Assembly (NCBI RefSeq): GCF_019249655.2
Contig: NZ_CP137557.1
Coordinates: forward strand, 3,071,001 to 3,135,000
Length of the DNA stretch: 64,000 nucleotides
Source of the DNA: Segatella copri
Lineage (GTDB): Bacteria > Bacteroidota > Bacteroidia > Bacteroidales > Bacteroidaceae
Direction of reading: 5' to 3'
A program made the translations under genes and the position numbers. The notes under the pieces were generated by a model. It did not search any database. It had not been told where the DNA came from and saw nothing but the letters and a program-made list of their open reading frames with translations. Below, in pieces: positions 1 through 64,000 of this stretch; within the stretch, counting starts at the first letter, position 1; each line of letters begins with the position of its first letter.

Positions 1-225
1 ATAGTTGGCGGTAACATCATGATCAAACATCACGCTTCCGCTGTAGTCGTGACGATAGCCGAGCACATAGCTGCAGAAAGTACTCTTTCCGCTGCCACTC
101 TCCGCTTCTACAAGATAAAGATGTCCCTTCTCGAAGGTAACATCCTGCTTCCATATCTCCGAATTCAGGTCGTCACGCTGGGCGAAGACCTGCGGGAGAA
201 CGGAATGAAGCTGAATCTTTTCCAC
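1..225 (-). CDS. ABC transporter ATP-binding protein, 3' part missing
   Basis: The first 75 codons of a leftward gene that runs off the left edge. A Walker A motif (ESGSGKST) appears at about residues 43-50, preceded by the short beta-strand lead-in typical of ABC ATPases, so this is the nucleotide-binding subunit of an ABC transporter. The substrate cannot be told from this piece. The start is taken as GTG at 225, because an in-frame TAA lies two codons upstream of it and no ATG lies between. The Walker B and signature motifs lie outside the window. Confidence 0.7.
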   Translation of the reverse strand, partial: MEKIQLHSVLPQVFAQRDDLNSEIWKQDVTFEKGHLYLVEAESGSGKSTFCSYVLGYRHDYSGSVMFDHDVTANY

Positions 226-320
226 CTTATATTATTTAATGAATAATGTATAATTAATAATGTATCATGTTTAATTGCAGAAGCAACCTTACATGAACCC
301 ATTTTTACGTTTTTACTTTT

Positions 321-1718
321 TTACCCTTTTACCTTTAAAGTATAGACCACGGAAGTGAGATTTCCGAAGATTGGGGTGAGCAGACCGGTTACGGTAGAGA
401 TAGCATCGCCCTTGCCAGAGCCATCACCATTGGAACTCTTGGCTAGATTGATGACCATCGCCAGTTTCTGTCCCACGATGAGCTTCTGAATCTTCGCATC
501 TATCGGATGATTGCTTGACTTCACGGCATATTGGGCAGAGAGTTCGTCGCTACCGCTGAAGAACTGCTTGTCGTCGGTTACTCCGAAGTAGAAAGAAGTC
601 TTGCCATCGGTATAGAAATAGGCATTCTTGCCCCAGTTGGCAATCTTGGCACCCGGAGGACAGGAAGTCTTCCAGTAATCCACATCACCCAACCATTTGC
701 TATGCGCCAACTTAGCAGCCATCATCATCTTCATGCTTGCATCGCCCAGGGTTGGCATCATGATAGCCATGTCGCCATCCACACTACGCATGATATTATC
801 CATATCCACCGCCTGGTTGATGCCCATCAGGAGAGTCTGCAGACTGCGGTTGCTCTGCATCATCGGCAGGAACTGTTCACCCTTCACATTCATGAAGATA
901 CCCGCCAAGGCATCAGCAGGCATCGACTTCACGTAATTGCCCTTGATGGGGCGATAGTTCTGAAGAGCCTTCTGAAGAGCCTCATCGATAGACTTATTAA
1001 AGGAGAAAGTCTCGCCCTGAATCTGCAGGATGCCCTCCTTCACGTTCATCTCGGCAGCAATAACCACCTGTGAAGGATCGGTATCCTTAGGAGCACCCAG
1101 AGTGAATGGAGCCACAAACTTTTCCGGCAGAGCCTGCGCCTGCGCCACCATCGCCATCGGAGACGAAATACCCGAAAGACGATCGAACATAGGAGAAGCC
1201 GTAATGCCATCCTCTTCATCAGCCTTGAGATATTTCACCATCTGCTGCTGCAGCTGAGCCTGGGCATCAGCCACCACAGGACCCATCACGAGGAGAGCCT
1301 CATCAGAATATCCTACGAGCCAGGAATTCTTCAACACCGAGAAATGGAAGCCTTTTCGTTCCGTTACTTCGGTGGCAATATGCTTTTTGGCGAGAGTTGC
1401 GAGCCAATCAGAAACGCCATCCTCGCTACTCACCTTGGCACAGAGTCCCAGGTTGCCATCGGCCGTTTCGAAGAGATACAACTTCTCGCTTACATCGATG
1501 CCGCAATTATCTACGTCATCTACATGGAGCAAAGTTTTCAGCATGCCCGCCTTATCCTCGTCGCTTTTATCAGCAGTCATCTGCTTCATGTCCACAGAGA
1601 TAAGGGCAGTACTTTTCTTAGGAATGGCATTGAGATAATCACTGCCAGAACAGGAGCTTAGCAATAAGAAAGTTATTGCTAAGCCCATAAAAACTAAGTT
1701 CTTATACAATCTTTTCAT
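321..1718 (-). CDS. DUF4836 family lipoprotein
   Basis: A 465-residue exported lipoprotein. The N-terminus (MKRLYKN..., hydrophobic stretch, then LLLSSC) is a signal peptide with a lipobox, the cysteine becoming the lipidated residue, so the mature protein sits in an outer envelope membrane. The body, with DYLNAIPKKSTALISVDM near the start, matches the DUF4836 family common in Bacteroidales, whose role is unknown. An upstream in-frame ATG at 1733 would add five residues in front of the signal peptide; the ATG at 1718 makes a normal signal peptide and is preferred. It lies between the ABC ATPase and rsmE on the same strand. Confidence 0.75.
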   Translation of the reverse strand: MKRLYKNLVFMGLAITFLLLSSCSGSDYLNAIPKKSTALISVDMKQMTADKSDEDKAGMLKTLLHVDDVDNCGIDVSEKLYLFETADGNLGLCAKVSSEDGVSDWLATLAKKHIATEVTERKGFHFSVLKNSWLVGYSDEALLVMGPVVADAQAQLQQQMVKYLKADEEDGITASPMFDRLSGISSPMAMVAQAQALPEKFVAPFTLGAPKDTDPSQVVIAAEMNVKEGILQIQGETFSFNKSIDEALQKALQNYRPIKGNYVKSMPADALAGIFMNVKGEQFLPMMQSNRSLQTLLMGINQAVDMDNIMRSVDGDMAIMMPTLGDASMKMMMAAKLAHSKWLGDVDYWKTSCPPGAKIANWGKNAYFYTDGKTSFYFGVTDDKQFFSGSDELSAQYAVKSSNHPIDAKIQKLIVGQKLAMVINLAKSSNGDGSGKGDAISTVTGLLTPIFGNLTSVVYTLKVKG

Positions 1719-1761
1719 CACAAAAACTAACACTTATGTATTTTTTCTTATATCATCTTTG

Positions 1762-2511
1762 TTATAGTCTTCTTGCGATATGCGCCATGTGAACCGCCAC
1801 CAGACCCGCCGTTTCCGTGCGAAGTCGGCTGGTTCCCAAAGATACGCTCTCGTAGCCATTCTCCAGGGCAAGACGGACCTCATCGATGGAGAAATCGCCT
1901 TCCGGCCCTACCAATACCGTAATATCAGCAGAGGATGATGCATCCTTGCCATCAGCAGCATTCGATAAGGAAGAGATTTCCTGGAAGAAGTCTTTCTTCT
2001 CTATCTCCTCGTAGCAATGGCAGATGAACTTTCTGCCCGGACGAGGCATCTGGATGAACTCCTTGAAACTCTCCAGTTCATTGACCACCGGTTTCCAAGC
2101 CTTATGACTCTGCTTCACGGCAGAAATCACAATCTTGTCAATTCTTGGCGTCTTCACCACCTTGCGCTCAGAAAACTGGCAGTTAAGGAAAGAGAGTTCA
2201 TCGAACCCGATTTCCGTAGCCTTCTCCGCCATCCACTCGATGCGCTCCATCATCTTGGTAGGAGCAATCGCCAGATGGATATGGCCCTTCCAGGCACGCT
2301 TCTGCGGCATCGTTTCCTTGATTTCATAGAGACAGCGCTTGCTGGAAGCCGCAGTCACCTCGGCACGATAGAACGAACCTTCCCCATCCATGAGGAAAAT
2401 CTCGTCACCGCCCTTCAATCTCAGCACACGGAGCGCATGGGTAGCCTCCTCGGCAGGCAATTCCACCTGGGTTGCTGCCTCAGGCACATAGAAATATCTA
2501 ACCTCTTTCAT
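1762..2511 (-). CDS. rsmE: 16S rRNA (uracil-1498-N3)-methyltransferase RsmE
   Basis: A 249-residue protein of the usual RsmE length. It would methylate N3 of U1498 in 16S rRNA using S-adenosylmethionine. The N-terminal PUA-like part (residues about 1-70, HALRVLRLKGGDEIFLMDG) is followed by a SPOUT knot methyltransferase domain. The characteristic C-terminal signature is intact: VGPEGDFS near residue 205 and SLGTSRLRTETA near residue 230. The region around the start codon is part of a 22-bp tandem repeat (see the repeat at 2491-2563). It is followed upstream on the same strand by the bifunctional-nuclease-family gene. Confidence 0.93.
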   Translation of the reverse strand: MKEVRYFYVPEAATQVELPAEEATHALRVLRLKGGDEIFLMDGEGSFYRAEVTAASSKRCLYEIKETMPQKRAWKGHIHLAIAPTKMMERIEWMAEKATEIGFDELSFLNCQFSERKVVKTPRIDKIVISAVKQSHKAWKPVVNELESFKEFIQMPRPGRKFICHCYEEIEKKDFFQEISSLSNAADGKDASSSADITVLVGPEGDFSIDEVRLALENGYESVSLGTSRLRTETAGLVAVHMAHIARRL

Positions 2512-2563
2512 AGAAATATCTAATCTCTTTCTTTGAAATATCTTATTTCTTTCTTGAAATATC
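2491..2563. repeat. Four tandem ~22-bp repeats over the rsmE start
   Basis: GAAATATC-TAA-TCTTT units start at 2491, 2513, 2535 and 2556, a spacing of 22, 22 and 21 bp. The first unit is the rsmE coding start itself, and the other three extend into the 5' untranslated region. They look like slipped or duplicated copies of the gene's own start. Confidence 0.7.
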
Positions 2564-2576
2564 TAATTTCTTTATG

Positions 2577-3128
2577 TTACTTCTTATTTTTTTCCTCACG
2601 GCGCTTCATCTCATCGCGGATGAAGGAAGCACCCTCGTAGTTTTCTTCCTCCACAGCCTTATCCAACGCCTTCTGCAGCAGAGAATCAGGCAAACTCATG
2701 ATAGGGAGAGCCACACTCATCACTTCCTTATTAAAAGGTGTAGAGAACTTCTGAAGCACCTCCAGAGGGGCGCACATCTCATAACCACTTGTCAACGAAA
2801 GCAACACGGCTGTTTCCGGAAGAAGTTCATAGCCCTTGCCGGTTATCGTATTTACCAGTTTTGCCTTGAAGCCACGATCTTGAATACCCTCGAACTCAAT
2901 GCGGTAATGGGTTATTTCCTCATCTTTCATCACCTGTGTAAACACATCAACCAGATGATTTCGGGTTTCTTCAGCCTTATGCTCATGCCGTTTGATTTCG
3001 CTCGCCATCTCCTTAGCCAACACAATAGAGAGCGCACGGGTCTCCGCCATGTCGGTAAGCGTGATTACGCAGGCATCATCTGCCTCTGGAATAGAAAAAG
3101 TCCCTTTATAAATTAATTTATACATCAT
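2577..3128 (-). CDS. Bifunctional nuclease (DUF151) family protein with UVR motif
   Basis: A 183-residue protein. Residues about 20-115 resemble the bifunctional nuclease / DUF151 domain (ALSIVLAKEMASEIKR, HLVDVFTQVMK, LLPETAVLLSLTSGYE). The C-terminus (LQKALDKAVEEENYEGASFI) looks like a UVR (UvrB/UvrC-interaction) motif. The biochemical role of this family in Bacteroidales is not settled. The start is placed at ATG 3128 because it overlaps the stop of the MFS gene as ATGATG/TGA, a translational-coupling arrangement. A longer reading frame to 3221 only shadows the MFS gene. Confidence 0.75.
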   Translation of the reverse strand: MMYKLIYKGTFSIPEADDACVITLTDMAETRALSIVLAKEMASEIKRHEHKAEETRNHLVDVFTQVMKDEEITHYRIEFEGIQDRGFKAKLVNTITGKGYELLPETAVLLSLTSGYEMCAPLEVLQKFSTPFNKEVMSVALPIMSLPDSLLQKALDKAVEEENYEGASFIRDEMKRREEKNKK

Positions 3129-4426
3129 TGTTTTGTCTCCTTCTTTGGTCTGAACAATACGGCGAAGGCAACTCCGACCACAAGAGCATAACCTGCGAAG
3201 ATAAACCAGCAAGTCTGCCAATCGCCCATCAAATATCCATTTTCCCAGTGACAGTAATGGTTAATCACCTGTCCTGCAAGAATTGTGCCAATAGATGCAC
3301 CCAAGCCATTGGTCATCAGCATGAACAAGCCCTGAGCAGATGCTCTGATCTTAGGCTCGCACTTCTGGTCTACGAAGAGGCCACCCGACACGTTGAAGAA
3401 GTCGAAAGCCACACCATAGACGATGCAGGAGAGCACGAAGAGAATGACACCAGGGAATGCAGGGTTGCCCAATCCGAAGAATCCGAAACGGAACACCCAT
3501 GCAAACATGGCGATGAGCATCACTACCTTGATGCCATAACGCTTCAGGAAGTATGGAATCAGGAGGATGCAGAGTGCCTCTGCCACCTGAGAGATTGATA
3601 CCAGGAGGGTGGCATTGTTGGCTGCAAATGTATCTAACATACTAGGATCACCCTTGAAACTGGTGATAAATGGAGTAGCATAACCATTGGTTACCTGCAA
3701 ACTCATTCCGAGCATACATGAGAAGATGAAGAACAGCGCCATCTCACGACTCTTGAAGAGCTTGAAGGAATCGAAGCCCCAGGTCTCCACCCAACTGCGA
3801 GCTTCCTTCTTGACCAGCGGACACTGAGGCAGGCTGAAGCAATAAAGGAAGAGCACGATGCTCAACGCACCAGAAACGAGGAACTGGAGGTGGGTATACT
3901 GGAACTTATAAGCATTTTCCGAAAAGAGGAACATGAACGAGCCATGATCCCAGGTAGCACAGTTGACAATCCACATGGTGGCAATGAAGCCCACGGTGCC
4001 GAAGACTCGGATAGGCGGGAAGTCCTTGATGGTATCCAGCCCATGATTTTTCAGGATAGTGAACGCCGAAGTATTCGACAGTGCCAGCGTAGGCATATAG
4101 AAAGCGACGCTGAAGGTATAAACCGTCATGAAGAGAGCCTCATCAGGCATGGCACTCACCTCTCCCATCAGGAACAGCCCTATCATCGAGAGACCCGCCA
4201 GCAGATGGCAATAGCCCAGGAGTCTCTGCGGCTGGATATACTTATCCGCCACAATACCCATCAAAGTAGGCATGAAGATAGATACTATACCCTGAATGGT
4301 ATAGAACCAGGAGATATCTGCACCCATTCCGGCCTTGCCGAGATAGTTGCCCATAGAAGTGAGATAGGCTCCCCAAACAGCGAACTCCAGGAAGTTCATC
4401 ACTGCCAAACGTACTTTTAGATTCAT
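3125..4426 (-). CDS. MFS nucleoside:proton symporter, NupG/XapB-like
   Basis: A 433-residue inner-membrane protein with about twelve hydrophobic segments. The N-terminus (MNLKVRLAVMNFLEFAVWGAY) matches the nucleoside:H+ symporter branch of the major facilitator superfamily. Such transporters import nucleosides for salvage, but the substrate here is inferred from family only. It is the first gene of a two-gene leftward operon with the bifunctional-nuclease-family gene, overlapping it by 4 bp. A promoter -7 element lies about 93 bp upstream. Confidence 0.78.
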   Translation of the reverse strand: MNLKVRLAVMNFLEFAVWGAYLTSMGNYLGKAGMGADISWFYTIQGIVSIFMPTLMGIVADKYIQPQRLLGYCHLLAGLSMIGLFLMGEVSAMPDEALFMTVYTFSVAFYMPTLALSNTSAFTILKNHGLDTIKDFPPIRVFGTVGFIATMWIVNCATWDHGSFMFLFSENAYKFQYTHLQFLVSGALSIVLFLYCFSLPQCPLVKKEARSWVETWGFDSFKLFKSREMALFFIFSCMLGMSLQVTNGYATPFITSFKGDPSMLDTFAANNATLLVSISQVAEALCILLIPYFLKRYGIKVVMLIAMFAWVFRFGFFGLGNPAFPGVILFVLSCIVYGVAFDFFNVSGGLFVDQKCEPKIRASAQGLFMLMTNGLGASIGTILAGQVINHYCHWENGYLMGDWQTCWFIFAGYALVVGVAFAVLFRPKKETKQ

Positions 4427-4518
4427 ATCCTTAAATTCTTTTTCTTTGGTTTAAATTTATTTTTCTGCAGATTGCATCCTTTCGTTATCAACTGGATTGC
4501 TTTGCAGATTATATCTTG

Positions 4519-4526
4519 CAAAGATA
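4519..4526 (-). promoter_or_regulatory. -7 promoter element of the MFS gene
   Basis: On the minus strand this reads TATCTTTG, an exact Bacteroidetes TAnnTTTG -7 element. Transcription would start near 4512, giving a leader of about 85 nt before the ATG at 4426. Confidence 0.6.
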
Positions 4527-4600
4527 CACAAATTATCTTAAAGAACACAGATTTTTGAAGATTTTCCTTCGGAAAGCTAGCTTATTTAACAAATAATATG

Positions 4601-4608
4601 TAATTTTG
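4601..4608 (+). promoter_or_regulatory. -7 promoter element of the chromate transporter pair
   Basis: TAATTTTG fits TAnnTTTG. The start of transcription would be near 4615, about 22 nt before the ATG at 4637. It is divergent from the MFS promoter. Confidence 0.5.
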
Positions 4609-4636
4609 CACCCGAAATCAAAATATAAAAGAGATA

Positions 4637-5170
4637 ATGTTAGTAAAGTTTTTCCTTACGTGTAACAAGATTGGTGCCTTTACCCTGGGTGGAGGCTACG
4701 CTATGATTCCCATCATGGAACAAGAATTCGTGGATAAGAACAAATGGATGGACAAACAGGAATTCATGGACATCATGGTGGTGGCTCAAACCACTCCAGG
4801 CATCTTTGCTATCGATATGGCTAGCCACATCGGTTACAAGCTGAAGGGGGTATGGGGCGGCATCGTGGGTGCTATCGGCATTGCCCTTCCTTCCATCATC
4901 GCCATCCTCATCATCGCCATGTTCTTCCAGCAGTTCAAGGACAATTACTGGGTGGGCAAGTTCTTTGCAGGAGTTCGTCCTGCCGTGGTAGCGCTGATTG
5001 CAGCTCCCTGCTTCAAGATGGCAAAGACGGCAAACATCAACCGCTACAACATCTGGATACCAGTAGTTTGCTGCCTGCTGATTGCCGCATTCGGCATCTC
5101 GCCTATCTATATTATCATTGCAGCCGGCGTGCTGGGATGGCTTTATGGAAAGTTTATAGTTAAAAGTTAA
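4637..5170 (+). CDS. Chromate transporter (CHR) half-size subunit 1
   Basis: A 177-residue membrane protein with the CHR-family signature FTLGGGYAMIPIM near residue 15, and NTTPG-like motif QTTPGIFAID at about 51-60. Short-chain CHR proteins of this size are encoded as adjacent pairs that together equal one full-length ChrA. They are annotated as chromate/sulfate-type anion transporters, but chromate export has been shown for only some members, so the substrate here is inferred. The partner starts 26 bp downstream. Confidence 0.82.
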   Translation: MLVKFFLTCNKIGAFTLGGGYAMIPIMEQEFVDKNKWMDKQEFMDIMVVAQTTPGIFAIDMASHIGYKLKGVWGGIVGAIGIALPSIIAILIIAMFFQQFKDNYWVGKFFAGVRPAVVALIAAPCFKMAKTANINRYNIWIPVVCCLLIAAFGISPIYIIIAAGVLGWLYGKFIVKS

Positions 5171-5195
5171 TAGTTTATAGTTTTATAGTTAGAAA

Positions 5196-5768
5196 ATGCT
5201 ATTTTTAAAGTTATTCCTGATATTTACCAAAATTGGTACATTTAATTTTGGTGGAGGATATGCGATGCTTTCGCTCATCCACAACGAAACCGTAGTGAAG
5301 AACCACTGGCTCACCAATGCCGAGTTTACGGATATTGTGGCTATCAGCCAGTCAACTCCGGGACCTATCGGCATCAACTGTGCCACCTACGTGGGCTATA
5401 CCGCCTGCCTTCATGCCGGTTATCCTACCTGGGCAGCCTGTTTGGGTTCCTTCCTTGCCTCCCTCTCCATCATGTGGTTGCCATTCATTATCATGATTCT
5501 CATCAGCCGTTATCTGATGACCCATAAGGATTCCAAGATTGTGAAGGATATCTTTGCCGGACTTCGTCCTGCCATCATCGGACTGATAGCTGCTGCTGCC
5601 ATACTTCTGATGAATAAAGAGAATTTCGGATCGCCAACCGACAATCCATTTGCTTTCGGAGCCAGCGTAGCACTCTTTCTGGGTGCATTCTATTTCACCA
5701 AAGCCAAGAAAGCAAATCCGATTTTGCTGCTTTTCATCTGTGGAATCATTGGATTGTTTATCTTCTAA
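5196..5768 (+). CDS. Chromate transporter (CHR) half-size subunit 2
   Basis: A 190-residue membrane protein with the same signature (FNFGGGYAMLSLI near residue 15, STPGPIGIN near 50). It is the second half of a short-chain CHR pair and is likely to act as an antiparallel partner of the preceding subunit. The two share an operon, and a hairpin terminator follows 36 bp after the stop. Confidence 0.82.
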   Translation: MLFLKLFLIFTKIGTFNFGGGYAMLSLIHNETVVKNHWLTNAEFTDIVAISQSTPGPIGINCATYVGYTACLHAGYPTWAACLGSFLASLSIMWLPFIIMILISRYLMTHKDSKIVKDIFAGLRPAIIGLIAAAAILLMNKENFGSPTDNPFAFGASVALFLGAFYFTKAKKANPILLLFICGIIGLFIF

Positions 5769-5803
5769 ACAACCCAAACACCTTCAAATAGGCACAAAAA
5801 AAA

Positions 5804-5832
5804 ATTGATTGTCTCACGACAACCAATCTTTT
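5804..5832. terminator. Terminator between chromate genes and DUF3256 gene
   Basis: GATTGTC/GACAA...CAATC hairpin with a T-run (CTTTT) on the plus strand and a long A-run (T-run on minus) on the other side. It fits a bidirectional terminator between convergent genes. Confidence 0.6.
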
Positions 5833-5927
5833 ATTAACCTTAATAATCTAATACCATGAAAAACACGATGCAAAGTTACAAATAATCTCGTAACCTGCAA
5901 TAATTTATTGTAAAAAACTTCAAGTAT

Positions 5928-6575
5928 TTAACTCTCCTTAAAGCTTTTACCATTCCAATTAAACTTTCTTTGCAATTTTATGACATTTACCGTCTTTTTG
6001 TCATCTGCCGAAAGCAATGGCGAAGCCAATCGAACCACCAGTGCATTCTCGTTCTGCAAGAGCAAAGCACTCACCATCTTAGGCTCAATCATCGCCTTTA
6101 AATCAGCAAAGCGACTTTCGCTCATCGTATCGGGTTTCTGAACGAGCGTTTCCGCCAAGTCTTCCATGCGCTTGCCACCCAAGAACGGGCTTGCATCAAG
6201 CACTTTCCATTCTTGATTAAAGAAATAGAGTTCACTCTCCTTCTCTGGTCCGGCAAACGATTTGACCACACAGAGCACCGAGTCGCCATTTTCCATTGGC
6301 AACTTCTTCATCTGCAAAGTAGAAACCTTGCTCATACGTACCTGCACGAAGTCCTGAGTGAGCGTATCCATCACGCTCACCTCACCCAAGAGGTTCTTCA
6401 CCTCAGCCTTCACGCCCATCTCCTGCAACTCGGCAAATTCCTGTCGCATATTGCTGTTGAGTGTAGGCATCATCGAATCCGGCATCGATACCAGCAAGTC
6501 TTTCATCGACTTAGCTTCGATGCCCAAGCTTGCCATCATCATGCAAGCGCATAATATATATTTTATCTTCTTCAT
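5928..6575 (-). CDS. DUF3256 family exported protein
   Basis: A 215-residue protein with a signal peptide (MKKIKYILCACMMMASLGIEA) and a body matching DUF3256, a Bacteroidales periplasmic family of unknown function (MPDSMMPTLNSNMRQEF near residue 33). ATG 6575 is preferred over the GTG one codon upstream. The stop of the 34-residue upstream gene (6578-6580) lies just before this ATG, so the two are probably translationally coupled. Confidence 0.72.
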   Translation of the reverse strand: MKKIKYILCACMMMASLGIEAKSMKDLLVSMPDSMMPTLNSNMRQEFAELQEMGVKAEVKNLLGEVSVMDTLTQDFVQVRMSKVSTLQMKKLPMENGDSVLCVVKSFAGPEKESELYFFNQEWKVLDASPFLGGKRMEDLAETLVQKPDTMSESRFADLKAMIEPKMVSALLLQNENALVVRLASPLLSADDKKTVNVIKLQRKFNWNGKSFKES

Positions 6576-6577
6576 CA

Positions 6578-6682
6578 CTATAATTCCTTAGACCATTTCT
6601 TTCCCCAAGGGGTAAAGAGCCAAATCAAAAATGCCGTAGCCGGAACTAAGCATATTGCGAAAGTTAAAGCCAATGTATTCAT
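6578..6682 (-). CDS. Small membrane protein, 34 residues
   Basis: A short frame encoding one hydrophobic segment (LALTFAICLVPATAFLIWLF) followed by a basic tail TPWGKKWSKEL. It starts 4 bp after the stop of the 75-residue gene and ends 2 bp before the ATG of the DUF3256 gene, so it sits in a tight three-gene leftward operon. That packing is the main support for it being real. Function unknown. Confidence 0.5.
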   Translation of the reverse strand: MNTLALTFAICLVPATAFLIWLFTPWGKKWSKEL

Positions 6683-6686
6683 AAAT

Positions 6687-6914
6687 TTAACGTTTAGAAA
6701 TTATATAACCAATAACAGATAAGACTGTAGATAATACTACACCTAATAAAATGGCACTTATTGTACCACCCTCATCTGTTTTAACAATGCCAAACAAAGC
6801 AGCCAATCCACCTAAAACCATTATGGTATAAGTCGATTTACTCATATCAAAGAAATACTTTACTACTGTTTCTTTGGTAAATTTTTCTTTTTCCCTATCT
6901 TCTCTTGCAGTCAT
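6687..6914 (-). CDS. Small membrane protein with two predicted helices
   Basis: A 75-residue protein. A charged N-terminus (MTAREDREKEKFTKE) is followed by two hydrophobic segments at about 31-48 and 52-71, with a basic end. Not recognised. It is the first gene of the leftward operon with the 34-residue membrane protein and the DUF3256 protein, and lies just downstream of the original ppdK terminator. Confidence 0.6.
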   Translation of the reverse strand: MTAREDREKEKFTKETVVKYFFDMSKSTYTIMVLGGLAALFGIVKTDEGGTISAILLGVVLSTVLSVIGYIISKR

Positions 6915-7008
6915 ATTTCTCTATTTTCCGACAAAAGTACAGAAAATAATTGTAATCTGCAAGTTTTTTCGTGTTTTTCTATCCAACAATCGCTAAAAAA
7001 GCGAAAAA

Positions 7009-7042
7009 GAGGAAAGTGTTCTCTCATTGAAACACTTTCCTC
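7009..7042 (-). terminator. Original ppdK terminator, displaced by the element
   Basis: A perfect 12-bp stem (GAGGAAAGTGTT with AACACTTTCCTC, loop 10 nt). On the minus strand it is followed by TTTTTCGCTTTTTT. It stands 52 bp downstream of the leftward ppdK-end copy at 7094-7121, as expected for the terminator that served ppdK before the insertion. Confidence 0.7.
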
Positions 7043-7093
7043 TCAAATTATCTAATTCATTAATCGTACTATCTTAACGATAGAGGGATTTAC

Positions 7094-7121
7094 TCCTCTA
7101 CAGCAGCCTGCGCCGCAGCAA
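7094..7121. repeat. attL: left 28-bp copy of the ppdK end
   Basis: Identical to 61401-61428. Read leftward it encodes the last ppdK codons and is followed by GAG-TAA-type ending (GAG then TAA at 7091-7093), so the original stop codon stays on the chromosome side. The bases to the right of 7121 differ from ppdK and belong to the element. Confidence 0.85.
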
Positions 7122-7210
7122 TAAATCACGTAGGAAAGCCTCATTTCAGCGATTGCTCTAAACATTGTTTTAACAACTTATGCTTTTTTGTCAACAATTT
7201 CTTTTCCATA

Positions 7211-7242
7211 TACCTTATTATATACACGTACCTTATTATATA
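7211..7242. repeat. Direct repeat near the left end of the element
   Basis: TACCTTATTATATA occurs at 7211-7224 and 7229-7242, 18 bp apart. It lies about 100 bp inside attL. Recombinase or excisionase arm sites are often placed this way, but it could simply be AT-rich operator sequence of the neighbouring repressor gene. Confidence 0.4.
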
Positions 7243-7273
7243 TATTACTTTTTCTGAAAGTCATGTTTAATAA

Positions 7274-7687
7274 TTAGGCATGTTTTTTCTGATAGGCCAC
7301 ACTTTGATCAACAGTTTGACCAACAGTTTGAGCCATATTCAGCAACTTCTCATTTATTTTTTCCAATACCTTAATTTGTCCTCTAAGATAACTTATTTCC
7401 TTGTCTTTATCATTATCAGACATTTCTTCAGTAGGTTGTTCATCCTGATGGTTCAAGCCTGGGGAATTGTCCGAGCTAGAACTATCATTCAAGTATTTGG
7501 TTCCTTCATAAAAGAAGTCCATCTTCACATCCAAAGCGTCACATATCCGTTCAAGAACACCAGATTTAACGTCTTGTACATTGAACTGATTGCTGAGGTT
7601 AGGCTGAGACATATGAAGTTTCTCAGCCAACTCACTTATACTAATTTTTCTTTTCGTCAAGATCTGACGAAGTTCAGAACCATTCAT
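7274..7687 (-). CDS. XRE-family HTH regulator with C-terminal coiled coil
   Basis: A 137-residue protein. Residues about 5-62 form a Cro/CI-type helix-turn-helix (ISISELAEKLHMSQPNLSNQ). After a polar linker, residues about 97-125 form a heptad-like coiled coil (ISYLRGQIKVLEKINEKLL) that probably dimerises it. It faces divergently away from the small HTH genes at 7837 and lies at the left end of the element. A role as the element's repressor is likely but inferred from position. Confidence 0.75.
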   Translation of the reverse strand: MNGSELRQILTKRKISISELAEKLHMSQPNLSNQFNVQDVKSGVLERICDALDVKMDFFYEGTKYLNDSSSSDNSPGLNHQDEQPTEEMSDNDKDKEISYLRGQIKVLEKINEKLLNMAQTVGQTVDQSVAYQKKHA

Positions 7688-7757
7688 AAAACAATTATAT
7701 TGTAGTTAAACATTCTTAAAATATCACTGATTATTTATATTTTTATCAGTTTTTGCT

Positions 7758-7765
7758 TATCTTTG
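7758..7765 (+). promoter_or_regulatory. -7 promoter element for the left rightward operon
   Basis: TATCTTTG, an exact TAnnTTTG match, about 72 bp before the ATG at 7837. It lies in the divergent gap next to the XRE regulator and could be that regulator's target. Confidence 0.5.
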
Positions 7766-7836
7766 CAGATAAATATCACGAAAGCGTTACGCAATACTTG
7801 CGTATTTCGTATGCAAATATACAAAATAATTATAAT

Positions 7837-8100
7837 ATGACCAAGAATAACGAAGATATTTTGAATAAAATTTATTCAGGAACAAAGAAAGGTGAACTGA
7901 TAAAGAAGAAGAAACAGCTGGTAGAGTCTTACTTGTACAAGTACGGAAATCTCATTCTTGAATGCAAGCTAAAGCCAACACCAGTGATAGAAAATCTCGC
8001 AAAAGAGTTTGGTTTAACCAGAGCAGGAGTAACCAATATTCTTCGACGAGAAGGTGTTTATGCAGGACGATTTAATCCTGTAATATTTCCAAAGAAATAA
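7837..8100 (+). CDS. Small DNA-binding protein with helix-turn-helix
   Basis: An 87-residue basic protein. The C-terminal half (VIENLAKEFGLTRAGVTNIL) reads as a helix-turn-helix. The ATG at 7837 is chosen because it follows the -7 element at a plausible distance; the longer frame from 7753 would start before the transcript. First gene of the rightward left-end operon, followed 5 bp later by an excisionase-like gene. Target unknown. Confidence 0.6.
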   Translation: MTKNNEDILNKIYSGTKKGELIKKKKQLVESYLYKYGNLILECKLKPTPVIENLAKEFGLTRAGVTNILRREGVYAGRFNPVIFPKK

Positions 8101-8105
8101 GTATT

Positions 8106-8384
8106 ATGAGTGAGAGAGTTATTTTTGAAAACAAGAATGTTTCTTATGAGACTTTCTTGAACGACCTAGCATCCTTCCTGGCTCCTAAAATAGCCCTGAT
8201 GATTAAGAACCCTCCTAAGGAGTTTTATAGTCAAAGGGAGTCCATGAAAGTCTTCGGGGTAGGAAACGTAAGAAGATGGTTAAAGGAAGGTAAACTTAAA
8301 CCGTTTTCAAAGCGTAAAGGTAAAATTGAATATAAGGTTAGCGATCTCCAGGAGCTTCACCGGAGAGAGCAAGATTACTTTTAG
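8106..8384 (+). CDS. Excisionase-like helix-turn-helix protein
   Basis: A 92-residue protein. Residues about 38-88 (EFYSQRESMKVFGVGNVRRW, then KGKIEYKVSDLQEL) match the winged HTH_17/MerR-like fold used by Bacteroidetes excisionases and small regulators, in which a reader helix is followed by the K.G....Y...DL.. wing. It is 5 bp after the preceding gene. A role in excision is plausible given its place 1 kb from attL, but a replication or regulatory role is equally possible. Confidence 0.65.
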   Translation: MSERVIFENKNVSYETFLNDLASFLAPKIALMIKNPPKEFYSQRESMKVFGVGNVRRWLKEGKLKPFSKRKGKIEYKVSDLQELHRREQDYF

Positions 8385-8395
8385 AAACAGGTGAT

Positions 8396-8683
8396 ATGTA
8401 CAAAATAAAAAGAAGATATCAAGTTGTAAAGAAACAACCTTGGGTTGTGGATTTGCTTCTAAAGATAAATCCTAAGCATTTCGCTCTCTATGAGGCTAAA
8501 GATGACTGTCGAAAAAGTCTCATGGAAATCAATAAGACCATACGGTCTTTACCAGTACGATGGAGACGTGGTTCTTTCTCGCTATCCCATATACGAACCA
8601 TACTCTTATTAGATGATAAAATAGAGGTAAAGTACAAGTCCGGAAAGGAATGTATGGCTTTTTATATAGAAGAATTAAACTGA
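8396..8683 (+). CDS. Hypothetical protein of the replication operon
   Basis: A 95-residue basic protein (starts MYKIKRRYQVVKKQPWVVDL) with no motif I recognise. It sits 11 bp after the excisionase-like gene and 6 bp before the initiator gene, so it is co-transcribed with them. Confidence 0.55.
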   Translation: MYKIKRRYQVVKKQPWVVDLLLKINPKHFALYEAKDDCRKSLMEINKTIRSLPVRWRRGSFSLSHIRTILLLDDKIEVKYKSGKECMAFYIEELN

Positions 8684-8689
8684 TACGAT

Positions 8690-10021
8690 ATGAATACTGA
8701 TAACAGCTGGATAAAACTTCCACGAATGTTCATGAATTGGCAGTGGTATCAAAATACCAACATGGTTCATCTGTATCTCTATCTGTTGCTCAATGCTAAT
8801 ATAGAAAATAAGCTCTACTTTGGAATATCCATACAGAGAGGCGAATGTCTGGTATCTCTATCTACTCTTTCAAGAGATACAGGAATATCACGAGATTCCG
8901 TTAAGAGATACCTGAAAAAGCTCAAGGATACCAAAGATATCAGCTACAAAAAATTAAGCAAAGGACGTATTATTGTCCTTCTCGACTTTGATAAGTTTCA
9001 GCCTGTAGGAATCGACGAGCCTGCGCCTAATTGGATTAAACTTTACAGGAAAATATGTGACTGGCAGTGGTATCAAGATGCCAAGATGGTTCATCTGTTC
9101 GTGCATTTGATGTTGAAGGCAAGTATTATGAAAGGAAGTGATTTGTCTGATTCCTGGCAGCTGTGTACTAGTTTGAGAATATTAAGCAAGGAAACTGGGC
9201 TTAGCTTGCAAAACATCAGAACCTGTATCGGTAAGTTACAAAGAACTGGAGAAATAACGTTTAGAACTTTACCAACACACCTACAAAGCATCATAACCAT
9301 CTGCAACTCTGGTAGTTACCAAACATCAAAGCGACAAATCGCCCCGATGTCGCCCCAATGCCGCCCCGATGTCGCCCCGATTGAAGAATGTACTGTGTTA
9401 AAAATAGAAAACAATGAAATTTCAACACAGCAAAACTGCAACGTAAGTAACAGAATAACAGAGGTTTACAACGACACAAAACGACAAGCCGCCCCGATGT
9501 CGCCCCAATTGCGCCCCAATTGCGCCCCGATGTCGCCCCGATGTCGCCCCAATGCCGCCCCAATGCCGCCCCTACCTAAAGAATATAAGAATATAAGAAA
9601 TAAAGAAAGTAAGAAAATCAACACCAACAACGCGCGCACGCACGAAGAAGATTTCGTTGATTTTTCAGAAAAAGAAACATCAAAAGAAAACCAACAAAAG
9701 AAAGGTGAGAAAGAAAGTTTTCTTTCGCTTTCTCTTCACGATGATGTTTGGTTGGGTGCAATAAAGAAGAAGTTTGCTTTCAAAAGCATTGAAGAAGTGA
9801 AAGACAAAGTGGAGAACTTTGATTTGGATCATATCTGTAGAGGCAATAAGGAGCACAAAGATATAGTTGATTACAAAAGCCATTTTTGCGATTGGCTTAA
9901 GTTTAACCTGATGGAGCAATCTCCACGCAAACGCAAATGCACTCCTAATGCAGAACGTTGGGAAGGAGAGAAATTTGTTCCTAAAAGCTCGGAAGGAGGT
10001 ATATACAATGGTCCTTTCTGA
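8690..10021 (+). CDS. Replication initiator, lambda O-like, with duplicated winged-helix domain
   Basis: A 443-residue protein. Two similar ~100-residue domains lie in tandem: residues about 6-105 (WIKLPRMFMNWQWYQNTNMV) and about 111-210 (WIKLYRKICDWQWYQDAKMV). Each has a winged helix of the type found in phage replication organisers. Residues about 215-300 form a low-complexity linker coded by 11-bp DNA repeats. The C-terminal part (DVWLGAIKKKFAFKSIEEVK) is likely to be the partner-binding segment. It is followed, with a 14-bp overlap, by a DnaC-like loader. This initiator-plus-loader order with iterons inside the initiator gene matches lambda O and P. Initiator function is inferred from this architecture. 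Confidence 0.75.
   Translation: MNTDNSWIKLPRMFMNWQWYQNTNMVHLYLYLLLNANIENKLYFGISIQRGECLVSLSTLSRDTGISRDSVKRYLKKLKDTKDISYKKLSKGRIIVLLDFDKFQPVGIDEPAPNWIKLYRKICDWQWYQDAKMVHLFVHLMLKASIMKGSDLSDSWQLCTSLRILSKETGLSLQNIRTCIGKLQRTGEITFRTLPTHLQSIITICNSGSYQTSKRQIAPMSPQCRPDVAPIEECTVLKIENNEISTQQNCNVSNRITEVYNDTKRQAAPMSPQLRPNCAPMSPRCRPNAAPMPPLPKEYKNIRNKESKKINTNNARTHEEDFVDFSEKETSKENQQKKGEKESFLSLSLHDDVWLGAIKKKFAFKSIEEVKDKVENFDLDHICRGNKEHKDIVDYKSHFCDWLKFNLMEQSPRKRKCTPNAERWEGEKFVPKSSEGGIYNGPF
9341..9622. other. Candidate replication origin: 11-bp iterons plus AT-rich, purine-biased stretch
   Basis: Units of the form GCCCC(G/A)AT(G/T)(T/C/G)C repeat head to tail every 11 bp: four at 9341-9384 and seven plus a partial at 9491-9578. 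Both clusters are entered by a CGACAA motif. Directly after, 9577-9622 is AT-rich and almost all purine on the plus strand. Iterons followed by an asymmetric AT-rich tract inside an initiator gene is the layout of the lambda origin. Because 11 is not a multiple of 3, the repeat is read in three frames (PMS-PQL-RPN), so the DNA and not the peptide appears to be conserved. Confidence 0.6.
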
Positions 10022-10625
10022 TTTCAATTACGATACTGATTACTGCTACAGATGGCTGACGTTTCTGTTTAGCGAAGAAGTAAAACTGAGATATAGAGAA
10101 TACAAAGTTCACAAGCAACAACAAGAAGCAATACACAAGGTAGCAGACTGGATGGCAACATCAAAGTCTAGATTTGGGCTTGTCCTTAATGGTATTACCG
10201 GTAACGGAAAGACCACTCTGGTAAAAGCCATGCAGAACTTTTATAATATTTGCAAGTTCAAGAATCCTCTGAATGAAGAAGAGGCAGTCTTCTATACACA
10301 TGCAAGTATTACGTTTCTGACATCGAAAGAACTGTATCATCTGTATGCCTCAGATAAAAAGAGATTTGATAGATGTATGAATACGTTCATCCTCGCTGTC
10401 GATGACTTGGGCACAGAAGAGAGTGATTTCTGTCAGTATGGGAACAGATATAAACCGCTAGAGGAGTTGTTGTCTTATCGGTATGAAAGAATGCTACCAA
10501 CGATAGTGACAACCAATCTCAGCGGTAAGGCTATCCGTGAGAAATATGGCGATCGCCTTGCAGACCGTTTCAACGAAATGATGCAAGTTGTGACCATGCC
10601 TGACATAAACTTCAGGAACCCATAG
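10008..10625 (+). CDS. DnaC-like AAA+ helicase loader
   Basis: A 205-residue AAA+ ATPase. Walker A is GITGNGKTT (residues about 57-65), Walker B is FILAVDDLG (about 126-134), sensor 1 is TIVTTN (about 163-168), and an arginine-finger region reads YGDRLADRF. This is the DnaC/IstB pattern. It would load the replicative helicase at the origin in the preceding gene. ATG 10008 is chosen because a clear GGAGG lies 8-12 nt upstream, rare for this phylum, and the longer frame only shadows the initiator gene. Confidence 0.82.
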   Translation: MVLSDFNYDTDYCYRWLTFLFSEEVKLRYREYKVHKQQQEAIHKVADWMATSKSRFGLVLNGITGNGKTTLVKAMQNFYNICKFKNPLNEEEAVFYTHASITFLTSKELYHLYASDKKRFDRCMNTFILAVDDLGTEESDFCQYGNRYKPLEELLSYRYERMLPTIVTTNLSGKAIREKYGDRLADRFNEMMQVVTMPDINFRNP

Positions 10626-10735
10626 ATCGAATAAGCGAGCACAGAAGCGTCAAAAAGAGGAAAGACTGTAAGATGCACAACTGGTGCGAGAAAACGTCTA
10701 GAAGCGCGAAGAAAACGGCAAAAACGATAATTAAT

Positions 10736-11779
10736 ATGAAAATTTACGAAGAAGTTCTTAGAAAAACCAATAGTGGGCTTGAAATATTCATCTACTATTT
10801 GGGAAAGGAATGTCTTAATAAGAAATTTAAGAGTCCGTTTCGAAGTGATGACAAGCGACCGTCTTGCCATCTGTATGAGAACAAGAATAAAAATGGTGAG
10901 ACAACCTACTATTTGCAAGATTTTGGAGACAGTAGATGTTGCGGAAACTGTTTTGAAATCGCAGCAAAGGTTCTGAACATAAATATCAATACGGATTTCT
11001 ATGAACTACTGAAGAGGATTGACCAGGATTTGTGCCTCAATATCATAGAGCCTAGTAATCCAAACGTAGAGAAACGTCCGCTGGTTGATATTGTTCAGAT
11101 AAAGAAGGAAATTACTAAAGGGCGTACATCTAGTATAAAGTCTTTCACACCAGTGATACAGGATTTCCAACCTTCAGAAAAGGAATATTGGGGGAAATAT
11201 GGTATAGATGAAGATACGCTGCTGAGATACAATGTTCATAGTTTGAAAAGTGTTTCCTTCACAAAAAGTGAAGGTAAAGATTTTAATGTATATGGAAGCA
11301 AAACTATCCCAGCATTCGGATATTTCTTCAATGAAATGACAGGGCTTAAGGTGTACCGCCCCAAAGCCGAGAACAGATTCCTTTATGCCGGGAACTTACC
11401 TTCTCCTTATGTCTTCGGTTGGAAACAGCTTCCTGCCAAGGGGGAGTTTGTCTTCATCACCGGTGGAGAAAAGGATGTTCTTTCTCTTGCGGCGCACGGA
11501 TATAGTGCCATCGCTTTTAATAGTGAAACAGCAAAGATACCAGAAGATAAGCTTCTAGAACTTTCTGAAAGATTTCATAAAATAATATTTCTTTACGATA
11601 CAGATACTACAGGAGTTAAGGAATCGAGTTTAAGAGTAGAGGAATACAAGAATAAATATAATGTAAGAAGAGTGCAGCTACCTCTTGCCGGAACAAAGGC
11701 AGAGAAGGATATAAGCGATTATTTTGCTCTAGGAAATAGTTCTGAGGATTTCTCTAGTCTGATAACGAATATAGTATAA
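10736..11779 (+). CDS. DNA primase with CHC2-like and TOPRIM domains
   Basis: A 347-residue protein. The N-terminal part (KSPFRSDDKRPSCHLY, LQDFG, then CCGNCFEIA) resembles the CHC2 zinc/primer-binding domain of DnaG-like primases, although the usual zinc ligand spacing is altered. Residues about 235-330 are a TOPRIM fold: FITGGEKDVLSL has the catalytic glutamate and IIFLYDTDTTG the DxD. It would make primers for the element's replication. Third gene of the initiator-loader-primase module; the ATG at 10736 starts the first recognisable domain. Confidence 0.8.
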   Translation: MKIYEEVLRKTNSGLEIFIYYLGKECLNKKFKSPFRSDDKRPSCHLYENKNKNGETTYYLQDFGDSRCCGNCFEIAAKVLNININTDFYELLKRIDQDLCLNIIEPSNPNVEKRPLVDIVQIKKEITKGRTSSIKSFTPVIQDFQPSEKEYWGKYGIDEDTLLRYNVHSLKSVSFTKSEGKDFNVYGSKTIPAFGYFFNEMTGLKVYRPKAENRFLYAGNLPSPYVFGWKQLPAKGEFVFITGGEKDVLSLAAHGYSAIAFNSETAKIPEDKLLELSERFHKIIFLYDTDTTGVKESSLRVEEYKNKYNVRRVQLPLAGTKAEKDISDYFALGNSSEDFSSLITNIV

Positions 11780-11797
11780 AAGGTAAATAATAAGAAT

Positions 11798-12397
11798 ATG
11801 AAACAAGCAATTGGTTTTCTACAATACTCATCTGAGTATATATGCTTTTCCGCTATATCAGAAAGCGATAAAGAAAAGCTTTTGGAAGAAGGGTATTTAG
11901 CATCCTTTTTCCCTAGTTGCGTCTATGCTATAGACTGCAAGATTTTTAACCATCCTCATCATGGTATTGGCATCAGAAATATTAATGGTGGCGTTGAATT
12001 TCTGAATTTTAATGACATGAAGGATCCTATTTCTCTTCACAAAAGAGGCATTTCCATTATTCCATCGAATAATGAAAGCAAGAATAGATGCATTCTGTTT
12101 CTTACCATTACGGATTATCTGGCATACAAAGCTCTTGTGAATTTGCCAGTCATATTCTATGATGATAACTGTGACTGTATTATTCTTAATAATCATAAGA
12201 ATCTTGGCTACTTCCTCGTAGAAAGCGAGGATTACAATATTATAGATATGTTTTTGCCCAATACAGAAACAGGTAAAACCCTCACAAAGACTATATTAGA
12301 CAGAAACGCTGCTGCTAGAGACTGGGCATATACATACAAAGATTATACTAGCTTGCAGACATTTTTACAATCATATATTAAAGAAAATAAAATATGA
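11798..12397 (+). CDS. Divergent TOPRIM-primase-like protein
   Basis: A 199-residue protein. GIGIRNINGGVEFLN followed by HKRGISIIP resembles the G-G-x-E-x-R-N and 'KG-SK-I' segments of the Toprim/DUF3991 primase family found in Bacteroidetes mobile elements. The C-terminal KTILDRNAA region parallels their terminal helix. The acidic metal-binding residues expected of a working TOPRIM are not clearly present, so it may be a non-catalytic paralogue of the primase next to it. It follows the primase by 18 bp. Confidence 0.45.
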   Translation: MKQAIGFLQYSSEYICFSAISESDKEKLLEEGYLASFFPSCVYAIDCKIFNHPHHGIGIRNINGGVEFLNFNDMKDPISLHKRGISIIPSNNESKNRCILFLTITDYLAYKALVNLPVIFYDDNCDCIILNNHKNLGYFLVESEDYNIIDMFLPNTETGKTLTKTILDRNAAARDWAYTYKDYTSLQTFLQSYIKENKI

Positions 12398-12501
12398 ACA
12401 CAATTGTAATAGTATTTATTGTAGTTGTACTAGCATTAGTTCTAGCTTACATCTACGAAATTAAGTATACCTACAGAGACGGAGGGTTATGGAAGAAATA
12501 A
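12394..12501 (+). CDS. Small single-helix membrane protein
   Basis: A 35-residue frame: a hydrophobic segment (IVIVFIVVVLALVLAYIY) followed by a polar tail EIKYTYRDGGLWKK. Its ATG overlaps the stop of the preceding gene (ATGA), which supports coupled translation. Function unknown. Confidence 0.5.
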   Translation: MNTIVIVFIVVVLALVLAYIYEIKYTYRDGGLWKK

Positions 12502-12548
12502 CGAAACAGCAAACAGTTAATTCAGAGAACACTATATAGAAGAATAAT

Positions 12549-13127
12549 ATGGAAAATGATATTCTAAAAATTGAGGTTGCCAAACAGGATCTAAAAGAAA
12601 CTCCTGAATATTGGGCTTCGGAAAGTTACGAAACCATGATAGGTAAACTGCAAAAGCTTGTTGAAGCGAAAACCGGATATCCGCCATTTCGCAACACCAA
12701 AGTCATAAGAGAAGTCAGCTTCAAAATAACATCACGTACAACCCTAGAGCAAATTAGGGAACTACTGAACGACATTGAGAATGATTATAACATATCCTGT
12801 TTTCAAATTGCTATTGATAGGGGAAATAATACAGCCCATCTGCTATTTACTTGGATTCATCCGAAAACAGCATTACCTGTAAGGTTTAACAACAAGACTA
12901 GGTTCAAGCTGCTATCAGCTTACTTTGTGAGACGTTTACATCTGGAATATCCGAAAGATATGACAGAATGGGTCAGATATTTCATCATGGATGCATATAT
13001 TGAAGATAAGTCTGTATTTAGTAAGGCACTTGCAAGTTTGTCGAAGAAAGAAGACTCAACAGATAAAACGATTTTGGTTGAGTCTCTTCTGTATGCCCAG
13101 TACATGAGTGAAGGAAAAGTTAAATAG
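12549..13127 (+). CDS. Hypothetical protein
   Basis: A 192-residue soluble protein, not recognised. Its middle part (IAIDRGNNTAHLLFTWIHP) reads like an alpha/beta fold. It is 47 bp downstream of the small membrane protein and on the same strand, so it may belong to the replication operon. Confidence 0.55.
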   Translation: MENDILKIEVAKQDLKETPEYWASESYETMIGKLQKLVEAKTGYPPFRNTKVIREVSFKITSRTTLEQIRELLNDIENDYNISCFQIAIDRGNNTAHLLFTWIHPKTALPVRFNNKTRFKLLSAYFVRRLHLEYPKDMTEWVRYFIMDAYIEDKSVFSKALASLSKKEDSTDKTILVESLLYAQYMSEGKVK

Positions 13128-13136
13128 ATAAAGAAA

Positions 13137-13358
13137 ATGGATTTGTTAAGTTACCAAAAAGGAGATATCTTGTTTAGTAACTGTCAGACCCTTGTAAACC
13201 CAGTATCTTGTGATGGAACCATTGATAGTTACCTGTCAAAGAGGTTCTTCACGAGATACCCAGACATGTACGCCAAGTATTTGTATTTCTGTAAAGAATA
13301 TGCTGCTTACCATCCCCACTCTCACAAATTTACAAGAGAGCTGCTTCGTTCATATTAA
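13137..13358 (+). pseudogene. Truncated macro-domain gene
   Basis: 73 residues. The first 50 (QKGDILFSNCQTLVNPVSCD, then RYPDMYAKY) match the start of DarG-type macro domains, which normally run about 150 residues and remove or bind ADP-ribose. Here the family's GKGLA loop is replaced by GTIDSYLSK, and the frame then crosses into sequence antisense to the neighbouring DUF6169 gene and ends. The most likely explanation is a deletion that removed the C-terminal two thirds; the product is unlikely to be a working hydrolase. Confidence 0.6.
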
Positions 13359-13602
13359 AGAAGTTCTCTATGATAAGCACCACCGTATCACGCATTTCCA
13401 AGTCTCGTGGAGAAGGTATTTTATTTACATTGATGATAGAGAAGACATATGATTCTGCATTTTCAATTATGTCATCATTATCAAAGCCAATAGCAAGTAC
13501 CACACCAATATCACTTTTAAAGCGATAAGTTCGAGACTTTTCATGCCAATAAACCTCATAAGGAGCAGAAGCATTAATTATATCCAAAGAAAGGGGTTTC
13601 AT
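13249..13602 (-). pseudogene. DUF6169 family protein interrupted by a stop codon
   Basis: The first 90 codons (to a TAA at 13330-13332) encode the front of a DUF6169-like protein (PYEVYWHEKSRTYRFKSD). Reading through the TAA in the same frame gives ICESGDGKQHILYRN and ends at 13249-13251. That continuation matches the family's C-terminal 'LIYICD..' segment, with the tyrosine codon apparently mutated to TAA. Its start overlaps the stop of the 55-residue gene (TAATG). The 3' part collides with the truncated macro gene on the other strand. Confidence 0.6.
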
Positions 13603-13769
13603 TACCAAACATTTATATATTTAGGATATACACCCGTTCGTTCCTTATATTCCTCACAAAGACTCTTAGTAATTTCAGCTACACGAGCCTTTTTGCGTTC
13701 TTTTGCCGCCATAAATCTTTTCATAGCAGCTTCACGTTTTTCCCAAAATTCTTTATCCAATGTATCCAT
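13602..13769 (-). CDS. Small charged protein upstream of DUF6169
   Basis: A 55-residue, helix-forming, basic protein (MDTLDKEFWEKREAAMKRFM). Genes of this kind commonly precede DUF6169 genes in Bacteroidales, and the overlap (TAATG) supports an operon. A -7 element (TAGTTTTG on the minus strand, 13810-13817) lies 41 bp upstream. Function unknown. Confidence 0.6.
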   Translation of the reverse strand: MDTLDKEFWEKREAAMKRFMAAKERKKARVAEITKSLCEEYKERTGVYPKYINVW

Positions 13770-13918
13770 AATAGTTCTCCTTTTAAATTCTTTGATTGCA
13801 ATCTGCCGCCAAAACTACTCTTTTTTCTTGAAACCACCAAGAAAATCACAAGAAATCTGCAAGTTATCTGAAAATTACTACAAAAAAACGGGGCATCTGC
13901 ATAGTTCCGTGGATAAAA

Positions 13919-13958
13919 AAGGGAGCACCTGCCTAAACAGAGGTTTATGCAGGTGCCC
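13919..13958 (-). terminator. Terminator of the leftward 14.07-14.95 kb operon
   Basis: A strong two-part hairpin (GCACCTGC with GCAGGTGC, plus inner TAAAC with GTTTA). On the minus strand it runs into TTTTTT, so it ends transcripts coming from the right. Confidence 0.7.
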
Positions 13959-14000
13959 CAAAAAGTGATAACAGAAAGGTTTTGTTTTGAAATATAATAT

Positions 14001-14023
14001 CCCCCGATTCTCGCGAACCGGGG
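14001..14023 (-). terminator. Second hairpin, shared in sequence with the tra terminator
   Basis: CCCCCGATTC-tcgc-GAACCGGGG. Its reverse complement closely matches the hairpin at 46199-46224 at the end of the tra operon, so the element uses the same terminator module twice in opposite orientation. Confidence 0.6.
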
Positions 14024-14071
14024 AACCTAAATGCGAACCTTTTAAATTTATTTAGATGATGAACTTATAGC

Positions 14072-14221
14072 TTATGAATGATCATGCAGCCATGCCTTCT
14101 GCTCATAGCTGAAACGATCCCAGTTGGTTCTCTTCTTTCTTCTCTTTCCGCCACCTACAACAGCCTTTGTTGTACCCTTAGCCAAGGCACCAACAAACAA
14201 TATCATTAATAATGTCTCCAT
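14072..14221 (-). CDS. Small basic protein with N-terminal hydrophobic helix
   Basis: A 49-residue frame beginning METLLMILFVGALAKG, followed by a basic stretch GGGKRRKKRTNWDRF. It lies 12 bp after the stop of the leftward exported-protein gene and 49 bp before a hairpin, so it fits as the last gene of that operon. Not recognised. Confidence 0.45.
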   Translation of the reverse strand: METLLMILFVGALAKGTTKAVVGGGKRRKKRTNWDRFSYEQKAWLHDHS

Positions 14222-14233
14222 AATCTTGTAATT

Positions 14234-14950
14234 TTACTTTGTTATACTAAATGTTCCAAAAGGAATCTCCTGTGCAGAAGCTACAGCCATATAGATGATT
14301 CCATACTCTCCTGGTTCAAGCTCTGAAGCTGGGATGGTGAGCAGATAACTTTGACTGCCATACTTATGTCCAGAGAAGGAGAGATAACCCTTTTTCTGTG
14401 CATCAGAACTTCCGAGCACCGCAGGTTGGAGTGTCAGCCACTGTATTCTTCTGTCCTTCTTAGAAGCCTTGAAACGCACGATGCGGTAGATACCCATCGG
14501 GTCATAATCATTCTTCTCAGCCTTGATTAGTAATTGTATATCCTTTCCGTCATTTTTGATAGAATGAGCAGACTTACCTCCGGCAAAAGCAATATCCATT
14601 CCTTCCACTCCAGCCAAAGTGTTCACTGCATCGGCAGCAAGCCCTACACCGGCAGCTGTACCCATCACTCTTACACCGGTCTCCAGTCCAGCCATGCTAC
14701 CTGTGCTTAGTCCTACCATGCCACCTGCAAAACCGAGGTCACATACAGCACCTGCAATCTTTGAGAACTTAGAGAACTTGTTCTGGTGTTTTTCTACCTT
14801 GCCATTTTCCTTTGGAAGAACGACATATGTAGAATCGCTAGTAAGCATACAATAGCTACCAATGAACTCAGGCTCTGGAGCCGTTACCTGTTGTGCAAAA
14901 CCAACTACTGAGGCAGACAACAATACTAAAGAGATAAATAACTTCTTCAT
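14234..14950 (-). CDS. Exported protein with glycine-rich membrane-like segment
   Basis: A 238-residue protein with a signal peptide (MKKLFISLVLLSASVVGFAQ). Residues about 62-115 are rich in Gly, Ala and Val (VCDLGFAGGMVGLSTGSMAG), suggesting a membrane-inserting or amphipathic region. The rest is beta-like. Not recognised. It is transcribed leftward from a strong promoter that is divergent from parA. Confidence 0.6.
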   Translation of the reverse strand: MKKLFISLVLLSASVVGFAQQVTAPEPEFIGSYCMLTSDSTYVVLPKENGKVEKHQNKFSKFSKIAGAVCDLGFAGGMVGLSTGSMAGLETGVRVMGTAAGVGLAADAVNTLAGVEGMDIAFAGGKSAHSIKNDGKDIQLLIKAEKNDYDPMGIYRIVRFKASKKDRRIQWLTLQPAVLGSSDAQKKGYLSFSGHKYGSQSYLLTIPASELEPGEYGIIYMAVASAQEIPFGTFSITK

Positions 14951-14981
14951 ATTATTAACACTTTATGTTATATTTCTAATG

Positions 14982-15059
14982 CAAAGGTACAAAAAAAACA
15001 TTATATATACAAATATTTATATATTTATTTGGTAATATAAACAATTATTTATATCTTTG
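14982..15059. promoter_or_regulatory. Divergent promoters for the exported protein and parA
   Basis: Minus strand: TACCTTTG at 14982-14989, 32 bp before the leftward ATG. Plus strand: TATCTTTG at 15052-15059, 87 bp before parA. The region between is nearly pure A/T, and ParA-type proteins often bind such regions to regulate themselves. Autoregulation is an inference. Confidence 0.6.
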
Positions 15060-15145
15060 CAGCATAAAATAAATATATAGTTATTTTTCTACATAAGATT
15101 ATAATTATATATGTATATAATAAAATAATAAAAGGATTAAAGAAT

Positions 15146-15913
15146 ATGGCTAAACAAGCAAAGATTATCGCCTTCGCCAACCATAAAGGTGGTGTCGGTA
15201 AGACAACAACAACAGCAAGTATGGGTTCTATCTTAGCCGCAAAGGGATATAAGGTTCTTCTTATAGATCTTGACGCTCAGGCAAACCTTACAAGTTCGCT
15301 CCTCAAAGGAAATGTCGAGAATACCATCTACGATGGATTAAAAGAACAGTCTTCCAAATCCCTTATTATATATAAGGTAAGAGAAGACGTTAAATTGGAT
15401 ATCATTCCTGCTGACCTCAACCTTGCCCAGGCTGATTTGGAACTGGCAGGTAAAATGGCTCGTGAAAGAATCCTTTCCGATCTTCTTGAAGACTACAAGG
15501 AGCAGTATGATTACATCTTCATTGATTGTCCTCCGTCACTCGGTCTGCTGACGTTAAATGCTCTTACTGCATCAGATTATGCCATAATACCACTTGTCGC
15601 GGAAGTATTGCCATTCAATGGATTGAAGATGATTTTTGACTTCATAAATAAGATTAAGAAAGTTCTCAATCCAAGAATCAATATATTTGGTATTGTAATT
15701 ACCAGATGGGAACAGACAAAGTTAAGTAAGAATATTGAGGAAGGTCTTCGTACTCAACTCCACGAAATGGTATTTTCAACGAAAATACGCAAGAATGTGA
15801 CTATTGCGCAAGCCCCATTGGAAGCTGTCAATATTGTCGATTATGACAAGAAAAGTAATGGTGCTATTGACTACATGTCACTTGTTGATGAGTTTTTGGA
15901 GAGAATGAAATAG
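15146..15913 (+). CDS. parA: ParA-family partition ATPase
   Basis: A 255-residue ParA/Soj protein without an N-terminal HTH. The deviant Walker A is KGGVGKTTTT (residues about 12-21), motif 2 is LLIDLDAQANLTSS (about 39-52), and Walker B-like is YIFIDCPPSLG (about 118-128). It would move or anchor the circular or replicating form of the element. Together with the replication module it suggests a plasmid-like extrachromosomal phase. The small gene 40 bp downstream is the likely DNA-binding partner. Confidence 0.88.
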   Translation: MAKQAKIIAFANHKGGVGKTTTTASMGSILAAKGYKVLLIDLDAQANLTSSLLKGNVENTIYDGLKEQSSKSLIIYKVREDVKLDIIPADLNLAQADLELAGKMARERILSDLLEDYKEQYDYIFIDCPPSLGLLTLNALTASDYAIIPLVAEVLPFNGLKMIFDFINKIKKVLNPRINIFGIVITRWEQTKLSKNIEEGLRTQLHEMVFSTKIRKNVTIAQAPLEAVNIVDYDKKSNGAIDYMSLVDEFLERMK

Positions 15914-15953
15914 TTTTTTCTATTAATGAGGTTTTATAAATAAATTATATATT

Positions 15954-16295
15954 ATGGCAAAGGATATCAATTCAGATGCTATGAGCAATCTGCTCCAAGG
16001 TCTTACTTCGGATAATGAAACCGCCACCACTTCATCTTCATCGAAGAAAGATAACAACATGAAGTCTGCCGAAAGAAAGAAGCCGTCCGGTAAAGTAAGA
16101 AGCGAAACCATTTCTACTTTGGTAGATTGTGACAAAATGGCAAAGATTCGTTCTATTGCAACCATAGAAGGTTTATCTATTCGAGATGTGATAGGAGTAG
16201 GAATAAACATGGTTATAGAAAAATATGAGAAAAGTCATGGTGCTATTCATGTAAAAAAGAAGCAAAAAGGCAATATTGATGAAATATTTAAGTAG
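15954..16295 (+). CDS. Small ParA partner, probable ribbon-helix-helix-type DNA-binding protein
   Basis: A 113-residue protein. The first 60 residues are polar and Ser/Lys rich. Residues about 47-95 (VRSETISTLVDCDKMAKIRS, then LSIRDVIGVGINMVIEKYE) look like a ribbon-helix-helix, as in ParG or DUF3408-type partition partners. It lies 40 bp after parA in the same direction, which is the main evidence for its role. Confidence 0.6.
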   Translation: MAKDINSDAMSNLLQGLTSDNETATTSSSSKKDNNMKSAERKKPSGKVRSETISTLVDCDKMAKIRSIATIEGLSIRDVIGVGINMVIEKYEKSHGAIHVKKKQKGNIDEIFK

Positions 16296-16304
16296 TATCT
16301 CACC

Positions 16305-16360
16305 CACCCCTCAGTAAACAAGGACATAACAATCTATACCCTTGAAAATACCGAGGGGTG
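16305..16360. other. GC-rich inverted repeat in the parA-downstream gap
   Basis: CACCCCTC at 16305-16312 pairs perfectly with GAGGGGTG at 16353-16360. A G-rich run (TTAGGGGGCGAGCAG) follows in otherwise AT-rich DNA. It could be a terminator for parA, a partition site or part of an origin of transfer. Nothing in the sequence decides between these. Confidence 0.4.
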
Positions 16361-16412
16361 TTAGGGGGCGAGCAGACCCTTATATCTTTACTCACAACTT
16401 AATTAAAAAAAG

Positions 16413-16958
16413 ATGACAGAATATGAACGTAAATTCATTGTTAATCCTTTTTTGAAGGAAAACTGTGAAACTGAAAGAAAAAGATGGTATAATCTTTTTG
16501 ATAAACCCGTTGAATTATTACAAAGGTTTAATTATGAGCTACACTATTTACTAAGTTGGATAAAAAATCTTGAAAAAGACCAATCAACTAAAGATGCTCT
16601 AGAAGACCGCTTAATTATAGCTAATTATACTTTTTCAGATATAGATTTTCTGAAAAAAATAGCAAACCTGCTTATTAGTTGCGGAAAAAGTGATATCGCA
16701 AAGACTTTTGACCATGTTCGTTGGATGCGAGAGGAAATTAGCTATGCAATTTCATACTACAGAGAGCATTTTTCAGCTATACATCATAAGGAAGTCATAA
16801 GACCATTCATTTACATGTATGTAAGACTGAACTTTCTCTATTCATCCGCTTTCGTCGATATCATGCAGAAAGAGCCTGGCAAGGAGTGTGAGTTTGAAAA
16901 TCTGGCAATTGGGTTAAATATCCTAAGCGATGGGAAGTCAGATATCGTTCATTTGTAA
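16413..16958 (+). CDS. Hypothetical protein, probably all-helical
   Basis: A 181-residue protein not recognised. It is rich in Leu, Ile, Lys and Glu with long helix-forming stretches (RFNYELHYLLSWIKNLEK) and no signal peptide. Same direction as parA, 118 bp downstream across a GC-rich inverted repeat. Confidence 0.55.
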   Translation: MTEYERKFIVNPFLKENCETERKRWYNLFDKPVELLQRFNYELHYLLSWIKNLEKDQSTKDALEDRLIIANYTFSDIDFLKKIANLLISCGKSDIAKTFDHVRWMREEISYAISYYREHFSAIHHKEVIRPFIYMYVRLNFLYSSAFVDIMQKEPGKECEFENLAIGLNILSDGKSDIVHL

Positions 16959-17008
16959 GGGAAAACATAGATAAATTAAAATAAATATACAAAACAGGAA
17001 ATGTAAAT

Positions 17009-17497
17009 ATGAACAATTTGTTTTTTGCACAACTCAAAAAGGAGTTGTTTGTTGCTATTACAGAAAGAGAAAGTGTAACCGGTAAGTGCGAAACGTTAAA
17101 TAACCTGCTTTGTGAAAAAATCGCAGCAGAACTGAGTGAAAAGTATTATGATTTGAAAATTTATCACTCTGAGTTTGGACTCTGCCGCTCTTTCTGGAAT
17201 GCCAAATATGAGTGGATAGAACAGGAAGACAGTATCATGTTGTACCTGACGACCCAACCGCTTCATCTTGATCCGGCAAACTTTCGTAAGGAAGAAGAAG
17301 CCATAATAGATGCCTATAACAAAAGCTCTAAAATGCCAAATATTCCGCTTCTTAATATTCTCGAAAAATTCAACTCATCTAGAAAACTTAAAGGAATATG
17401 GAGTTGGGAACTGCCACTCGAAAAGATAGAAGACACTATAGAGGGTGATTTTCTCAATTTGGAAATTATAAAATCACCTTGGACATTTGAACTATAA
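17009..17497 (+). CDS. Hypothetical protein
   Basis: A 162-residue soluble protein, not recognised. A conserved-looking C-terminal half (LKGIWSWELPLEKIEDT) has no motif I can name. It is 51 bp after the preceding gene and ends at a shared terminator facing the leftward operon. Confidence 0.55.
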   Translation: MNNLFFAQLKKELFVAITERESVTGKCETLNNLLCEKIAAELSEKYYDLKIYHSEFGLCRSFWNAKYEWIEQEDSIMLYLTTQPLHLDPANFRKEEEAIIDAYNKSSKMPNIPLLNILEKFNSSRKLKGIWSWELPLEKIEDTIEGDFLNLEIIKSPWTFEL

Positions 17498-17522
17498 AAG
17501 CTACCCTTTTCGGGTAGCTTTC
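17497..17522. terminator. Terminator between convergent operons
   Basis: AAAGCTACCC-ttttc-GGGTAGCTTT. Ten-bp perfect stem, T-run on the plus strand and A-run before it. It serves both the rightward gene ending at 17497 and the leftward gene ending at 17525. Confidence 0.8.
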
Positions 17523-17524
17523 TT

Positions 17525-18019
17525 TCAAGGGAGTTGCAGTATTGAATTTTCTGTCTTCTTAATCCCTAAAGGTGTACCATCCATGAACCAGAAATATTTT
17601 AATGCCTCACTATAAGTATAATTGCCCGAAATAACAGAATTATCTTGTACATTACCCTCATGAGTTGCTTTCAAATATGGAGCCAGACTGATAAAATCTT
17701 CCCCTACATTTACAATACATTGCGCAGCTGCATACTCTGAATGTATTATACCATTCACCGGTTCTACATCAATTATCCATCCAAAAGGTTGATGCTTAAG
17801 CATCTCCTCCCAACATTCCTTAATATTTTCAAAAGGACGATACTCTGATTCAGTATTTTCCTTTACTCTATAATCATATAGGTAAAAGTCAAAGCTAGGA
17901 GAAGGTTCATCCTTCCATGCATTCTCATCCTGTACACCGAGGAATCTTGTCTGTATTTCTTTGCCTTGCGTAAAAGCCAGCATGACTTTTGCAAGATTTT
18001 TAATCTGTTCTACTGTCAT
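17525..18019 (-). CDS. Hypothetical acidic protein of the leading-region-like operon
   Basis: A 164-residue acidic protein (many Glu/Asp, for example YRVKENTESEYRPFENIKEC), not recognised. Acidic small proteins in leading regions are often anti-restriction DNA mimics, but I see no specific motif for that. Last gene of the leftward operon whose 5' leader is the first Frpo-like copy. Confidence 0.5.
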   Translation of the reverse strand: MTVEQIKNLAKVMLAFTQGKEIQTRFLGVQDENAWKDEPSPSFDFYLYDYRVKENTESEYRPFENIKECWEEMLKHQPFGWIIDVEPVNGIIHSEYAAAQCIVNVGEDFISLAPYLKATHEGNVQDNSVISGNYTYSEALKYFWFMDGTPLGIKKTENSILQLP

Positions 18020-18037
18020 ATTCGTTACTTTAGTTAG

Positions 18038-18355
18038 TTAAAAACCATATTCTTTCTTCAATGCGATATCAAGCATGCTATTGTTTATGAGTTTAATAAA
18101 TTGCTTGCAGCATACATATTTGTATTCTCCCTTCAAGCCGTGCTTGTTGAGAACTTTTTCCACCACCTTGACATCCTCAGAATTAAGTATACCAAGTAAG
18201 CATCCCATGCTTACGAAAGCAATAGCTTGCTCTTTGGTAGTAGGAAAAACCTTACCTTGTAACATCTGTTTTTTGTAGGGCTTACCTGATGGATAAGCAT
18301 TTGCACTAAAATTGAGAATACTAATCTCTTTCCATATTATTTCTTTCTGTTTCAT
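18038..18355 (-). CDS. Hypothetical protein
   Basis: A 105-residue protein (MKQKEIIWKEISILNFSANA...). The ATG at 18355 is preferred; the frame extends upstream to 18412 but those residues have no clear character. Not recognised. Middle gene of the leftward operon. Confidence 0.5.
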   Translation of the reverse strand: MKQKEIIWKEISILNFSANAYPSGKPYKKQMLQGKVFPTTKEQAIAFVSMGCLLGILNSEDVKVVEKVLNKHGLKGEYKYVCCKQFIKLINNSMLDIALKKEYGF

Positions 18356-18485
18356 ACCTATCAGCTTAAATAAATTCACGAAACTATTCAAATTTGCACT
18401 TTTGGGAGCCAAAAATAAACATTCGATACTTACTATTCTGTATTATAAAAAAGAGTAAAGGAGAGTTTTATCTCTTCAATACCTA

Positions 18486-18719
18486 TTATTCTGAGACATC
18501 ATGGATGAATGCCTCATTTCTGACGAAAAGGACAATTATACCAACTGATAAAACTATCAACCCGGCAATCATCAACCAAATAGCCATAAGTTCACCAAAG
18601 AACCGCAAATAGCCACCCATAAAGCCAAACGTCAGCAAGGAGAAGCCAAACATACTAAAGATGAATAAAGCATCTTCAACACTCATTTTCTTCCAATACT
18701 TAACAATAAGATGTTTCAT
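18486..18719 (-). CDS. Small membrane protein, first gene behind leader copy 1
   Basis: A 77-residue protein with two hydrophobic segments (about 16-38 and 44-66). Its ATG follows leader copy 1 directly (TTTTAGAGTATG), in the same position as the first genes behind copies 2 and 3. Function unknown; a role in the recipient envelope early after transfer would fit its position. Confidence 0.55.
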   Translation of the reverse strand: MKHLIVKYWKKMSVEDALFIFSMFGFSLLTFGFMGGYLRFFGELMAIWLMIAGLIVLSVGIIVLFVRNEAFIHDVSE

Positions 18720-19098
18720 ACTCTAAAATTTTAAATGGTTCAACATAAATTATTCTGGATTTGAGGATTCATTGCCTTTTTAAGGTTTTGAAGTTCCTTT
18801 CGATCCGATATTTTTTTTATCATTCCGTCATCTCGTCATCATATAGCCTTTTTACGTGCATTAAGAAATGGTGGTTCCAAGAGTCAGAACACCAAACAAT
18901 TCGGTAGAAAGTTTTTTGGAAAACCCAAATGTGCAACATTTGTGGAAGGCATTCCGGAAAAGTTTTAGCCGAATAAGGTATCGCCTGGTGTTTGGTATCT
19001 GACAGAACCGCCATACCTTTGCACCGTAAAAAGCCAAATGATAAAGAGACGGTAACCACTATCATAAAAAATAGAGGTCGAAGTAAGGAACAAAAATA
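18720..19098 (-). promoter_or_regulatory. Leader copy 1: candidate single-stranded-DNA promoter
   Basis: Repeated at 23488-23868 and 26663-27040. An imperfect inverted repeat spans 18793-19091. Left and right arms pair as ATGGTGGTTC/GAACCGCCAT (18868-18877, 19005-19014), GTCAGA/TCTGAC (18883, 18998), ACCAAACA/TGTTTGGT (18891, 18989), ATTCGG/CCGAAT (18899, 18969) and TTTTTACG-TGCA with TGCACCGTAAAAA. On the right arm TTTG (18991-18994), 19 nt, TACCTTTG (19014-19021) is a perfect promoter pointing right in duplex DNA. In a folded top strand its template is the left arm, so RNA would run left into the gene. The -7 bases face a mismatched bubble. A second possible duplex promoter on the minus strand has TATTTTTG at 19091-19098. 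Confidence 0.7.
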
Positions 19099-19239
19099 AA
19101 ATATAGATATAAAGAAAGTAATACCCCATGCTGTAAGCATGCAATAAAGCACTAGGCAAATAACGTTATATCTATATAGGTATATAACAATATAACACAA
19201 TAGCAATATATAAATAGATATAACCAAGCAGAAGAACCC

Positions 19240-19700
19240 TCATCAAACCCTCCGTTCTTTCCACACTGCACGTGTGCCGTGGAAAGAAGACCTCTCTCCC
19301 CTGCCCAGTAGTCACCCTCGGTTTGGCAGCTGGGCAATGCAACATGCGCCAGCATACTTGCATTGGGGCTAGAGAAGAAGAGACTTGTAGGAAGAGTGCC
19401 ATAGGCACGTGTCAGAAAGAATGGCCAAGGATGGCTCCCCTGGTGGAGATGAGCGTAGTTCATCTTCGCTGAAAAGGGTGCATCCCTGCCCATTCTGCGG
19501 ACCTTCCTATATGTCTCTTCTTCGAAAAGGGGTGTGGTGGCGGCAAGCCCCACATGAAGGTTCGACCTCTCTCCCGAAGCTGCTCTAAGGTGATGCAAGC
19601 ATCGCATTAGTGCAGTTTCCCTGTTTTCTCTGGAAGAATCACCAACGTTGTTCCTGGAAGAGAAAGCAGGGAAAGGGCTTAAACGGCGAAGATGTAGATA
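19240..19700. ncRNA. Candidate large structured RNA, strand undecided
   Basis: A GC-richer, non-coding block in AT-rich surroundings with several long helices: 19255-19264/19279-19288 (10 bp), 19335-19342/19358-19365 (8 bp with a nested ATGC/GCAT), 19374-19384/19513-19523 (11 bp) extended by 19389-19394/19503-19508 (6 bp), and 19616-19631/19659-19674 (16 bp, one wobble). The rightward duplex promoter in leader copy 1 points into it. A 225-codon minus frame covers it but has no protein-like composition. It could be a large RNA of the kind found in phages and mobile elements, or recently transposed DNA; no known class was recognised. Confidence 0.4.
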
Positions 19701-19712
19701 CAAAGAATAGCC

Positions 19713-19735
19713 TACCATATAGCAGCTATATGGTA
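19713..19735. repeat. Near-perfect palindrome TACCATATAGC
   Basis: TACCATATAGC-a-GCTATATGGTA, 11-bp arms around one base. A related palindrome with the same outer arms is at 25048-25070, both preceded by CC. They look like binding sites for one dimeric regulator of the element. Confidence 0.5.
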
Positions 19736-19870
19736 TAAAAGCAAAGCAAACTAACAAAATTGCCACTATTTGCGCCCAACAACAACCCATCGGAGATACC
19801 TCTTGCACCGGTGAAGCTGAATGGTTCAACCGGATGGCTGCGACCGATGAGGGAGCAGCCCGACGTATAA

Positions 19871-19900
19871 AAGGGATAACAAGTTTACCTGCTATCCCTT
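19871..19900 (-). terminator. Terminator of the AbiE operon
   Basis: AAGGGATA at 19871-19878 pairs with TATCCCTT at 19893-19900. On the minus strand the hairpin continues into CCCTTTTATA. It lies 65 bp after the last gene of the leftward AbiE operon. Confidence 0.6.
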
Positions 19901-19965
19901 AGCCCATGCAACAATATTACCATTGCAAGCTTGTCTACATATTTTTGAATGGACTCTTTCTGCTA

Positions 19966-20463
19966 TTATATAACTTGTTCTTTCTCCAATCGCAATATCT
20001 TGTTTATGACAGCGATAACTTGCTCTTGTATATAGGCTTTGAACATCGTATCATCCTTAATAGCAAAGTCCAACTGCTCATATACTACAATATTGACAGA
20101 ATTTCTGAGTTGTTTTAACTTGTCATTTACTGGTATCTGTCGATAGGCTTGCCAATAAAGCGTAACTTCATCTTGCACTATCGCTTTCAACACCATTTTC
20201 TGTTCACGGTTGAGTTTCTTGAAAGTCTTGGTTTCTCGTTCTTCGTTGTTGCCATATAAAATAGTATCGATATATTCATCGGCATCAACCATCTCAAATT
20301 CATTGTCCCCGAAAGGCAAGTCCAAAATCTTCTTGTTGCCTTTCTTCATCTCACCCATGCACTCCTTACAGATGTGTAGGGCATGACCTTTACCCGAAAA
20401 TGACTCGTTCGACTTGTATTCACCACAAATCTTACAGTAATGTCCTTTATGCTTCTTTGCCAT
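19966..20463 (-). CDS. Zinc-ribbon protein, third gene of the AbiE operon
   Basis: A 165-residue protein. The N-terminus has two CxxC pairs (CKICGEYKSNESF, then HICKECMGEM), a zinc ribbon. The rest is helical and charged. It begins 6 bp after the stop of the AbiEii-like toxin gene on the same strand. AbiE systems are normally two genes, so this is either an accessory part of this system or a linked passenger. Not recognised beyond the zinc ribbon. Confidence 0.6.
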   Translation of the reverse strand: MAKKHKGHYCKICGEYKSNESFSGKGHALHICKECMGEMKKGNKKILDLPFGDNEFEMVDADEYIDTILYGNNEERETKTFKKLNREQKMVLKAIVQDEVTLYWQAYRQIPVNDKLKQLRNSVNIVVYEQLDFAIKDDTMFKAYIQEQVIAVINKILRLEKEQVI

Positions 20464-20469
20464 GACCGT

Positions 20470-21447
20470 TTATTTTGGCAAATACGAAATCAACTGCTCC
20501 ATGCTATTTTCGATATTCTCAATAGTCGGTATATCTTTGTAGGCAAGGTCAGGAAGTTCTTTTGCATAGACGTTGCTTAACACTGACCATACATTATGCA
20601 GGTCACTGATGATTGGAGAATCCATAATGTCTTTGTTTTGCCATCCTTCGGGCTTGTCAAATCTTTGTTGGTCTTGTGCAAACAAGTTGCTGAAGTCCAA
20701 TTTGAAAGCGTCACTTTTCAAATAGTCCTGTGTCTCAGCATCATTCAAGAGAAAATGCAAATCATAGAAATGACGTATCTTGGCTGTCAACTCCGATATG
20801 TAGTTGTCGGCCAAGGAACACCGAAGTAATGACACCAATTTTTCAGTCAATGTCCTACGCCTGTCGAGAACATTCACCTCGAAAGGTTGCATATCATATT
20901 CCTCTATCAAGTTCTCGTTGCCTGTCTTTTGCAAGAACTCGGTCAAGAAGCTTTGCAGTTTACATTTCTGAAAAGGATATGGATTGGCAAATGAATTGAT
21001 TTCGACAAGCAACTGTCCTGCTTTGATAGCACCTACTTGTAATGTATCAATGGCTCGTGGATAAGAATAGTATGCCTTGTGATAATGAGAACCCTTGCTC
21101 GTAAAACCAGGCATATCCATTTCCTGCAGACCTTCCGTCATGCTTTTGGCAGTTCTCTTGATCAGCATCTTCAATTGGTTGCCGCTGAGCGTCCATGCCT
21201 CAGAGATAGCAATATCTATGTCTTCTGAGAATCTACTACCGATACCATATGCTTTTGTAAGACTTGTTCCTCCTTTGAAAATGGCACGGTTATCCTTGTC
21301 GTTCGCAGCCATCAAAGACAACGATCGACAAATCCAATAGTCCTTCTCGATGAAGATGCTCTTAATGCCGAGTCCTCCATCTTCTATAGGTTGCGATGCT
21401 GCTTGCAATGCATCAGAGAACAAATCCCTGTTTTCATGTAATCTCAT
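20470..21447 (-). CDS. AbiEii/AbiGii-type nucleotidyltransferase toxin
   Basis: A 325-residue nucleotidyltransferase. The motif FKGGTSLTKAYGI (residues about 58-70) followed by RFSEDIDIAI (about 74-83) supplies the GS and DxD catalytic signature of the AbiEii family. Such toxins of type IV toxin-antitoxin systems block growth, in known cases by modifying tRNA, to stop phage. It overlaps its antitoxin gene by 4 bp (ATGA), which keeps their translation coupled. It probably stabilises the element and guards against phage. Confidence 0.88.
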   Translation of the reverse strand: MRLHENRDLFSDALQAASQPIEDGGLGIKSIFIEKDYWICRSLSLMAANDKDNRAIFKGGTSLTKAYGIGSRFSEDIDIAISEAWTLSGNQLKMLIKRTAKSMTEGLQEMDMPGFTSKGSHYHKAYYSYPRAIDTLQVGAIKAGQLLVEINSFANPYPFQKCKLQSFLTEFLQKTGNENLIEEYDMQPFEVNVLDRRRTLTEKLVSLLRCSLADNYISELTAKIRHFYDLHFLLNDAETQDYLKSDAFKLDFSNLFAQDQQRFDKPEGWQNKDIMDSPIISDLHNVWSVLSNVYAKELPDLAYKDIPTIENIENSMEQLISYLPK

Positions 21448-22163
21448 ATGATGTTCCAGTTTTTTTTGTTTGATAATACTTTGTCGGAGACTGGCAACTT
21501 GTAGCTGGTCACTCCATTCAATGTTTTACTGATGGTTTCCGTTTCAAGCCCCATGTTCTCGTAGATGGCTCCAAGCAAAGCTCTTACATAAGGTGTGTAT
21601 GCCAAGGATAGTTCTGCCAATTCCTGCTTCTGTTCCATTGAAAGAGCATTGATTGCTTTGCAAATATTCGTCACACATTCATCTGGTGAAGTGGCAGGAA
21701 TGTCCTTTATAAGGCGCAGAGCATCCAATATTCTAAGTAGTGGAATATTGCTTGAAGTTATGGCGTTCTCTTGTAACAAGAAAGATATTTTCACGCCATT
21801 CCTTGTGATAGGTCTCCGATATTTATTTGTGCCGACAAGGATGGATGAGCTTATCTGTGTAGTTAACCCCATGGATGCAAATGCGGCAGTTCCGGTAATG
21901 TAGCCTACAATCTTGCCATTTTGCTCCAGAAAGTCTTTTACAAGTTCAGAATCTGCAGGTTTCAGATTTCCAAAAATGGTCTTCTTCGGAATATAGTATT
22001 TCCCCTTTGCTATCTTTTGCAGTTCGCCTTGGAGCACAAGACGGTTGAGAGCTTTGGCAAGTGCCGGCTGATACCGCATCTCCACCCCAAAATCTCTTGT
22101 TGTCAATACGACCCCTGCAGGGGTCGATGACAATTTTTCCTTTATCAGACTTGCTATAACCAT
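21444..22163 (-). CDS. AbiEi-like antitoxin (DUF6088 family)
   Basis: A 239-residue protein. Residues about 1-60 form a winged helix (ALAKALNRLVLQGELQKIAK, then GKYYIPKKTIFG), and the rest is the C-terminal domain of the DUF6088/AbiEi antitoxin family (GYITGTAAFASMGLTTQI). It would repress its own promoter and neutralise the nucleotidyltransferase. First gene of the operon; a TAACTTTG -7 element lies 23 bp upstream. Confidence 0.85.
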   Translation of the reverse strand: MVIASLIKEKLSSTPAGVVLTTRDFGVEMRYQPALAKALNRLVLQGELQKIAKGKYYIPKKTIFGNLKPADSELVKDFLEQNGKIVGYITGTAAFASMGLTTQISSSILVGTNKYRRPITRNGVKISFLLQENAITSSNIPLLRILDALRLIKDIPATSPDECVTNICKAINALSMEQKQELAELSLAYTPYVRALLGAIYENMGLETETISKTLNGVTSYKLPVSDKVLSNKKNWNII

Positions 22164-22185
22164 GTTTATCTCCTATTTTCGAGTG

Positions 22186-22193
22186 CAAAGTTA
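22186..22193 (-). promoter_or_regulatory. -7 element of the AbiE operon
   Basis: Reads TAACTTTG on the minus strand; a TTG about 20 nt further upstream could serve as -33. The antitoxin ATG follows within 23 bp. Confidence 0.6.
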
Positions 22194-22553
22194 ACAAAAG
22201 TCTTGTTTTTTACGCAATAAACTTGACTTTTATATATTTCTTTAACTATTTTCATGCTATAATCCATTCCATACCCCTTCATCCTCCCTTGTTTTTCCTT
22301 AGCAAATTTAGTTCAGCCCACCAAACCGTCAAGTACCGCCTTGCTATTGACTGCTTGTTTCATCAGCTGCCTTTCGTCAATCACAGATTGGGGTATTTTG
22401 AAGAAATGACCTCCCAATTTCTTGCCTTGTCAGCCTCCATGCCCGAACTCTTGATTGCACATAAAATCAAATTCCTCGATGAAGTCATAAAGGCTTCGAG
22501 AATAGGGAAGAAAAAGAAGTTTCACAATTTAATCCGAACAGATATGAACAATA

Positions 22554-22704
22554 TGGTTAACGAAAGAGACAAGGAGTTTGCCAATGACCATCGCTTTCTT
22601 GAAAACGAGAAGTTCAAGGTGATGATGGCTTTCATGGAGCAGTTGGCAGTAAACTATCAGAAGGTCCATTATGACCCTCACAATGAATGGGATTGCACCT
22701 TGAC
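22554..22704 (+). pseudogene. Fragment of the 26.4-kb leading-region gene, opposite strand
   Basis: The plus strand encodes EFANDHRFLENEKFKVMMAF and then MEQLAVNYQKVHYDPHNEWD, which matches residues 34-75 of the 94-residue protein at 26378-26662 almost position for position. There is no matching start and the end diverges, so this is a remnant of a second copy in inverted orientation. The longer surrounding frame (22223-22738) has no recognisable content before it. Confidence 0.6.
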
Positions 22705-22772
22705 ACATGCATCCACCGCATTTTTTCTTTCACTATGATATAATCTTATAGTTCATAACTTATGATATTGAG

Positions 22773-22793
22773 GAGAGGTGGTTAGCCTCTCCG
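22773..22793 (-). terminator. Hairpin after radC
   Basis: GGAGAGG-tggttag-CCTCTCC. The same stem with a similar loop lies after the YubB-like gene (25768-25788). It ends the leftward radC unit; no strong T-run follows, so efficiency is uncertain. Confidence 0.5.
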
Positions 22794-22806
22794 TTCCCTA
22801 TTTATG

Positions 22807-23487
22807 TTACAATTTACCTCTATCATGGTAAGAATAATAACTTCCATCAGAAATGATAATGTGGTCCATAAAGAAGATGCGCATGATTTCACAAGCTGCT
22901 TTGAGATTTTTGGTAATGATATCATCTGCCTTGCTTGGATGAGGGTTGTTGGATGGATGGTTATGGGCTACAGCCAGAATAGTAGCATTGTTCATAACAA
23001 CCTCTCTCATGATTCTTCTGACATCCATAGAAGTTTCGGTTATTCCACCATGACTTAATGGAACATGCTTTATGAGCTGGAAGTTCTGATTCATCAAGAG
23101 CAAATGACACTCTTCTACATCCAAATCACGAACTAGCGGATGAAGATAATTGTATATTGCAATACTACTACCTAAATCGGGACGTTCTGCTGTCTTTTCT
23201 GCATTATAACGCTTACCCAACTCAATAGCTGCCTGAAGAGCTATCGCTTTAGAGTCACCTATACCCTGCACTACCTGCAAATCCTCCACTCTAGCCTTAG
23301 CGATGTTACGCAAGCTTTCCTTCATTACATTGAAAAGCTGACGGGCTTGCTCAACGTTTTTCTTGGTTCCTGTACCAATTATCAGTGAAATCAACTCAAC
23401 TGAGGTCAAGTTTTCAAGCCCATTGTTAAAAGCCTTATACTGAGGAAATTCCTCCATGCAAAAACCATTGTAATTCATCTGTTTCAT
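22807..23487 (-). CDS. RadC-family JAB/MPN protein
   Basis: A 226-residue RadC protein. The N-terminal helix-hairpin-helix part (LTSVELISLIIGTGTKK, VVQGIGDSKAIALQAA) is followed by the JAMM-type metal site HNHPSNNPHPSKAD (residues about 182-195). RadC homologues are frequent in mobile-element leading regions; their activity is still debated. ATG 23487 is preferred because it is where the shared leader ends. In this copy the leader frame (MIKKISDRKEL...) is open and in phase, so a form extended by 35 residues is possible. Confidence 0.8.
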   Translation of the reverse strand: MKQMNYNGFCMEEFPQYKAFNNGLENLTSVELISLIIGTGTKKNVEQARQLFNVMKESLRNIAKARVEDLQVVQGIGDSKAIALQAAIELGKRYNAEKTAERPDLGSSIAIYNYLHPLVRDLDVEECHLLLMNQNFQLIKHVPLSHGGITETSMDVRRIMREVVMNNATILAVAHNHPSNNPHPSKADDIITKNLKAACEIMRIFFMDHIIISDGSYYSYHDRGKL

Positions 23488-23868
23488 TCTAACATTTTTA
23501 AAGGGTTCAACATAAAAATTATTCTGGATTCGAGGATTCATTGCCTTGTTAAGGTTTTGAAGTTCCTTTCGATCCGATATTTTTTTTATCATTCCGTCAT
23601 CTCGTCATCATATAGCCTTTTTACGTGCATCAGGAGATGGTGGTTCCTAGGAGTCAGAACACCAAACAATTCGGTAGAAAGTTTTTTGGAAAACCCAAAT
23701 GTGCAACATTTGTGGAAGGCATTCCGGAAAAGTTTTAGCAGAATAAGGCATCGCCTGGTGTTTGGTATCTGACAGAACCGCCATACCTTTGCACCGTAAA
23801 AAGCTAGATGATTGAGAGACGGCAACCACAATAATAAAAAATAGAGGTCGAAGTAAGGAACAAAAATA
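23488..23868 (-). promoter_or_regulatory. Leader copy 2: candidate single-stranded-DNA promoter of radC
   Basis: Second copy of the leader. The inverted repeat spans 23562-23861. The right arm holds TTTG (23761-23764), 19 nt, TACCTTTG (23784-23791). The left-arm bases opposite the -7 element differ from copy 1 (TCAGGAG in place of TTAAGAA) yet still do not pair with it, so the -7 bubble is kept while its sequence changes. ATGGTGGTTC, GTCAGA and ACCAAACA arms are identical to copy 1. The innermost CCGAAT pair is weakened to CAGAAT. Duplex -7 candidate on the minus strand at 23861-23868. Confidence 0.7.
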
Positions 23869-23979
23869 GAATATAGATATAAACAAAGCAATACCTATAT
23901 AGATATATAAGCCTATAAGAATATATAGATATGAAGATTTAAGCCCCCAGGGAAGCATCTCTTCCCAAAGGACAAGACC

Positions 23980-24049
23980 TTTTGCAATTGTTAATTTCAA
24001 AGGTATATCGCATTTATAGATAAGGAGCAGCAAAAAAGCATTACTTTTG
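23980..24049 (+). promoter_or_regulatory. Transfer-regulon promoter A (box plus -7)
   Basis: Box TTTTGCAATTG...AAAGGTAT at 23980-24006, and -7 element TACTTTTG at 24042-24049. The distance from box start to -7 start is 62 nt, as in the other three copies. No TTTG lies at -33, fitting an activator-dependent promoter. It drives the DUF3575 remnant. Confidence 0.75.
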
Positions 24050-24091
24050 TACTCGCAACATTAAATATAGATATAAAAACAATAAACATAT

Positions 24092-24643
24092 ATGAAAAAG
24101 AGGCTTTTCATTTTCGGTGTCTGCCTGTGTGTTGCAGGAAGACTGATAGCACAGGATGTACATTTCATGATGCAACATGAGAAAACAGCTATGAAATCGT
24201 CTGTGCATGGCAGTAAGGGTATACCATTGAAGTTGAAAACCAACCTGCTCTATGATGCTTTGCATGTCCCTAACCTATCAGCAGAGTTGGGGCTAGGAAA
24301 GAATATGTCCATAGGACTGGATTACTGGTATACCTGGTTTGACAGCAATCCGACACACAACTACTGGAGAAGTTATGGTGGCGGTATAGGTATAAAGAGA
24401 TATTTCAGTGGGCAGAGCTACAGGCAATCATTGACTGGGCACCACATTGGCATAGTCAGTCAGATGGGTATGTATGATGTGGAATATGGAAAAAGAGGCA
24501 ATATGTCCGACTTTTCCTATACGCTGGGAACCGAATATGGCTATGTCTTTCCGCTGAGTTCAAGATTCTGTCTGCATCTGTTTCCGGTTTGGCAGCTGGC
24601 ATCCGCCTTTCAGATGGAGCAAAAACAACAGAAAAGGTCATAG
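24092..24643 (+). pseudogene. DUF3575 protein, 3' end lost by deletion
   Basis: Starts with a signal peptide (MKKRLFIFGVCLCVAGRLIA) and a DUF3575 body (LKTNLLYDALHVPNLSAELG, DYWYTWF, GGGIGIKRYF). This outer-membrane-like family is found next to fimbrillin genes in Bacteroidales. After YGYVFPLSSRFCLHLF the frame passes into sequence belonging, in another frame, to a DUF5119-like protein and stops. It still sits behind a regulon promoter. A truncated product may be made. Confidence 0.55.
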
Positions 24644-24939
24644 TCCCATTCTCTATGTCGTTGACTGGTGATATGGAACTGAAAGGAAACTTCCGATGCT
24701 TTGGCAAGATTCCAGATGCAAACATATCTAACAAACTGGTTATCTATGCAATCCTTAAAGACGGAAGCAAATGGTGTTATGTCTATGATATAATAAACCA
24801 GATAGATGCAGCTTCCGATTCTTTCAAGGTAACCGTAGTTTTAGATAAATTACCTATTCCAAACAAGATTGAAAATAATAGCGGCTTAACCCCAGGAGTC
24901 AGCGACTGGAATGCTGTAGATATTCCAATAAAAATGTAA
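24600..24939 (+). pseudogene. C-terminal remnant of a DUF5119/fimbrillin-type protein
   Basis: In the frame one base off the DUF3575 gene, residues such as VIVPFSMSLTGDMELKG, IPDANISNKLVIYAI and LTPGVSDWNAVDIPIKM resemble the C-terminal half of DUF5119 proteins, which normally follow DUF3575 genes. No own start or signal peptide is present. A deletion appears to have joined the front of the first gene to the back of the next. Confidence 0.5.
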
Positions 24940-25047
24940 AATAAGAAATTGTAGTTAAATCATTTGTAGTAAATGATGTCCATATTTTGCTCTGTGAAGA
25001 GCGGAATATGGATTTCTTTTAAAGAAAAATAGATGATAACAATAACC

Positions 25048-25070
25048 TACCATATAGGTATTATATGGTA
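25048..25070. repeat. Palindrome related to 19713-19735
   Basis: TACCATATA-ggtat-TATATGGTA, 9-bp arms. It lies 17 bp before the ATG of the small rightward gene and may be its operator. Confidence 0.5.
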
Positions 25071-25086
25071 CAAAAATAGAATAGAT

Positions 25087-25293
25087 ATGAGCAAAACCAT
25101 AAAAATCATTCACGTCCACTTCATAAGCGGTCATCATAATTACTATTTCGGAAGCGTGAGAGCCATCTATAAGATGTTCTCGCCAGAAGAGTTGGGTTGT
25201 AGCGAAATCTATCTTCGCCACCAGCTTACACAGACCGGTAATCACTTTTTAAACGACAGAGTGTTAATCATTCGCTCTACGCTGATTAGATAG
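25087..25293 (+). CDS. Conserved small mobile-element protein
   Basis: A 68-residue protein (KIIHVHFISGHHNYYFGSVR, then LGCSEIYLRHQL). The pattern 'NYYFGS..AIY......E.GC...YLR' ending in IIRSTLIR is one I know from small hypothetical proteins of Bacteroidetes phages and conjugative elements. Function unknown. ATG 25087 is chosen; an earlier ATG at 25033 lies before the palindrome. Confidence 0.65.
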   Translation: MSKTIKIIHVHFISGHHNYYFGSVRAIYKMFSPEELGCSEIYLRHQLTQTGNHFLNDRVLIIRSTLIR

Positions 25294-25300
25294 AAAAAAT

Positions 25301-25337
25301 GCTTCATTCTTTCATCCCGAAAATGGAAGAATGAAGC
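25301..25337 (+). terminator. Terminator of the small rightward gene
   Basis: GCTTCATTCTT pairs perfectly with AAGAATGAAGC, 11-bp stem, 8 bp after the stop codon. No strong T-run follows. Confidence 0.55.
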
Positions 25338-25378
25338 CGCCCGTTTGTAGTCTAAACCAAAATATCTTGACAACAAGA

Positions 25379-25405
25379 GAGCGTTACCCCATCAGATAAC
25401 GCCCT
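25379..25405 (-). terminator. Terminator of the leftward 25.4-26.7 kb operon
   Basis: GCGTTA (25381-25386) pairs with TAACGC (25397-25402), extended by GAG/CTC-type flanks. It lies just after the stop at 25411 on the minus strand and is followed by TCTCTTGTTG. Confidence 0.5.
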
Positions 25406-25410
25406 CAGTC

Positions 25411-25752
25411 TTAATCTTCAAGAGTCAAGTACACCGCAGTGTATACACTATCAATGGTAGCAGAAACTACGTCATCTTCTACTGCCATGGTCTGCCAATC
25501 CTCATCCACTTCGCCATTTTCTTTGCCCTTGTAAAACAGAACGCTATTTTCTACTTTTACGGCAACAACCTGCACTTCAGTAATTTCATTACTCCAATCG
25601 TGAACTCTGATGAGCCAAGCTGCCCCGATTTCTTCTTTTTTTTCCAAAAGGTTAACTTCCTCTTTACCATGTTTGTCCATCACCTCAATGATAGATTTAA
25701 CGATTTCCTTATGGAGATTAATTCTTTGTCCGATGTAATCAATATATTTCAT
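25411..25752 (-). CDS. Hypothetical protein
   Basis: A 113-residue acidic protein (EVDEDWQTMAVEDDVVSATI near the end), not recognised. Third gene of the leftward operon behind leader copy 3, separated from the YubB-like gene by a hairpin that may reduce its expression. Confidence 0.55.
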   Translation of the reverse strand: MKYIDYIGQRINLHKEIVKSIIEVMDKHGKEEVNLLEKKEEIGAAWLIRVHDWSNEITEVQVVAVKVENSVLFYKGKENGEVDEDWQTMAVEDDVVSATIDSVYTAVYLTLED

Positions 25753-25767
25753 TTTCTGATGTTTTTG

Positions 25768-25788
25768 TGGAGAGGCGGTTAACCTCTC
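25768..25788 (-). terminator. Hairpin after the YubB-like gene
   Basis: GGAGAGG-cggttaa-CCTCTCC, nearly identical to 22773-22793 after radC. It lies 10 bp after the stop codon at 25798 on the minus strand. Confidence 0.5.
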
Positions 25789-25797
25789 CGTTACCTT

Positions 25798-26367
25798 TTA
25801 TGCTACAATTTCGTATTCGTGAAGACTGATGTAATCGTCGTCTAGTTCGTGTTCCTCATTCCACTCTTTTATCTCTTCAACTGAAATGGAGTTACGATTC
25901 AATCTGCCTGCAATATACTGTAGTGCTTCGGCTTCAGTCTTAAAGTATTCAAATTCATCTTCGCCTTCAACGCAGGAGTCAACGGCAAAACGATATGAAA
26001 AGTACTTTCCTTCAACGTCATTTGTTGCATACACTTCACATCCCTCCTCTTCCACGATATAGTATACTTTCATATCTTCGTAGTGACCTTCAAGAAGATG
26101 TCTGAAATCCGTAGCTCCCCAAGCTTCACTGGCTTCAATGCATAAAACTCCATCTTCAAGTTCGCATTCCTGTATGAAACCTCTCAAATAGCTAGACCCC
26201 TTGTCTATACCGAGAGCCAAGATGATGTTTCCTTCCCACTCCTCTGATGCTCCTTCTTCCATTACAGGGCGTTCTTTGCTCAAAAACGCCTTGCAAAGGT
26301 CATTTAACTCCTGAAGGTCTTCTGAGTTACCTTCGATTCTATAACTTGTCTGTGCCCAATTAGCCAT
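25798..26367 (-). CDS. Acidic YubB-like (DUF1281-type) ferredoxin-fold protein
   Basis: A 189-residue, very acidic protein. MANWAQTSYRIEGNSEDL at the start and SEAWGATDFRHLLEGHYEDM with VYYIVEEEG near the middle follow the plan of YubB/DUF1281 proteins, plasmid proteins with a ferredoxin-like fold and a conserved 'W' segment. Such genes are typical of plasmid leading regions. The strong negative charge would fit a DNA-mimic anti-restriction role, but that is inference. ATG 26367 is chosen, 11 bp after the preceding gene. Confidence 0.55.
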   Translation of the reverse strand: MANWAQTSYRIEGNSEDLQELNDLCKAFLSKERPVMEEGASEEWEGNIILALGIDKGSSYLRGFIQECELEDGVLCIEASEAWGATDFRHLLEGHYEDMKVYYIVEEEGCEVYATNDVEGKYFSYRFAVDSCVEGEDEFEYFKTEAEALQYIAGRLNRNSISVEEIKEWNEEHELDDDYISLHEYEIVA

Positions 26368-26377
26368 ATCTGTAAAA

Positions 26378-26662
26378 CTAAAACATTGTATAATAAAGTT
26401 CCTTCTCTCTAAGGTGCTCGATAGCTTCGTTAGCCAACTGGCACGCCCATTCATCACGAGGGTCGTAACACCCCTGCTTGTAGTTCTCAGCCAATTGCTC
26501 CATGAAAGCCATTACAACCTTGAACTTTTCATTCACCAAGAAACGATGGTCATTAGCCCATTCTTTGCCGGTTTTGGCTGCGCTACCCATCTTGCCATTC
26601 ACAAAACGAGAAAACTCGTCTGCAAACTGCTTGTCATTTTCACTAATTGAATCGTTATACAT
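26378..26662 (-). CDS. Hypothetical protein, first gene behind leader copy 3
   Basis: A 94-residue protein with a conserved core (EWANDHRFLVNEKFKVVMAF, then YDPRDEWACQLANEA). An inverted partial copy lies at 22554-22704. Not recognised by family. Its ATG directly follows leader copy 3 (AGTTAGAGTATG). Confidence 0.6.
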   Translation of the reverse strand: MYNDSISENDKQFADEFSRFVNGKMGSAAKTGKEWANDHRFLVNEKFKVVMAFMEQLAENYKQGCYDPRDEWACQLANEAIEHLREKELYYTMF

Positions 26663-27040
26663 ACTCTAACTATTTTAAATGGTTCAACATAAATTATTCT
26701 GGATTTGAGGATTCATTGCCTTTTACGTTTTTTTGTTCCTTTCGATCCGATATTTTTTTTATTATTCCGTCATCTCGTCATCATATAGCCTTTTTACGTG
26801 CATTAAGAAATGGTGGTTCCAAGAGTCAGAACACCAAACAATTCGGTAGAAAGTTTTTTGGAAAACCCAAATGTGCAACATTTGTGGAAGGCATTCCGGA
26901 AAAGTTTTAGCCGAATAAGGCATCGCCTGGTGTTTGGTATCTGACAGAACCGCCATAACTTTGCACCGTAAAAAGCCAAATGATAGAGAGACGGCAACCC
27001 CAAGTATAAAAAATAGAGGTCGAAGTAAGGAACAAAAATA
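26663..27040 (-). promoter_or_regulatory. Leader copy 3: candidate single-stranded-DNA promoter
   Basis: Third copy. The inverted repeat spans 26735-27033. The right arm has TTTG (26933-26936), 19 nt, TAACTTTG (26956-26963). Relative to copy 1 the -7 has one changed base inside the free nn positions, so the consensus is kept. The downstream short reading frame seen in copies 1 and 2 (MIKKIS...) has lost its ATG here, so the DNA or RNA structure and not that peptide is what is conserved. Duplex -7 candidate on the minus strand at 27033-27040. Confidence 0.7.
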
Positions 27041-27213
27041 AAATATAGATATAAAGAAAGTAATACCCCCATGCTGCAAGCTTGCAATAAAGCAATAGAT
27101 AAATAACGCAATACCTATATAGATATATAAGGCTATAATAATATAAGCCTATAACACCATATAGATATGAACTATATGCCCCATGGAAGTGTCTTTTCCC
27201 GAAAGGCTATACC

Positions 27214-27283
27214 TTTTGCAATTGTTAATTTCAAAGGTATTTCGTATTTACGCCTAGAATTTGAAAAAAAAGCATTTTCTTTG
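27214..27283 (+). promoter_or_regulatory. Transfer-regulon promoter B, start of the tra operon
   Basis: Box TTTTGCAATTG...AAAGGTAT at 27214-27240; -7 element TTTCTTTG at 27276-27283 (TA replaced by TT). Box start to -7 start is 62 nt. The first tra gene starts 29 bp after the -7 element. Confidence 0.75.
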
Positions 27284-27312
27284 CAGCCAAAAACAAATAA
27301 AATAGTAAAAAC

Positions 27313-27792
27313 ATGGGTGCATTTGGAATTTATGTAGCGATATTAACTTTCATTTATATCGTATACTATGCCGCCATGATCGGCATGGATGTCGTTGGCA
27401 GCAACGGCAAGAAGAAAGCAGAAGTTGAAGAGTTTGCTGTTGGCAATGCTCCCAACGAAGACTTTGAAGAAGAGCCTACTATGGTGAGTGAAGACGACGA
27501 TACTCCTGCTGTAAAGACTGGTGAGACAGAAGTTCCTTCACAACCTTCAACTGGTGAGAACGCGCTAATGGCGACCTCAGGTAAGAGTGGAGAGCAGTTG
27601 GCAGCAGAGATTCTTGCAGCAGATGACAACGCTCTTTATAATCAGTCAATGGCTGTCAAGAAGAAAATGGTCAAGTTCTGTGCAGAGAGTGAGGATGAGA
27701 AAACTGCTCGTGAATATGAACGTTCTATCTTGGAGTCTATGGAACAAGCTGTAGAATTAGGCGGAAACAATATGGATGATTTAGACGTATGA
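27313..27792 (+). CDS. First tra-operon protein, one membrane helix and acidic tail
   Basis: A 159-residue protein. Residues about 4-28 form a membrane helix (GIYVAILTFIYIVYYAAMIG); the remainder is acidic and low in structure up to residue 90, then helical. It overlaps the next gene by 4 bp. Similar small anchored proteins start Bacteroidetes tra operons, but I cannot give it a Tra letter. Confidence 0.6.
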   Translation: MGAFGIYVAILTFIYIVYYAAMIGMDVVGSNGKKKAEVEEFAVGNAPNEDFEEEPTMVSEDDDTPAVKTGETEVPSQPSTGENALMATSGKSGEQLAAEILAADDNALYNQSMAVKKKMVKFCAESEDEKTAREYERSILESMEQAVELGGNNMDDLDV

Positions 27793-28151
27793 AAAAGATG
27801 ATAGATCCAAGATACCTGATGGTATTGTTACTTGTTGCCGTTTCTCTTTCTGCATCTGCTGATTGTGGTAGTACGGATTATAGTGGCAGTATGGGCAGAT
27901 TATATGATATGGTAGTATATGTGCTGAACATGTGTGTCTTCACCATGCGCCTGATGTATGCCGTAGCATCTGTTCTTGCCATCTACAGTGCCACCAGTAT
28001 CTATATCAAACTCCAAGCAGGAGAAGAAGGTTTCACGAAAAGTGTACTCGTCTTGGTGGGAAGTTGTTTATTCCTTATAGGAGCAACAATCGTAATGCCG
28101 GCTTTCTTCGGTTTCAGTTATGGCAATACGTCTACGTTAAAATTTTGGTAG
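27789..28151 (+). CDS. TraE-like DUF4134 membrane protein 1
   Basis: A 120-residue protein with a signal-like N-terminus (MVLLLVAVSLSASADC) and two further hydrophobic segments (about 48-66 and 84-104). The plan matches DUF4134/TraE of Bacteroides conjugative transposons, whose place and shape suggest a VirB2 pilin-like subunit. Two such genes follow each other here; this is the more divergent one. Confidence 0.6.
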   Translation: MKKMIDPRYLMVLLLVAVSLSASADCGSTDYSGSMGRLYDMVVYVLNMCVFTMRLMYAVASVLAIYSATSIYIKLQAGEEGFTKSVLVLVGSCLFLIGATIVMPAFFGFSYGNTSTLKFW

Positions 28152-28184
28152 AAAGTTTTTTTATAATTAATATAGTTTAAATTT

Positions 28185-28598
28185 ATGAACAGAATGATTT
28201 TTAGTACGTTGGCTTGTGCCACAAAAAGTTGTGCTTCGGCTTCTGCCAAGCAGATTAAGACATTGGTGAAGAACCCACGCTTCGGCATGGTGATGATGCT
28301 TCTTTTCGTATTTACAATTGGCGTGTTCGCCCAGGATGCAGCTGGAAACTTCTCGGCAGGTACGAAGGCGTTGACTACAGCAACCGAGGAAATAGCCAAG
28401 TATGTACCTATCGTTGTGAAGCTTTGCTATGCCATCGCAGGTGTTGTTGCCGTTGTAGGTGCGATCACAGTTTATATTGCGATGAACAACGAGGAGAACG
28501 ACATCAAGAAGAAGATTATGATGACCGTAGGTGCATGTATCTTCCTCATTGCAGCTGCTCAGGCATTGCCATTGTTCTTTGGTGTAACCAACGTTTAA
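28185..28598 (+). CDS. traE: TraE (DUF4134), VirB2-like
   Basis: A 137-residue protein. After a long leader (to AQDAAGNF, about residue 50) come two hydrophobic helices (VVKLCYAIAGVVAVVGAITV; MMTVGACIFLIAAAQALPLF) with the ending FFGV typical of TraE/DUF4134. It is probably cleaved and forms the pilus or channel core of the type IV secretion system. Neighbours TraF and TraG follow in the standard order. Confidence 0.75.
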   Translation: MNRMIFSTLACATKSCASASAKQIKTLVKNPRFGMVMMLLFVFTIGVFAQDAAGNFSAGTKALTTATEEIAKYVPIVVKLCYAIAGVVAVVGAITVYIAMNNEENDIKKKIMMTVGACIFLIAAAQALPLFFGVTNV

Positions 28599-28609
28599 GT
28601 TTTTGAGTT

Positions 28610-28918
28610 ATGGCAAGTGATAATCAAGGGCAATATCCTGATTATCCGGTTTTCAAGGGGCTTCAGAAGCCCCTTGAATTTCTGGGTTTGCAAGGAAGGT
28701 ATATCTATTGGGCAGCCGGCGCAGTTGGTGGTGGCATTCTAGGCTTTTTGATATTCTACATGTGGATTGGTTTCATTGTAGGACTTGTCTATCTCACCAT
28801 CGTAATAGGTTTTGGTGGAGCGATGATATTCATCAAGCAGCATAAGGGATTGCATTCCAAGAAACATAGTAAAGGCGTATATGTACTTGCCCACCTGCAA
28901 CAGTATAGAAGCAGATGA
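28610..28918 (+). CDS. traF: TraF (DUF4133), VirB3-like
   Basis: A 102-residue protein with two adjacent membrane helices (about 30-50 and 52-73). The start YPVFKGLQKPLEFLGLQGRY matches DUF4133/TraF, the VirB3-like inner-membrane partner of the VirB4 ATPase. The next gene is the TraG ATPase, as usual. Confidence 0.82.
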   Translation: MASDNQGQYPDYPVFKGLQKPLEFLGLQGRYIYWAAGAVGGGILGFLIFYMWIGFIVGLVYLTIVIGFGGAMIFIKQHKGLHSKKHSKGVYVLAHLQQYRSR

Positions 28919-28949
28919 GCAAGTTTTTTTATTTCTAAAAACTATCAGT

Positions 28950-31865
28950 ATGATTTCAATTTTTGTTATTGTCGTATTTATCTCCATCCTGGTGGGTATG
29001 GCTATTTCCGTGAGTGCGTTTGGTACTGGCGGTAAGCGAGCCAAGATGTTTGAAAATATCTATTTCAGTGTAGAGGATGTGGATGGAATTGGCGTGGTGT
29101 ATACAAAGAAGGGTGATTATTCTGCCATTCTCAAAATGGAGAATCCTGTAAGAAAATATTCAGCAGATATAGATAACTATTACGACTTCACCGCCCTGAT
29201 GGCATCTGTAATGCAATTGTTGGGAGACGGATATGCCATCCATAAGCAGGATATCTTTGTCCGTAAGAAATTTGATATGAACATGATATCTTCTGAGAAC
29301 AAAGATAGCAAGAAGCGTTTCCTTTCAGACGCATATTTCCGTTTCTTCAATGGTAGAACCTATACAGAGAGCACTACTTATCTCACTATTACACAGCGAG
29401 GCAAGAGTGGTGGTCTCAAAACCTACGACTCTAACAAATGGAGAGATTTTCTCGTGAAGATACGTAAAGTGGAAGACCGTTTGAAGAGTGGCGAGATAAG
29501 CTGCAAGTTCCTCACATCCAAGGAATGCCAGGAGTTTGCAGATCGTTTCTTTGCGGTTGATTTCACAAATGAGAAAGTAAGCATGTCCAATTTCAAGGTA
29601 GACAGTGAAGAAATCGGCATGGGCAATTTCCACGTGAAAGTGTACAGTCTCCTAGATATAGACAATGTAGGATTACCGAGCAATCTCCGTCCCTATAGTG
29701 AAACAACAGTCAACAATGCCGTTCTTCCAGAGGATTTGCTCTCAGAGATAGACCATATCCCTGGTGTAGATACCGTTATTTATAATCAGATTCTCTTCCT
29801 TCCTAACCAGAAGAGAGAGATGGCAAAGCTGGATAAGAAGAAAAACCGCCATGCTTCTATCCCGAATCCATCCAATCTGATAGCAGTAGAAGATATCAAG
29901 GCTGTTCAGAACGAAATTGCAAGAAATAGCAAAACCCTTGTATATGCACACTTTAATCTCGTCATAAAGATTGACGCAGACAAGGATTTTCAGAAGATTA
30001 CCAACAATTTGGAAAACATCTTCTCCAAATACAGCATCAATATCTCCAAGCGTGCCTATAACCAGTTGGAACTGTTCGTGGCAAGCTTTCCTGGCAACTG
30101 TTTCCGTCTCAACCAGGACTATGATCAGTTCCTTACGTTGTCAGAGGCAGCTCTGTGTCTGATGTATAAGGAGCATCAAGCCAAGGGAGACCAGTCTTCC
30201 CTGAAATGCTACTATACAGACCGCCAGGGTGTTCCGATGCCTATAGATACCACCGGTAAGGAAGGAAAGGTGAAGTATACCAACAACTCCAATTTCTTCG
30301 TATTGGGACCCTCCGGAAGCGGAAAGAGCTTCTTCATGAACACGGTGATGCGACAATATTATGAGCAGGACACAGATGTTGTGATTGTAGATACCGGTGA
30401 CAGCTATGAGGGAATCTGCAGCTACTTCGGGGGAACCTACATTTCCTACACCAAGGAAAAGCCTATCTCCATGAATCCGTTCAAGATAACCAAGATGGAG
30501 TATGAGCAGAACTTCGGAGAGAAGAAAAACTTCCTGAAGAACCTTATCTTCCAGATATATAAGGGAGCCAGCCAACCATCGATGCTGGAAGAGACCATCA
30601 TCAACCAGACCATCGTGGAGTATTATGAAGCCTACTTCCAACCTTTCGAAGGTTTTACGGACGAAGAGCGTGAAAAAATGAAAGATGCCATCCTGCTTCA
30701 GGATAAGGCCAACGGCAAGTATGAAGAGTATGAGCAGAAAATGGAAGAGCGTTATGGCGAGGAGTTTAACCTGGAACTTACTGAAAATAGGGAGCTTTCT
30801 GAAAAAGATAAGCGCAGGGTACCGAAGCTCAAAGCCATCATCGATGACAGCGCAGCTACCGAGGGCGAGAAGGAACAGGCAAAGAAAGCCCTTCAGCGAC
30901 TCACCCCGGAAGTTATTGAAAATAACTATCTTATGCGTATTGAAAGAAAACTGGAGAAGGTGGAGCGACAGAAGAAGAAGTTGAAGGTAACAGATCTGTC
31001 ATTCAACACCTACTATGAGTTTGTCCTAGAGCGTATTCCGCAGATTATGAAACAGCAGAACATCAGTTTCGATATCCATAATTTTGCAACGATTCTCAAA
31101 CCTTTCTATAAAGGTGGAGAGAAGGAATACATTCTTAACAACGATTTGGATGCTTCTCTCTTTGATGAGAAGTTCATCGTCTTCGAGATTGATAAGGTGA
31201 AGGATGACAAAGTCCTCTTCCCTATCATCGTGCTCATCATCATGGACGTGTTCACCCAAAAGATGCGTATCAAGAAGGGCAGAAAATGCCTGGTTATCGA
31301 GGAAGCCTGGAAAGCCATAGCCACACCGACGATGGCAGAATATATCAAGTATCTCTATAAGACCGCCCGTAAGCACTGGGCAATGGTGGGTGTTGTGACC
31401 CAGGAGATACAGGATATAACCTCCTCCCCTATCGTGAAGGAAGCCATCATCAACAATTCCGATGTGTTCATGCTTCTCGACCAGAGTAAGTTTAAGGATA
31501 AGTTTGATGAGATCAAGGCAACCCTTGCACTCACCGATAATGACTGCAAGAAGATTTTCACCATCAACCGTCTTGACAACAAGGACGGACGAACCTATTT
31601 CAAGGAAGTCTTTCTGAAAAGGGGTCAGTCTGGTGAAGTATTGGGTGTAGAGGAACCGCCAGAGTGTTATATGGCGTATACTACTGAGAAAGCAGAAAAG
31701 GAAGCCTTGAAGCTCTATCTCAAACTTATGCAGACAGACTACCAGCATGCCATTGAGCAGTTTGTAAGCGACTGGCACAACAGCGGTATCGGCAAATGTC
31801 TGGAGTTCTCTCAGAAAGTATTGAAAGAGAAGAAAGTCTTTTTTTACAAGAAAAAAAATGGATAA
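28950..31865 (+). CDS. traG: TraG, VirB4-family secretion ATPase
   Basis: A 971-residue protein. An N-terminal membrane helix (ISIFVIVVFISILVGMAISV) is followed by the TraG N-terminal domain, then the ATPase. Walker A GPSGSGKSFF is near residue 455 and Walker B CLVIEEAWKA near residue 783. It powers assembly and substrate transfer by the type IV secretion system. ATG 28950 is chosen because it starts the membrane helix; the frame extends back to 28881 inside traF. Length slightly exceeds the usual ~830, with an extra charged helical stretch at about 570-680 (KDAILLQDKANGKYEEYEQK). Confidence 0.9.
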   Translation: MISIFVIVVFISILVGMAISVSAFGTGGKRAKMFENIYFSVEDVDGIGVVYTKKGDYSAILKMENPVRKYSADIDNYYDFTALMASVMQLLGDGYAIHKQDIFVRKKFDMNMISSENKDSKKRFLSDAYFRFFNGRTYTESTTYLTITQRGKSGGLKTYDSNKWRDFLVKIRKVEDRLKSGEISCKFLTSKECQEFADRFFAVDFTNEKVSMSNFKVDSEEIGMGNFHVKVYSLLDIDNVGLPSNLRPYSETTVNNAVLPEDLLSEIDHIPGVDTVIYNQILFLPNQKREMAKLDKKKNRHASIPNPSNLIAVEDIKAVQNEIARNSKTLVYAHFNLVIKIDADKDFQKITNNLENIFSKYSINISKRAYNQLELFVASFPGNCFRLNQDYDQFLTLSEAALCLMYKEHQAKGDQSSLKCYYTDRQGVPMPIDTTGKEGKVKYTNNSNFFVLGPSGSGKSFFMNTVMRQYYEQDTDVVIVDTGDSYEGICSYFGGTYISYTKEKPISMNPFKITKMEYEQNFGEKKNFLKNLIFQIYKGASQPSMLEETIINQTIVEYYEAYFQPFEGFTDEEREKMKDAILLQDKANGKYEEYEQKMEERYGEEFNLELTENRELSEKDKRRVPKLKAIIDDSAATEGEKEQAKKALQRLTPEVIENNYLMRIERKLEKVERQKKKLKVTDLSFNTYYEFVLERIPQIMKQQNISFDIHNFATILKPFYKGGEKEYILNNDLDASLFDEKFIVFEIDKVKDDKVLFPIIVLIIMDVFTQKMRIKKGRKCLVIEEAWKAIATPTMAEYIKYLYKTARKHWAMVGVVTQEIQDITSSPIVKEAIINNSDVFMLLDQSKFKDKFDEIKATLALTDNDCKKIFTINRLDNKDGRTYFKEVFLKRGQSGEVLGVEEPPECYMAYTTEKAEKEALKLYLKLMQTDYQHAIEQFVSDWHNSGIGKCLEFSQKVLKEKKVFFYKKKNG

Positions 31866-31868
31866 GCA

Positions 31869-34538
31869 ATGAAAAGAATCAATACCCTATTACTATTGAT
31901 GCTGTTTTCCTACAAGATGATGGCTGTGGTTTGGCACAACGTCAACATCGACAAGAAAACAGCTGCTGCCATGACTGCCGCTTATGAGGTGGAAATAGCA
32001 ATGGAGACAATGGCAAACGGGCACCTGCAAAATATTCTCAATCACTACAGGTCAGCTTCCGTAGCCACTGCCGGAATTTTAGTGTCCAAAAAGAAAGACC
32101 GGGCTGCCATGCGCAACCCTGGTCTTTTTGCGTCAGAGGAAAACTACTACTACACTAGAATCCTGGATCTGGTGAAAAACCGGATTATGCCGAAGTTCAT
32201 CACGGTGTCATCCCTGATGGTCAAACAGCCAGAGAATGCCATCTATTGGGGTCCTTACCTTCTGAAAACCACCACCAATGTGGAACAGCTCTGTAAGCAG
32301 TTTGAACTGGTGTGTACCAATGGCAGACGTTCCTTCAAGGATGTCCAGTTCCTTCTCGTCAATGACAAGCTGCAGGCTGTATTTGACTTAGCCAGAATGG
32401 GCGGTGAGGTCAACTGGAAAGAGCTGCTGGATCATCTGGGAGATTTTGGTAAGGAGTTGTCAGCAGATGATTTTGTTGAAGATTTCAAGAATCTCGGAGG
32501 CAAGCTGGCTTCCATCGGACAGAATACAGCCGACAGTAATTGGGCTGAGATATCCAAGATTGGAGAGATTTTTCATTCCAAGCCGAAGGAAATCTACAAC
32601 ATGTTCAAGAGCTTCAAAAGTCAGTATGAAAACTATAAGAATGCCGGTAATGTAAAGAATATCCTGATGAGCGTCATCAAAACTGCAGATGCAGAGGGTG
32701 TTGCCAACCTCTTCAAGATAGACGATTACAATGTGAGCGGCTATATCAGCAACTATGTAAAAGAACTCCAAGGAGAATACTATACCCAAAGATGGTATAT
32801 CTATACAGTAGACAGTGGCAAAAAAGAAATTGCCTCATATTGTCCGTCTGCTCCTGCCAGCACAAATAACGAGGACTCTTGGACTGGTTGGATTTACAAA
32901 TGTAATTATATGAAAACTTCTACTCCTCCATTTCCAACTCTTACCACATCTGAGTATAATCAGCTAAAGACAGCTGCGGAAAATTCCACCGATTGGAATG
33001 CCAGCAAAAAGAAGGAATATGAAAAGAATAATCCAGGGCATACTATAAGTCTGAATTACGAACAACGTTCTTACAATTATGTGCGTGATAAAAGTGGTGG
33101 TATTGGGGCACATTCGAAGCATTGGCGAGGCAGACACTTTTCTGTATATATGACTGTAACAGACTCATGGTACATCAAACAAGAAGTTTATGAGGAAATC
33201 TTTGACTCCCAGACGATGGATCTGAAAACCTTCAAGGAAAAAATGAAGATCCGTCTCCAGGGCTATCAAGATGAGACATCCGATCAAGATGAGAGCATAA
33301 TCTACCATCTTGAATGTGATGACCCTCACTATTACACAATGGCAGATGAGAAGAAGATGGAAGGCTGTAGTTCTGTAAGTTTCGTGGCAAACTGTAAGGG
33401 TGGAGCCAAGTTAGGAGAAGGCAGTTTCAACTGGAAGGAGAACGGCAAACAGGGTAATCATCTCAACGAAGCATCCAAAGGCTTTGCAAAGGAGCCTACG
33501 CCGGATTCGGAAGGAGAAGGTATCAACACGCTGCTTGATAAGCAAAAGGAATATGAAAATCAGATTGCATCCTTGAAGAAACAGATTTCCGACAATGACA
33601 AAAGGATGCAATCTCTCCTACAACAGAAAAGCCAAGCTCTTTTCATGGGTAACAAGACCCAGGCAAATGCCTTGCAGAAGCAGTATGACGAACTTTCTGA
33701 TGCTAATGCAGCCCTGAAACAGCAGTTGAATACTACTCAAAAACAGCTCAATCAACTTAACAATGGTATTGATGAGTATTATAAAGACCTTGCAGATAAC
33801 AGGGATGGAAAGTATAGAATCAATGACAACATGGCTGAGCTGGAAGGAATGTATCAGATACAGTGGTCCGACCAGGGCGAATGGGTAGATGGTAACAACC
33901 AGTATATCTTCATCCGTCACGGCTACTGCCCTACTGTCAAGAGTCTGGTAACTTATACAGCTACCCTCACCCTTGCCCAGAAACCGAAATATCTCCTGGG
34001 TGTAAGAATCCACCGAGCCATCCTGTCGGTAGATTTCAAACTCACCAGTGAGTATGCTGCCGACAATGTGGTTGCCGTGATGCAGCTCGACATGAAAAAG
34101 AGTGAGAAAGATCGTGCAGAAGAGGTAAATGCCAAGTTGAAGGAACTCATTGAAGACCTTCCGGACTGCAACATCAGCATCAAATACAACTATGCAGGTT
34201 TTTCTGAAGAGGAAGATGATGCTGATGCCATTCACCTGCTCTGGGCTTGTGACCGCCTGGATGTAGCCAGAGAGATAGACTTCCAGCTGGTATCTATCTA
34301 CAACCAGCTCGTTCTCCTCGAAAAGGTCATGGACAGCCGGACAACCATCCTGGATTTCCTGAAGCACAAGATTTTCGATGCTGTGGGCAGAGCCTCGCGT
34401 GGAGCCATCGCTGACTATGCCCTCTCCAGGTGGCAGGACGCATCTGCCAGGGCAGCTCAGAAAGCCTCTTTGAAGGGTTCGGTGAGTGGAGACAATGAAA
34501 CTGATAAAAATAACAACAGTAAATCAAGACAACAATGA
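31869..34538 (+). CDS. Large exported tra-operon protein with coiled coil
   Basis: An 889-residue protein with a signal peptide (MKRINTLLLLMLFSYKMMAV). Residues about 555-640 form a strong coiled coil (LKKQISDNDKRMQSLLQQKS, LKQQLNTTQKQLNQLNNGID). Short-sequence stretches between are rich in Ser, Asp and Tyr. It lies directly after traG (3-bp gap) and overlaps the next gene by 4 bp, the position occupied by TraH/TraI in related loci. No enzyme motif is seen. A surface or periplasmic structural role is likely but not shown. Confidence 0.65.
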   Translation: MKRINTLLLLMLFSYKMMAVVWHNVNIDKKTAAAMTAAYEVEIAMETMANGHLQNILNHYRSASVATAGILVSKKKDRAAMRNPGLFASEENYYYTRILDLVKNRIMPKFITVSSLMVKQPENAIYWGPYLLKTTTNVEQLCKQFELVCTNGRRSFKDVQFLLVNDKLQAVFDLARMGGEVNWKELLDHLGDFGKELSADDFVEDFKNLGGKLASIGQNTADSNWAEISKIGEIFHSKPKEIYNMFKSFKSQYENYKNAGNVKNILMSVIKTADAEGVANLFKIDDYNVSGYISNYVKELQGEYYTQRWYIYTVDSGKKEIASYCPSAPASTNNEDSWTGWIYKCNYMKTSTPPFPTLTTSEYNQLKTAAENSTDWNASKKKEYEKNNPGHTISLNYEQRSYNYVRDKSGGIGAHSKHWRGRHFSVYMTVTDSWYIKQEVYEEIFDSQTMDLKTFKEKMKIRLQGYQDETSDQDESIIYHLECDDPHYYTMADEKKMEGCSSVSFVANCKGGAKLGEGSFNWKENGKQGNHLNEASKGFAKEPTPDSEGEGINTLLDKQKEYENQIASLKKQISDNDKRMQSLLQQKSQALFMGNKTQANALQKQYDELSDANAALKQQLNTTQKQLNQLNNGIDEYYKDLADNRDGKYRINDNMAELEGMYQIQWSDQGEWVDGNNQYIFIRHGYCPTVKSLVTYTATLTLAQKPKYLLGVRIHRAILSVDFKLTSEYAADNVVAVMQLDMKKSEKDRAEEVNAKLKELIEDLPDCNISIKYNYAGFSEEEDDADAIHLLWACDRLDVAREIDFQLVSIYNQLVLLEKVMDSRTTILDFLKHKIFDAVGRASRGAIADYALSRWQDASARAAQKASLKGSVSGDNETDKNNNSKSRQQ

Positions 34539-35368
34539 AAAAACAGGGTTTGGTATTTGTAATTATGGCAATGCTTTTCGTCTTCCCGGCGAAGAGCTTT
34601 GCCATATTGGACTATGATGCTGGCTCACTGGAGACCATGATCAGCAACCATAAGAAGGTGAGAACCGTACTTGGCATACGAGCAGCAGCAGAGATGGGAG
34701 TGTTGGAAGCCCATAAAGCCTTTTCCCAATCTTCCACTAGCTTCGAGGAGACCAGCAAGGCTATCGACCGCTATAAAAGATGCTTCGACATCATCGACCT
34801 GATACTCAATGGTACTGCCACTGCATTCCATGGCGTGAATACCTACAGGAGTGTAAAGAGTAATGTAGAACTGTATCTTAAACTCCTGGATGATTATAAG
34901 ACAAACTTCCTTCTGAAGGGAAACGTCAAAAATTCCGATGCCGTTATCTATACCACCAGTGCAGAAGCCATTAACCAGATAAAGACCTCTGCCATATCCA
35001 TGTATGACTCCTATATAGATTTGGCAGCCTACCTTACTGGAGCAGCAGAGTTTGATGCCCAGTCAATGATGATTTGTCTTCAATGCATCAATGACAACAT
35101 GGACGATATCGATTCCGCAGTAAAGAATGCCTATTTCACCTTATACAGCTATATGGTTATGCGAAAAGGCTTCTGGAAGGATGGACTCTACCGTGGCAAG
35201 ACCATTGAGAACCTAGCTATGGAAGCCTATGATTCATGGAAGAAGGCACAGTATATAGCCAAACTGAAGAACTCACGTGCCGGTGGCAGCAGTGAGTCGG
35301 AGAAACGAGCACCCCTCGGAGGCGGATCACTTCTCGGTAACAAGCGGTTGAGTGAAGAAGAAATTTGA
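34535..35368 (+). CDS. Exported tra-operon protein
   Basis: A 277-residue protein with a signal peptide (MKKQGLVFVIMAMLFVFPAKSFA) and an all-helical body (VLGIRAAAEMGVLEAHKAF). It is likely periplasmic and may be VirB5-like. It overlaps the preceding coiled-coil gene by 4 bp (ATGA). Not recognised by name. Confidence 0.6.
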   Translation: MKKQGLVFVIMAMLFVFPAKSFAILDYDAGSLETMISNHKKVRTVLGIRAAAEMGVLEAHKAFSQSSTSFEETSKAIDRYKRCFDIIDLILNGTATAFHGVNTYRSVKSNVELYLKLLDDYKTNFLLKGNVKNSDAVIYTTSAEAINQIKTSAISMYDSYIDLAAYLTGAAEFDAQSMMICLQCINDNMDDIDSAVKNAYFTLYSYMVMRKGFWKDGLYRGKTIENLAMEAYDSWKKAQYIAKLKNSRAGGSSESEKRAPLGGGSLLGNKRLSEEEI

Positions 35369-35401
35369 AAGAACATATAAAACAACAGAAAACAAGATAC
35401 A

Positions 35402-36139
35402 ATGAAAAGTTTAATCAAAGGCAATATTGCAGCATTCCTACTAGTGCTGAGCAGCAGTCCGTTGTCAGCCCAGACATATAATCATGAGTCAGCCATCATG
35501 AACCAGTTTACGGTGATGGAGATTGGAGCCGGGAGCCTTACTCCTAGAGAATATTATAATCTCACGCATAAAAACTACCAGAAGTCAGCCACCCTTACCA
35601 ACAAGCAGAGTTTCCGTACCAAGACGCAGCAGAATATGATGAAGGAAATCTCCCTTGCAGAAAATGTAGATTCAGTCTTGTCCAGAAGAGCTAAGGTCGA
35701 AGCACTGAATATCGCCAACCGTACTCCAGGAGCTGCCGATGTGGCCTGGCAGATGGAAAAGGGAAAGATAGAAGGAGCCATGAGCAACTTCCAGCAGAAC
35801 ATCAACAAGATAACCCTATATGGTGGAACTTCTGACGATTACAAAGACTGGAGTAATGTGTATCATAGTCTCGCTTTTGCTATCAAGGTAACAAGAGAGT
35901 CCTATATGGATCTGGGAAGCAGAAAGCGAGAATATCTTACCATCTACCGTGACATCGTAAAAAAGAACCTTACTCTGACTAAACAGCTTCGCACATTGAA
36001 AGCTGTAAAGACAATGAAGGAAGTCAGCAGTAAGGCAACGAAGGTAGACCGGGTAACGAGTAATGCTACGGTAGCCACAGATGCCTTGGGAAGGTGGCAA
36101 CATTCACTAGCCGTAAACGGTTTCCATAAAAAGAACTAG
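35402..36139 (+). CDS. Exported helical tra-operon protein, VirB5-like candidate
   Basis: A 245-residue protein with a signal peptide (FLLVLSSSPLSAQ) and long helices rich in Lys, Ala and Thr. It sits just before the TraJ-like gene, as TraI (DUF4141-type) proteins do in related loci. The operon then ends or pauses; a fresh regulon promoter starts the next group. Confidence 0.55.
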   Translation: MKSLIKGNIAAFLLVLSSSPLSAQTYNHESAIMNQFTVMEIGAGSLTPREYYNLTHKNYQKSATLTNKQSFRTKTQQNMMKEISLAENVDSVLSRRAKVEALNIANRTPGAADVAWQMEKGKIEGAMSNFQQNINKITLYGGTSDDYKDWSNVYHSLAFAIKVTRESYMDLGSRKREYLTIYRDIVKKNLTLTKQLRTLKAVKTMKEVSSKATKVDRVTSNATVATDALGRWQHSLAVNGFHKKN

Positions 36140-36214
36140 ACTCCCTATATATAATAAGGTGTAAGCCCCTTGTATGATAAGAGCCTTATGAAGACAACGG
36201 CAAGAAGTGATAGC

Positions 36215-36284
36215 TTTTGCAATTGTTAATTTCAAAGGTATATCATATTCATACAGGGTATTTATGAAAATTGCATTATTTTTG
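36215..36284 (+). promoter_or_regulatory. Transfer-regulon promoter C, upstream of traJ
   Basis: Box TTTTGCAATTG...AAAGGTAT at 36215-36241; -7 element TATTTTTG at 36277-36284, again 62 nt from box start to -7 start. The traJ ATG is 25 bp downstream of the -7 element. Confidence 0.75.
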
Positions 36285-36308
36285 CGCAAAAATAAAAAAC
36301 AACAGGAA

Positions 36309-37499
36309 ATGGCATTTAGTACATTATTTTTGGATTCTGCAAGTGGTGGAACACTTGGCGGAATAAAAGATATGGTAAGCGATCTTTCGCAAACCATTGG
36401 CGTTGATTTGTTTGAGGAAGACATTGACAACGTGGTCTTCCAGACAAATGAGTTTCTGTGTAACCAGGATTTTATAGGTTCAGACGGTCCCTTCTGGTGG
36501 ATCTTGCAGATGAGCATGGCTTTGGGCGCACTCTTCAGTATCGTCGTAGCAGGAGGTATCGCCTATAAGATGATGGTAAAGAACGAGCCTATCGATGTTT
36601 TAAAAATCATGAAGATCCTGGGTATAGCTCTGGTGATGTGTCTCTGGTACCCACCTAGCAAGAGTGGTATCGGAGCCGGTTCCAATGCATGTATCTTGGA
36701 TGCCCTCGCCTACATACCTAACTGTATCGGTTCCTACACGCACGACCTCTATGAAGCCGAGGCAGTACAGGTGAGCGACAAATACAATGAGCTGTTGCCG
36801 CTGATACACAAGCGTGATTCCGTGTGTGGAGATGTGAAAGAAAATCTGGATGCAGCAGCCACGAACATCGCAAATAGCCAAAGTAAGGAAACACTTGCAG
36901 AAAGTGCAGGAACTGCTGATGCGGTAGAGGTAGCCAAACAGGCAGCAAAGGCTGAAAACAATTCCACCTTTGTGGGACTGATGATAGGACTGGACAAAAT
37001 AGTTATGTTCCTCTCCCTGGTCATCTTCCGAATAGGCTGGTGGAGTACCATCTTCTGCCAACAGATTCTGCTGGGCATGCTCACGATATTCGGACCGATT
37101 CAGTGGGCTTTCAGTGTTTTGCCTAAATGGGAAGGAGTCTGGTCAAAATGGATTACCCGATATCTTACGGTACATTTCTATGGAGCCATGCTCTACTTCG
37201 TAGGCTTCTATGTCCTATTACTGTTTGATATCGTATTGAGCGTACAGGTAGAAAACCTGACGGCTATCACCCAGAGTGAAGGGTCAGCTTCAGCCTATAT
37301 CCAGAACGCCTTTATGACCTGTGGCTATTTGCTGGCAGCTTCAGTGGTAGCCTTAAAGTGTCTCAACCTCGTTCCAGACCTTGCAGCCTGGATGATACCG
37401 GAAGGCGATACAGCGTTCTCAACCCGTAACTTCGGTGAGGGTGTTTCCTCAGAGGTGAAGAGAGGCGCATCATCCGTTATGAATTTTAAAATCGTATAG
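36309..37499 (+). CDS. traJ: TraJ, VirB6-like channel protein
   Basis: A 396-residue polytopic membrane protein with about six to seven hydrophobic segments, ending with WMIPEGDTAFSTRNFG. The segment GWWSTIFCQQILLGMLTIFG with PIQWAFSVLPKWEGVWSKWI is characteristic of Bacteroidetes TraJ, the VirB6-like inner-membrane component. ATG 36309 is chosen because it lies downstream of regulon promoter C; the frame open from 36207 begins upstream of the promoter. Confidence 0.85.
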   Translation: MAFSTLFLDSASGGTLGGIKDMVSDLSQTIGVDLFEEDIDNVVFQTNEFLCNQDFIGSDGPFWWILQMSMALGALFSIVVAGGIAYKMMVKNEPIDVLKIMKILGIALVMCLWYPPSKSGIGAGSNACILDALAYIPNCIGSYTHDLYEAEAVQVSDKYNELLPLIHKRDSVCGDVKENLDAAATNIANSQSKETLAESAGTADAVEVAKQAAKAENNSTFVGLMIGLDKIVMFLSLVIFRIGWWSTIFCQQILLGMLTIFGPIQWAFSVLPKWEGVWSKWITRYLTVHFYGAMLYFVGFYVLLLFDIVLSVQVENLTAITQSEGSASAYIQNAFMTCGYLLAASVVALKCLNLVPDLAAWMIPEGDTAFSTRNFGEGVSSEVKRGASSVMNFKIV

Positions 37500-37501
37500 A
37501 T

Positions 37502-38119
37502 ATGGCAGTATTAAAGAATGTAGAGAATAAGATCAAACTTGTGATGGTAGTGAGCAGCCTGTTTCTGATAGGCTGCATCATCGTGAGTTTAGGCAGTTTC
37601 TTCATTGCAAGGGGCATGGTTGACGATGCCCATAAGAAAGTGTATGTGTTGGACGGCAACGTCCCCATCCTGGTGAAACAAACCACGATGGATGAAACCT
37701 TCGACGTAGAGGCAAAGAGTGATATAGAAATGTTCCACCAGTTCTTCTTCACTCTCGCACCGGATGACAAGTATATCCAATATACGATGCGCAAGGCAAT
37801 GTATCTCGTTGACGAGACCGGTCTGGCACAGTATAATGCTTTGAAAGAAAAGGGCTTCTATAACAACATCATCGGTACGAGTACCATCTGCAGCATCTAT
37901 TGTGACAGCATCAAGCTGAATACCGACTCCCTCACCTTCGTCTACTACGGCAGACAGCGAATAGAGCGCAGAACCAGCATTCTGATGCGCCAACTTGTAA
38001 CGGCAGGAAACTTGAAGAGAGTACCAAGAACAGAGAACAACCCTCATGGAATCCTCATCACCAACTGGCGAACCTTGAAAAACAAGGATCTGGAAGAAAC
38101 CAAGAAGTCAGATTATTAA
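37502..38119 (+). CDS. traK: TraK, VirB8-like
   Basis: A 205-residue bitopic protein with one N-terminal membrane helix (MVVSSLFLIGCIIVSLGSFF, about residues 15-34) and a periplasmic VirB8-like domain (FHQFFFTLAPDDKYIQYTMR). The sequence matches TraK of Bacteroides conjugative transposons and it directly follows traJ (2-bp gap). It links inner-membrane and periplasmic parts of the secretion channel. Confidence 0.88.
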   Translation: MAVLKNVENKIKLVMVVSSLFLIGCIIVSLGSFFIARGMVDDAHKKVYVLDGNVPILVKQTTMDETFDVEAKSDIEMFHQFFFTLAPDDKYIQYTMRKAMYLVDETGLAQYNALKEKGFYNNIIGTSTICSIYCDSIKLNTDSLTFVYYGRQRIERRTSILMRQLVTAGNLKRVPRTENNPHGILITNWRTLKNKDLEETKKSDY

Positions 38120-38139
38120 TACATACACCTATATATAAT

Positions 38140-38472
38140 ATGGATATAAAGAAAATACTTGCGGGAGAAAAAATGCCGGATAAGAATGATCCTCGTTATA
38201 AGGAGCAATATGAGCGAGAGGTAGAAGCCGGCAGGAAATTTGCCAACAAAACCAAGCTCACGCTCCTGGTAATGAAAATTCAATCCTGGGCAAATGTCCA
38301 TCGAGTAGGATTTCTGGTGATTGTCTTCGGATTTGTCATCAGTCTTTTCGCCCTTAACATCATCAACATGATCAGATATTATAAGGCAAGCCAGAACGTA
38401 CCACACCGTACAGCTGTAGAGCAGGTGGACCAGGCTTTGCACCAGCAGCGTGAACTTAAAAAAGCGAGATAA
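38140..38472 (+). CDS. TraL-position membrane protein
   Basis: A 110-residue protein with one membrane helix (VGFLVIVFGFVISLFALNII, about residues 68-87) and charged ends. It is between traK and traM, the standard place of TraL. Sequence likeness to TraL proteins is not strong enough for me to name it outright. Confidence 0.6.
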   Translation: MDIKKILAGEKMPDKNDPRYKEQYEREVEAGRKFANKTKLTLLVMKIQSWANVHRVGFLVIVFGFVISLFALNIINMIRYYKASQNVPHRTAVEQVDQALHQQRELKKAR

Positions 38473-38474
38473 CT

Positions 38475-39737
38475 ATGGATATAAAGAAAATTAACTTCAA
38501 GCAGCCCAAGTATCTGTTGCCGGCTATCATCTATCTGCCACTTCTGTTTGTTGGTTATTTCATCATTGACATGTTCAACGTTGAAGTCTCAGATACTACC
38601 AACAAGAAGTTGAAGACAACGGATTATCTGTCGAGTGAGTTGCCGGAGGCATATACCGATAGCATCCTGGGAGACAAGATGACCAATACGGAAAATCAGT
38701 TTGGTAGAATCTCAGACCTTTCCGGAGTGCAGAATGTAGAGAACGACAATGACTCTGTCAATCAGAAAAAGGATTTTGAATCTAAGTACAGCGAGGATGA
38801 AGCCAGGAAAGTTCGCATGCAGCAAGCCGAGGAAAAGCGAAAACTTGCAGAAATGCAAGAACGTGTGAGAGCCAACCGCAGCGATGCCAACAAGGACGAT
38901 TTCGTAGATCCTCTGAAAGACTCTGAAATCGCTTCTGCCCAACGCCGGAGAAGACAGAGAAGCTGGGAAGAGATGAATAAGACTCTCTCTGGTAGCGACA
39001 GCTATATGACAAGTAATGACGAAACAGTCTCAGAAGGTGGACCCCATGAAAATAGCAACATTGTAAGTGGAACTCCTTCCACTGGAAGTACAGCCTCTTA
39101 CAACAGCCATTCAGATAATGCTTCTTATGACAACAGCAGAACCGCTGACAGTGAAGACGAACCAGAAAAAGTAGTGAAGAAGACCAAACAGGTATCAGAA
39201 TACTTCAATACTTTAGGTGCAGCCGATGGCAAGAACAAACTCATTTCAGCCATCATTGATGAAGAGGTGAAAGCTGTAGATGGTAGCCGGGTGAGACTCC
39301 GTCTGCTGGACGATATAGAGATTGGAGACGAAACCATCAGGAAGGGAACCTATCTGTATGCCACCATGAGCGGCTTCGGCAAACAGCGTGTGCAGGGTAA
39401 GGTAGAAAGCATCTTCTATGATGAAGATATCATCAAGGTAAGCCTCAGTATTTATGATACCGATGGTATGGAGGGCTTGTATGTTCCACTGAGCAGTTTC
39501 AGGGAAGCCACCAAGGATATAGCCAGTTCAGCCATGCAGGGCGGTTCCATGCTTGACAATTCAACCACGTCATCTTCCGGTATTCGCAGCTGGGCAAACC
39601 AGGCTGCCCAGAATGCCACCCAGAAGGTCATGAACGCCTTCGGTACTGCCGTGAAGAAGAATAAGGTACGATTGAAGTATGGCACTAAGGTTTATCTTAT
39701 GGATGAAAGCCAGAAAGACAAAGAGAAAAGAAAGTAA
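38475..39737 (+). CDS. traM: TraM, VirB10-like
   Basis: A 420-residue protein. One N-terminal membrane helix (LLPAIIYLPLLFVGYFIIDM), a long charged coiled and Ser-rich region (about 60-235), and a C-terminal beta domain (about 245-420, VDGSRVRLRLLDDIEIGDET) that is the TraM/VirB10-like part. It spans the periplasm and couples the inner and outer secretion complexes. Standard position between TraL and TraN. Confidence 0.88.
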   Translation: MDIKKINFKQPKYLLPAIIYLPLLFVGYFIIDMFNVEVSDTTNKKLKTTDYLSSELPEAYTDSILGDKMTNTENQFGRISDLSGVQNVENDNDSVNQKKDFESKYSEDEARKVRMQQAEEKRKLAEMQERVRANRSDANKDDFVDPLKDSEIASAQRRRRQRSWEEMNKTLSGSDSYMTSNDETVSEGGPHENSNIVSGTPSTGSTASYNSHSDNASYDNSRTADSEDEPEKVVKKTKQVSEYFNTLGAADGKNKLISAIIDEEVKAVDGSRVRLRLLDDIEIGDETIRKGTYLYATMSGFGKQRVQGKVESIFYDEDIIKVSLSIYDTDGMEGLYVPLSSFREATKDIASSAMQGGSMLDNSTTSSSGIRSWANQAAQNATQKVMNAFGTAVKKNKVRLKYGTKVYLMDESQKDKEKRK

Positions 39738-39757
39738 AACAAAAAGAAAGTAACAAT

Positions 39758-40609
39758 ATGAAGAATATAAAAAAGAGAGCCTTTACACTGTTTTTCATGT
39801 GTTTGGGTGTAGCTTTAGGAACATTTGCCCAAAAGGGCTTCAACAATATGGAACAGCTCACCATCAATGAGCATGTTTCCACCGTTATTACAGCATCAGA
39901 ACCCATCCGTCTGGTGGATATCTCAACCGACAGTATTGTGGGCGACAAGCCGTTGGATAATGTCATCCGCCTCAAACCGGTTACAGGTAATCATAAGGAT
40001 GGCGAAGTGATGGGTATCGTTACCATTATCACGGAGCGTTACAGAGTACAGTATGCCCTACTCTATACCAGCAGGATAGAAGAGGCGGTTACCGATAAGG
40101 AAGTGGAGCTTATCGAGCGCAATGCCTTCCACAATCCCGATGTAAGTATGTCAACGGTAGATATGGTAAGCTATGCCATGAAGGTATGGCAAAGTTCTGC
40201 CAAGTACAGAAGTACCTTCACCACCCACAACAAGATGACTATGCGACTGAACAACATCTATGTGGTAGGAGAATATTTCTTCATCGACTTCTCGGTATCA
40301 AACAAGACCAATCTTCCTTTCGATATTGACGAGTTGAGAGTGAAGCTCCAGGACAAGAAACAGCAGAAGGCTACCAACATCCAGACCATCGAGTTGAAAC
40401 CTGCCCTGGTACTGGACCGTTCCGTAAGGTTCAAGAGCGGCTATCGGAACATCATCGTTCTGAAGAAGATGACCTTCCCTAACGATAAGGTGCTCACCAT
40501 CGAGTTGTCGGAAAAGCAGATTTCCGGACGAACCATTTCCATGAACCTCGACTACGAGGATGTGTTGGCAGCAGATGCCTTCGATACACTTCTTCTCAGA
40601 GAACAATAA
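39758..40609 (+). CDS. traN: TraN, VirB9-like
   Basis: A 283-residue exported protein with a signal peptide ending near AQK. The conserved front part (PIRLVDISTDSIVGDKPLDN) and middle (YALLYTSRIEEA) match Bacteroides TraN, the VirB9-like outer-membrane-associated subunit. It follows traM by 20 bp. Confidence 0.88.
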   Translation: MKNIKKRAFTLFFMCLGVALGTFAQKGFNNMEQLTINEHVSTVITASEPIRLVDISTDSIVGDKPLDNVIRLKPVTGNHKDGEVMGIVTIITERYRVQYALLYTSRIEEAVTDKEVELIERNAFHNPDVSMSTVDMVSYAMKVWQSSAKYRSTFTTHNKMTMRLNNIYVVGEYFFIDFSVSNKTNLPFDIDELRVKLQDKKQQKATNIQTIELKPALVLDRSVRFKSGYRNIIVLKKMTFPNDKVLTIELSEKQISGRTISMNLDYEDVLAADAFDTLLLREQ

Positions 40610-40621
40610 AGCAAAGAATAT

Positions 40622-41122
40622 ATGAAAAAGATACTATCTGTTATGTTCGCCCTATTCTCGGCAACAGCAATGTATGCCCAGAGTCATGGCAACCATTTGA
40701 TGTTAGGTGTCGGTGGCAGCTACCCCCAGGGGGTAGAAACCACCCTCTCCTACGAACATGAAACCGACTATCACAATGCCTGGGAGTATTTCGGAACCAT
40801 GTATCTGAAATATAAGAAAGACGAGGAAGCCGGTCATATCACCAGTGATTCCTTCTGGCGCAACTATCGTGCGTGGGCTGTGGGCTTTGCCTACAAGCCA
40901 TGCGTGAACCGAGGCAGGAACCATCATGGAAACGTAAGAGTAGGTGTCAGCTGTGGTAGTGACCTCGATAAGGTGATTACCGCCGGTCATATTGGCTATG
41001 AGCACACCTATAATCTCTATAATGGTTGGAGTGTGTTCTTCCTAGTCAAGGAAGATATTGTCATAAGAGGCGAAGATACCTTCAGAACAGGTGCAGCCTT
41101 CGGTGTAAAAATCCCATTGTAA
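40622..41122 (+). CDS. traO: TraO family protein
   Basis: A 166-residue exported protein with a signal peptide (MKKILSVMFALFSATAMYAQ). The body (HNAWEYFGTMYLKYKK, HIGYEHTYNLYNGWSVFFLV, ending FGVKIPL) follows the beta-barrel-like TraO plan. Standard position after traN. An outer-membrane location is inferred. Confidence 0.75.
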   Translation: MKKILSVMFALFSATAMYAQSHGNHLMLGVGGSYPQGVETTLSYEHETDYHNAWEYFGTMYLKYKKDEEAGHITSDSFWRNYRAWAVGFAYKPCVNRGRNHHGNVRVGVSCGSDLDKVITAGHIGYEHTYNLYNGWSVFFLVKEDIVIRGEDTFRTGAAFGVKIPL

Positions 41123-41134
41123 AAAGTAAGAACT

Positions 41135-41821
41135 ATGAAATTAGTAATAAAAGGTATCACCCATCCGGTTCTGGGCATGGTACTGATGATGACCCTCATC
41201 ACAATTCTCTGTACCTCGTGTGACAATCACGAACCCATTGACAGAAATATACATGTAGGCTATGTTCTCTGTAACGACCATAGCTGCATGGACACGGCTT
41301 CCTATTTCAACCAGACAAAAAGAAAGGCAGTAGGCGTTGTCTTTGCCGAGAAAACAGATGACCACCCTGCCCTGGCAGTCATGTTTGATGAACTCAATGA
41401 GGTGTTCTGTGATTCCGTGGGTATGGTAAATGGAACCAGTACAGATATAACATCATTCTGTGGTTTCAAGAATACCGTAGCCATGTATAACAGCTACAGC
41501 GCAGAAACAGGCAAGGGTTCTCCTTTAGCCATGGAAATGATCAACTTTCATGCCAATGGTCAGAGCGACTACCTTCCCAGTGTAGCCGAACAGCGTTTGC
41601 TTGCATCCTCAGCGAGAGTCATCAATCCAGTTCTGGAAAGACTGGGTGGCACACCTATAGCCTTGGAAGGAGACTGCTGGTATTGGACATCAACGGAAGT
41701 AGAGGATAATCCGGGAGTTCAAGCCTGGCTCTGTACCACAGATAATGGTAGGTTTCTCGCTACCAAAAAAACGCAGCGGCATAAAGCCAGAGCAATCGTA
41801 GAGATATATGATCCCGAGTAA
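41135..41821 (+). CDS. Lipoprotein of the tra operon, DUF1566-like
   Basis: A 228-residue lipoprotein (signal ending ILCTSC, cysteine at about residue 29). The body ends with ALEGDCWYWTSTEVEDNPGV and RHKARAIVEIYDPE, the closing pattern of DUF1566-type domains ('YWTSTE...AR.I'). Proteins of this kind occur in other Bacteroidetes tra loci. It probably faces outward and may take part in mating contact, which is inference. Confidence 0.65.
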   Translation: MKLVIKGITHPVLGMVLMMTLITILCTSCDNHEPIDRNIHVGYVLCNDHSCMDTASYFNQTKRKAVGVVFAEKTDDHPALAVMFDELNEVFCDSVGMVNGTSTDITSFCGFKNTVAMYNSYSAETGKGSPLAMEMINFHANGQSDYLPSVAEQRLLASSARVINPVLERLGGTPIALEGDCWYWTSTEVEDNPGVQAWLCTTDNGRFLATKKTQRHKARAIVEIYDPE

Positions 41822-41843
41822 ACAAACTTAAAAATATAGAATT

Positions 41844-42845
41844 ATGGCAACTTGGTCAGTATTATGTAAATCCCTTCTTAAAAATGCCGTAGAAGGCGGT
41901 AAAGCTGCAGCTCCTCATATTATGACGTTTTCCAAAATGGCATTTCCTTACGTTAAAAGTGGTGTTAAAGCAGTTGGCTCTGCCACTAAAAGTGGAGTAA
42001 AATTTGCAGTAGAGCATCCCAAATCTTCCGCAGCAATGACCGCAGTAGCTCTTCCTATTGTTGGTTATAAGAAAGGTCTTTTGACTTTTGCAAAGGAAAA
42101 AGCATTAGGAGAAGAAGGCACCAACAAGGGACTTGTTGATTCTGCCTCTACCCTTCTTCTCGGAAGTCATAAAGATGCTTATGGTAATGAAAAATCCGTA
42201 AGTGAAAAAACCGTTGACACCTTATTAGGCGAAGGTGCATATTCGTCTATTAAAACTGGGGTTGGCAATGTTGGTGCTGAAGGCGCAGATGTATATTATC
42301 ACTTGAAGGACACAATAGGTAACGTTGGCACAGAAGGAGCCAATGTCTATAACCAACTGAAAGGTACGCTCGGTAACGTAGGTTCTGAAGCCGGAAATCT
42401 TTATTACGATGGAAAGGAATACGTAGGCGGTATGTTCAATGGCAATGGAATGGTAAATCATGGTAATGGTTATTATGACCCAACCACTGCCCAATATCCT
42501 AGCATGTCAGCAGTACAGGGCGTACAGGGGCAATCAGGAGTGGGCGGCGGTTTGATGAATAATCTCAATTCTGCCCTTGCTAACGTTACAGGTGGCAATA
42601 TCAGTAAGATGAACCTTGCCAGTATGCTGTTGGCATCCTATATGATGTTCGGACGTTACGGATGGTTCAGTAAGATAGCAGGTCTAGCCTTGGGCGGTAT
42701 GACCATGAAAAATGTAAACCTGCGTTCTGTTCATGTCCAGGAACAGCAGATGAACCGCCCAATGCAAGCTGCCGTAGCCCCTCAGGTAGCAGCAACACCT
42801 GCCCCTGAAGAAGACGCTTCCATGACCGTTCATCGTAGACGTTAA
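41844..42845 (+). CDS. Repeat-containing hypothetical protein
   Basis: A 333-residue protein with three tandem ~19-21-residue repeats (GNVGAEGADVYYHLKDTI, GNVGTEGANVYNQLKGTL, GNVGSEAGNLYYDGKE) at about residues 143-195. Glycine and alanine rich; a possible membrane segment is KMNLASMLLASYMMFGRYGW (about 255-274). Not recognised. It is in the tra operon 22 bp after the lipoprotein gene. Confidence 0.6.
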   Translation: MATWSVLCKSLLKNAVEGGKAAAPHIMTFSKMAFPYVKSGVKAVGSATKSGVKFAVEHPKSSAAMTAVALPIVGYKKGLLTFAKEKALGEEGTNKGLVDSASTLLLGSHKDAYGNEKSVSEKTVDTLLGEGAYSSIKTGVGNVGAEGADVYYHLKDTIGNVGTEGANVYNQLKGTLGNVGSEAGNLYYDGKEYVGGMFNGNGMVNHGNGYYDPTTAQYPSMSAVQGVQGQSGVGGGLMNNLNSALANVTGGNISKMNLASMLLASYMMFGRYGWFSKIAGLALGGMTMKNVNLRSVHVQEQQMNRPMQAAVAPQVAATPAPEEDASMTVHRRR

Positions 42846-42904
42846 TGTATTTCTCATAAAATCATGAGGTGAGGAGCTGTTTTCACCTCTTAAAATCAAT
42901 AAAA

Positions 42905-44038
42905 ATGAAACAGAATTATAAAGATATGCTTCTGGAAAGTGCCAGTGGTTATATGATGCCTTTCCCTCTGGAAGAAAAAGACAACATACAGGCTACCCTA
43001 GCCTTTGGCGAACAGAATCATCCCTTGACAGGAGAAAAGTTTTTCCACAAAGGAATTGATTTTCCTGCTAGTGATAAATCTCTCTATGCCATTGCCACAG
43101 GTATCATCATCGGTGCCGGACAGGATGCGGTTTACGACAACTATATTGTAGCCAAATACGGCAAGTATGAAATTACCTACGGTCACATAGCAGAAGCCTA
43201 TACCCCTTACGGAACCCAGGTTGTTGCTGGTCAGGAAATCGCAAAGAGCGGACGATTCCTTCATATAGGGGTACGCTTTGATGATGCAGAGATCGATCCT
43301 GCCGAGTTTCTGAGTATGATATGGGCGAACATCGAACAGCTGGCAGCCATGGGAATCAGTCAATTGCCATCCATGGAAACACTGGGAGACAAGAAAGTAG
43401 AAAACAGTTTTGAACAAGACAAAGATGCCCTATTAATGATGATGCTCCGATGGCTTCCAAGCTATTGGAATGACCTCGTGAGCGGAGCATATACCTCTTC
43501 CAAAAGGGCAGATATGTCTTTACGCAACATATTCCGTCAGGCAGCCGAGAAGAATTACTTTTTTGAAAGCATGCCTTCAATAGGTAATCCTCTCGGACTC
43601 TCCGGAAGAAGCAGCATCCTTGCCGGTAAGGTGCAGGATGTCTTGATAGATGATTTCCTCAGCTATATGGCTTTGAATCATAACATCTATCTTCCTACCT
43701 GGGATGAAACTCAAAAAAAAAAACTTTTTGATGAAATTGCCAACGACGGAAAAACCATAGACCCTCTGCTTGACTTACAGATAGACGTACAGAGTTATGA
43801 TATAGACAGGGAAGCTTCTGTGTATTTTGACAATTCTGGTACGAGATGCTGGACGAAAGCCTGGTTTAATGGTAGAGAAAAGGGAGAGAAAGCTATTGAA
43901 ATTACACGCCAGCTGGCTTTAAAGTTCATCGAAGACCAGATTGGTCTTAATGAATGGCTTTCCCGGTATTATCCGAAACAGATGTCTGTTTACTATAAAG
44001 CCATAGAACAGGCTCGTCAGCAGATTTTAGGTTTTTAA
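42905..44038 (+). CDS. LytM/M23-like domain protein with incomplete metal site
   Basis: A 377-residue protein. Residues about 40-130 fold like an M23 peptidase domain: HKGIDFPA supplies the first H-x-x-x-D metal motif, but the final HxH motif reads HIGVRF, so the last histidine is missing. It has no signal peptide. It is more likely a peptidoglycan-binding or scaffold protein than an active peptidase. The rest (about 145-377) is helical and unrecognised. ATG 42905 matches the spacing from the previous gene. Confidence 0.6.
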   Translation: MKQNYKDMLLESASGYMMPFPLEEKDNIQATLAFGEQNHPLTGEKFFHKGIDFPASDKSLYAIATGIIIGAGQDAVYDNYIVAKYGKYEITYGHIAEAYTPYGTQVVAGQEIAKSGRFLHIGVRFDDAEIDPAEFLSMIWANIEQLAAMGISQLPSMETLGDKKVENSFEQDKDALLMMMLRWLPSYWNDLVSGAYTSSKRADMSLRNIFRQAAEKNYFFESMPSIGNPLGLSGRSSILAGKVQDVLIDDFLSYMALNHNIYLPTWDETQKKKLFDEIANDGKTIDPLLDLQIDVQSYDIDREASVYFDNSGTRCWTKAWFNGREKGEKAIEITRQLALKFIEDQIGLNEWLSRYYPKQMSVYYKAIEQARQQILGF

Positions 44039-44048
44039 AAACAGAATT

Positions 44049-46166
44049 ATGGCAAAAGTAAATAACTATCAACCCTTCTCGCAGGTTGACTATTGCATCA
44101 GCCAGTATTACAGTAAATACATGGCTTCTACTCTGGTTCAAGAGAAAAAGAGAATAGAGAAAAACCAGACAAAGGAGTTCATGGAAGCCATAGACAAGGA
44201 GAGCGGCCGTTCCATTTGGGCACAGGCTGTTGACAGCAGACACGGTGTAACCCCAGCTTATCGTGCCAAAAAGCAAGTCGATGCCAATGGTAAATGGAAT
44301 AAGATGTCTACAGACGATCTCATTGAAAGATGTAATCAGAGATGGAACAAAGACAAGAGATTGCAGAATGACTACAGTACATTCGTTTATGCTTTCTATG
44401 AGAATCTTGTGGTACAGAATGGCGGCAAGGAATCCAAGAAACTCTTTGAATATGCCCAGTCGTATGTGATGCACCGCTTTGAGATGCTTATGGTAGAGCA
44501 GCTGGCTAGGGAAAAGGTTCCGAGAAATACTGCAAGTTACATAGCGAGAAAAACTTTCTCAGACAGTCTGATAGCCTTTGTAATGCCTACCTGGGGATTA
44601 AAGAAAGGCGAATACGGTGAAAAGGTAGAAAACAAGGCAGAGGCGATGTACAACCCTTCTGTCTTATCTAAAGCTACCGGCTTTTTGGGTGCGAGTCTTA
44701 TAGACACAGCTATGATGGGCGGTTTTGGCGGCGTTGCTTCCGGAAGTACGAAGGCTATAGCTAAAGCAGGATTTGGTGTAGGTTCAGATTTCGGTATCAG
44801 AGAATTTATTGGTCACAAATCATCCAAAGACTGGTCAAAAGAAGAATACGCCAAGGAGAGCAGTAAAGAAGTCTTTGGCGATGCAGATGCATTACAGAAG
44901 ATACAGACAGGTTCTGCAAAGTATCGCAAGAGCGGTACTGAGTTCATTGACAACATCAACAGTGCATTAAGCAGAAAAATCAAGGTGGCTCCACTCTCAG
45001 TAAGTGACTCTGCCAAGAAAGCCAGCAACGCCCTGCTGGTTCAGCATAAGGGTAATTCTGCAAAGCTACTCAATACCATCAAGACCGATTTCTCCAAACA
45101 ATGCATCGCCTATAAGGGTAACACTGAAATTCCCAGATGGATGTTGGCTAAAACAGCTAAACAGAACAGAGCCTTTGCTGCCACGTTCCATTCCCTTGCG
45201 ATAGAAATGTCAAAGCAGGAGAAGGACTGGATCAAATGCGGTGGCAAGAAGATGTCTTTGAAAGAAGTAAGTCAACGAGCCTATGACTACGCCAGATCTG
45301 CTGACTATCTAGATAAGCATACCCCTTATCAGTCCCGAAAAGCAGCATCGGCAAAAGGGAAAGACCAGTGGGAAGTAGAAATGGAAAAGTTGAATGCTTC
45401 CATCAATGGTACAGTTCCTGAAAAGAAACACCGGCATTCATCCTCTCCTACTCCTACTCGTTCTTCAGCAAGTAGTACACGGCTTCCTTATGCTCAACAA
45501 AGCACACCAGCTTCGTCACAAACCATTCAGACACAACAGGCAGAATCCACTCAGCAAAACTCGCAGACAGGTAATAATAGTCAGCAATTTGCAGGATGGG
45601 GAAATATCCTGAAACAGATGGGACTGCATGATTTCAGTACTGTATCAAAGAATCTCGGCTATGTTCTTGCCATGCTTCCTGATATGCTTATCGGTATGTT
45701 TACAGGTAAAAACCCTAACATGAAGATGCAGGATAACCTGATGCCATTGGCTGCAATCGTAGGCAGTATGTTTATCAGAAACCCTCTGATAAAGATGCTG
45801 CTGATAGGTTTTGGTGGTGTCAACATCCTTAATAATGCCGGTCACGCATCCCTTAAGGAAGGTTTAAGTAGAAGCAGTTCGACTCTTAAAATGTATAAAA
45901 AATACGAAGATGAGAAGTTGAACCCACGTATTACAGATGTCACAATGAAAGGCGGTTCCATGATAGCAACCATTGATGGAAGCCCTTGCGTCATCAATAT
46001 TTCAAACAGTGCTGCAGATGCCTATCAAAAAGGTGTAATACCACTAAATACCCTGGCAAATGCAGTACTAAAAAAGTATGATGAGAATCAGTCTTTGGCA
46101 TCCCACAAGTACGAACAGATTAACAGACAGGAAAATTCCGTTCCACAACAAATAGGTATTAAATAG
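44049..46166 (+). CDS. Large tra-region protein with hydrophobic mid-sections
   Basis: A 705-residue protein that I cannot assign. It has a charged helical start, glycine-rich segments at about 216-258 (FLGASLIDTAMMGGFGGVAS), a Ser/Gln-rich linker at about 460-515, and a hydrophobic stretch at about 535-605 (NLMPLAAIVGSMFIRNPLIK). No relaxase HxH motif or coupling-protein Walker box is visible. It ends the rightward tra operon before a strong terminator. It could be a cytoplasmic or membrane factor specific to this element class. Confidence 0.55.
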   Translation: MAKVNNYQPFSQVDYCISQYYSKYMASTLVQEKKRIEKNQTKEFMEAIDKESGRSIWAQAVDSRHGVTPAYRAKKQVDANGKWNKMSTDDLIERCNQRWNKDKRLQNDYSTFVYAFYENLVVQNGGKESKKLFEYAQSYVMHRFEMLMVEQLAREKVPRNTASYIARKTFSDSLIAFVMPTWGLKKGEYGEKVENKAEAMYNPSVLSKATGFLGASLIDTAMMGGFGGVASGSTKAIAKAGFGVGSDFGIREFIGHKSSKDWSKEEYAKESSKEVFGDADALQKIQTGSAKYRKSGTEFIDNINSALSRKIKVAPLSVSDSAKKASNALLVQHKGNSAKLLNTIKTDFSKQCIAYKGNTEIPRWMLAKTAKQNRAFAATFHSLAIEMSKQEKDWIKCGGKKMSLKEVSQRAYDYARSADYLDKHTPYQSRKAASAKGKDQWEVEMEKLNASINGTVPEKKHRHSSSPTPTRSSASSTRLPYAQQSTPASSQTIQTQQAESTQQNSQTGNNSQQFAGWGNILKQMGLHDFSTVSKNLGYVLAMLPDMLIGMFTGKNPNMKMQDNLMPLAAIVGSMFIRNPLIKMLLIGFGGVNILNNAGHASLKEGLSRSSSTLKMYKKYEDEKLNPRITDVTMKGGSMIATIDGSPCVINISNSAADAYQKGVIPLNTLANAVLKKYDENQSLASHKYEQINRQENSVPQQIGIK

Positions 46167-46198
46167 TAGTAAAATGCCAACTTAAAGAGTTGATTGTT

Positions 46199-46224
46199 CC
46201 TCCCGGTTCGTGAGAATCGGGAGG
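46199..46224 (+). terminator. Terminator of the tra operon
   Basis: CCTCCCGGTTC-gtga-GAATCGGGAGG followed by ATTTTG. Same module as the minus-strand hairpin at 14001-14023. Confidence 0.75.
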
Positions 46225-46324
46225 ATTTTGTTAACTGTTAGAAAACACAAAACCTTGATACATCACGTACCAAGGGTTGAACTTAAAATAATATATCAAA
46301 ACTATCAACGATTTTCAGATACTC

Positions 46325-47890
46325 TTATTCTTCCTTGATCTTCCAATCGCTGATAGTCCGCTGGGTACTATCATAATTCACACCTACCTTGTACAATCGC
46401 TTGCCATCGGCTGAATATGGAATGAGATAACCCTTGTCATCAATCTGCTTCAAGGCTTCCTCGGCAGAGCCATCGTATTTCAATTCGAACACATAGATGG
46501 CTTCAGGCAGATGGAGCACGGCATCAGCTCTGCCTATGGCACTATCCTCCTCCACTTTGATAAGGGCACCCATCAGGTTGAATATCAGATAGAAGACGGT
46601 CTGAAAATCACGTTCATTCTTATTGCTTAAACGGTTTGAGATACTGGAGAGATAGGCCTTCAGGCGGACCATTGCCTGTTCTATTTCTCCTTCATAAACC
46701 AGTTCCACAAATTCATTCACCAGTCCGTTATTATCTACAGAAACCGGCGAAAGATAATTGGGCGCAAGACTCTTCAGCATACCAATCTTCACCTCCTGGT
46801 TAGGATAGCCCAGCTTATAACTCTTGGTAAACGGTTTGTATTGCTTGATGGTAAGATAACCACTCTGATAGAGCAGAGGCAAAGCAGAGGTCATCTGCTC
46901 GGGCGACACATCAAAATCGTCAACACTCACGCTCTTCTGTTCGATGTTAGTCACATTTACATGAAACTTCTGCAAACTCTTAATGAGATAGCTTGGCGTA
47001 CCGGAGCTAAACCAATAGGCGTCAATCTTCTGCCCCGACAAAGCCCTTATCAGGCTAAACGGATTGAACACATCTTCAGAATGTTCACTGAAATGATAGC
47101 CATCATAATATTGGCGCAATTCTTCTAGACATTCCTCGTAAGATACACCTAAAGCCTCCCCCAATGCTTCCACATCAGGTTTCATAGCTGTGGTCAGTTC
47201 TGTCTTGCTGATACCACAAATTGCAGAGTACTGGTCAAACATGCTGATATTGTCGAGGTTGTTGAGTTCGCTGAAGATGCTGAGCTGTGAAAACTTAGTA
47301 ATTCCCGTGATGAAAATGAACTCCAGATATGGGTCGAGTTTTTTTAAAGGACTATAGAAGTTCTGCATGATAAGACGCAACTGCTTGAGTTCATCCTTCT
47401 CATGCACCACATCCAGCAATGGGGCATCATATTCATCAATGATAACCACCACCTTTTCGCCAGTTTGCTTGTAAGCTCGCCTTACGATTCCATCCAATCT
47501 TTCGTTAGGATAATTTTCACCTTCACCTTTACCATAAAGCTCTTCATAGGGTAAAAGCTGCAGATTCAGATAACTGTTCAAGGCATCAGCATCAAAGTGC
47601 TTGGCACCGCTCAGGTCGAAATGTAACACAGGATGCTTCACCCAATCTTTCTCATAATCAGCAATGGCCAATCCCTCGAAAAGTTCCTTTCTTCCCTCAA
47701 AATAAGCCTGAAGGGTAGAAGCAAAGAGCGACTTTCCGAATCGCCTTGGACGACTCAGAAATATATACGACATTTTCTTTTCCCTGAAATCCACAATGTA
47801 TTGGGTCTTATCTATATAGAGATAGCCATTCTCGCGGATTTTTTCAAAGGTCTGTATTCCTACAGGATATTTATTTACTATTTTTGCCAT
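46325..47890 (-). CDS. AAA-ATPase-like protein with C-terminal PD-(D/E)XK nuclease-type domain
   Basis: A 521-residue protein of a family very common in Bacteroidales. The N-terminal AAA-ATPase-like domain has a Walker A-like [13 protein letters not shown] (residues about 46-58) and Walker [13 protein letters not shown] (about 145-156). The C-terminal domain has VFELKYDG (about 472-479), the E-x-K part of a PD-(D/E)XK site. Its role is unknown; a nucleic-acid or defence function is often suspected. It is the only leftward gene within the transfer gene block and looks like inserted cargo. Confidence 0.8.
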
Positions 47891-48134
47891 ATTCTACGCA
47901 CTTTACGTTTTGCGCTGCTAAGGTACGAAGAAAATCTGAATATACCAAGTTTTCTCCCTATTTTTTCCTGCAACATTCCCGTTGCAAGTAAAATCATAGC
48001 TTTTATTCGTATCTTTTTTTTAATTATATGGAAGGCTTTTGGGTCTTCAGCCCGTTCTTGAACCACATGTGAAAGTTCAAGACTTAACACTTTCTTTTGA
48101 ATTTAGACGAAAGGAGTCAGATACTTACGCAGTG

Positions 48135-48235
48135 CAAAGATACGAATAATATTGAAAATACGCAAATTTATTTCCATGAAATATACGAAAATACGCAAAT
48201 TTATATTGCAAAATCCTTTAAAAATACGCAAATTT
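48135..48235 (-). promoter_or_regulatory. Promoter of the AAA-ATPase gene with three 33-bp-spaced repeats
   Basis: Minus strand: -7 TATCTTTG at 48135-48142 with TTTG about 20 nt upstream. AAAATACGCAAATTT occurs at 48155, 48188 and 48221, exactly 33 bp apart, that is, on one face of the helix. The first copy contains the minus-strand TTTG. They may be operators for the leftward AAA-ATPase gene or upstream sites for the rightward ArdC-like gene. Confidence 0.55.
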
Positions 48236-48272
48236 GGAAGTTTGAGCTGTAGCAGCTCCCCAAAGTGGACTG

Positions 48273-48342
48273 TTTTGCAATTGTTAATTTCAAAGGTATA
48301 TCGCAAAAGCACCTCTTCAATGAAAAAAAATCAGTTACTTTG
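48273..48342 (+). promoter_or_regulatory. Transfer-regulon promoter D, upstream of the giant ArdC-like gene
   Basis: Box TTTTGCAATTG...AAAGGTAT at 48273-48299; -7 element TTACTTTG at 48335-48342, 62 nt from box start to -7 start. The gene's ATG is 32 bp after the -7 element. Confidence 0.75.
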
Positions 48343-48373
48343 CCCTATAATTTTAATCATTATTCAAAATATT

Positions 48374-51300
48374 ATGACAAGAGAAGAGTTAAATGCTGAA
48401 AAAAAGGAAAGGGCTGAAGCCAGAATCAATTCAGCTCTCCAAACATTTGCTGATATGATAATCGCCAGAATGGAGACTATTGAAGCGAGCAACTGGAAGA
48501 AAGGCTGGACAGATGGTGAAGCGATGATAGGACTACCTCAGAATGTTACAGGAAGAGTGTATACTGGCAGTAATGCTTTTTTGTGTCAGCTTCACACAAT
48601 GAAAAAGAACTATAAGGTTCCTGTCTATTTTACCCATAAACAGATCAGAGATTTGGGAGCTCATCCGAAGAAAGGTGAGAAAAGTATACCTATTTTCAAG
48701 TGGGGACTCAGTATTTACAATCGTGAAAACGGCAAGAAAGCCACTTTGAAGGAATACGACAGCCTCCCAAAAGAAGAGCGGGATGAAAAATATAAGGTTA
48801 TTCCTTATCTTAAAATCTTTAAAGAGTGGAATATTGACCAAACCAATCTGGAAGAGGTGAATAAGGAGAAATACGATGTCCTGCTTTCCAAGTTTGAGAC
48901 CAAAGAGATCAAGGACGATAAAGGTATGTACTGTAATGCCGCTATCGACCAGATGCTGGCTTCCCAATCCTGGGTCTGCCACGTGGAATATAACCAACAG
49001 AACCCTAGTGCTCTTTATAACAAGAGCAAGGACTTGATTATAGTTCCTCGCAAAGACCAGTTTAAGATCAGTGATACGCCAGAAGAAATCTATAAGGATG
49101 GTGAAGAGTACTACTCCTCCCTTATTCATGAGATGGCACATTCCACAGGTCATGAAAGCCGTTTGAACCGCTTAAATCCAGACGGAAAATTTGGCGGTTC
49201 GGAATATGCAAAGGAAGAGCTGGTAGCCGAACTTACGGCAGCCATGGTAGGCAGTGCCCTGGGCTTTGACAGCAGAATCCGTGATAACAACACCGCCTAC
49301 ATTAAGAGTTGGATGAGTGCTCTGAAAAAGGAACCGAAGTTTCTCCTGTCAGTCATGTCTGATGTCAATAAGGCTTCTGCTATGGTAATCGAGCACATTG
49401 ACGAACAGCGCGTGAAACTGGGAGAAAAGGCTTTACTTGAAGGTAACTTAGACGGCGAGGAAGAGCGTGAAAAGAATGAAAAGGAGATGGAGAACCTTTC
49501 CAATGAGAATCAAGAGAATGCTCAGTTAGGCAATACACAGACTTTTGCACCTTCGCAAGTTGAAACCGCCCAAAATACAGAGGCGGAATCAACAGAAGAA
49601 CAGGAGGAAGTAGAGTTGAGCCAACAGGAAAATTCCGAAGCCGAAGTAAAGGAATCAGCTATAAATGAAAATCCTGTAACTTCTGAAGAGAACGCTCTTT
49701 CCGGTAAGAAATACTTCACCATCCTGATGAACAGCTTCACCGATGGCGAGCATGAAGGTCATTCTGCCTTGGAAATCAAAAGCATCTCCGAGCTAAGAGA
49801 TTACTTTAAGGATAATTCTTACGTTAGCGAGTGGATGAATAGCGCAAGTAATCGAGAACTCATCGAATCTGGAGCAGATAGACTTCCCAACATTCGGTAT
49901 CCTCATCAGGAAGGCAGAACAATCCACGACATGAACAAAGCCTATGATCATCTCATTTCTCAATATGCAGCAGTCAAGTCAATGCGTACCAGGTTGCTAT
50001 TCAGTACTGCTATTGCAAACAAAAAGGAAGAAATAGACATTCTAGATCATCGAATCAAGCAAATTACTCATCGTGTAGAACAGGCGCAAGCCATCATCTA
50101 TGACTATCAAGCCAACATAAGCAGAGCTTATGGTAACAGATACTTTGAAGATGAGCATAAGTTTATTCCTAGAGCAGAATACACTGCAAGTATCTCTCTG
50201 GGGCAAGCAGCAACTTCTGAAAGACCAATTGATGAGAGCTACTATTACTCTTTTGCCCGATTCGAGTCTTCTGAGCGTACCAAGGCATTTGACAATCACC
50301 GTGAAAACGGCGAAAATGAAGCACTGCTTCATCTGGCAGAAATCATGGATGTGAACAACCTCATTGAATTGAATAAAGTGCGAAAGAATGCACCCAAAAA
50401 TTCTGAGGACAAAGTTCTTGTTGAAAACAGTTCTTACGCTGTAACCTATAATCAGCAGAATAGTACATACGATCTTTTGCGCAAAATTGAAAAGGAAAAG
50501 GTTCTGGAACTTATTGGCGATATCAACGACAACGATGAAATCAAAGCATCTTCTGTTGACGTGCAGAAGTTGGCATACGAGGATGCAGCTCAGCAGATGG
50601 CAGAGTTTGCAGAGCATGAGCCACGTTTTCTAACCATGCCAAACAGAGAAGTACTTGACTTTCAGTATAACGAAGAAAGCAACCAGATAGAAGTTGGCAA
50701 GATGACCTCTGAAGGCATGAACGTACTGTATACATTCGACTACGATCTGTCGAGCAGTCCGGAGCATAACCTGTCCATTGCCCATGATGACCTTACTGGC
50801 CTGGATGATTTTCGGATGCTGAGCGAAGAAGAGGTTGAACAGAGAGAAAAGACAGCTCTCAAATGGCGAATCACAGACAATAAGCTGGAGATGCCGTCGG
50901 GAGATGTCCTTACGGTGGAGTATGACAAAGAGAAAGATACACTCAACGTTGCCTATACTACCGAGGACGGAAAGCCAGAAATTTATAGTACAAAGTATAA
51001 TCACGAAGGAAGCACTACGAAGAATGTGGGCGACCTTTGGCAAAAATTTGCAAACATGAAGCAATATCAATCAACCAAAGAGGCTTCCCCTGAAAAAGAA
51101 AACAAGGAAAAAGCTTCTGTCACCCAGGAGAAGAAGGGTGATGTTTATTATTATTCATACGCCTACTTGCAATCAACAGATGATACGCAGGAATTTGACG
51201 ATTTGCAGAAGAAGGGCGATTACAAGCAGATTCTCCAGCTTGCTCAAATGTATGACCAGGGCGATGCACTGGAGCAGAGTAAGACCTTCAAAAATGCCAA

Positions 51301-54235
51301 AAAGTATGGCAGTGATGATATCCTCGATGAGGATGACCATTATGCAGTGGTTTACAATAATGGAAATGGAGGAACCTATGAACTCATGCGTAAGGAGACA
51401 AAAGAAGAGGTTCTTGACAATATTGACCGCTATGGCTTGGACCAGGATGCTTCTGAGGATGTGAAAAAAGTAGCCTATGAGAGTGTTGCCAAGCAATTTT
51501 CCGGGATCAAGGCTCAGATACCAGCTTTCACCATGCCTAACAATGATGTCCTCTACTTCCAGTATAACCAGGAGAAAAATCAGGTAGAAGTGGGGCATGT
51601 TACCAATATAGGTTTGATGAAAGAACATACTTTCGACTATGATGTCAACCAGACCCTTGATGCCAATCTGGAAGCTGTCTATGAAAGCCTTCAGGAGAAT
51701 GAGGAATACCAGGCTATAGAAGAAGACAAGGAAGAAGCCGAGTCTCTTGATGAAGACAACCAGGTAGAAGTTCCTCGTGAAGATAGCAATATCGAGACCG
51801 ATGTTGCTGGCATGGCAAATCAGTTTGCAGCTGAAGGTATGCCGATGGAAGAGGCAGAACAGAAAGCCAAGTCCATTGCCGAGGAACAGCAGCACCAGGA
51901 GTATCACGATGAAGAGAAGCAAAAGGATGCCGAGCAGAAACTACAGCAGAAGAAGCAAGAGGAGCAGGCAAAGAAAGAAGAGGAGAAAAAGCCAGTAAGC
52001 CATGCTGCCCTGCTCTTTGCAGCCCTCGGTCTTGCTTCCGAGAAAAATGGAGTCTGGATGAACCGTGCCCAGCGTCAGCCGGCTGAGTTTATCCATTCCC
52101 ATACCCCTGTTACAGCCTATAACAGCATCATGATGACTCTCAACACAGATGCCAACAAGTATAAGACCAACGTCTATACTTTCTATAAAACAGCAGCAGA
52201 AAATAATTTGCCAGTAAAAAGAAATGAGGAGAGTTTGAGATTTAATTGGGTAAACTGGGACTACCAGAACGTGATGAACCATGATGATATCATCACCCAG
52301 AAGAAATACGACACGCTCTCTGATGAAGAAAAGAGTTTCTATTCCAAACATGCATCAAGAGTGGTGGAACATATCTATAATGTCGACCAGACCATTATGA
52401 ATGCTAAGGATCACGAAGCCTATGGCAACCTGGTGAAGACAAAGGGGGCTCCTTTCGTCAAGACAGAAGAGAAGACGGTATCTGTGCTGAAGCAGTATAA
52501 CGACTATCAGAATAAATATCCTGACATGGTGATTCCGGTCAAGAGGAGAGATTCCTATGAAATCTATGGGGAAAAAGCCTCAGAAGTGGCTAAAATTCTC
52601 AACTTAGAAGTTGAAAAAAAGAAGATGGATGGAAAGGAAGTGGCTTTTATCTCCTTCCCTAGCCAGCATCTTGACACGTATCTTCCTAAAATTATCCGGG
52701 CAGGTAATCGCGTAGCCTTCTTTGATAGTCCGAAGGAAAAAAAGGTAAGCGTTCCTGTACAGGATCATACTGCCATTCTGAACAAAGCCTACTCCACCGC
52801 CAAGGCTGTTGCCGACCAGAGCGGCATGAAGTATGAGCGTATCATGGTTGTCCAGGATGCCAAATACGATAAGGAAGATGACAAAATCGTTGTCAGCGGT
52901 ATGAGTGAGAAAACAGCCGATGAGAATCATGCCACACTGTATAAGGCAAATGATATCTACCGGGCTGTAGTTGCCGCTGTAGGCTCAGAAAACCGTCTTG
53001 ACCGTTCCGGCAGAAACAGTTTCCTTCCGGAAGACGATGCCAAGCATGAGAAGTTGGTACAGGAGTTGGCTGCAGGTGTGCTGATGACACGCCAGGGACT
53101 TCCAGCCATCCTTTCCAAGGAAAGTGAAAAACTGGTTCCTTACTGGCAGCGAGAACTGACGGAAAACCCGAAGATGTTGGGAGTGCTGGAGCGTGATGTG
53201 AACAATGCAGTAGAAACCATCGACGGCATCCTTGCAAAACGAGAGGTGGACTATAAGAAAATCCGTGGACAAATACCGGGAAAAATCCTCACAGAGAATC
53301 CTGAGCGTTTCAGTATCAGTTTCTCTTTGGCAAAGCTTCCTTCCATAGAAACAAAGGAAATGGTTGTTGTATTGGACAAGAAGCACAAAACTGCAGATAT
53401 AATCCTACCTGCTGGGGCTTCCCTTCAGGTAAACAATGAAGTACCGGGAATGAACAAGAAGAGAATCCTTACTGCCCTCGGTAAAATGGGAGTTAAGGAA
53501 GTGAGCTTCTATAATGCCGGTGGTGGATTGAGCCTTCATGAGTCAAACGACTATTACAAGGGTAAAGAGGTGACTGTCAGTAAACTGAAGCAATATGAAT
53601 TGCTCACCCAACAAACCGTTGACTTGAAGGACAAGCTTGCCCCAAAGAAGGAAGTCAAGATTACCACTTTCGAGGCTTTGCCGGACGATATGGGACGCTA
53701 TGCTTTCTTTATCAAGGCTGAAAACGAGCCGTCCTTTGCCGTATATCCGAATAAAGAGCATGTCAACCAGTTCTATTCCACCTTGAAGAGTGAGAACAGG
53801 GCAGTTGTTCACAACGCTCTGGCTAAGAAGTATTACGAGCTGGGAACCAAGCATCCGGATACCAGGGTGGATGTCATAACCCCTAGAAAGGTAGATATCG
53901 GCGATGCCAAGATTGAGCGCATCTGTATTACAGCTAAGCGCAACGATCCGAAGCAACACATTATCTTTGCTACCGTGAATGGAGAACGTATGCATGCCCC
54001 GGTTTCCAAGGCACAGTGGAACAAGATGTGGCTTTCAGAAGATATGAGTGACTACAAGCAACGCCTGGCGGCTGTCATCTTTGAGTCTTTCATCAAGAAA
54101 GAAGTGAAAAGTGATGTCCACCAACAAGCCTCTGTGAAAACAGAAGAAACTGTAAAGCAGGACTCCCCTGCCCCTGAACAGGAGCAGGAAGAACAGGTAG
54201 AGCAAACTTCCCATAGGGGACGAGGATTACATTAA
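48374..54235 (+). CDS. Giant ArdC-family anti-restriction-type protein
   Basis: A 1953-residue protein. Residues about 1-310 are an ArdC unit: an N-terminal ssDNA-binding domain (DUF1738-like) and a zincin-like domain with HEMAHSTGH at about 252-260. After an acidic linker come two repeats starting YYYSFARFESSERT (about 623) and YYYSYAYLQSTDDT (about 925), each ending in FTMPN-type and FDYD motifs. Residues about 1210-1630 are a second ArdC-like unit (NDIYRAVVAAVGSENRLDR) without HExxH. ArdC proteins protect incoming ssDNA and bind DNA; the size and repeats here are unusual. ATG 48374 follows regulon promoter D; the frame open from 48152 covers the promoter. Confidence 0.75.
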   Translation: MTREELNAEKKERAEARINSALQTFADMIIARMETIEASNWKKGWTDGEAMIGLPQNVTGRVYTGSNAFLCQLHTMKKNYKVPVYFTHKQIRDLGAHPKKGEKSIPIFKWGLSIYNRENGKKATLKEYDSLPKEERDEKYKVIPYLKIFKEWNIDQTNLEEVNKEKYDVLLSKFETKEIKDDKGMYCNAAIDQMLASQSWVCHVEYNQQNPSALYNKSKDLIIVPRKDQFKISDTPEEIYKDGEEYYSSLIHEMAHSTGHESRLNRLNPDGKFGGSEYAKEELVAELTAAMVGSALGFDSRIRDNNTAYIKSWMSALKKEPKFLLSVMSDVNKASAMVIEHIDEQRVKLGEKALLEGNLDGEEEREKNEKEMENLSNENQENAQLGNTQTFAPSQVETAQNTEAESTEEQEEVELSQQENSEAEVKESAINENPVTSEENALSGKKYFTILMNSFTDGEHEGHSALEIKSISELRDYFKDNSYVSEWMNSASNRELIESGADRLPNIRYPHQEGRTIHDMNKAYDHLISQYAAVKSMRTRLLFSTAIANKKEEIDILDHRIKQITHRVEQAQAIIYDYQANISRAYGNRYFEDEHKFIPRAEYTASISLGQAATSERPIDESYYYSFARFESSERTKAFDNHRENGENEALLHLAEIMDVNNLIELNKVRKNAPKNSEDKVLVENSSYAVTYNQQNSTYDLLRKIEKEKVLELIGDINDNDEIKASSVDVQKLAYEDAAQQMAEFAEHEPRFLTMPNREVLDFQYNEESNQIEVGKMTSEGMNVLYTFDYDLSSSPEHNLSIAHDDLTGLDDFRMLSEEEVEQREKTALKWRITDNKLEMPSGDVLTVEYDKEKDTLNVAYTTEDGKPEIYSTKYNHEGSTTKNVGDLWQKFANMKQYQSTKEASPEKENKEKASVTQEKKGDVYYYSYAYLQSTDDTQEFDDLQKKGDYKQILQLAQMYDQGDALEQSKTFKNAKKYGSDDILDEDDHYAVVYNNGNGGTYELMRKETKEEVLDNIDRYGLDQDASEDVKKVAYESVAKQFSGIKAQIPAFTMPNNDVLYFQYNQEKNQVEVGHVTNIGLMKEHTFDYDVNQTLDANLEAVYESLQENEEYQAIEEDKEEAESLDEDNQVEVPREDSNIETDVAGMANQFAAEGMPMEEAEQKAKSIAEEQQHQEYHDEEKQKDAEQKLQQKKQEEQAKKEEEKKPVSHAALLFAALGLASEKNGVWMNRAQRQPAEFIHSHTPVTAYNSIMMTLNTDANKYKTNVYTFYKTAAENNLPVKRNEESLRFNWVNWDYQNVMNHDDIITQKKYDTLSDEEKSFYSKHASRVVEHIYNVDQTIMNAKDHEAYGNLVKTKGAPFVKTEEKTVSVLKQYNDYQNKYPDMVIPVKRRDSYEIYGEKASEVAKILNLEVEKKKMDGKEVAFISFPSQHLDTYLPKIIRAGNRVAFFDSPKEKKVSVPVQDHTAILNKAYSTAKAVADQSGMKYERIMVVQDAKYDKEDDKIVVSGMSEKTADENHATLYKANDIYRAVVAAVGSENRLDRSGRNSFLPEDDAKHEKLVQELAAGVLMTRQGLPAILSKESEKLVPYWQRELTENPKMLGVLERDVNNAVETIDGILAKREVDYKKIRGQIPGKILTENPERFSISFSLAKLPSIETKEMVVVLDKKHKTADIILPAGASLQVNNEVPGMNKKRILTALGKMGVKEVSFYNAGGGLSLHESNDYYKGKEVTVSKLKQYELLTQQTVDLKDKLAPKKEVKITTFEALPDDMGRYAFFIKAENEPSFAVYPNKEHVNQFYSTLKSENRAVVHNALAKKYYELGTKHPDTRVDVITPRKVDIGDAKIERICITAKRNDPKQHIIFATVNGERMHAPVSKAQWNKMWLSEDMSDYKQRLAAVIFESFIKKEVKSDVHQQASVKTEETVKQDSPAPEQEQEEQVEQTSHRGRGLH

Positions 54236-54241
54236 TTGATA

Positions 54242-54265
54242 AGAGTGCGCCTTTCGGCACACTCT
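54242..54265 (+). terminator. Intercistronic hairpin after the ArdC-like gene
   Basis: AGAGTG-C-GCC-tttc-GGC-A-CACTCT followed by TTT. It lies between two genes of one operon and may only partly terminate. Confidence 0.6.
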
Positions 54266-54282
54266 TTAAACTCCAAAAAAGA

Positions 54283-55722
54283 ATGTCACAACAGAACTTT
54301 TATGAGAAATATGCCCAGTTGGCAATAGACCAACAGATAAAATACGGCATTCCTGCCTCTATCACCCTGCAGCAGATGGCATTGGAAAGCGGTCATGGCA
54401 AATCCGACCTGGCAGCAAACTACAATAATTATTTCGGTGTGAAAGCCGGTAGCAGCTGGAAAGGTCCCACCGTTATGAAGGTGGATGACCACAGTTATCC
54501 GGAAGCATTCAGGGTTTATGGCAGTGTAGAGGAGAGCGTGGAGAACCATTCTAAAGTATTGATGGCTTCACGTTACAGAAAATGTTTCAACTACTCCTCT
54601 ACCGACTATCAGAACTGGGCTATACAAATCAGGGCAGCCGGTTATGCCTCAGATAAGACCTATGCCCAGAAGCTCATCAAGCTTATCGGTGAGAACCAGT
54701 TATACAAATATGACCAGATGGCATTGGAGCAGGCTCGTCAGCAAGGCGTGGAGATTGGATATATGAGGAACGGCAAAGCCCCTTCCACTCCAGCCTCTAC
54801 CCCTTCCAAGCAGTTACTGAATCCTCTTCAAGGAAATTGGGCATTGCCGATAGACCTAGCCCAAGTGAAGGTAACAGGACAGTTCCATGAATCACGTACT
54901 GGTCATCTGCATGGTGGACTGGATCTGTCAACCCAAGGAAAGTATTTCCCGGTGGCTGCAACGGAAGATAATGGAAAAGTGGTTGCCGTCCAACACAATA
55001 ATGGTGCTGCCGGCAATATGGTAACGGTGGAATATAACCGACAGGATGGTACCAACATACGTGCCACCTATATGCATCTGAGCCAGATAGACGTGAAAAA
55101 GGGCGATATCGTGAATGCCGGTCAGCAATTGGGCATGTCGGGAAATTCAGGAAGAAGTAGCGGACCCCATCTGCATTTTGAAACCAGTGTCCAGAATCAG
55201 AATGGAGAGTGGGAGAAGTTCGATCCGAAGAACTATCTAGCAGAGATGGAGGTAAGAAGCGGCATCACCACTTCACTGGATAGAAACGGCAAAGACTATC
55301 TTGCAGAAGCACGTAACAGTATGGCATTGAATAACCAGCCTTCACAGCAGACGAACCAACAGCAAGACAGCAATATGGCACTTCTGGCTTCCATCACTAA
55401 TTCCAACGACCCTACGGAATGGTTGAGCTATATGATGCAGCAGAATGGTGAAACGCTAGGTAGCGGTCAGGATATCATCTCCAGCCTGATTTCTTCCCTT
55501 TTCTCAGCCGCTCTCACTCTGGGCTTGAAGATAAGGAGCGAAGAACAAGCCGAAGCCGAAGAACTAGCTTTCAGCAAAGCGGCAAAGGTAGAAGAGACAG
55601 AAGAAAACAATGTAGTGAAAATGAGCCGAAGCGACGTACAGAAAATACAAGCAAATGCCAGTATGATGTTCGATGCAGAAAGTCCAGAGCAGGGTCAGCA
55701 GCAGAGCCAGCGTCTTGCTTAA
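54283..55722 (+). CDS. Peptidoglycan hydrolase: glucosaminidase plus M23 peptidase
   Basis: A 479-residue two-domain enzyme. Residues about 1-150 are a GH73-type glucosaminidase (ASITLQQMALESGHGKSDLA, NYFGVKA, ASRYRKCF). Residues about 205-310 are an M23 peptidase with an intact metal site: HLHGGLD (about 209-215) and GPHLHFE (about 296-302). It would cut the cell wall to let the secretion apparatus through. There is no signal peptide, so export must use the secretion system or another route. The C-terminal region has a hydrophobic stretch (DIISSLISSLFSAALTLGLK). Confidence 0.85.
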   Translation: MSQQNFYEKYAQLAIDQQIKYGIPASITLQQMALESGHGKSDLAANYNNYFGVKAGSSWKGPTVMKVDDHSYPEAFRVYGSVEESVENHSKVLMASRYRKCFNYSSTDYQNWAIQIRAAGYASDKTYAQKLIKLIGENQLYKYDQMALEQARQQGVEIGYMRNGKAPSTPASTPSKQLLNPLQGNWALPIDLAQVKVTGQFHESRTGHLHGGLDLSTQGKYFPVAATEDNGKVVAVQHNNGAAGNMVTVEYNRQDGTNIRATYMHLSQIDVKKGDIVNAGQQLGMSGNSGRSSGPHLHFETSVQNQNGEWEKFDPKNYLAEMEVRSGITTSLDRNGKDYLAEARNSMALNNQPSQQTNQQQDSNMALLASITNSNDPTEWLSYMMQQNGETLGSGQDIISSLISSLFSAALTLGLKIRSEEQAEAEELAFSKAAKVEETEENNVVKMSRSDVQKIQANASMMFDAESPEQGQQQSQRLA

Positions 55723-55758
55723 CAGAAAATTTATTAGATAACAAATAAACAAAAAATT

Positions 55759-56394
55759 ATGATCAAGTGTAATGTAACAACCTGTGGAGTGATTACCAGT
55801 TCCGCAGAAGAGAAAACAAGTAAGGAAGGTGAAAAGTTCATTTCATTTTCCATGGTGGTACCTTTTGAAGGTAAGGATGGTACAGTAAAGGAGCAGTATA
55901 TATCTGTTTCAGCACCAGGTGATGCACAAAGTGCAGCCAACTATTCTGCCGGAAGAAGAGTAACCGTTTCCGGTGTGCTTCATATCAGAAAGCACGACAG
56001 CAGCACCTATTTGAATCTCCGTACAGACACAAATATTGAGTTCAATGAGTCCACCACGCCAGACCGCCTTGTGGGCAGTATGGAGTTCAGAGGCAAGATT
56101 TCGAAGAAAGGTATCAAGGATTTCAACAGCAAGAAGGGTAAGCCTATGCAGTCATTCTCAGCTTTCTCTTCTGATAAGAATGGCGAGAACTATGAGTTTA
56201 CCTGGGTAAGTTTCATCAATCTCTCCCCTATTCATGAAGAGTATCTGGCAGCAGATAAATATGTAGAGGTACATGGCGATCTCCAGCTAGACGTGTTCAA
56301 GGGAGAGTTGCAGCTGGAATGCAAGGTAAAGAGCATAGCACCTTGGGAACTGAATAAGACGGCAGAAGCAAATGCAGAGCAGCAGCCATCTTAA
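55759..56394 (+). CDS. SSB-like protein with two OB folds
   Basis: A 211-residue protein with two OB-fold halves: residues about 1-95 (CNVTTCGVITSSAEEKTSKE, ISVSAPGDAQSAANYSAGRR) and about 105-205 (FRGKISKKGIKDFNSKKGK, YVEVHGDLQLDVFKGELQLE). Each resembles a bacterial single-stranded-DNA-binding protein. It would coat the single-stranded transfer or replication intermediates. Located in the ArdC operon, as SSB genes often are in mobile elements. Confidence 0.7.
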   Translation: MIKCNVTTCGVITSSAEEKTSKEGEKFISFSMVVPFEGKDGTVKEQYISVSAPGDAQSAANYSAGRRVTVSGVLHIRKHDSSTYLNLRTDTNIEFNESTTPDRLVGSMEFRGKISKKGIKDFNSKKGKPMQSFSAFSSDKNGENYEFTWVSFINLSPIHEEYLAADKYVEVHGDLQLDVFKGELQLECKVKSIAPWELNKTAEANAEQQPS

Positions 56395-56485
56395 GCACTC
56401 CCTACTCCGTGTATTTTATGTGTTTGCAGTATTGGCAGTAGGTGTTTTAGGCATCTTGCATCTGCTGTTCAGGCATCACAAGTAA
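56372..56485 (+). CDS. Small single-helix membrane protein overlapping the SSB gene
   Basis: A 37-residue frame in another phase: MQSSSHLKHSLLRVFYVFAV then LAVGVLGILHLLFRHHK. It starts 23 bp inside the end of the SSB-like gene and gives one hydrophobic helix with basic ends. Support is the hydrophobic pattern and position only. Confidence 0.4.
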   Translation: MQSSSHLKHSLLRVFYVFAVLAVGVLGILHLLFRHHK

Positions 56486-56492
56486 TCATCCT

Positions 56493-56529
56493 AAGAGAGA
56501 TAGCATGAAACTTTCAGGCTATTTCTCTT
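56493..56529 (+). terminator. Hairpin between the SSB unit and the next gene
   Basis: AAGAGAGATAGC pairs with GCTATTTCTCTT (one wobble), followed by TTTACTT. The ATG at 56505 falls in its loop, which argues that the next gene starts further on (56535 or 56544). Confidence 0.5.
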
Positions 56530-56534
56530 TACTT

Positions 56535-59267
56535 ATGAAAATTATGGAAAAGGAAAAACAAAATATGATAAGCCGTTTCCTGCAGGGATGGGGACAGCTT
56601 TTTGGTGGCAGTAAAAATGCGCCGCAACCCAAACCATTCCCTGGAGACCGCTTCTTCTACCCAGAGGAATTAGCGTATCTTTCAAAGACAGGCGAGCCTC
56701 TTACCCAAATAGAAAAATGGGCGGTAGAAGCTGGTAAAAAGGCTTACATAGAAAGCTTTGGCTCTACAGCAAGACCCGGTTTCAATCATGTGCAGTGGCA
56801 AGGCGGCATCATGAGCAGCTATGTCAAGGGGCTTCCGGTTGCAGACAATGAAACCGAACAGGTAGCTAAATTGAAGGAGTTGAAGGCACAGAACTATATC
56901 CTGCCGGACAAACAGTTGGATATTATCAGAAAGTATGAGGCAAGAGACATTCTTGACAGACACTTCAAAACCAACAATGGAGATATCTACCATGTAGAAG
57001 GTTTAGAGACTGGCGACAAAGAAGAGCCAACACTCTCATTGATAAAATATACTCCAGACGATATCTCCGGGAAGAAAGAGAGCATCAACTTTGAAAAGTT
57101 CAAAAACGATATTCAGACTGTCTTTCATCTTTTATCCAGTAGAGAAGAAGCTGCTTTTAATGATAGACTTGCGGATGCCCGGGAAGCTAAAATACAGTAT
57201 GAGATGATCGGACGTACCGTCTTGGATTCTCCAATAGCTATCACTGAAGGAAAAATACCTATTGAGCAGCAGAAGGCGTATGGTGTAGAGAATGGTATGT
57301 TTATACCAGAATCTTGGGGCATCATTCATGGTGGCACCCAAATAGCATTGAAGGGACACTCTGACAGAAATGAAGATAAAACCTTGGTTATTGACCATAT
57401 GAATGCCTGCAACTATAAGGAATTACTGGATGTCATATATGATGGCGTTTACATACAGCGCGACAGCAAACTGTCTGCAGCTCTGGTTAAAACATTGGGA
57501 AACAAACTTCCCAATGGAGAAGCCTTCTACAAGATGCCTCGCAGTATTGCCCTATTCCATACAGACAAGGGTGTTGATATTGACAGCATACTGGTGGATA
57601 AGCAAGGTGAATTGTTTGCCCTGTCAAGCAATCATCATGTAGAACTCAGTCAGAATGATCTTCAGAAGATGAAGAATAGTCTCGTTATCAATGGTATCAT
57701 TGAGCAAAAGGAATTAGAGAAGGATCTTATTGTTCCCTTGATGAAAGATTATGTGGAATCCCTGACCATAGCAGATGACATCCATTCCGGTGATATCGAT
57801 AAACTTCCTGCCAATACAAGAATCAAGAGTCTTTGCAGACAAGAATGGCAGTTAGAACAGGCGTATAATCAATATGCAAATCATCCTGAAGATGAAGACT
57901 TTGCCAACCAGTATAAGGCTGAATGGAATGCTGCTTCTCTCATCTATACTCTTGAACTGAAACGTTTGGTGGATGCCTATAGAATCAATCCCGGAAAGGT
58001 TGATTTGGAGAAGAAGGCACGCTTTGACCGTTTGCATAAGCTTCTTCATTTTACCCCAAAGCCATTAAGAATGGAACAGAATCATTCCTTGGACGCTAGT
58101 AACAAGGTAGCTAAGGAAGAACAACGTCCTGCTAATGATGAACAGTTAAAAAGCAAGAAGGAAGTTGAAACACATATCCACCCTGCTGAGACTCCTGCTG
58201 CAGTTGCCGAAGAAAAGGTTAATATTGAAGACACAGAAGTTTCTGATTCAGAGGGATATGGTCGTTGGCATACTCCAGATATAAAGCAAAGAGAAGTCTA
58301 TCTCCAATATGGTAAGCTGCTGGCAGAGAAACTGGCTTTGCAGCAAACCTACGAGAAGCTTCCTCTTACCAACAACAGAAGGAGTCTGCCAACCACCCTT
58401 GATAAAAAAGAGTATCAGGGAATCCATGCCTTTGTTCTTGCCCTCAACACGGAGAAGAACGGCTTCTTTATGCCGGTATACCTGACTGAAGAGGACTTGA
58501 AGAGTAAGAAGCTCCTTGTCAAAAAGGACGCCAGCAGTTTCCCTCTCATTGAAAAACGTGGAATCGTGAACGTCTATAACATAGAACAGACCAACTATGC
58601 CTTCCGCTATCCCCAGGAGTATGCTTCCCGGAAGAACGAGCTGCTTTCCGAGGAACAGGAGAATCAGAAGGAAAACCGGCTCCCTCGTCTGTTGCAGCCT
58701 GATAGATGGAGTTCTGCTATTGTCCAGGACGGCAAGCCAAACCTGGCATCCTACAACAGCAAAGAGGATGTCATTCATATTGGCAGCCAGGACCAGTATG
58801 ATAAGGAAGATGATTTCTATAGAGATTTGGCAGAAGGACTCATCCGCAGTACAAGACAGAAAGAAGCCCGAAATACCAAATACAATGCATTGGTAAAGGA
58901 AGAGCTGATTTCCCTTGTAGGAGCCAATATGCTCGGACAGGAAAACCGTTTCAACGTTACCGTTCCACAGCAGAGTGCTATCTGGAAAAAGAGACTGCGC
59001 AATGACCCGGATTATGCAAGAGATGTTTTGGTCTCAGCAAGTATCTCACAGGCATTGGTAGAATCACGCATATCAGGTATAAAACCACAGCTAGGTAATG
59101 AGATCGATATGCGCTCAGCCACACCCATCAATATCGACTCCGATGGAAATGGAATAGTGGATAGCCAGGAAAATCTTGTTGCCGATCAGAAACAGGGCAG
59201 CAATGAAAACCAGGAACAGCAGGCTGAAGATTCCGTCAGCCACCATGTCAGGCATGGCAGACGATAA
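56535..59267 (+). CDS. ArdC-derived protein with lost protease motif
   Basis: A 910-residue protein. The first 550 residues are unrecognised but resemble large ssDNA-associated proteins of Bacteroidetes mobile elements (PGDRFFYPEELAYLSKTG near the start). Residues about 590-880 follow the ArdC plan: an N-terminal-like part (HAFVLALNTEKNGFFMPVYL) and then FYRDLAEGLIRSTRQ in the place where the active family has YxxLxHExxHSTGH, so the zinc ligands are gone. The closing EELISLVGANML / WKKRLRNDPDYARDVLVSA matches the ArdC end. It is a likely DNA-binding pseudoenzyme. Start uncertain between 56535 and 56544. Confidence 0.65.
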   Translation: MKIMEKEKQNMISRFLQGWGQLFGGSKNAPQPKPFPGDRFFYPEELAYLSKTGEPLTQIEKWAVEAGKKAYIESFGSTARPGFNHVQWQGGIMSSYVKGLPVADNETEQVAKLKELKAQNYILPDKQLDIIRKYEARDILDRHFKTNNGDIYHVEGLETGDKEEPTLSLIKYTPDDISGKKESINFEKFKNDIQTVFHLLSSREEAAFNDRLADAREAKIQYEMIGRTVLDSPIAITEGKIPIEQQKAYGVENGMFIPESWGIIHGGTQIALKGHSDRNEDKTLVIDHMNACNYKELLDVIYDGVYIQRDSKLSAALVKTLGNKLPNGEAFYKMPRSIALFHTDKGVDIDSILVDKQGELFALSSNHHVELSQNDLQKMKNSLVINGIIEQKELEKDLIVPLMKDYVESLTIADDIHSGDIDKLPANTRIKSLCRQEWQLEQAYNQYANHPEDEDFANQYKAEWNAASLIYTLELKRLVDAYRINPGKVDLEKKARFDRLHKLLHFTPKPLRMEQNHSLDASNKVAKEEQRPANDEQLKSKKEVETHIHPAETPAAVAEEKVNIEDTEVSDSEGYGRWHTPDIKQREVYLQYGKLLAEKLALQQTYEKLPLTNNRRSLPTTLDKKEYQGIHAFVLALNTEKNGFFMPVYLTEEDLKSKKLLVKKDASSFPLIEKRGIVNVYNIEQTNYAFRYPQEYASRKNELLSEEQENQKENRLPRLLQPDRWSSAIVQDGKPNLASYNSKEDVIHIGSQDQYDKEDDFYRDLAEGLIRSTRQKEARNTKYNALVKEELISLVGANMLGQENRFNVTVPQQSAIWKKRLRNDPDYARDVLVSASISQALVESRISGIKPQLGNEIDMRSATPINIDSDGNGIVDSQENLVADQKQGSNENQEQQAEDSVSHHVRHGRR

Positions 59268-59275
59268 GTAAAAAG

Positions 59276-59302
59276 ATAAGGTGGGGAAAATCCTCACCTT
59301 AT
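59276..59302 (+). terminator. Terminator of the ArdC operon
   Basis: ATAAGGTGgGGA-aaa-TCCtCACCTTAT, 9 bp after the last stop codon. Confidence 0.6.
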
Positions 59303-59326
59303 GACAAAAATCACAAAACTATTTAC

Positions 59327-59436
59327 CTAGTGGATTGTAAAGTCTAAAAGTTGCATAAAACAACATCCATTTTTGTTGATATTGAATGATGCAGTATATA
59401 TATATTACCCAACTTTTAGACTTTACAGACTACTAG
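59327..59436. repeat. Long inverted repeat with 18-bp perfect arms
   Basis: Arms 59336-59353 and 59410-59427 (TGTAAAGTCTAAAAGTTG and its reverse complement). Outer CTAGT/ACTAG (59327-59331, 59432-59436) extend it across a 4-bp mismatch, and inner GCAT/ATGC and CAACA/TGTTG nest inside. It sits between the convergent ArdC operon and the Abi gene. It may be a small non-autonomous element, a recombination site or an extra bidirectional terminator. Confidence 0.6.
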
Positions 59437-59451
59437 CCATTCCACATATTA

Positions 59452-60354
59452 TTACCTCCATAATGGTTCCATTTCCCATCCCTGCGGAAAGCCGAGAGCT
59501 TTTAAGTCAATTTCAGGAAAACGAATGAACAACCATGTTAGTTTGGACTGCATATCATTATTGGGGGATATAACATTAAGAAAGTACTTGATGATGCACA
59601 GATCGAAGTAAGCACGCATGGAATCTGTTGGTAGCGTTATCCATTCTCTTTCAGGACTATTTGGAATCGCTGGCTGAATAGCATTCTGTTTGTTCCATAC
59701 TCTTGAATGATGACCACAGGCATTTCGAGTAACAGCAATAACTGTAAGCCATGACTCAAACACATTGATAGGCAAACCAAAACGTTTAGCTATGCGTTTG
59801 CGTATGCGATTTTGTTTGATGTTACGATAAATAGCATTGACATTTCCAATAGTAAGCAGCTCGCCTAAAATCCACGATGGTGGATATGGCTCAGAATAGG
59901 TTCGCTTGAAATGAAGAACAAACTCCTCCTTGGATTTGCTGTATTCCTTGGATATAGCTCGCATTGTTTCATTAAACCTGGAACTATCCAAGAAATAAGA
60001 AGAGTCAGTAAGCCAAAAAGGATTGCCCGTCATATCTGCTGTTATTTGCATTACTGCCCGTCTGATAGCAATTTCAATCTTTTCTATCTCATTGAACATA
60101 AGTAGTCTCAGTTTCTTGTCAAAGCGATAAAGCATCATCACTTTTTTGAAGGTTGAACCTTCCTTGTACAAATGTGCTGTCTTGGGCATCTTCAACAAAG
60201 GATACATATAAGCAGACAATCTGTAGTAACCAATATTGTCAAGATACTGTATAGCTTTGTTTCTATCATAAATCTGTAAACCTCGTGATTCAAGCAAATT
60301 AACGAGATTTTCTGAAGATTCAAACCGTTTTGTAAAGGGTATAAGATTTGCCAT
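59452..60354 (-). CDS. Abi family (Abi_2, AbiD/AbiF-like) HEPN defence protein
   Basis: A 300-residue protein. The opening (LIPFTKRFESSENLVNLLES, IGYYRLSAYMYPL) is diagnostic of the Abi_2 family. RNACGHHSRVWN (residues about 214-225) carries the R-x4-H motif of HEPN ribonucleases. Abi_2 proteins stop phage by abortive infection in lactococci; RNase action is inferred from the HEPN motif. It likely protects the host and so the element. A perfect promoter lies upstream. Confidence 0.85.
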   Translation of the reverse strand: MANLIPFTKRFESSENLVNLLESRGLQIYDRNKAIQYLDNIGYYRLSAYMYPLLKMPKTAHLYKEGSTFKKVMMLYRFDKKLRLLMFNEIEKIEIAIRRAVMQITADMTGNPFWLTDSSYFLDSSRFNETMRAISKEYSKSKEEFVLHFKRTYSEPYPPSWILGELLTIGNVNAIYRNIKQNRIRKRIAKRFGLPINVFESWLTVIAVTRNACGHHSRVWNKQNAIQPAIPNSPEREWITLPTDSMRAYFDLCIIKYFLNVISPNNDMQSKLTWLFIRFPEIDLKALGFPQGWEMEPLWR

Positions 60355-60429
60355 GTTCAAATGTTTATAAACAAAAAACGCCTCGCACGATTTGAGCATT
60401 GTTAAGAGGCTTGGCGAGGACTGACGCTG

Positions 60430-60460
60430 CAAAGATACGAATAATTATTGAAAACACAAA
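60430..60460 (-). promoter_or_regulatory. Promoter of the Abi gene
   Basis: Minus strand: TTTG (60457-60460), 19 nt, TATCTTTG (60430-60437). Perfect spacing. Leader of about 70 nt before the ATG at 60354. Confidence 0.7.
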
Positions 60461-60658
60461 CTTTTTAACAAGAAAATTCACAAAAAAGTAGGTTTCTTTA
60501 ATATATTTATATTTAAGAATGTTAAATCTCTCCTTAAAACATACTTTGCTACCCAAATAAAGTAAGGCTAGTCAATTAAAACATTAACATAACGTTCCCT
60601 TACCTCCAAGAGATAAGGGAACTCGAAATAAACATATATTATAATAAAAAGAGGATTA

Positions 60659-61228
60659 CTACCCCAAAATATCTATCGTGGCATTGGAAATCAGCGTTTC
60701 CATGTTTTGTAATGTTGGTGAAGCCAGTTTGAAAGATGTGCCGCCGATGGATCCGCAGACGAAATCTATCGCCAACCACCATTTCTCAACAGTAGCGTCA
60801 TCAGTATCTGTTTCTTCGGCACAAAGATGCCTGTCATCAGAAGTAGGATTATTGTATCTCCACAAAGCTATCTTAGCTGCAGTAGTATTGTCAGCAAGAA
60901 GAGAATTGGTCATTTCGACATCCTGCTTCCACTTTTCATAAACTTCTATCGAGCTTTGAGAAATAGCAGGAGTAGCCTCTTCTTCCATTTCATTCTCCTC
61001 TTCCATTTTCAACATCGCAATGCTATCATCTTCATCCAGGTATCTGGCGGCAGACTCTACGCTGTCTTCCAGACCATGGTCTTGAAGATAACTGTTGTAA
61101 GCATCCAACATTTCCTGAGAATTATCTGTTCTCAAATACTTCACACCTCTGTTGTGTGTGACTCTTATATATACGGCATAGAATCCGTCATTTCTCTGTT
61201 TCTGTACTACTACTTTAAATGTTGCCAT
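60659..61228 (-). CDS. Integrase arm-binding-like domain without catalytic core
   Basis: A 189-residue protein. Residues about 1-34 (MATFKVVVQKQRNDGFYAVY, then IRVTHNRGVKYLRT) match the N-terminal arm-DNA-binding beta-sheet of Bacteroidetes tyrosine recombinases. The rest is acidic and helical (EEENEMEEEATP) and lacks the R-H-R-Y catalytic domain. No continuation of an integrase is readable in the 230 bp downstream. It lies about 170 bp inside attR, where the integrase gene is usually found. It may be a dominant-negative or accessory factor, or the remnant of a recombinase fused to other sequence. Confidence 0.55.
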   Translation of the reverse strand: MATFKVVVQKQRNDGFYAVYIRVTHNRGVKYLRTDNSQEMLDAYNSYLQDHGLEDSVESAARYLDEDDSIAMLKMEEENEMEEEATPAISQSSIEVYEKWKQDVEMTNSLLADNTTAAKIALWRYNNPTSDDRHLCAEETDTDDATVEKWWLAIDFVCGSIGGTSFKLASPTLQNMETLISNATIDILG

Positions 61229-61232
61229 ATTC

Positions 61233-61285
61233 TTCTAAACACGTTCTAAACATCAATATAAATTTCTCAAAAACATTTCTAAACA
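61233..61285. repeat. Three TTCTAAACA repeats near the right end
   Basis: TTCTAAACA at 61233-61241, 61244-61252 and 61277-61285, with a related TCTAAACA at 7157-7164 near the left end. They sit between the arm-binding-like gene and attR, where recombinase arm sites are expected. Confidence 0.45.
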
Positions 61286-61333
61286 AAGAGTATCATTTGT
61301 ATCATTTTAGTGCTACTATTGATATAAACGAAT

Positions 61334-61370
61334 TAAGAGGAAAGCCCTTAAAATAAGGACTTTCCTCTTA
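61334..61370 (-). terminator. Element-borne replacement terminator for ppdK
   Basis: A 17-bp stem with one mismatch (TAAGAGGAAAGcCCTTA with TAAGGaCTTTCCTCTTA, loop AAA), about 30 bp downstream of the ppdK stop. It shares the core GAGGAAAG/CTTTCCTC with the original terminator at 7009-7042. Confidence 0.7.
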
Positions 61371-61396
61371 ACCTATTGATTTACAACTATCTGTTG

Positions 61397-64000
61397 TTAT
61401 TCCTCTACAGCAGCCTGCGCCGCAGCAAGTCTGGCGATAGGCACGCGGAATGGAGAGCATGAAGCATAGTTCATACCAACCTTAGCGCAGAACTTAACTG
61501 ATGAAGGCTCACCACCATGCTCACCGCAGATACCTGTGCGGAGGTTAGGACGGGTAGCACGACCATTCTCTACTGCCATCTTGATGAGCTGACCAACACC
61601 CTCCTGGTCGAGAACCTGGAATGGGTCAACCTTCAAGATCTTCTTCTCCATGTATGCAGGGAGGAATGAAGCGATGTCGTCACGAGAGTAACCGAAGGTC
61701 ATCTGTGTCAAGTCGTTAGTACCGAATGAGAAGTACTGAGCCTCCTCTGCAATCTGACCTGCAGTAAGGGCAGCACGTGGAATCTCAATCATAGTACCAA
61801 TCTCGAACTCAACCTCTACGCCGTACTCAGCGAATACCTCCTTAGAAGTAGCGAGGATAATAGCCTTCTGCTGCTTGAGCTCCTGAACAGTACCGATGAG
61901 CGGAACCATAATCTCAGGACATGGATTATAACCCTCCTTCTTCAACTCGCAAGCAGCACCGAGGATGGCGCGAGTCTGCATAGCTGTAATCTCAGGGAAT
62001 GTAATACCGAGACGACAACCACGGTGACCGAGCATTGGGTTGTTCTCTGCCAGAGAGTTCACACGCTTCTTGATTTCCTCAACGCTTACGCCCATCTCCT
62101 TAGCCATAGTCTCCTGACCAGCCTTATCGTGTGGTACGAACTCGTGGAGAGGTGGGTCGAGCAAGCGGATGTTCACGTGGCAGCCATCCATAGCCTTCAA
62201 GATGCCGTAGAAGTCAGCCTTCTGATATGGGAGGAGCTTAGCAAGAGCCTTCTCGCGACCCTCAACAGAGTCAGCCAGAATCATCTCACGCATAGCAACG
62301 ATCTTCTGATCATCGAAGAACATGTGCTCTGTACGTGTCAAACCGATACCCTTGGCACCGAATGCACGAGCTACCTCAGCATCGTGTGGAGTATCTGCAT
62401 TGGTACGGATTTCCATCTTTGTATATTTGTCGCAGAGGTCCATCAGCTCCTTGAAGTCGCCTGAAAGCTCTGCAGCCTTTGTCTCAATCTGTCCTGCGTA
62501 AACCTGACCAGTAGTACCGTTCAGAGAGATGTAATCACCCTCCTTGTAAACTACGCCCTCAATCTCAACAGTCTTAGTCTTGTAGTCAACGTTGATAGAG
62601 CCAGCACCAGATACGCAGCACTTACCCATACCACGAGCCACAACGGCAGCGTGAGAAGTCATACCACCACGAGCAGTAAGGATACCCTCAGCAGCCGACA
62701 TACCAGCGAGGTCTTCAGGAGAAGTCTCGATACGAACCATGATTACTTTCTTGCCATCCTCGTGCCACTCCTGAGCATCGTCAGCGTGGAATACAATCTG
62801 ACCGCAAGCAGCACCTGGAGAAGCAGGGAGACCCTGAGTGATGACCTTAGCTTTAGAGAGAGCCAGCTTATCGAATACTGGGTGCAAAAGCTCATCGAGC
62901 TTCTGTGGCTCACAGCGGAGGATAGCAGTCTTCTCGTCGATCATACCTTCGTGGAGGAGGTCCATAGCAATCTTCACCATAGCGGTACCTGTACGCTTAC
63001 CATTACGTGTCTGGAGGAACCAGAGCTTACCTTCCTGTACGGTGAACTCCATGTCCTGCATATCGTGATAGTGGTGCTCCAGTTTATCCTGGAGAGCGTC
63101 GAGCTCCTTGTAGAGTTCAGGCATAGCCTCTTCCATAGAAGGATACTTAGCTACGCGCTCCTCCTCAGAGATGCCTGCACGCTCAGCCCAGCGCTGAGAA
63201 CCAATCTTTGTAATCTGCTGTGGTGTACGGATACCAGCTACAACGTCCTCACCCTGTGCATTGATAAGATACTCACCATTGAAAAGGTTTTCACCATTAC
63301 CAGCATCACGAGAGAAGCAAACACCTGTAGCAGAAGTCTCGCCCATGTTACCGAATACCATCGCCATCACAGAAACGGCAGTACCCCACTCATCAGGAAT
63401 ACCTTCCATCTTGCGATAGAGGATAGCACGCTCGTTCATCCAAGAACGGAACACGGCGCAGATAGCACCCCAAAGCTGCTCGATAGGATTGGTAGGGAAG
63501 TCCTGACCAGTCTGCTCCTTGATAGCTGCCTTGAAGAGCTCAACGAGTTTCTTGAGTGACTCAACAGAGAGGTCCTTATCGAGAACCACACCCTGCTCTT
63601 CCTTCACCTTTTCGATGATGGCCTCGAATGGGTCGATATCTTCCTTGTTCACAGGCTTCAGTCCCATAACGACGTCACCGTACATCTGTACGAAACGGCG
63701 ATATGAGTCATATACGAAATGAGGATTACCGGTCTTCTTAACCAAGCCCTCAGCCACTTCATCATTCAAACCGAGGTTGAGGATCGTATCCATCATACCT
63801 GGCATAGAAGCACGTGCTCCTGAACGAACAGATACGAGAAGAGGATTCTCTACAGAACCGAACTTGCTGTTCATCAAAGCCTCCGTATGAGCTACTGCAG
63901 CCATTACCTCGTCCTGAAGGAGTTCCTTGATTTTCTCCTCACCCACCTCATAATACTCGTTACAGGTATCAGTTGTGATGGTGAAACCTGGAGGAACAGG
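61397..64000 (-). CDS. ppdK: Pyruvate, phosphate dikinase, 5' part outside window
   Basis: The last 867 codons of PPDK, read leftward; the frame is open to the edge (PVPPGFTITTDT begins it), so roughly 35-45 residues are missing. It interconverts pyruvate, ATP and phosphate with PEP, AMP and pyrophosphate. The phosphohistidine motif GGMTSHAAVVARGMG and the C-terminal barrel motifs GLTRTEHMFF and GICGEHGGEP are intact. The integrated element joins at its last codons and does not change the protein sequence. Confidence 0.95.
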   Translation of the reverse strand, partial: PVPPGFTITTDTCNEYYEVGEEKIKELLQDEVMAAVAHTEALMNSKFGSVENPLLVSVRSGARASMPGMMDTILNLGLNDEVAEGLVKKTGNPHFVYDSYRRFVQMYGDVVMGLKPVNKEDIDPFEAIIEKVKEEQGVVLDKDLSVESLKKLVELFKAAIKEQTGQDFPTNPIEQLWGAICAVFRSWMNERAILYRKMEGIPDEWGTAVSVMAMVFGNMGETSATGVCFSRDAGNGENLFNGEYLINAQGEDVVAGIRTPQQITKIGSQRWAERAGISEEERVAKYPSMEEAMPELYKELDALQDKLEHHYHDMQDMEFTVQEGKLWFLQTRNGKRTGTAMVKIAMDLLHEGMIDEKTAILRCEPQKLDELLHPVFDKLALSKAKVITQGLPASPGAACGQIVFHADDAQEWHEDGKKVIMVRIETSPEDLAGMSAAEGILTARGGMTSHAAVVARGMGKCCVSGAGSINVDYKTKTVEIEGVVYKEGDYISLNGTTGQVYAGQIETKAAELSGDFKELMDLCDKYTKMEIRTNADTPHDAEVARAFGAKGIGLTRTEHMFFDDQKIVAMREMILADSVEGREKALAKLLPYQKADFYGILKAMDGCHVNIRLLDPPLHEFVPHDKAGQETMAKEMGVSVEEIKKRVNSLAENNPMLGHRGCRLGITFPEITAMQTRAILGAACELKKEGYNPCPEIMVPLIGTVQELKQQKAIILATSKEVFAEYGVEVEFEIGTMIEIPRAALTAGQIAEEAQYFSFGTNDLTQMTFGYSRDDIASFLPAYMEKKILKVDPFQVLDQEGVGQLIKMAVENGRATRPNLRTGICGEHGGEPSSVKFCAKVGMNYASCSPFRVPIARLAAAQAAVEE
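61401..61428. repeat. attR: right 28-bp copy inside ppdK
   Basis: Perfect match to 7094-7121. Here it is part of the ppdK reading frame (AAQAAVEE end); the element supplies the final A-TAA so the protein end stays unchanged (GAA TAA in place of GAG TAA). Confidence 0.85.

Follow-up and report, generated by a model that had tools for sequence, protein, structure and literature searches.

Repeated hairpin leaders with Bacteroidetes promoter boxes in Segatella copri as candidate single-stranded DNA promoters of leftward genes

Results

Leaders and neighboring genes in the window

The window, i.e., the whole 64-kb stretch of DNA analyzed, contains three leaders at positions 18720–19098 (copy 1), 23488–23868 (copy 2), and 26663–27040 (copy 3), which share a pairwise identity of 92.8–95.7% over approximately 395 nt. 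Each leader abuts the start codon (ATG) of an ORF that runs leftward from 18719, 23487, or 26662, and holds a hairpin of about 300 nt assigned to the top strand (18793–19091, 23562–23861, and 26735–27033), which was identified by folding and, for copy 1, also by its 94–96% identity with the other two. The folds are more stable than those of shuffled sequences (z about −8 to −10.2), and together with the ORF starts this bears out the three inverted-repeat leaders described in a preceding sequence-only reading. For copy 1, the top strand reached −60.1 kcal/mol (z −9.9; none of 200 shuffles was equally low) and the bottom strand −58.7 kcal/mol (z −8.1). Copies 2 and 3 gave z-scores of −9.5 to −10.2 on the top and bottom strands alike, and none of 60 shuffles was equally low. 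The expected stable top-strand hairpin is thus present, but the bottom strand folds about equally well, so that the acting strand cannot be read from the fold alone.

The first ORF behind copy 1 (18486–18719, minus strand) encodes 77 amino acids and has no Pfam family, as is the case for the next minus-strand ORFs (18038–18358 and 17525–18019). Copy 2 precedes a gene for a RadC-like JAB protein (22807–23487, minus strand); likewise, a hairpin at 149756 of the S. copri DSM 18205 plasmid precedes radC. The minus-strand region 19966–22163 between copies 1 and 2 includes genes for an AbiEii toxin (20470–21447) and a DUF6088 protein (21444–22163). Behind copy 3, a gene for a protein of 94 amino acids (26378–26662, minus strand) is followed by minus-strand ORFs at 25798–26367 and 25411–25752. 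The 94-residue protein, which has 91 database relatives, was modeled as four helices with a mean pLDDT of 89.4. A structure search yielded no PDB match at E ≤ 0.001 and one uncharacterized Bacillus phage protein (E 4e-4). Judged by eye, similar proteins are encoded behind hairpins at other loci. A tra operon on the plus strand (27313–46166; DUF4134, DUF4133, TraG ATPase, a weak TraJ-like protein, TraM, and TraN) lies to the right of copy 3. Both copies 2 and 3 have a rightward ORF about 300–360 nt to their right (24092 and 27313, the latter being the start of the tra operon); a promoter in the right arm of the duplex would therefore not be aimed at nothing.

Promoter boxes and local opening of the −7 element

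The right arms of all three copies contain TTTG-N19-TAnnTTTG, the exact Bacteroidetes promoter consensus, which in duplex DNA is directed rightward and hence, as had been noted before, away from the leftward gene. In copy 1, the −33 element TTTG is located at 18991–18994 and the −7 element TACCTTTG at 19014–19021 (both plus strand), where the A and the following C are unpaired in the fold. Copy 2 carries TTTG-N19-TACCTTTG (23761–23791, plus strand) and copy 3 TTTG-N19-TAACTTTG (26933–26963, plus strand). Hence, host promoter boxes are rebuilt at the right spacing by a hairpin of one strand. Among 13 close copies, the −33 element was wholly paired in 12, and the A of TAnnTTTG or the base after it was unpaired in all 13. 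In the wider family (69 folds), pairing of the −33 TTG with the left arm was complete in 55; at least one of the two −7 bases was open in 48, and neither was in the other 21. The mean pairing over these 69 copies was 0.84–0.89 for the −33 TTG, and within TAnnTTTG 0.88 for the T, 0.40 for the A, 0.44 for the next base, and 0.97 for the final G. The mismatched bubble previously placed at the −7 element thus holds for the close copies, but it is a small internal loop at the A and the next base and is found in most, not all, members of the wider family.

The covariance model used for the family search covers the top of the hairpin and excludes the −7 box, so that the −7 element provides a test outside the search model. 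TAnnTTTG occurred at the expected position in 56 of 63 new copies versus 6 of 1260 control windows. In a scan of both strands of five sequences without the model, based on the boxes, the arm, and an open −7 element, the hairpin strand accounted for 21 sites and the other strand for two. An exact complement of the −7 element within 40 nt to the left of the core was found in none of 76 copies.

Selection on pairing

The sequence-only reading implied compensatory changes in the arms of homologues, and these were found. Across 81 distinct copies (three identical rows merged, as in the wobble counts below), 40 of 44 hairpin pairs showed changes on both sides, which indicates that the pairing is under selection and that structure is conserved beyond sequence. 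Double-change cells numbered 818 compared with 266 in shuffles, and the covariation score was 0.544 versus 0.176 for shuffled and 0.075–0.104 for slid alignments. On the top strand, 152 G.T and 57 A.C cells were counted (69 and 35 when flanked by Watson–Crick pairs); the underlying alignment had been fitted with a model biased toward G-U. The identity among four copies was 0.63–0.76 on the left side (leader and outer left arm) and 0.43 to the right of the hairpin. The hairpin tip displays conserved unpaired bases (GGAAtACC/GGAAGG), for which a promoter role alone offers no explanation. A copy at 143858, which lacks the right arm and folds poorly, was left out of the alignments; one alignment (A7) takes in the remnant in the window described below and a few partial matches.

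Distribution of the hairpin family

DNA similarity searches matched only 2 of 200 genomes of the genus sample and 2 of 399 of the family sample because the hairpins have diverged in sequence; the covariance model was used instead. It matched 116 places in 41 of 399 genomes from a sample of one GTDB family, with rough E-values and close relatives counted as separate copies. In the order (198 genomes) and phylum (395 genomes) samples, the sole match was the S. copri genome that had supplied training copies. The genome samples were drawn evenly, and stricter filters applied to searches covering more than 40 genomes. Rfam 15 gave no hairpin match at the gathering score for the window and 20 loci; around copy 1, matches were at chance level only, with E-values of up to 5. 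A strict DNA pattern was found in three stretches of genome contigs from two genomes; one of them (L003) gave no match to the hairpin DNA and may have arisen by chance. In viral contigs, the strict pattern was absent, and a looser pattern occurred in 15 stretches.

A leftward ORF adjoins all 76 copies examined (median distance 110 nt, about 97–114 nt in many copies), compared with 69% of random positions; the neighboring ORFs were chosen mechanically, and some may be wrong. The genes behind the hairpins of the family include those for SSB, RadC, ParB, and DUF1281-type proteins, in keeping with the leading-region-type genes suggested for the three leaders. In two related replicons, all five SSB genes found start 182–184 nt from a hairpin. 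Early or leading-type genes such as ssb are thus located behind hairpins with the hairpin strand as template; the exception is the SSB-domain gene of the window itself (55759–56394, rightward), which no hairpin precedes.

Strand, relaxase, and transfer direction

All 29 multi-copy clusters were coherent with respect to strand (60 neighbor pairs, some of them from related elements). The window also holds a fourth, degenerate member of the family at 22319–22436, which has the opposite (minus) orientation. It is about 90% identical to another hairpin locus (L079) but carries deletions, folds no better than shuffles, and adjoins a deleted gene.

No relaxase was found within the 64-kb window. In relatives, the hairpins flank a MobV-type relaxase gene on both sides at distances of up to about 70 kb. 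They are oriented opposite to the MobV gene in 29 of 30 clusters, and in 25 of 30, the nearest hairpin lies 3′ of the mob gene. In 26 of 56 clusters, PF01076 was absent within 100 kb on the same contig; these counts omit weaker matches, which by eye lie on hairpin-free contigs or more than 100 kb away. Among the matches listed, PF01076 was a commoner neighbor of the hairpins than PF03432, whose closest members by eye were 19 kb (G280:C1), 34 kb (G555:C3), and 36 kb (G012:C3) away. The PF03432 search covered 40 of the 41 matching genomes (without G546) and the PF01076 search 41 genomes (without G546, with G040). A search for oriT pointed to conserved motifs lying upstream of mobV and to a block of 57 nt, near 19530–19586, that is shared with one relative; neither could be assigned to a strand.

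According to excerpts of PMC5863519, pMV158 transfers the coding strand of its mob gene; by analogy, the T-strand here would be the bottom strand. The top strand had been proposed as the T-strand, a claim that gains no support from this precedent, from the hairpins on both sides of the MobV gene, or from the window, in which no relaxase was found. Because of the flanking positions in relatives and the pMV158 precedent, the further designation of 17.5–27 kb as the leading region is unproven.

Discussion

The paired −33 element, the locally open and retained −7 element, the compensatory changes, the one-strand arrays, the leftward ORFs, and the SSB, RadC, ParB, and DUF1281-type genes behind the hairpins all strengthen the proposal of an ssDNA promoter, and those tests of the sequence-only reading that could be computed did not refute it. 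The leaders are probably Frpo-like ssDNA promoters with the Bacteroidetes consensus, from which the leftward gene is predicted to be transcribed by the host RNA polymerase during conjugation. With the top strand single, the right arm would act as the non-template and the left arm as the template strand. The polymerase would start near 18853–18855 in copy 1 and leave the hairpin leftward toward the gene. Once the DNA became double-stranded, the hairpin would be lost and expression of the gene would cease. That the top strand is the one entering the recipient is the least certain part of this reading. In duplex DNA, the right arm should also behave like a conventional promoter firing rightward, a point against the proposed role. 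We regard a broader scheme as tentative and rather doubtful: a control of immediate-early genes by strandedness across gut Bacteroidales conjugation, in which ssDNA would drive leftward transcription (into ssb, radC, and numerous uncharacterized small genes) and duplex DNA rightward transcription (antisense to the early gene that follows or, at copy 3, into the tra operon), the direction of transcription would report double-strandedness, and the tip would recruit a new factor.

Alternatively, the hairpins might be sso/ssi sites, at which a polymerase or primase makes the primer for copying the transferred or displaced strand into its complement, with the position before genes being secondary. 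Hairpins on one strand per cluster, spread over tens of kilobases and both sides of the mob gene, resemble repeated priming sites; the conserved tip could bind a primase or helper, and Frpo itself reportedly also makes primers (Masai and Arai in 1997). Priming requires no gene, though, whereas a leftward ORF start lies beside 76 of 76 copies and conservation extends from the hairpin toward the ATG. We therefore consider a priming site unlikely as the sole explanation, the two roles being compatible. A promoter of the right arm that acts only in the duplex, rightward into the tra operon or as antisense RNA into the right-hand gene, with the hairpin as its regulator, would account for the exact consensus and its orientation; copy 3 and an S. 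hominis copy at 183859 lie about 300–360 nt ahead of a tra operon. Rightward ORFs are, however, near only 47 of 76 copies, not above the 69% at random positions, and the covariation of the hairpin would be left unexplained, which renders this explanation quite improbable.

A structure at the RNA level, either in the leader of the leftward mRNA or as an independent RNA (for instance, a polymerase decoy resembling 6S), would fit a long hairpin whose internal loop coincides with a promoter-like sequence, and covariation is indifferent to RNA and DNA. Yet G-U pairs of a leftward mRNA correspond to A.C on the top strand, the rarer class even though the alignment leans to G-U, the Rfam search was negative as described above, and the DNA −33 and −7 boxes are preserved at promoter spacing. 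An RNA structure thus appears very improbable. The near-identical copies within one element and their inverted-repeat shape are also reminiscent of a miniature transposable or recombination element spread by copying, an idea that is hardly credible given the strand coherence of the multi-copy clusters, the positions ahead of leftward ORFs, and the compensatory evolution of the hairpin.

If the ssDNA promoter reading is correct, the hairpins would constitute a convergent promoter family on elements by which genes pass between gut bacteria. The genes behind the 116 places in the 41 sampled genomes would be likely immediate-early conjugation genes and a hunting ground for anti-defense functions, with the hairpin as a simple sequence tag for finding more, and a second phylum would become available for testing promoter consensus, hairpin, and strand against the enterobacterial model. 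In the excerpts of the literature examined, ssDNA promoters are described chiefly for enterobacterial plasmids. Literature text searches, which mostly did not extend to subscription papers, returned no report of ssDNA promoters of this type in Bacteroidetes.

Comparison with known systems

Excerpts of PMC9849209 describe Frpo1 and Frpo2 of the F plasmid as 92% identical and about 5 kb apart, with flmAB in between and ssb directly behind Frpo2. As far as these excerpts go, the window resembles F in its single-strand hairpins that rebuild both promoter boxes, in copies about 93–96% identical and 3–5 kb apart, and in a toxin–antitoxin locus (AbiE) between copies; ssb directly behind the hairpin is found in the two related replicons. 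In contrast to Frpo, the boxes are −33/−7 of the Bacteroidetes type instead of −35/−10, the hairpin measures about 300 nt with a conserved tip, and hairpins are spread to either side of the relaxase gene. Repeated one-strand promoter hairpins ahead of early genes are also shared with ssi of ColIb-P9 and Frpo-like candidates elsewhere; according to the text available from PMC11541004, these candidates were sought with boxes of the type TTGACA/TATAAT and by BLAST against previously described Frpo. The main text of that source, as far as available, contains no words starting with "Bacteroid" or "Prevotella." A search with the copy 1 hairpin gave no DNA match in 20,395 E. coli records, which are assumed to include Frpo-bearing plasmids; the hairpins are therefore grouped with Frpo and ssi by their way of working and not as homologues. 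If it works as proposed, the family would be convergent with the enterobacterial ssDNA promoters, apparently unrelated to them, and suited to the Bacteroidetes sigma factor. The conjugative element ICEBs1 is said to possess a functional single-strand origin sso; unlike it, the copies described here each precede an ORF and hold both promoter boxes. The virion RNA polymerase of phage N4 recognizes hairpin promoters on ssDNA, but those are short hairpins read by a phage enzyme, whereas the boxes of the present family suit the host sigma factor.

Three leaders with promoter-type boxes inside a hairpin

The window contains three leaders of approximately 380 nt (copies 1 to 3; 18720-19098, 23488-23868 and 26663-27040), which share 92.8-95.7% mutual identity and each end where the ATG of a leftward-reading ORF begins. 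As the sequence-only reading had described, the right arm of each hairpin (18793-19091, 23562-23861 and 26735-27033) holds promoter boxes, TTTG-N19-TA(C/A)CTTTG, which agree with the sigma-ABfr consensus given in PMC7366714. Folded as single-stranded DNA, the top strand of copy 1 reached -60.1 kcal/mol (-26.7, sd 3.4, for 200 shuffles). The bottom strand folded strongly as well (-58.7, z -8.1), and so did either strand of copies 2 and 3 (z -9.5 to -10.2). A degenerate fourth relative (22319-22436, opposite strand) adjoins the AbiE toxin pair; judged by eye, it is accompanied by a deleted relative of the copy-3 gene.

The parsimonious reading is that the window hairpins are single-stranded-DNA promoters. 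In a top-strand hairpin, the right arm would serve as the non-template strand and the left arm as the template, and the RNA would exit leftward into the adjacent gene.

Relatives and distribution

A DNA search recovered the leader in two Segatella plasmids, and S. copri strain Indica came from a search by pattern. A covariance model was built from the hairpin top only, including the -33 box and excluding the -7 box. Run on 399 genomes from the GTDB family to which S. copri Indica belongs, it matched at 116 places in 41 of them, Indica included. The order (1/198 genomes) and phylum (1/395) samples matched Indica alone and hence double as a control for false matches of the model. Among named records, the hairpin region is present in the plasmid records NZ_OY725765.1 (Parabacteroides distasonis), NZ_OY725888.1 (Bacteroides finegoldii) and OY725994.1 (P. 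massiliensis); the P. distasonis and B. finegoldii plasmids have much of one element in common. The many protein accessions common to NZ_OY725765.1 and NZ_OY725888.1, together with their label TSDC17.2-1.1, suggest recent transfer between species.

Conservation of the promoter boxes and of pairing

The exact sequence TAnnTTTG was found 4-20 nt past the model end in 69 of 76 distinct copies (6 of 1520 control windows), and in 56 of 63 once copies from the nine loci that supplied the training set are set aside (6/1260). Of the seven copies of this reduced set that lack it, three carry it intact at a shifted position, two carry TACCTTCG instead and two have neither. In none of the 76 copies did the 40 nt to the left of the core contain a complement of the -7 box. 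The sequence-only reading had seen the -7 bases face a mismatched bubble in all three window copies and required a paired -33 box. Among 13 close copies, each folded alone, both features held almost throughout, the -33 box being fully paired in 12 (three of four bases in the remaining one) and the A of TAnnTTTG or the adjacent base unpaired in all 13. In the wider family, minimum-energy folds of 69 copies paired the -33 TTG fully with the left arm in 55 and left the A or the next base of the -7 box open in 48; both features are thus common, not universal. Mean pairing over the 69 folds was 0.84-0.89 for the -33 TTG, and 0.88 for the T, 0.40 for the A, 0.44 for the next base and 0.97 for the last G of TAnnTTTG.

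The compensatory changes in the arms for which the sequence-only reading had proposed to look were found, a sign of selection on pairing. In an alignment of 81 distinct copies, paired cells made up 87.9%, both sides had changed in 40 of the 44 pairs, double-change cells numbered 818 (266 in shuffles), and the covariation score was 0.544 (shuffled 0.176, slid 0.075-0.104), figures that are partly biased towards the model to which this alignment was fitted. In a 13-copy MAFFT alignment that was not model-fitted, 22 of 38 predicted pairs kept a double change. On the top strand, G.T outnumbered A.C by 152 to 57, and by 69 to 35 when flanked by Watson-Crick pairs (fitted alignment, same bias); this excess speaks against a structured leader in the leftward mRNA and makes the top strand the likelier one to act when single. 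The unpaired bases GGAAtACC / GGAAGG at the hairpin tip are conserved in the 81 copies, which a promoter alone does not explain.

Genes behind the hairpins

All 76 copies have the start of a leftward ORF of at least 60 aa no more than 450 nt from the core (at a median of 110 nt); for rightward ORFs the count is 47 of 76, and the figure for random positions is 69%. For a set of four copies (two of them from DSM 18205 and one each from the window and S. hominis), identity reached 0.76 for the outer left arm and 0.63 for the 5' leader, but 0.43 to the right of the hairpin, so that conservation tracks the predicted transcript. The 75 distinct first proteins, searched against Pfam (E up to 0.01), included DUF1281_C (6), DUF2958 (4), RadC (3), LPD11 (3), WYL_2 (2) and ParB (1), some of them weak matches; three further weak single matches were discounted as not credible.

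A model-free scan, which used only promoter boxes, arm and open -7, revealed a second, shorter hairpin-promoter class that the covariance model had missed. It lies directly before SSB genes (6117 and 10489 of locus L001, from the DSM 18205 plasmid of S. copri; 91817, 88433 and 86244 in the Indica contig), and for all five SSB genes identified there by tblastn (two and three, respectively) the distance between gene start and -33 box is 182-184 nt. The P. distasonis plasmid has TATCTTTG at 194 nt from the ssb start, in a putative hairpin. The SSB-domain gene of the window (55759-56394, rightward) has no hairpin ahead of it. A third hairpin type, CTTG-N17-TAAnTTTG with the left arm GCTTTTTACGTGC, occurs at W01 1138 and at 73527 of the Indica contig, with no clear gene.

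The surrounding element and the direction of transfer

The window looks like a conjugative element inside a chromosome. Genes for an RNA methyltransferase, a nucleoside transporter and a chromate transporter form the left flank, which also carries a FopS-family small RNA (RF04319, 5795-5866, minus strand), and a pyruvate-phosphate-dikinase-like gene the right. Between them are replication-type genes, ParA, the AbiE toxin pair, RadC, the tra operon, the SSB-domain gene and ArdC-like genes; an abiF RNA (Rfam RF03085, 60381-60418, minus strand) falls within the stretch of the Abi_2/AbiD gene (59452-60432). No relaxase was identified in the window, either by tblastn with a MobV relaxase (E up to 1) or by inspection of open stretches of at least 100 codons for a convincing HUH motif. 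The GC-rich intergenic region 19205-19900 contains nested inverted repeats and folds far more stably than its shuffles (z -10.9 top, -7.9 bottom; 25 shuffles). Another element keeps a 57-nt block of it (near 19530-19586) at 84% conservation, approximately 270 nt right of a hairpin-family copy. This region is a candidate oriT or structured RNA; it and conserved motifs upstream of mobV are oriT candidates to which no strand can be assigned.

All 116 places of the family sample, grouped into 56 clusters, entered the strand analysis. None of the 29 multi-copy clusters mixes strands, over 60 neighbour pairs of which some come from related elements. The model-free scan counted, on the hairpin strand and the other strand respectively, 4 and 0 sites for the DSM 18205 plasmid, 9 and 0 for the Indica contig, 3 and 0 for 50 kb of the P. 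distasonis plasmid, 3 and 1 for the window and 2 and 1 for the S. hominis plasmid. A PF01076 (MobV-type) relaxase gene lies within 100 kb of 30 clusters, on the strand opposite to the hairpin in 29; hairpins occur on both sides of mob, and for 25 of the 30 clusters the nearest one has mob on its right. In pMV158, the mob coding strand is the transferred one (PMC5863519, Figure 2 legend), a rule that, if valid here, would make the bottom strand the transferred one. The leading region proposed in the sequence-only reading therefore stands as an inference.

Comparison with Frpo

Like the sequence-only reading, our literature search found no report of such single-stranded-DNA promoters in Bacteroidetes. 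Samuel et al. (PMC11541004) used E. coli-type boxes, and words beginning with Bacteroid- or Prevotella- are absent from the main text. No Rfam 15 family matches the hairpins, and copy 1 had no DNA match in the E. coli or phage collections. We predict that the family acts like Frpo, although the hairpins show no homology to it. According to PMC9849209, the F-plasmid hairpins Frpo1 and Frpo2 hold both boxes, Frpo2 is followed by ssb, and the two are 92% identical and approximately 5 kb apart; the window copies show 93-96% identity at distances of 3-5 kb. A toxin-antitoxin locus separates Frpo1 from Frpo2 in that account, and the AbiE pair likewise separates copies 1 and 2.
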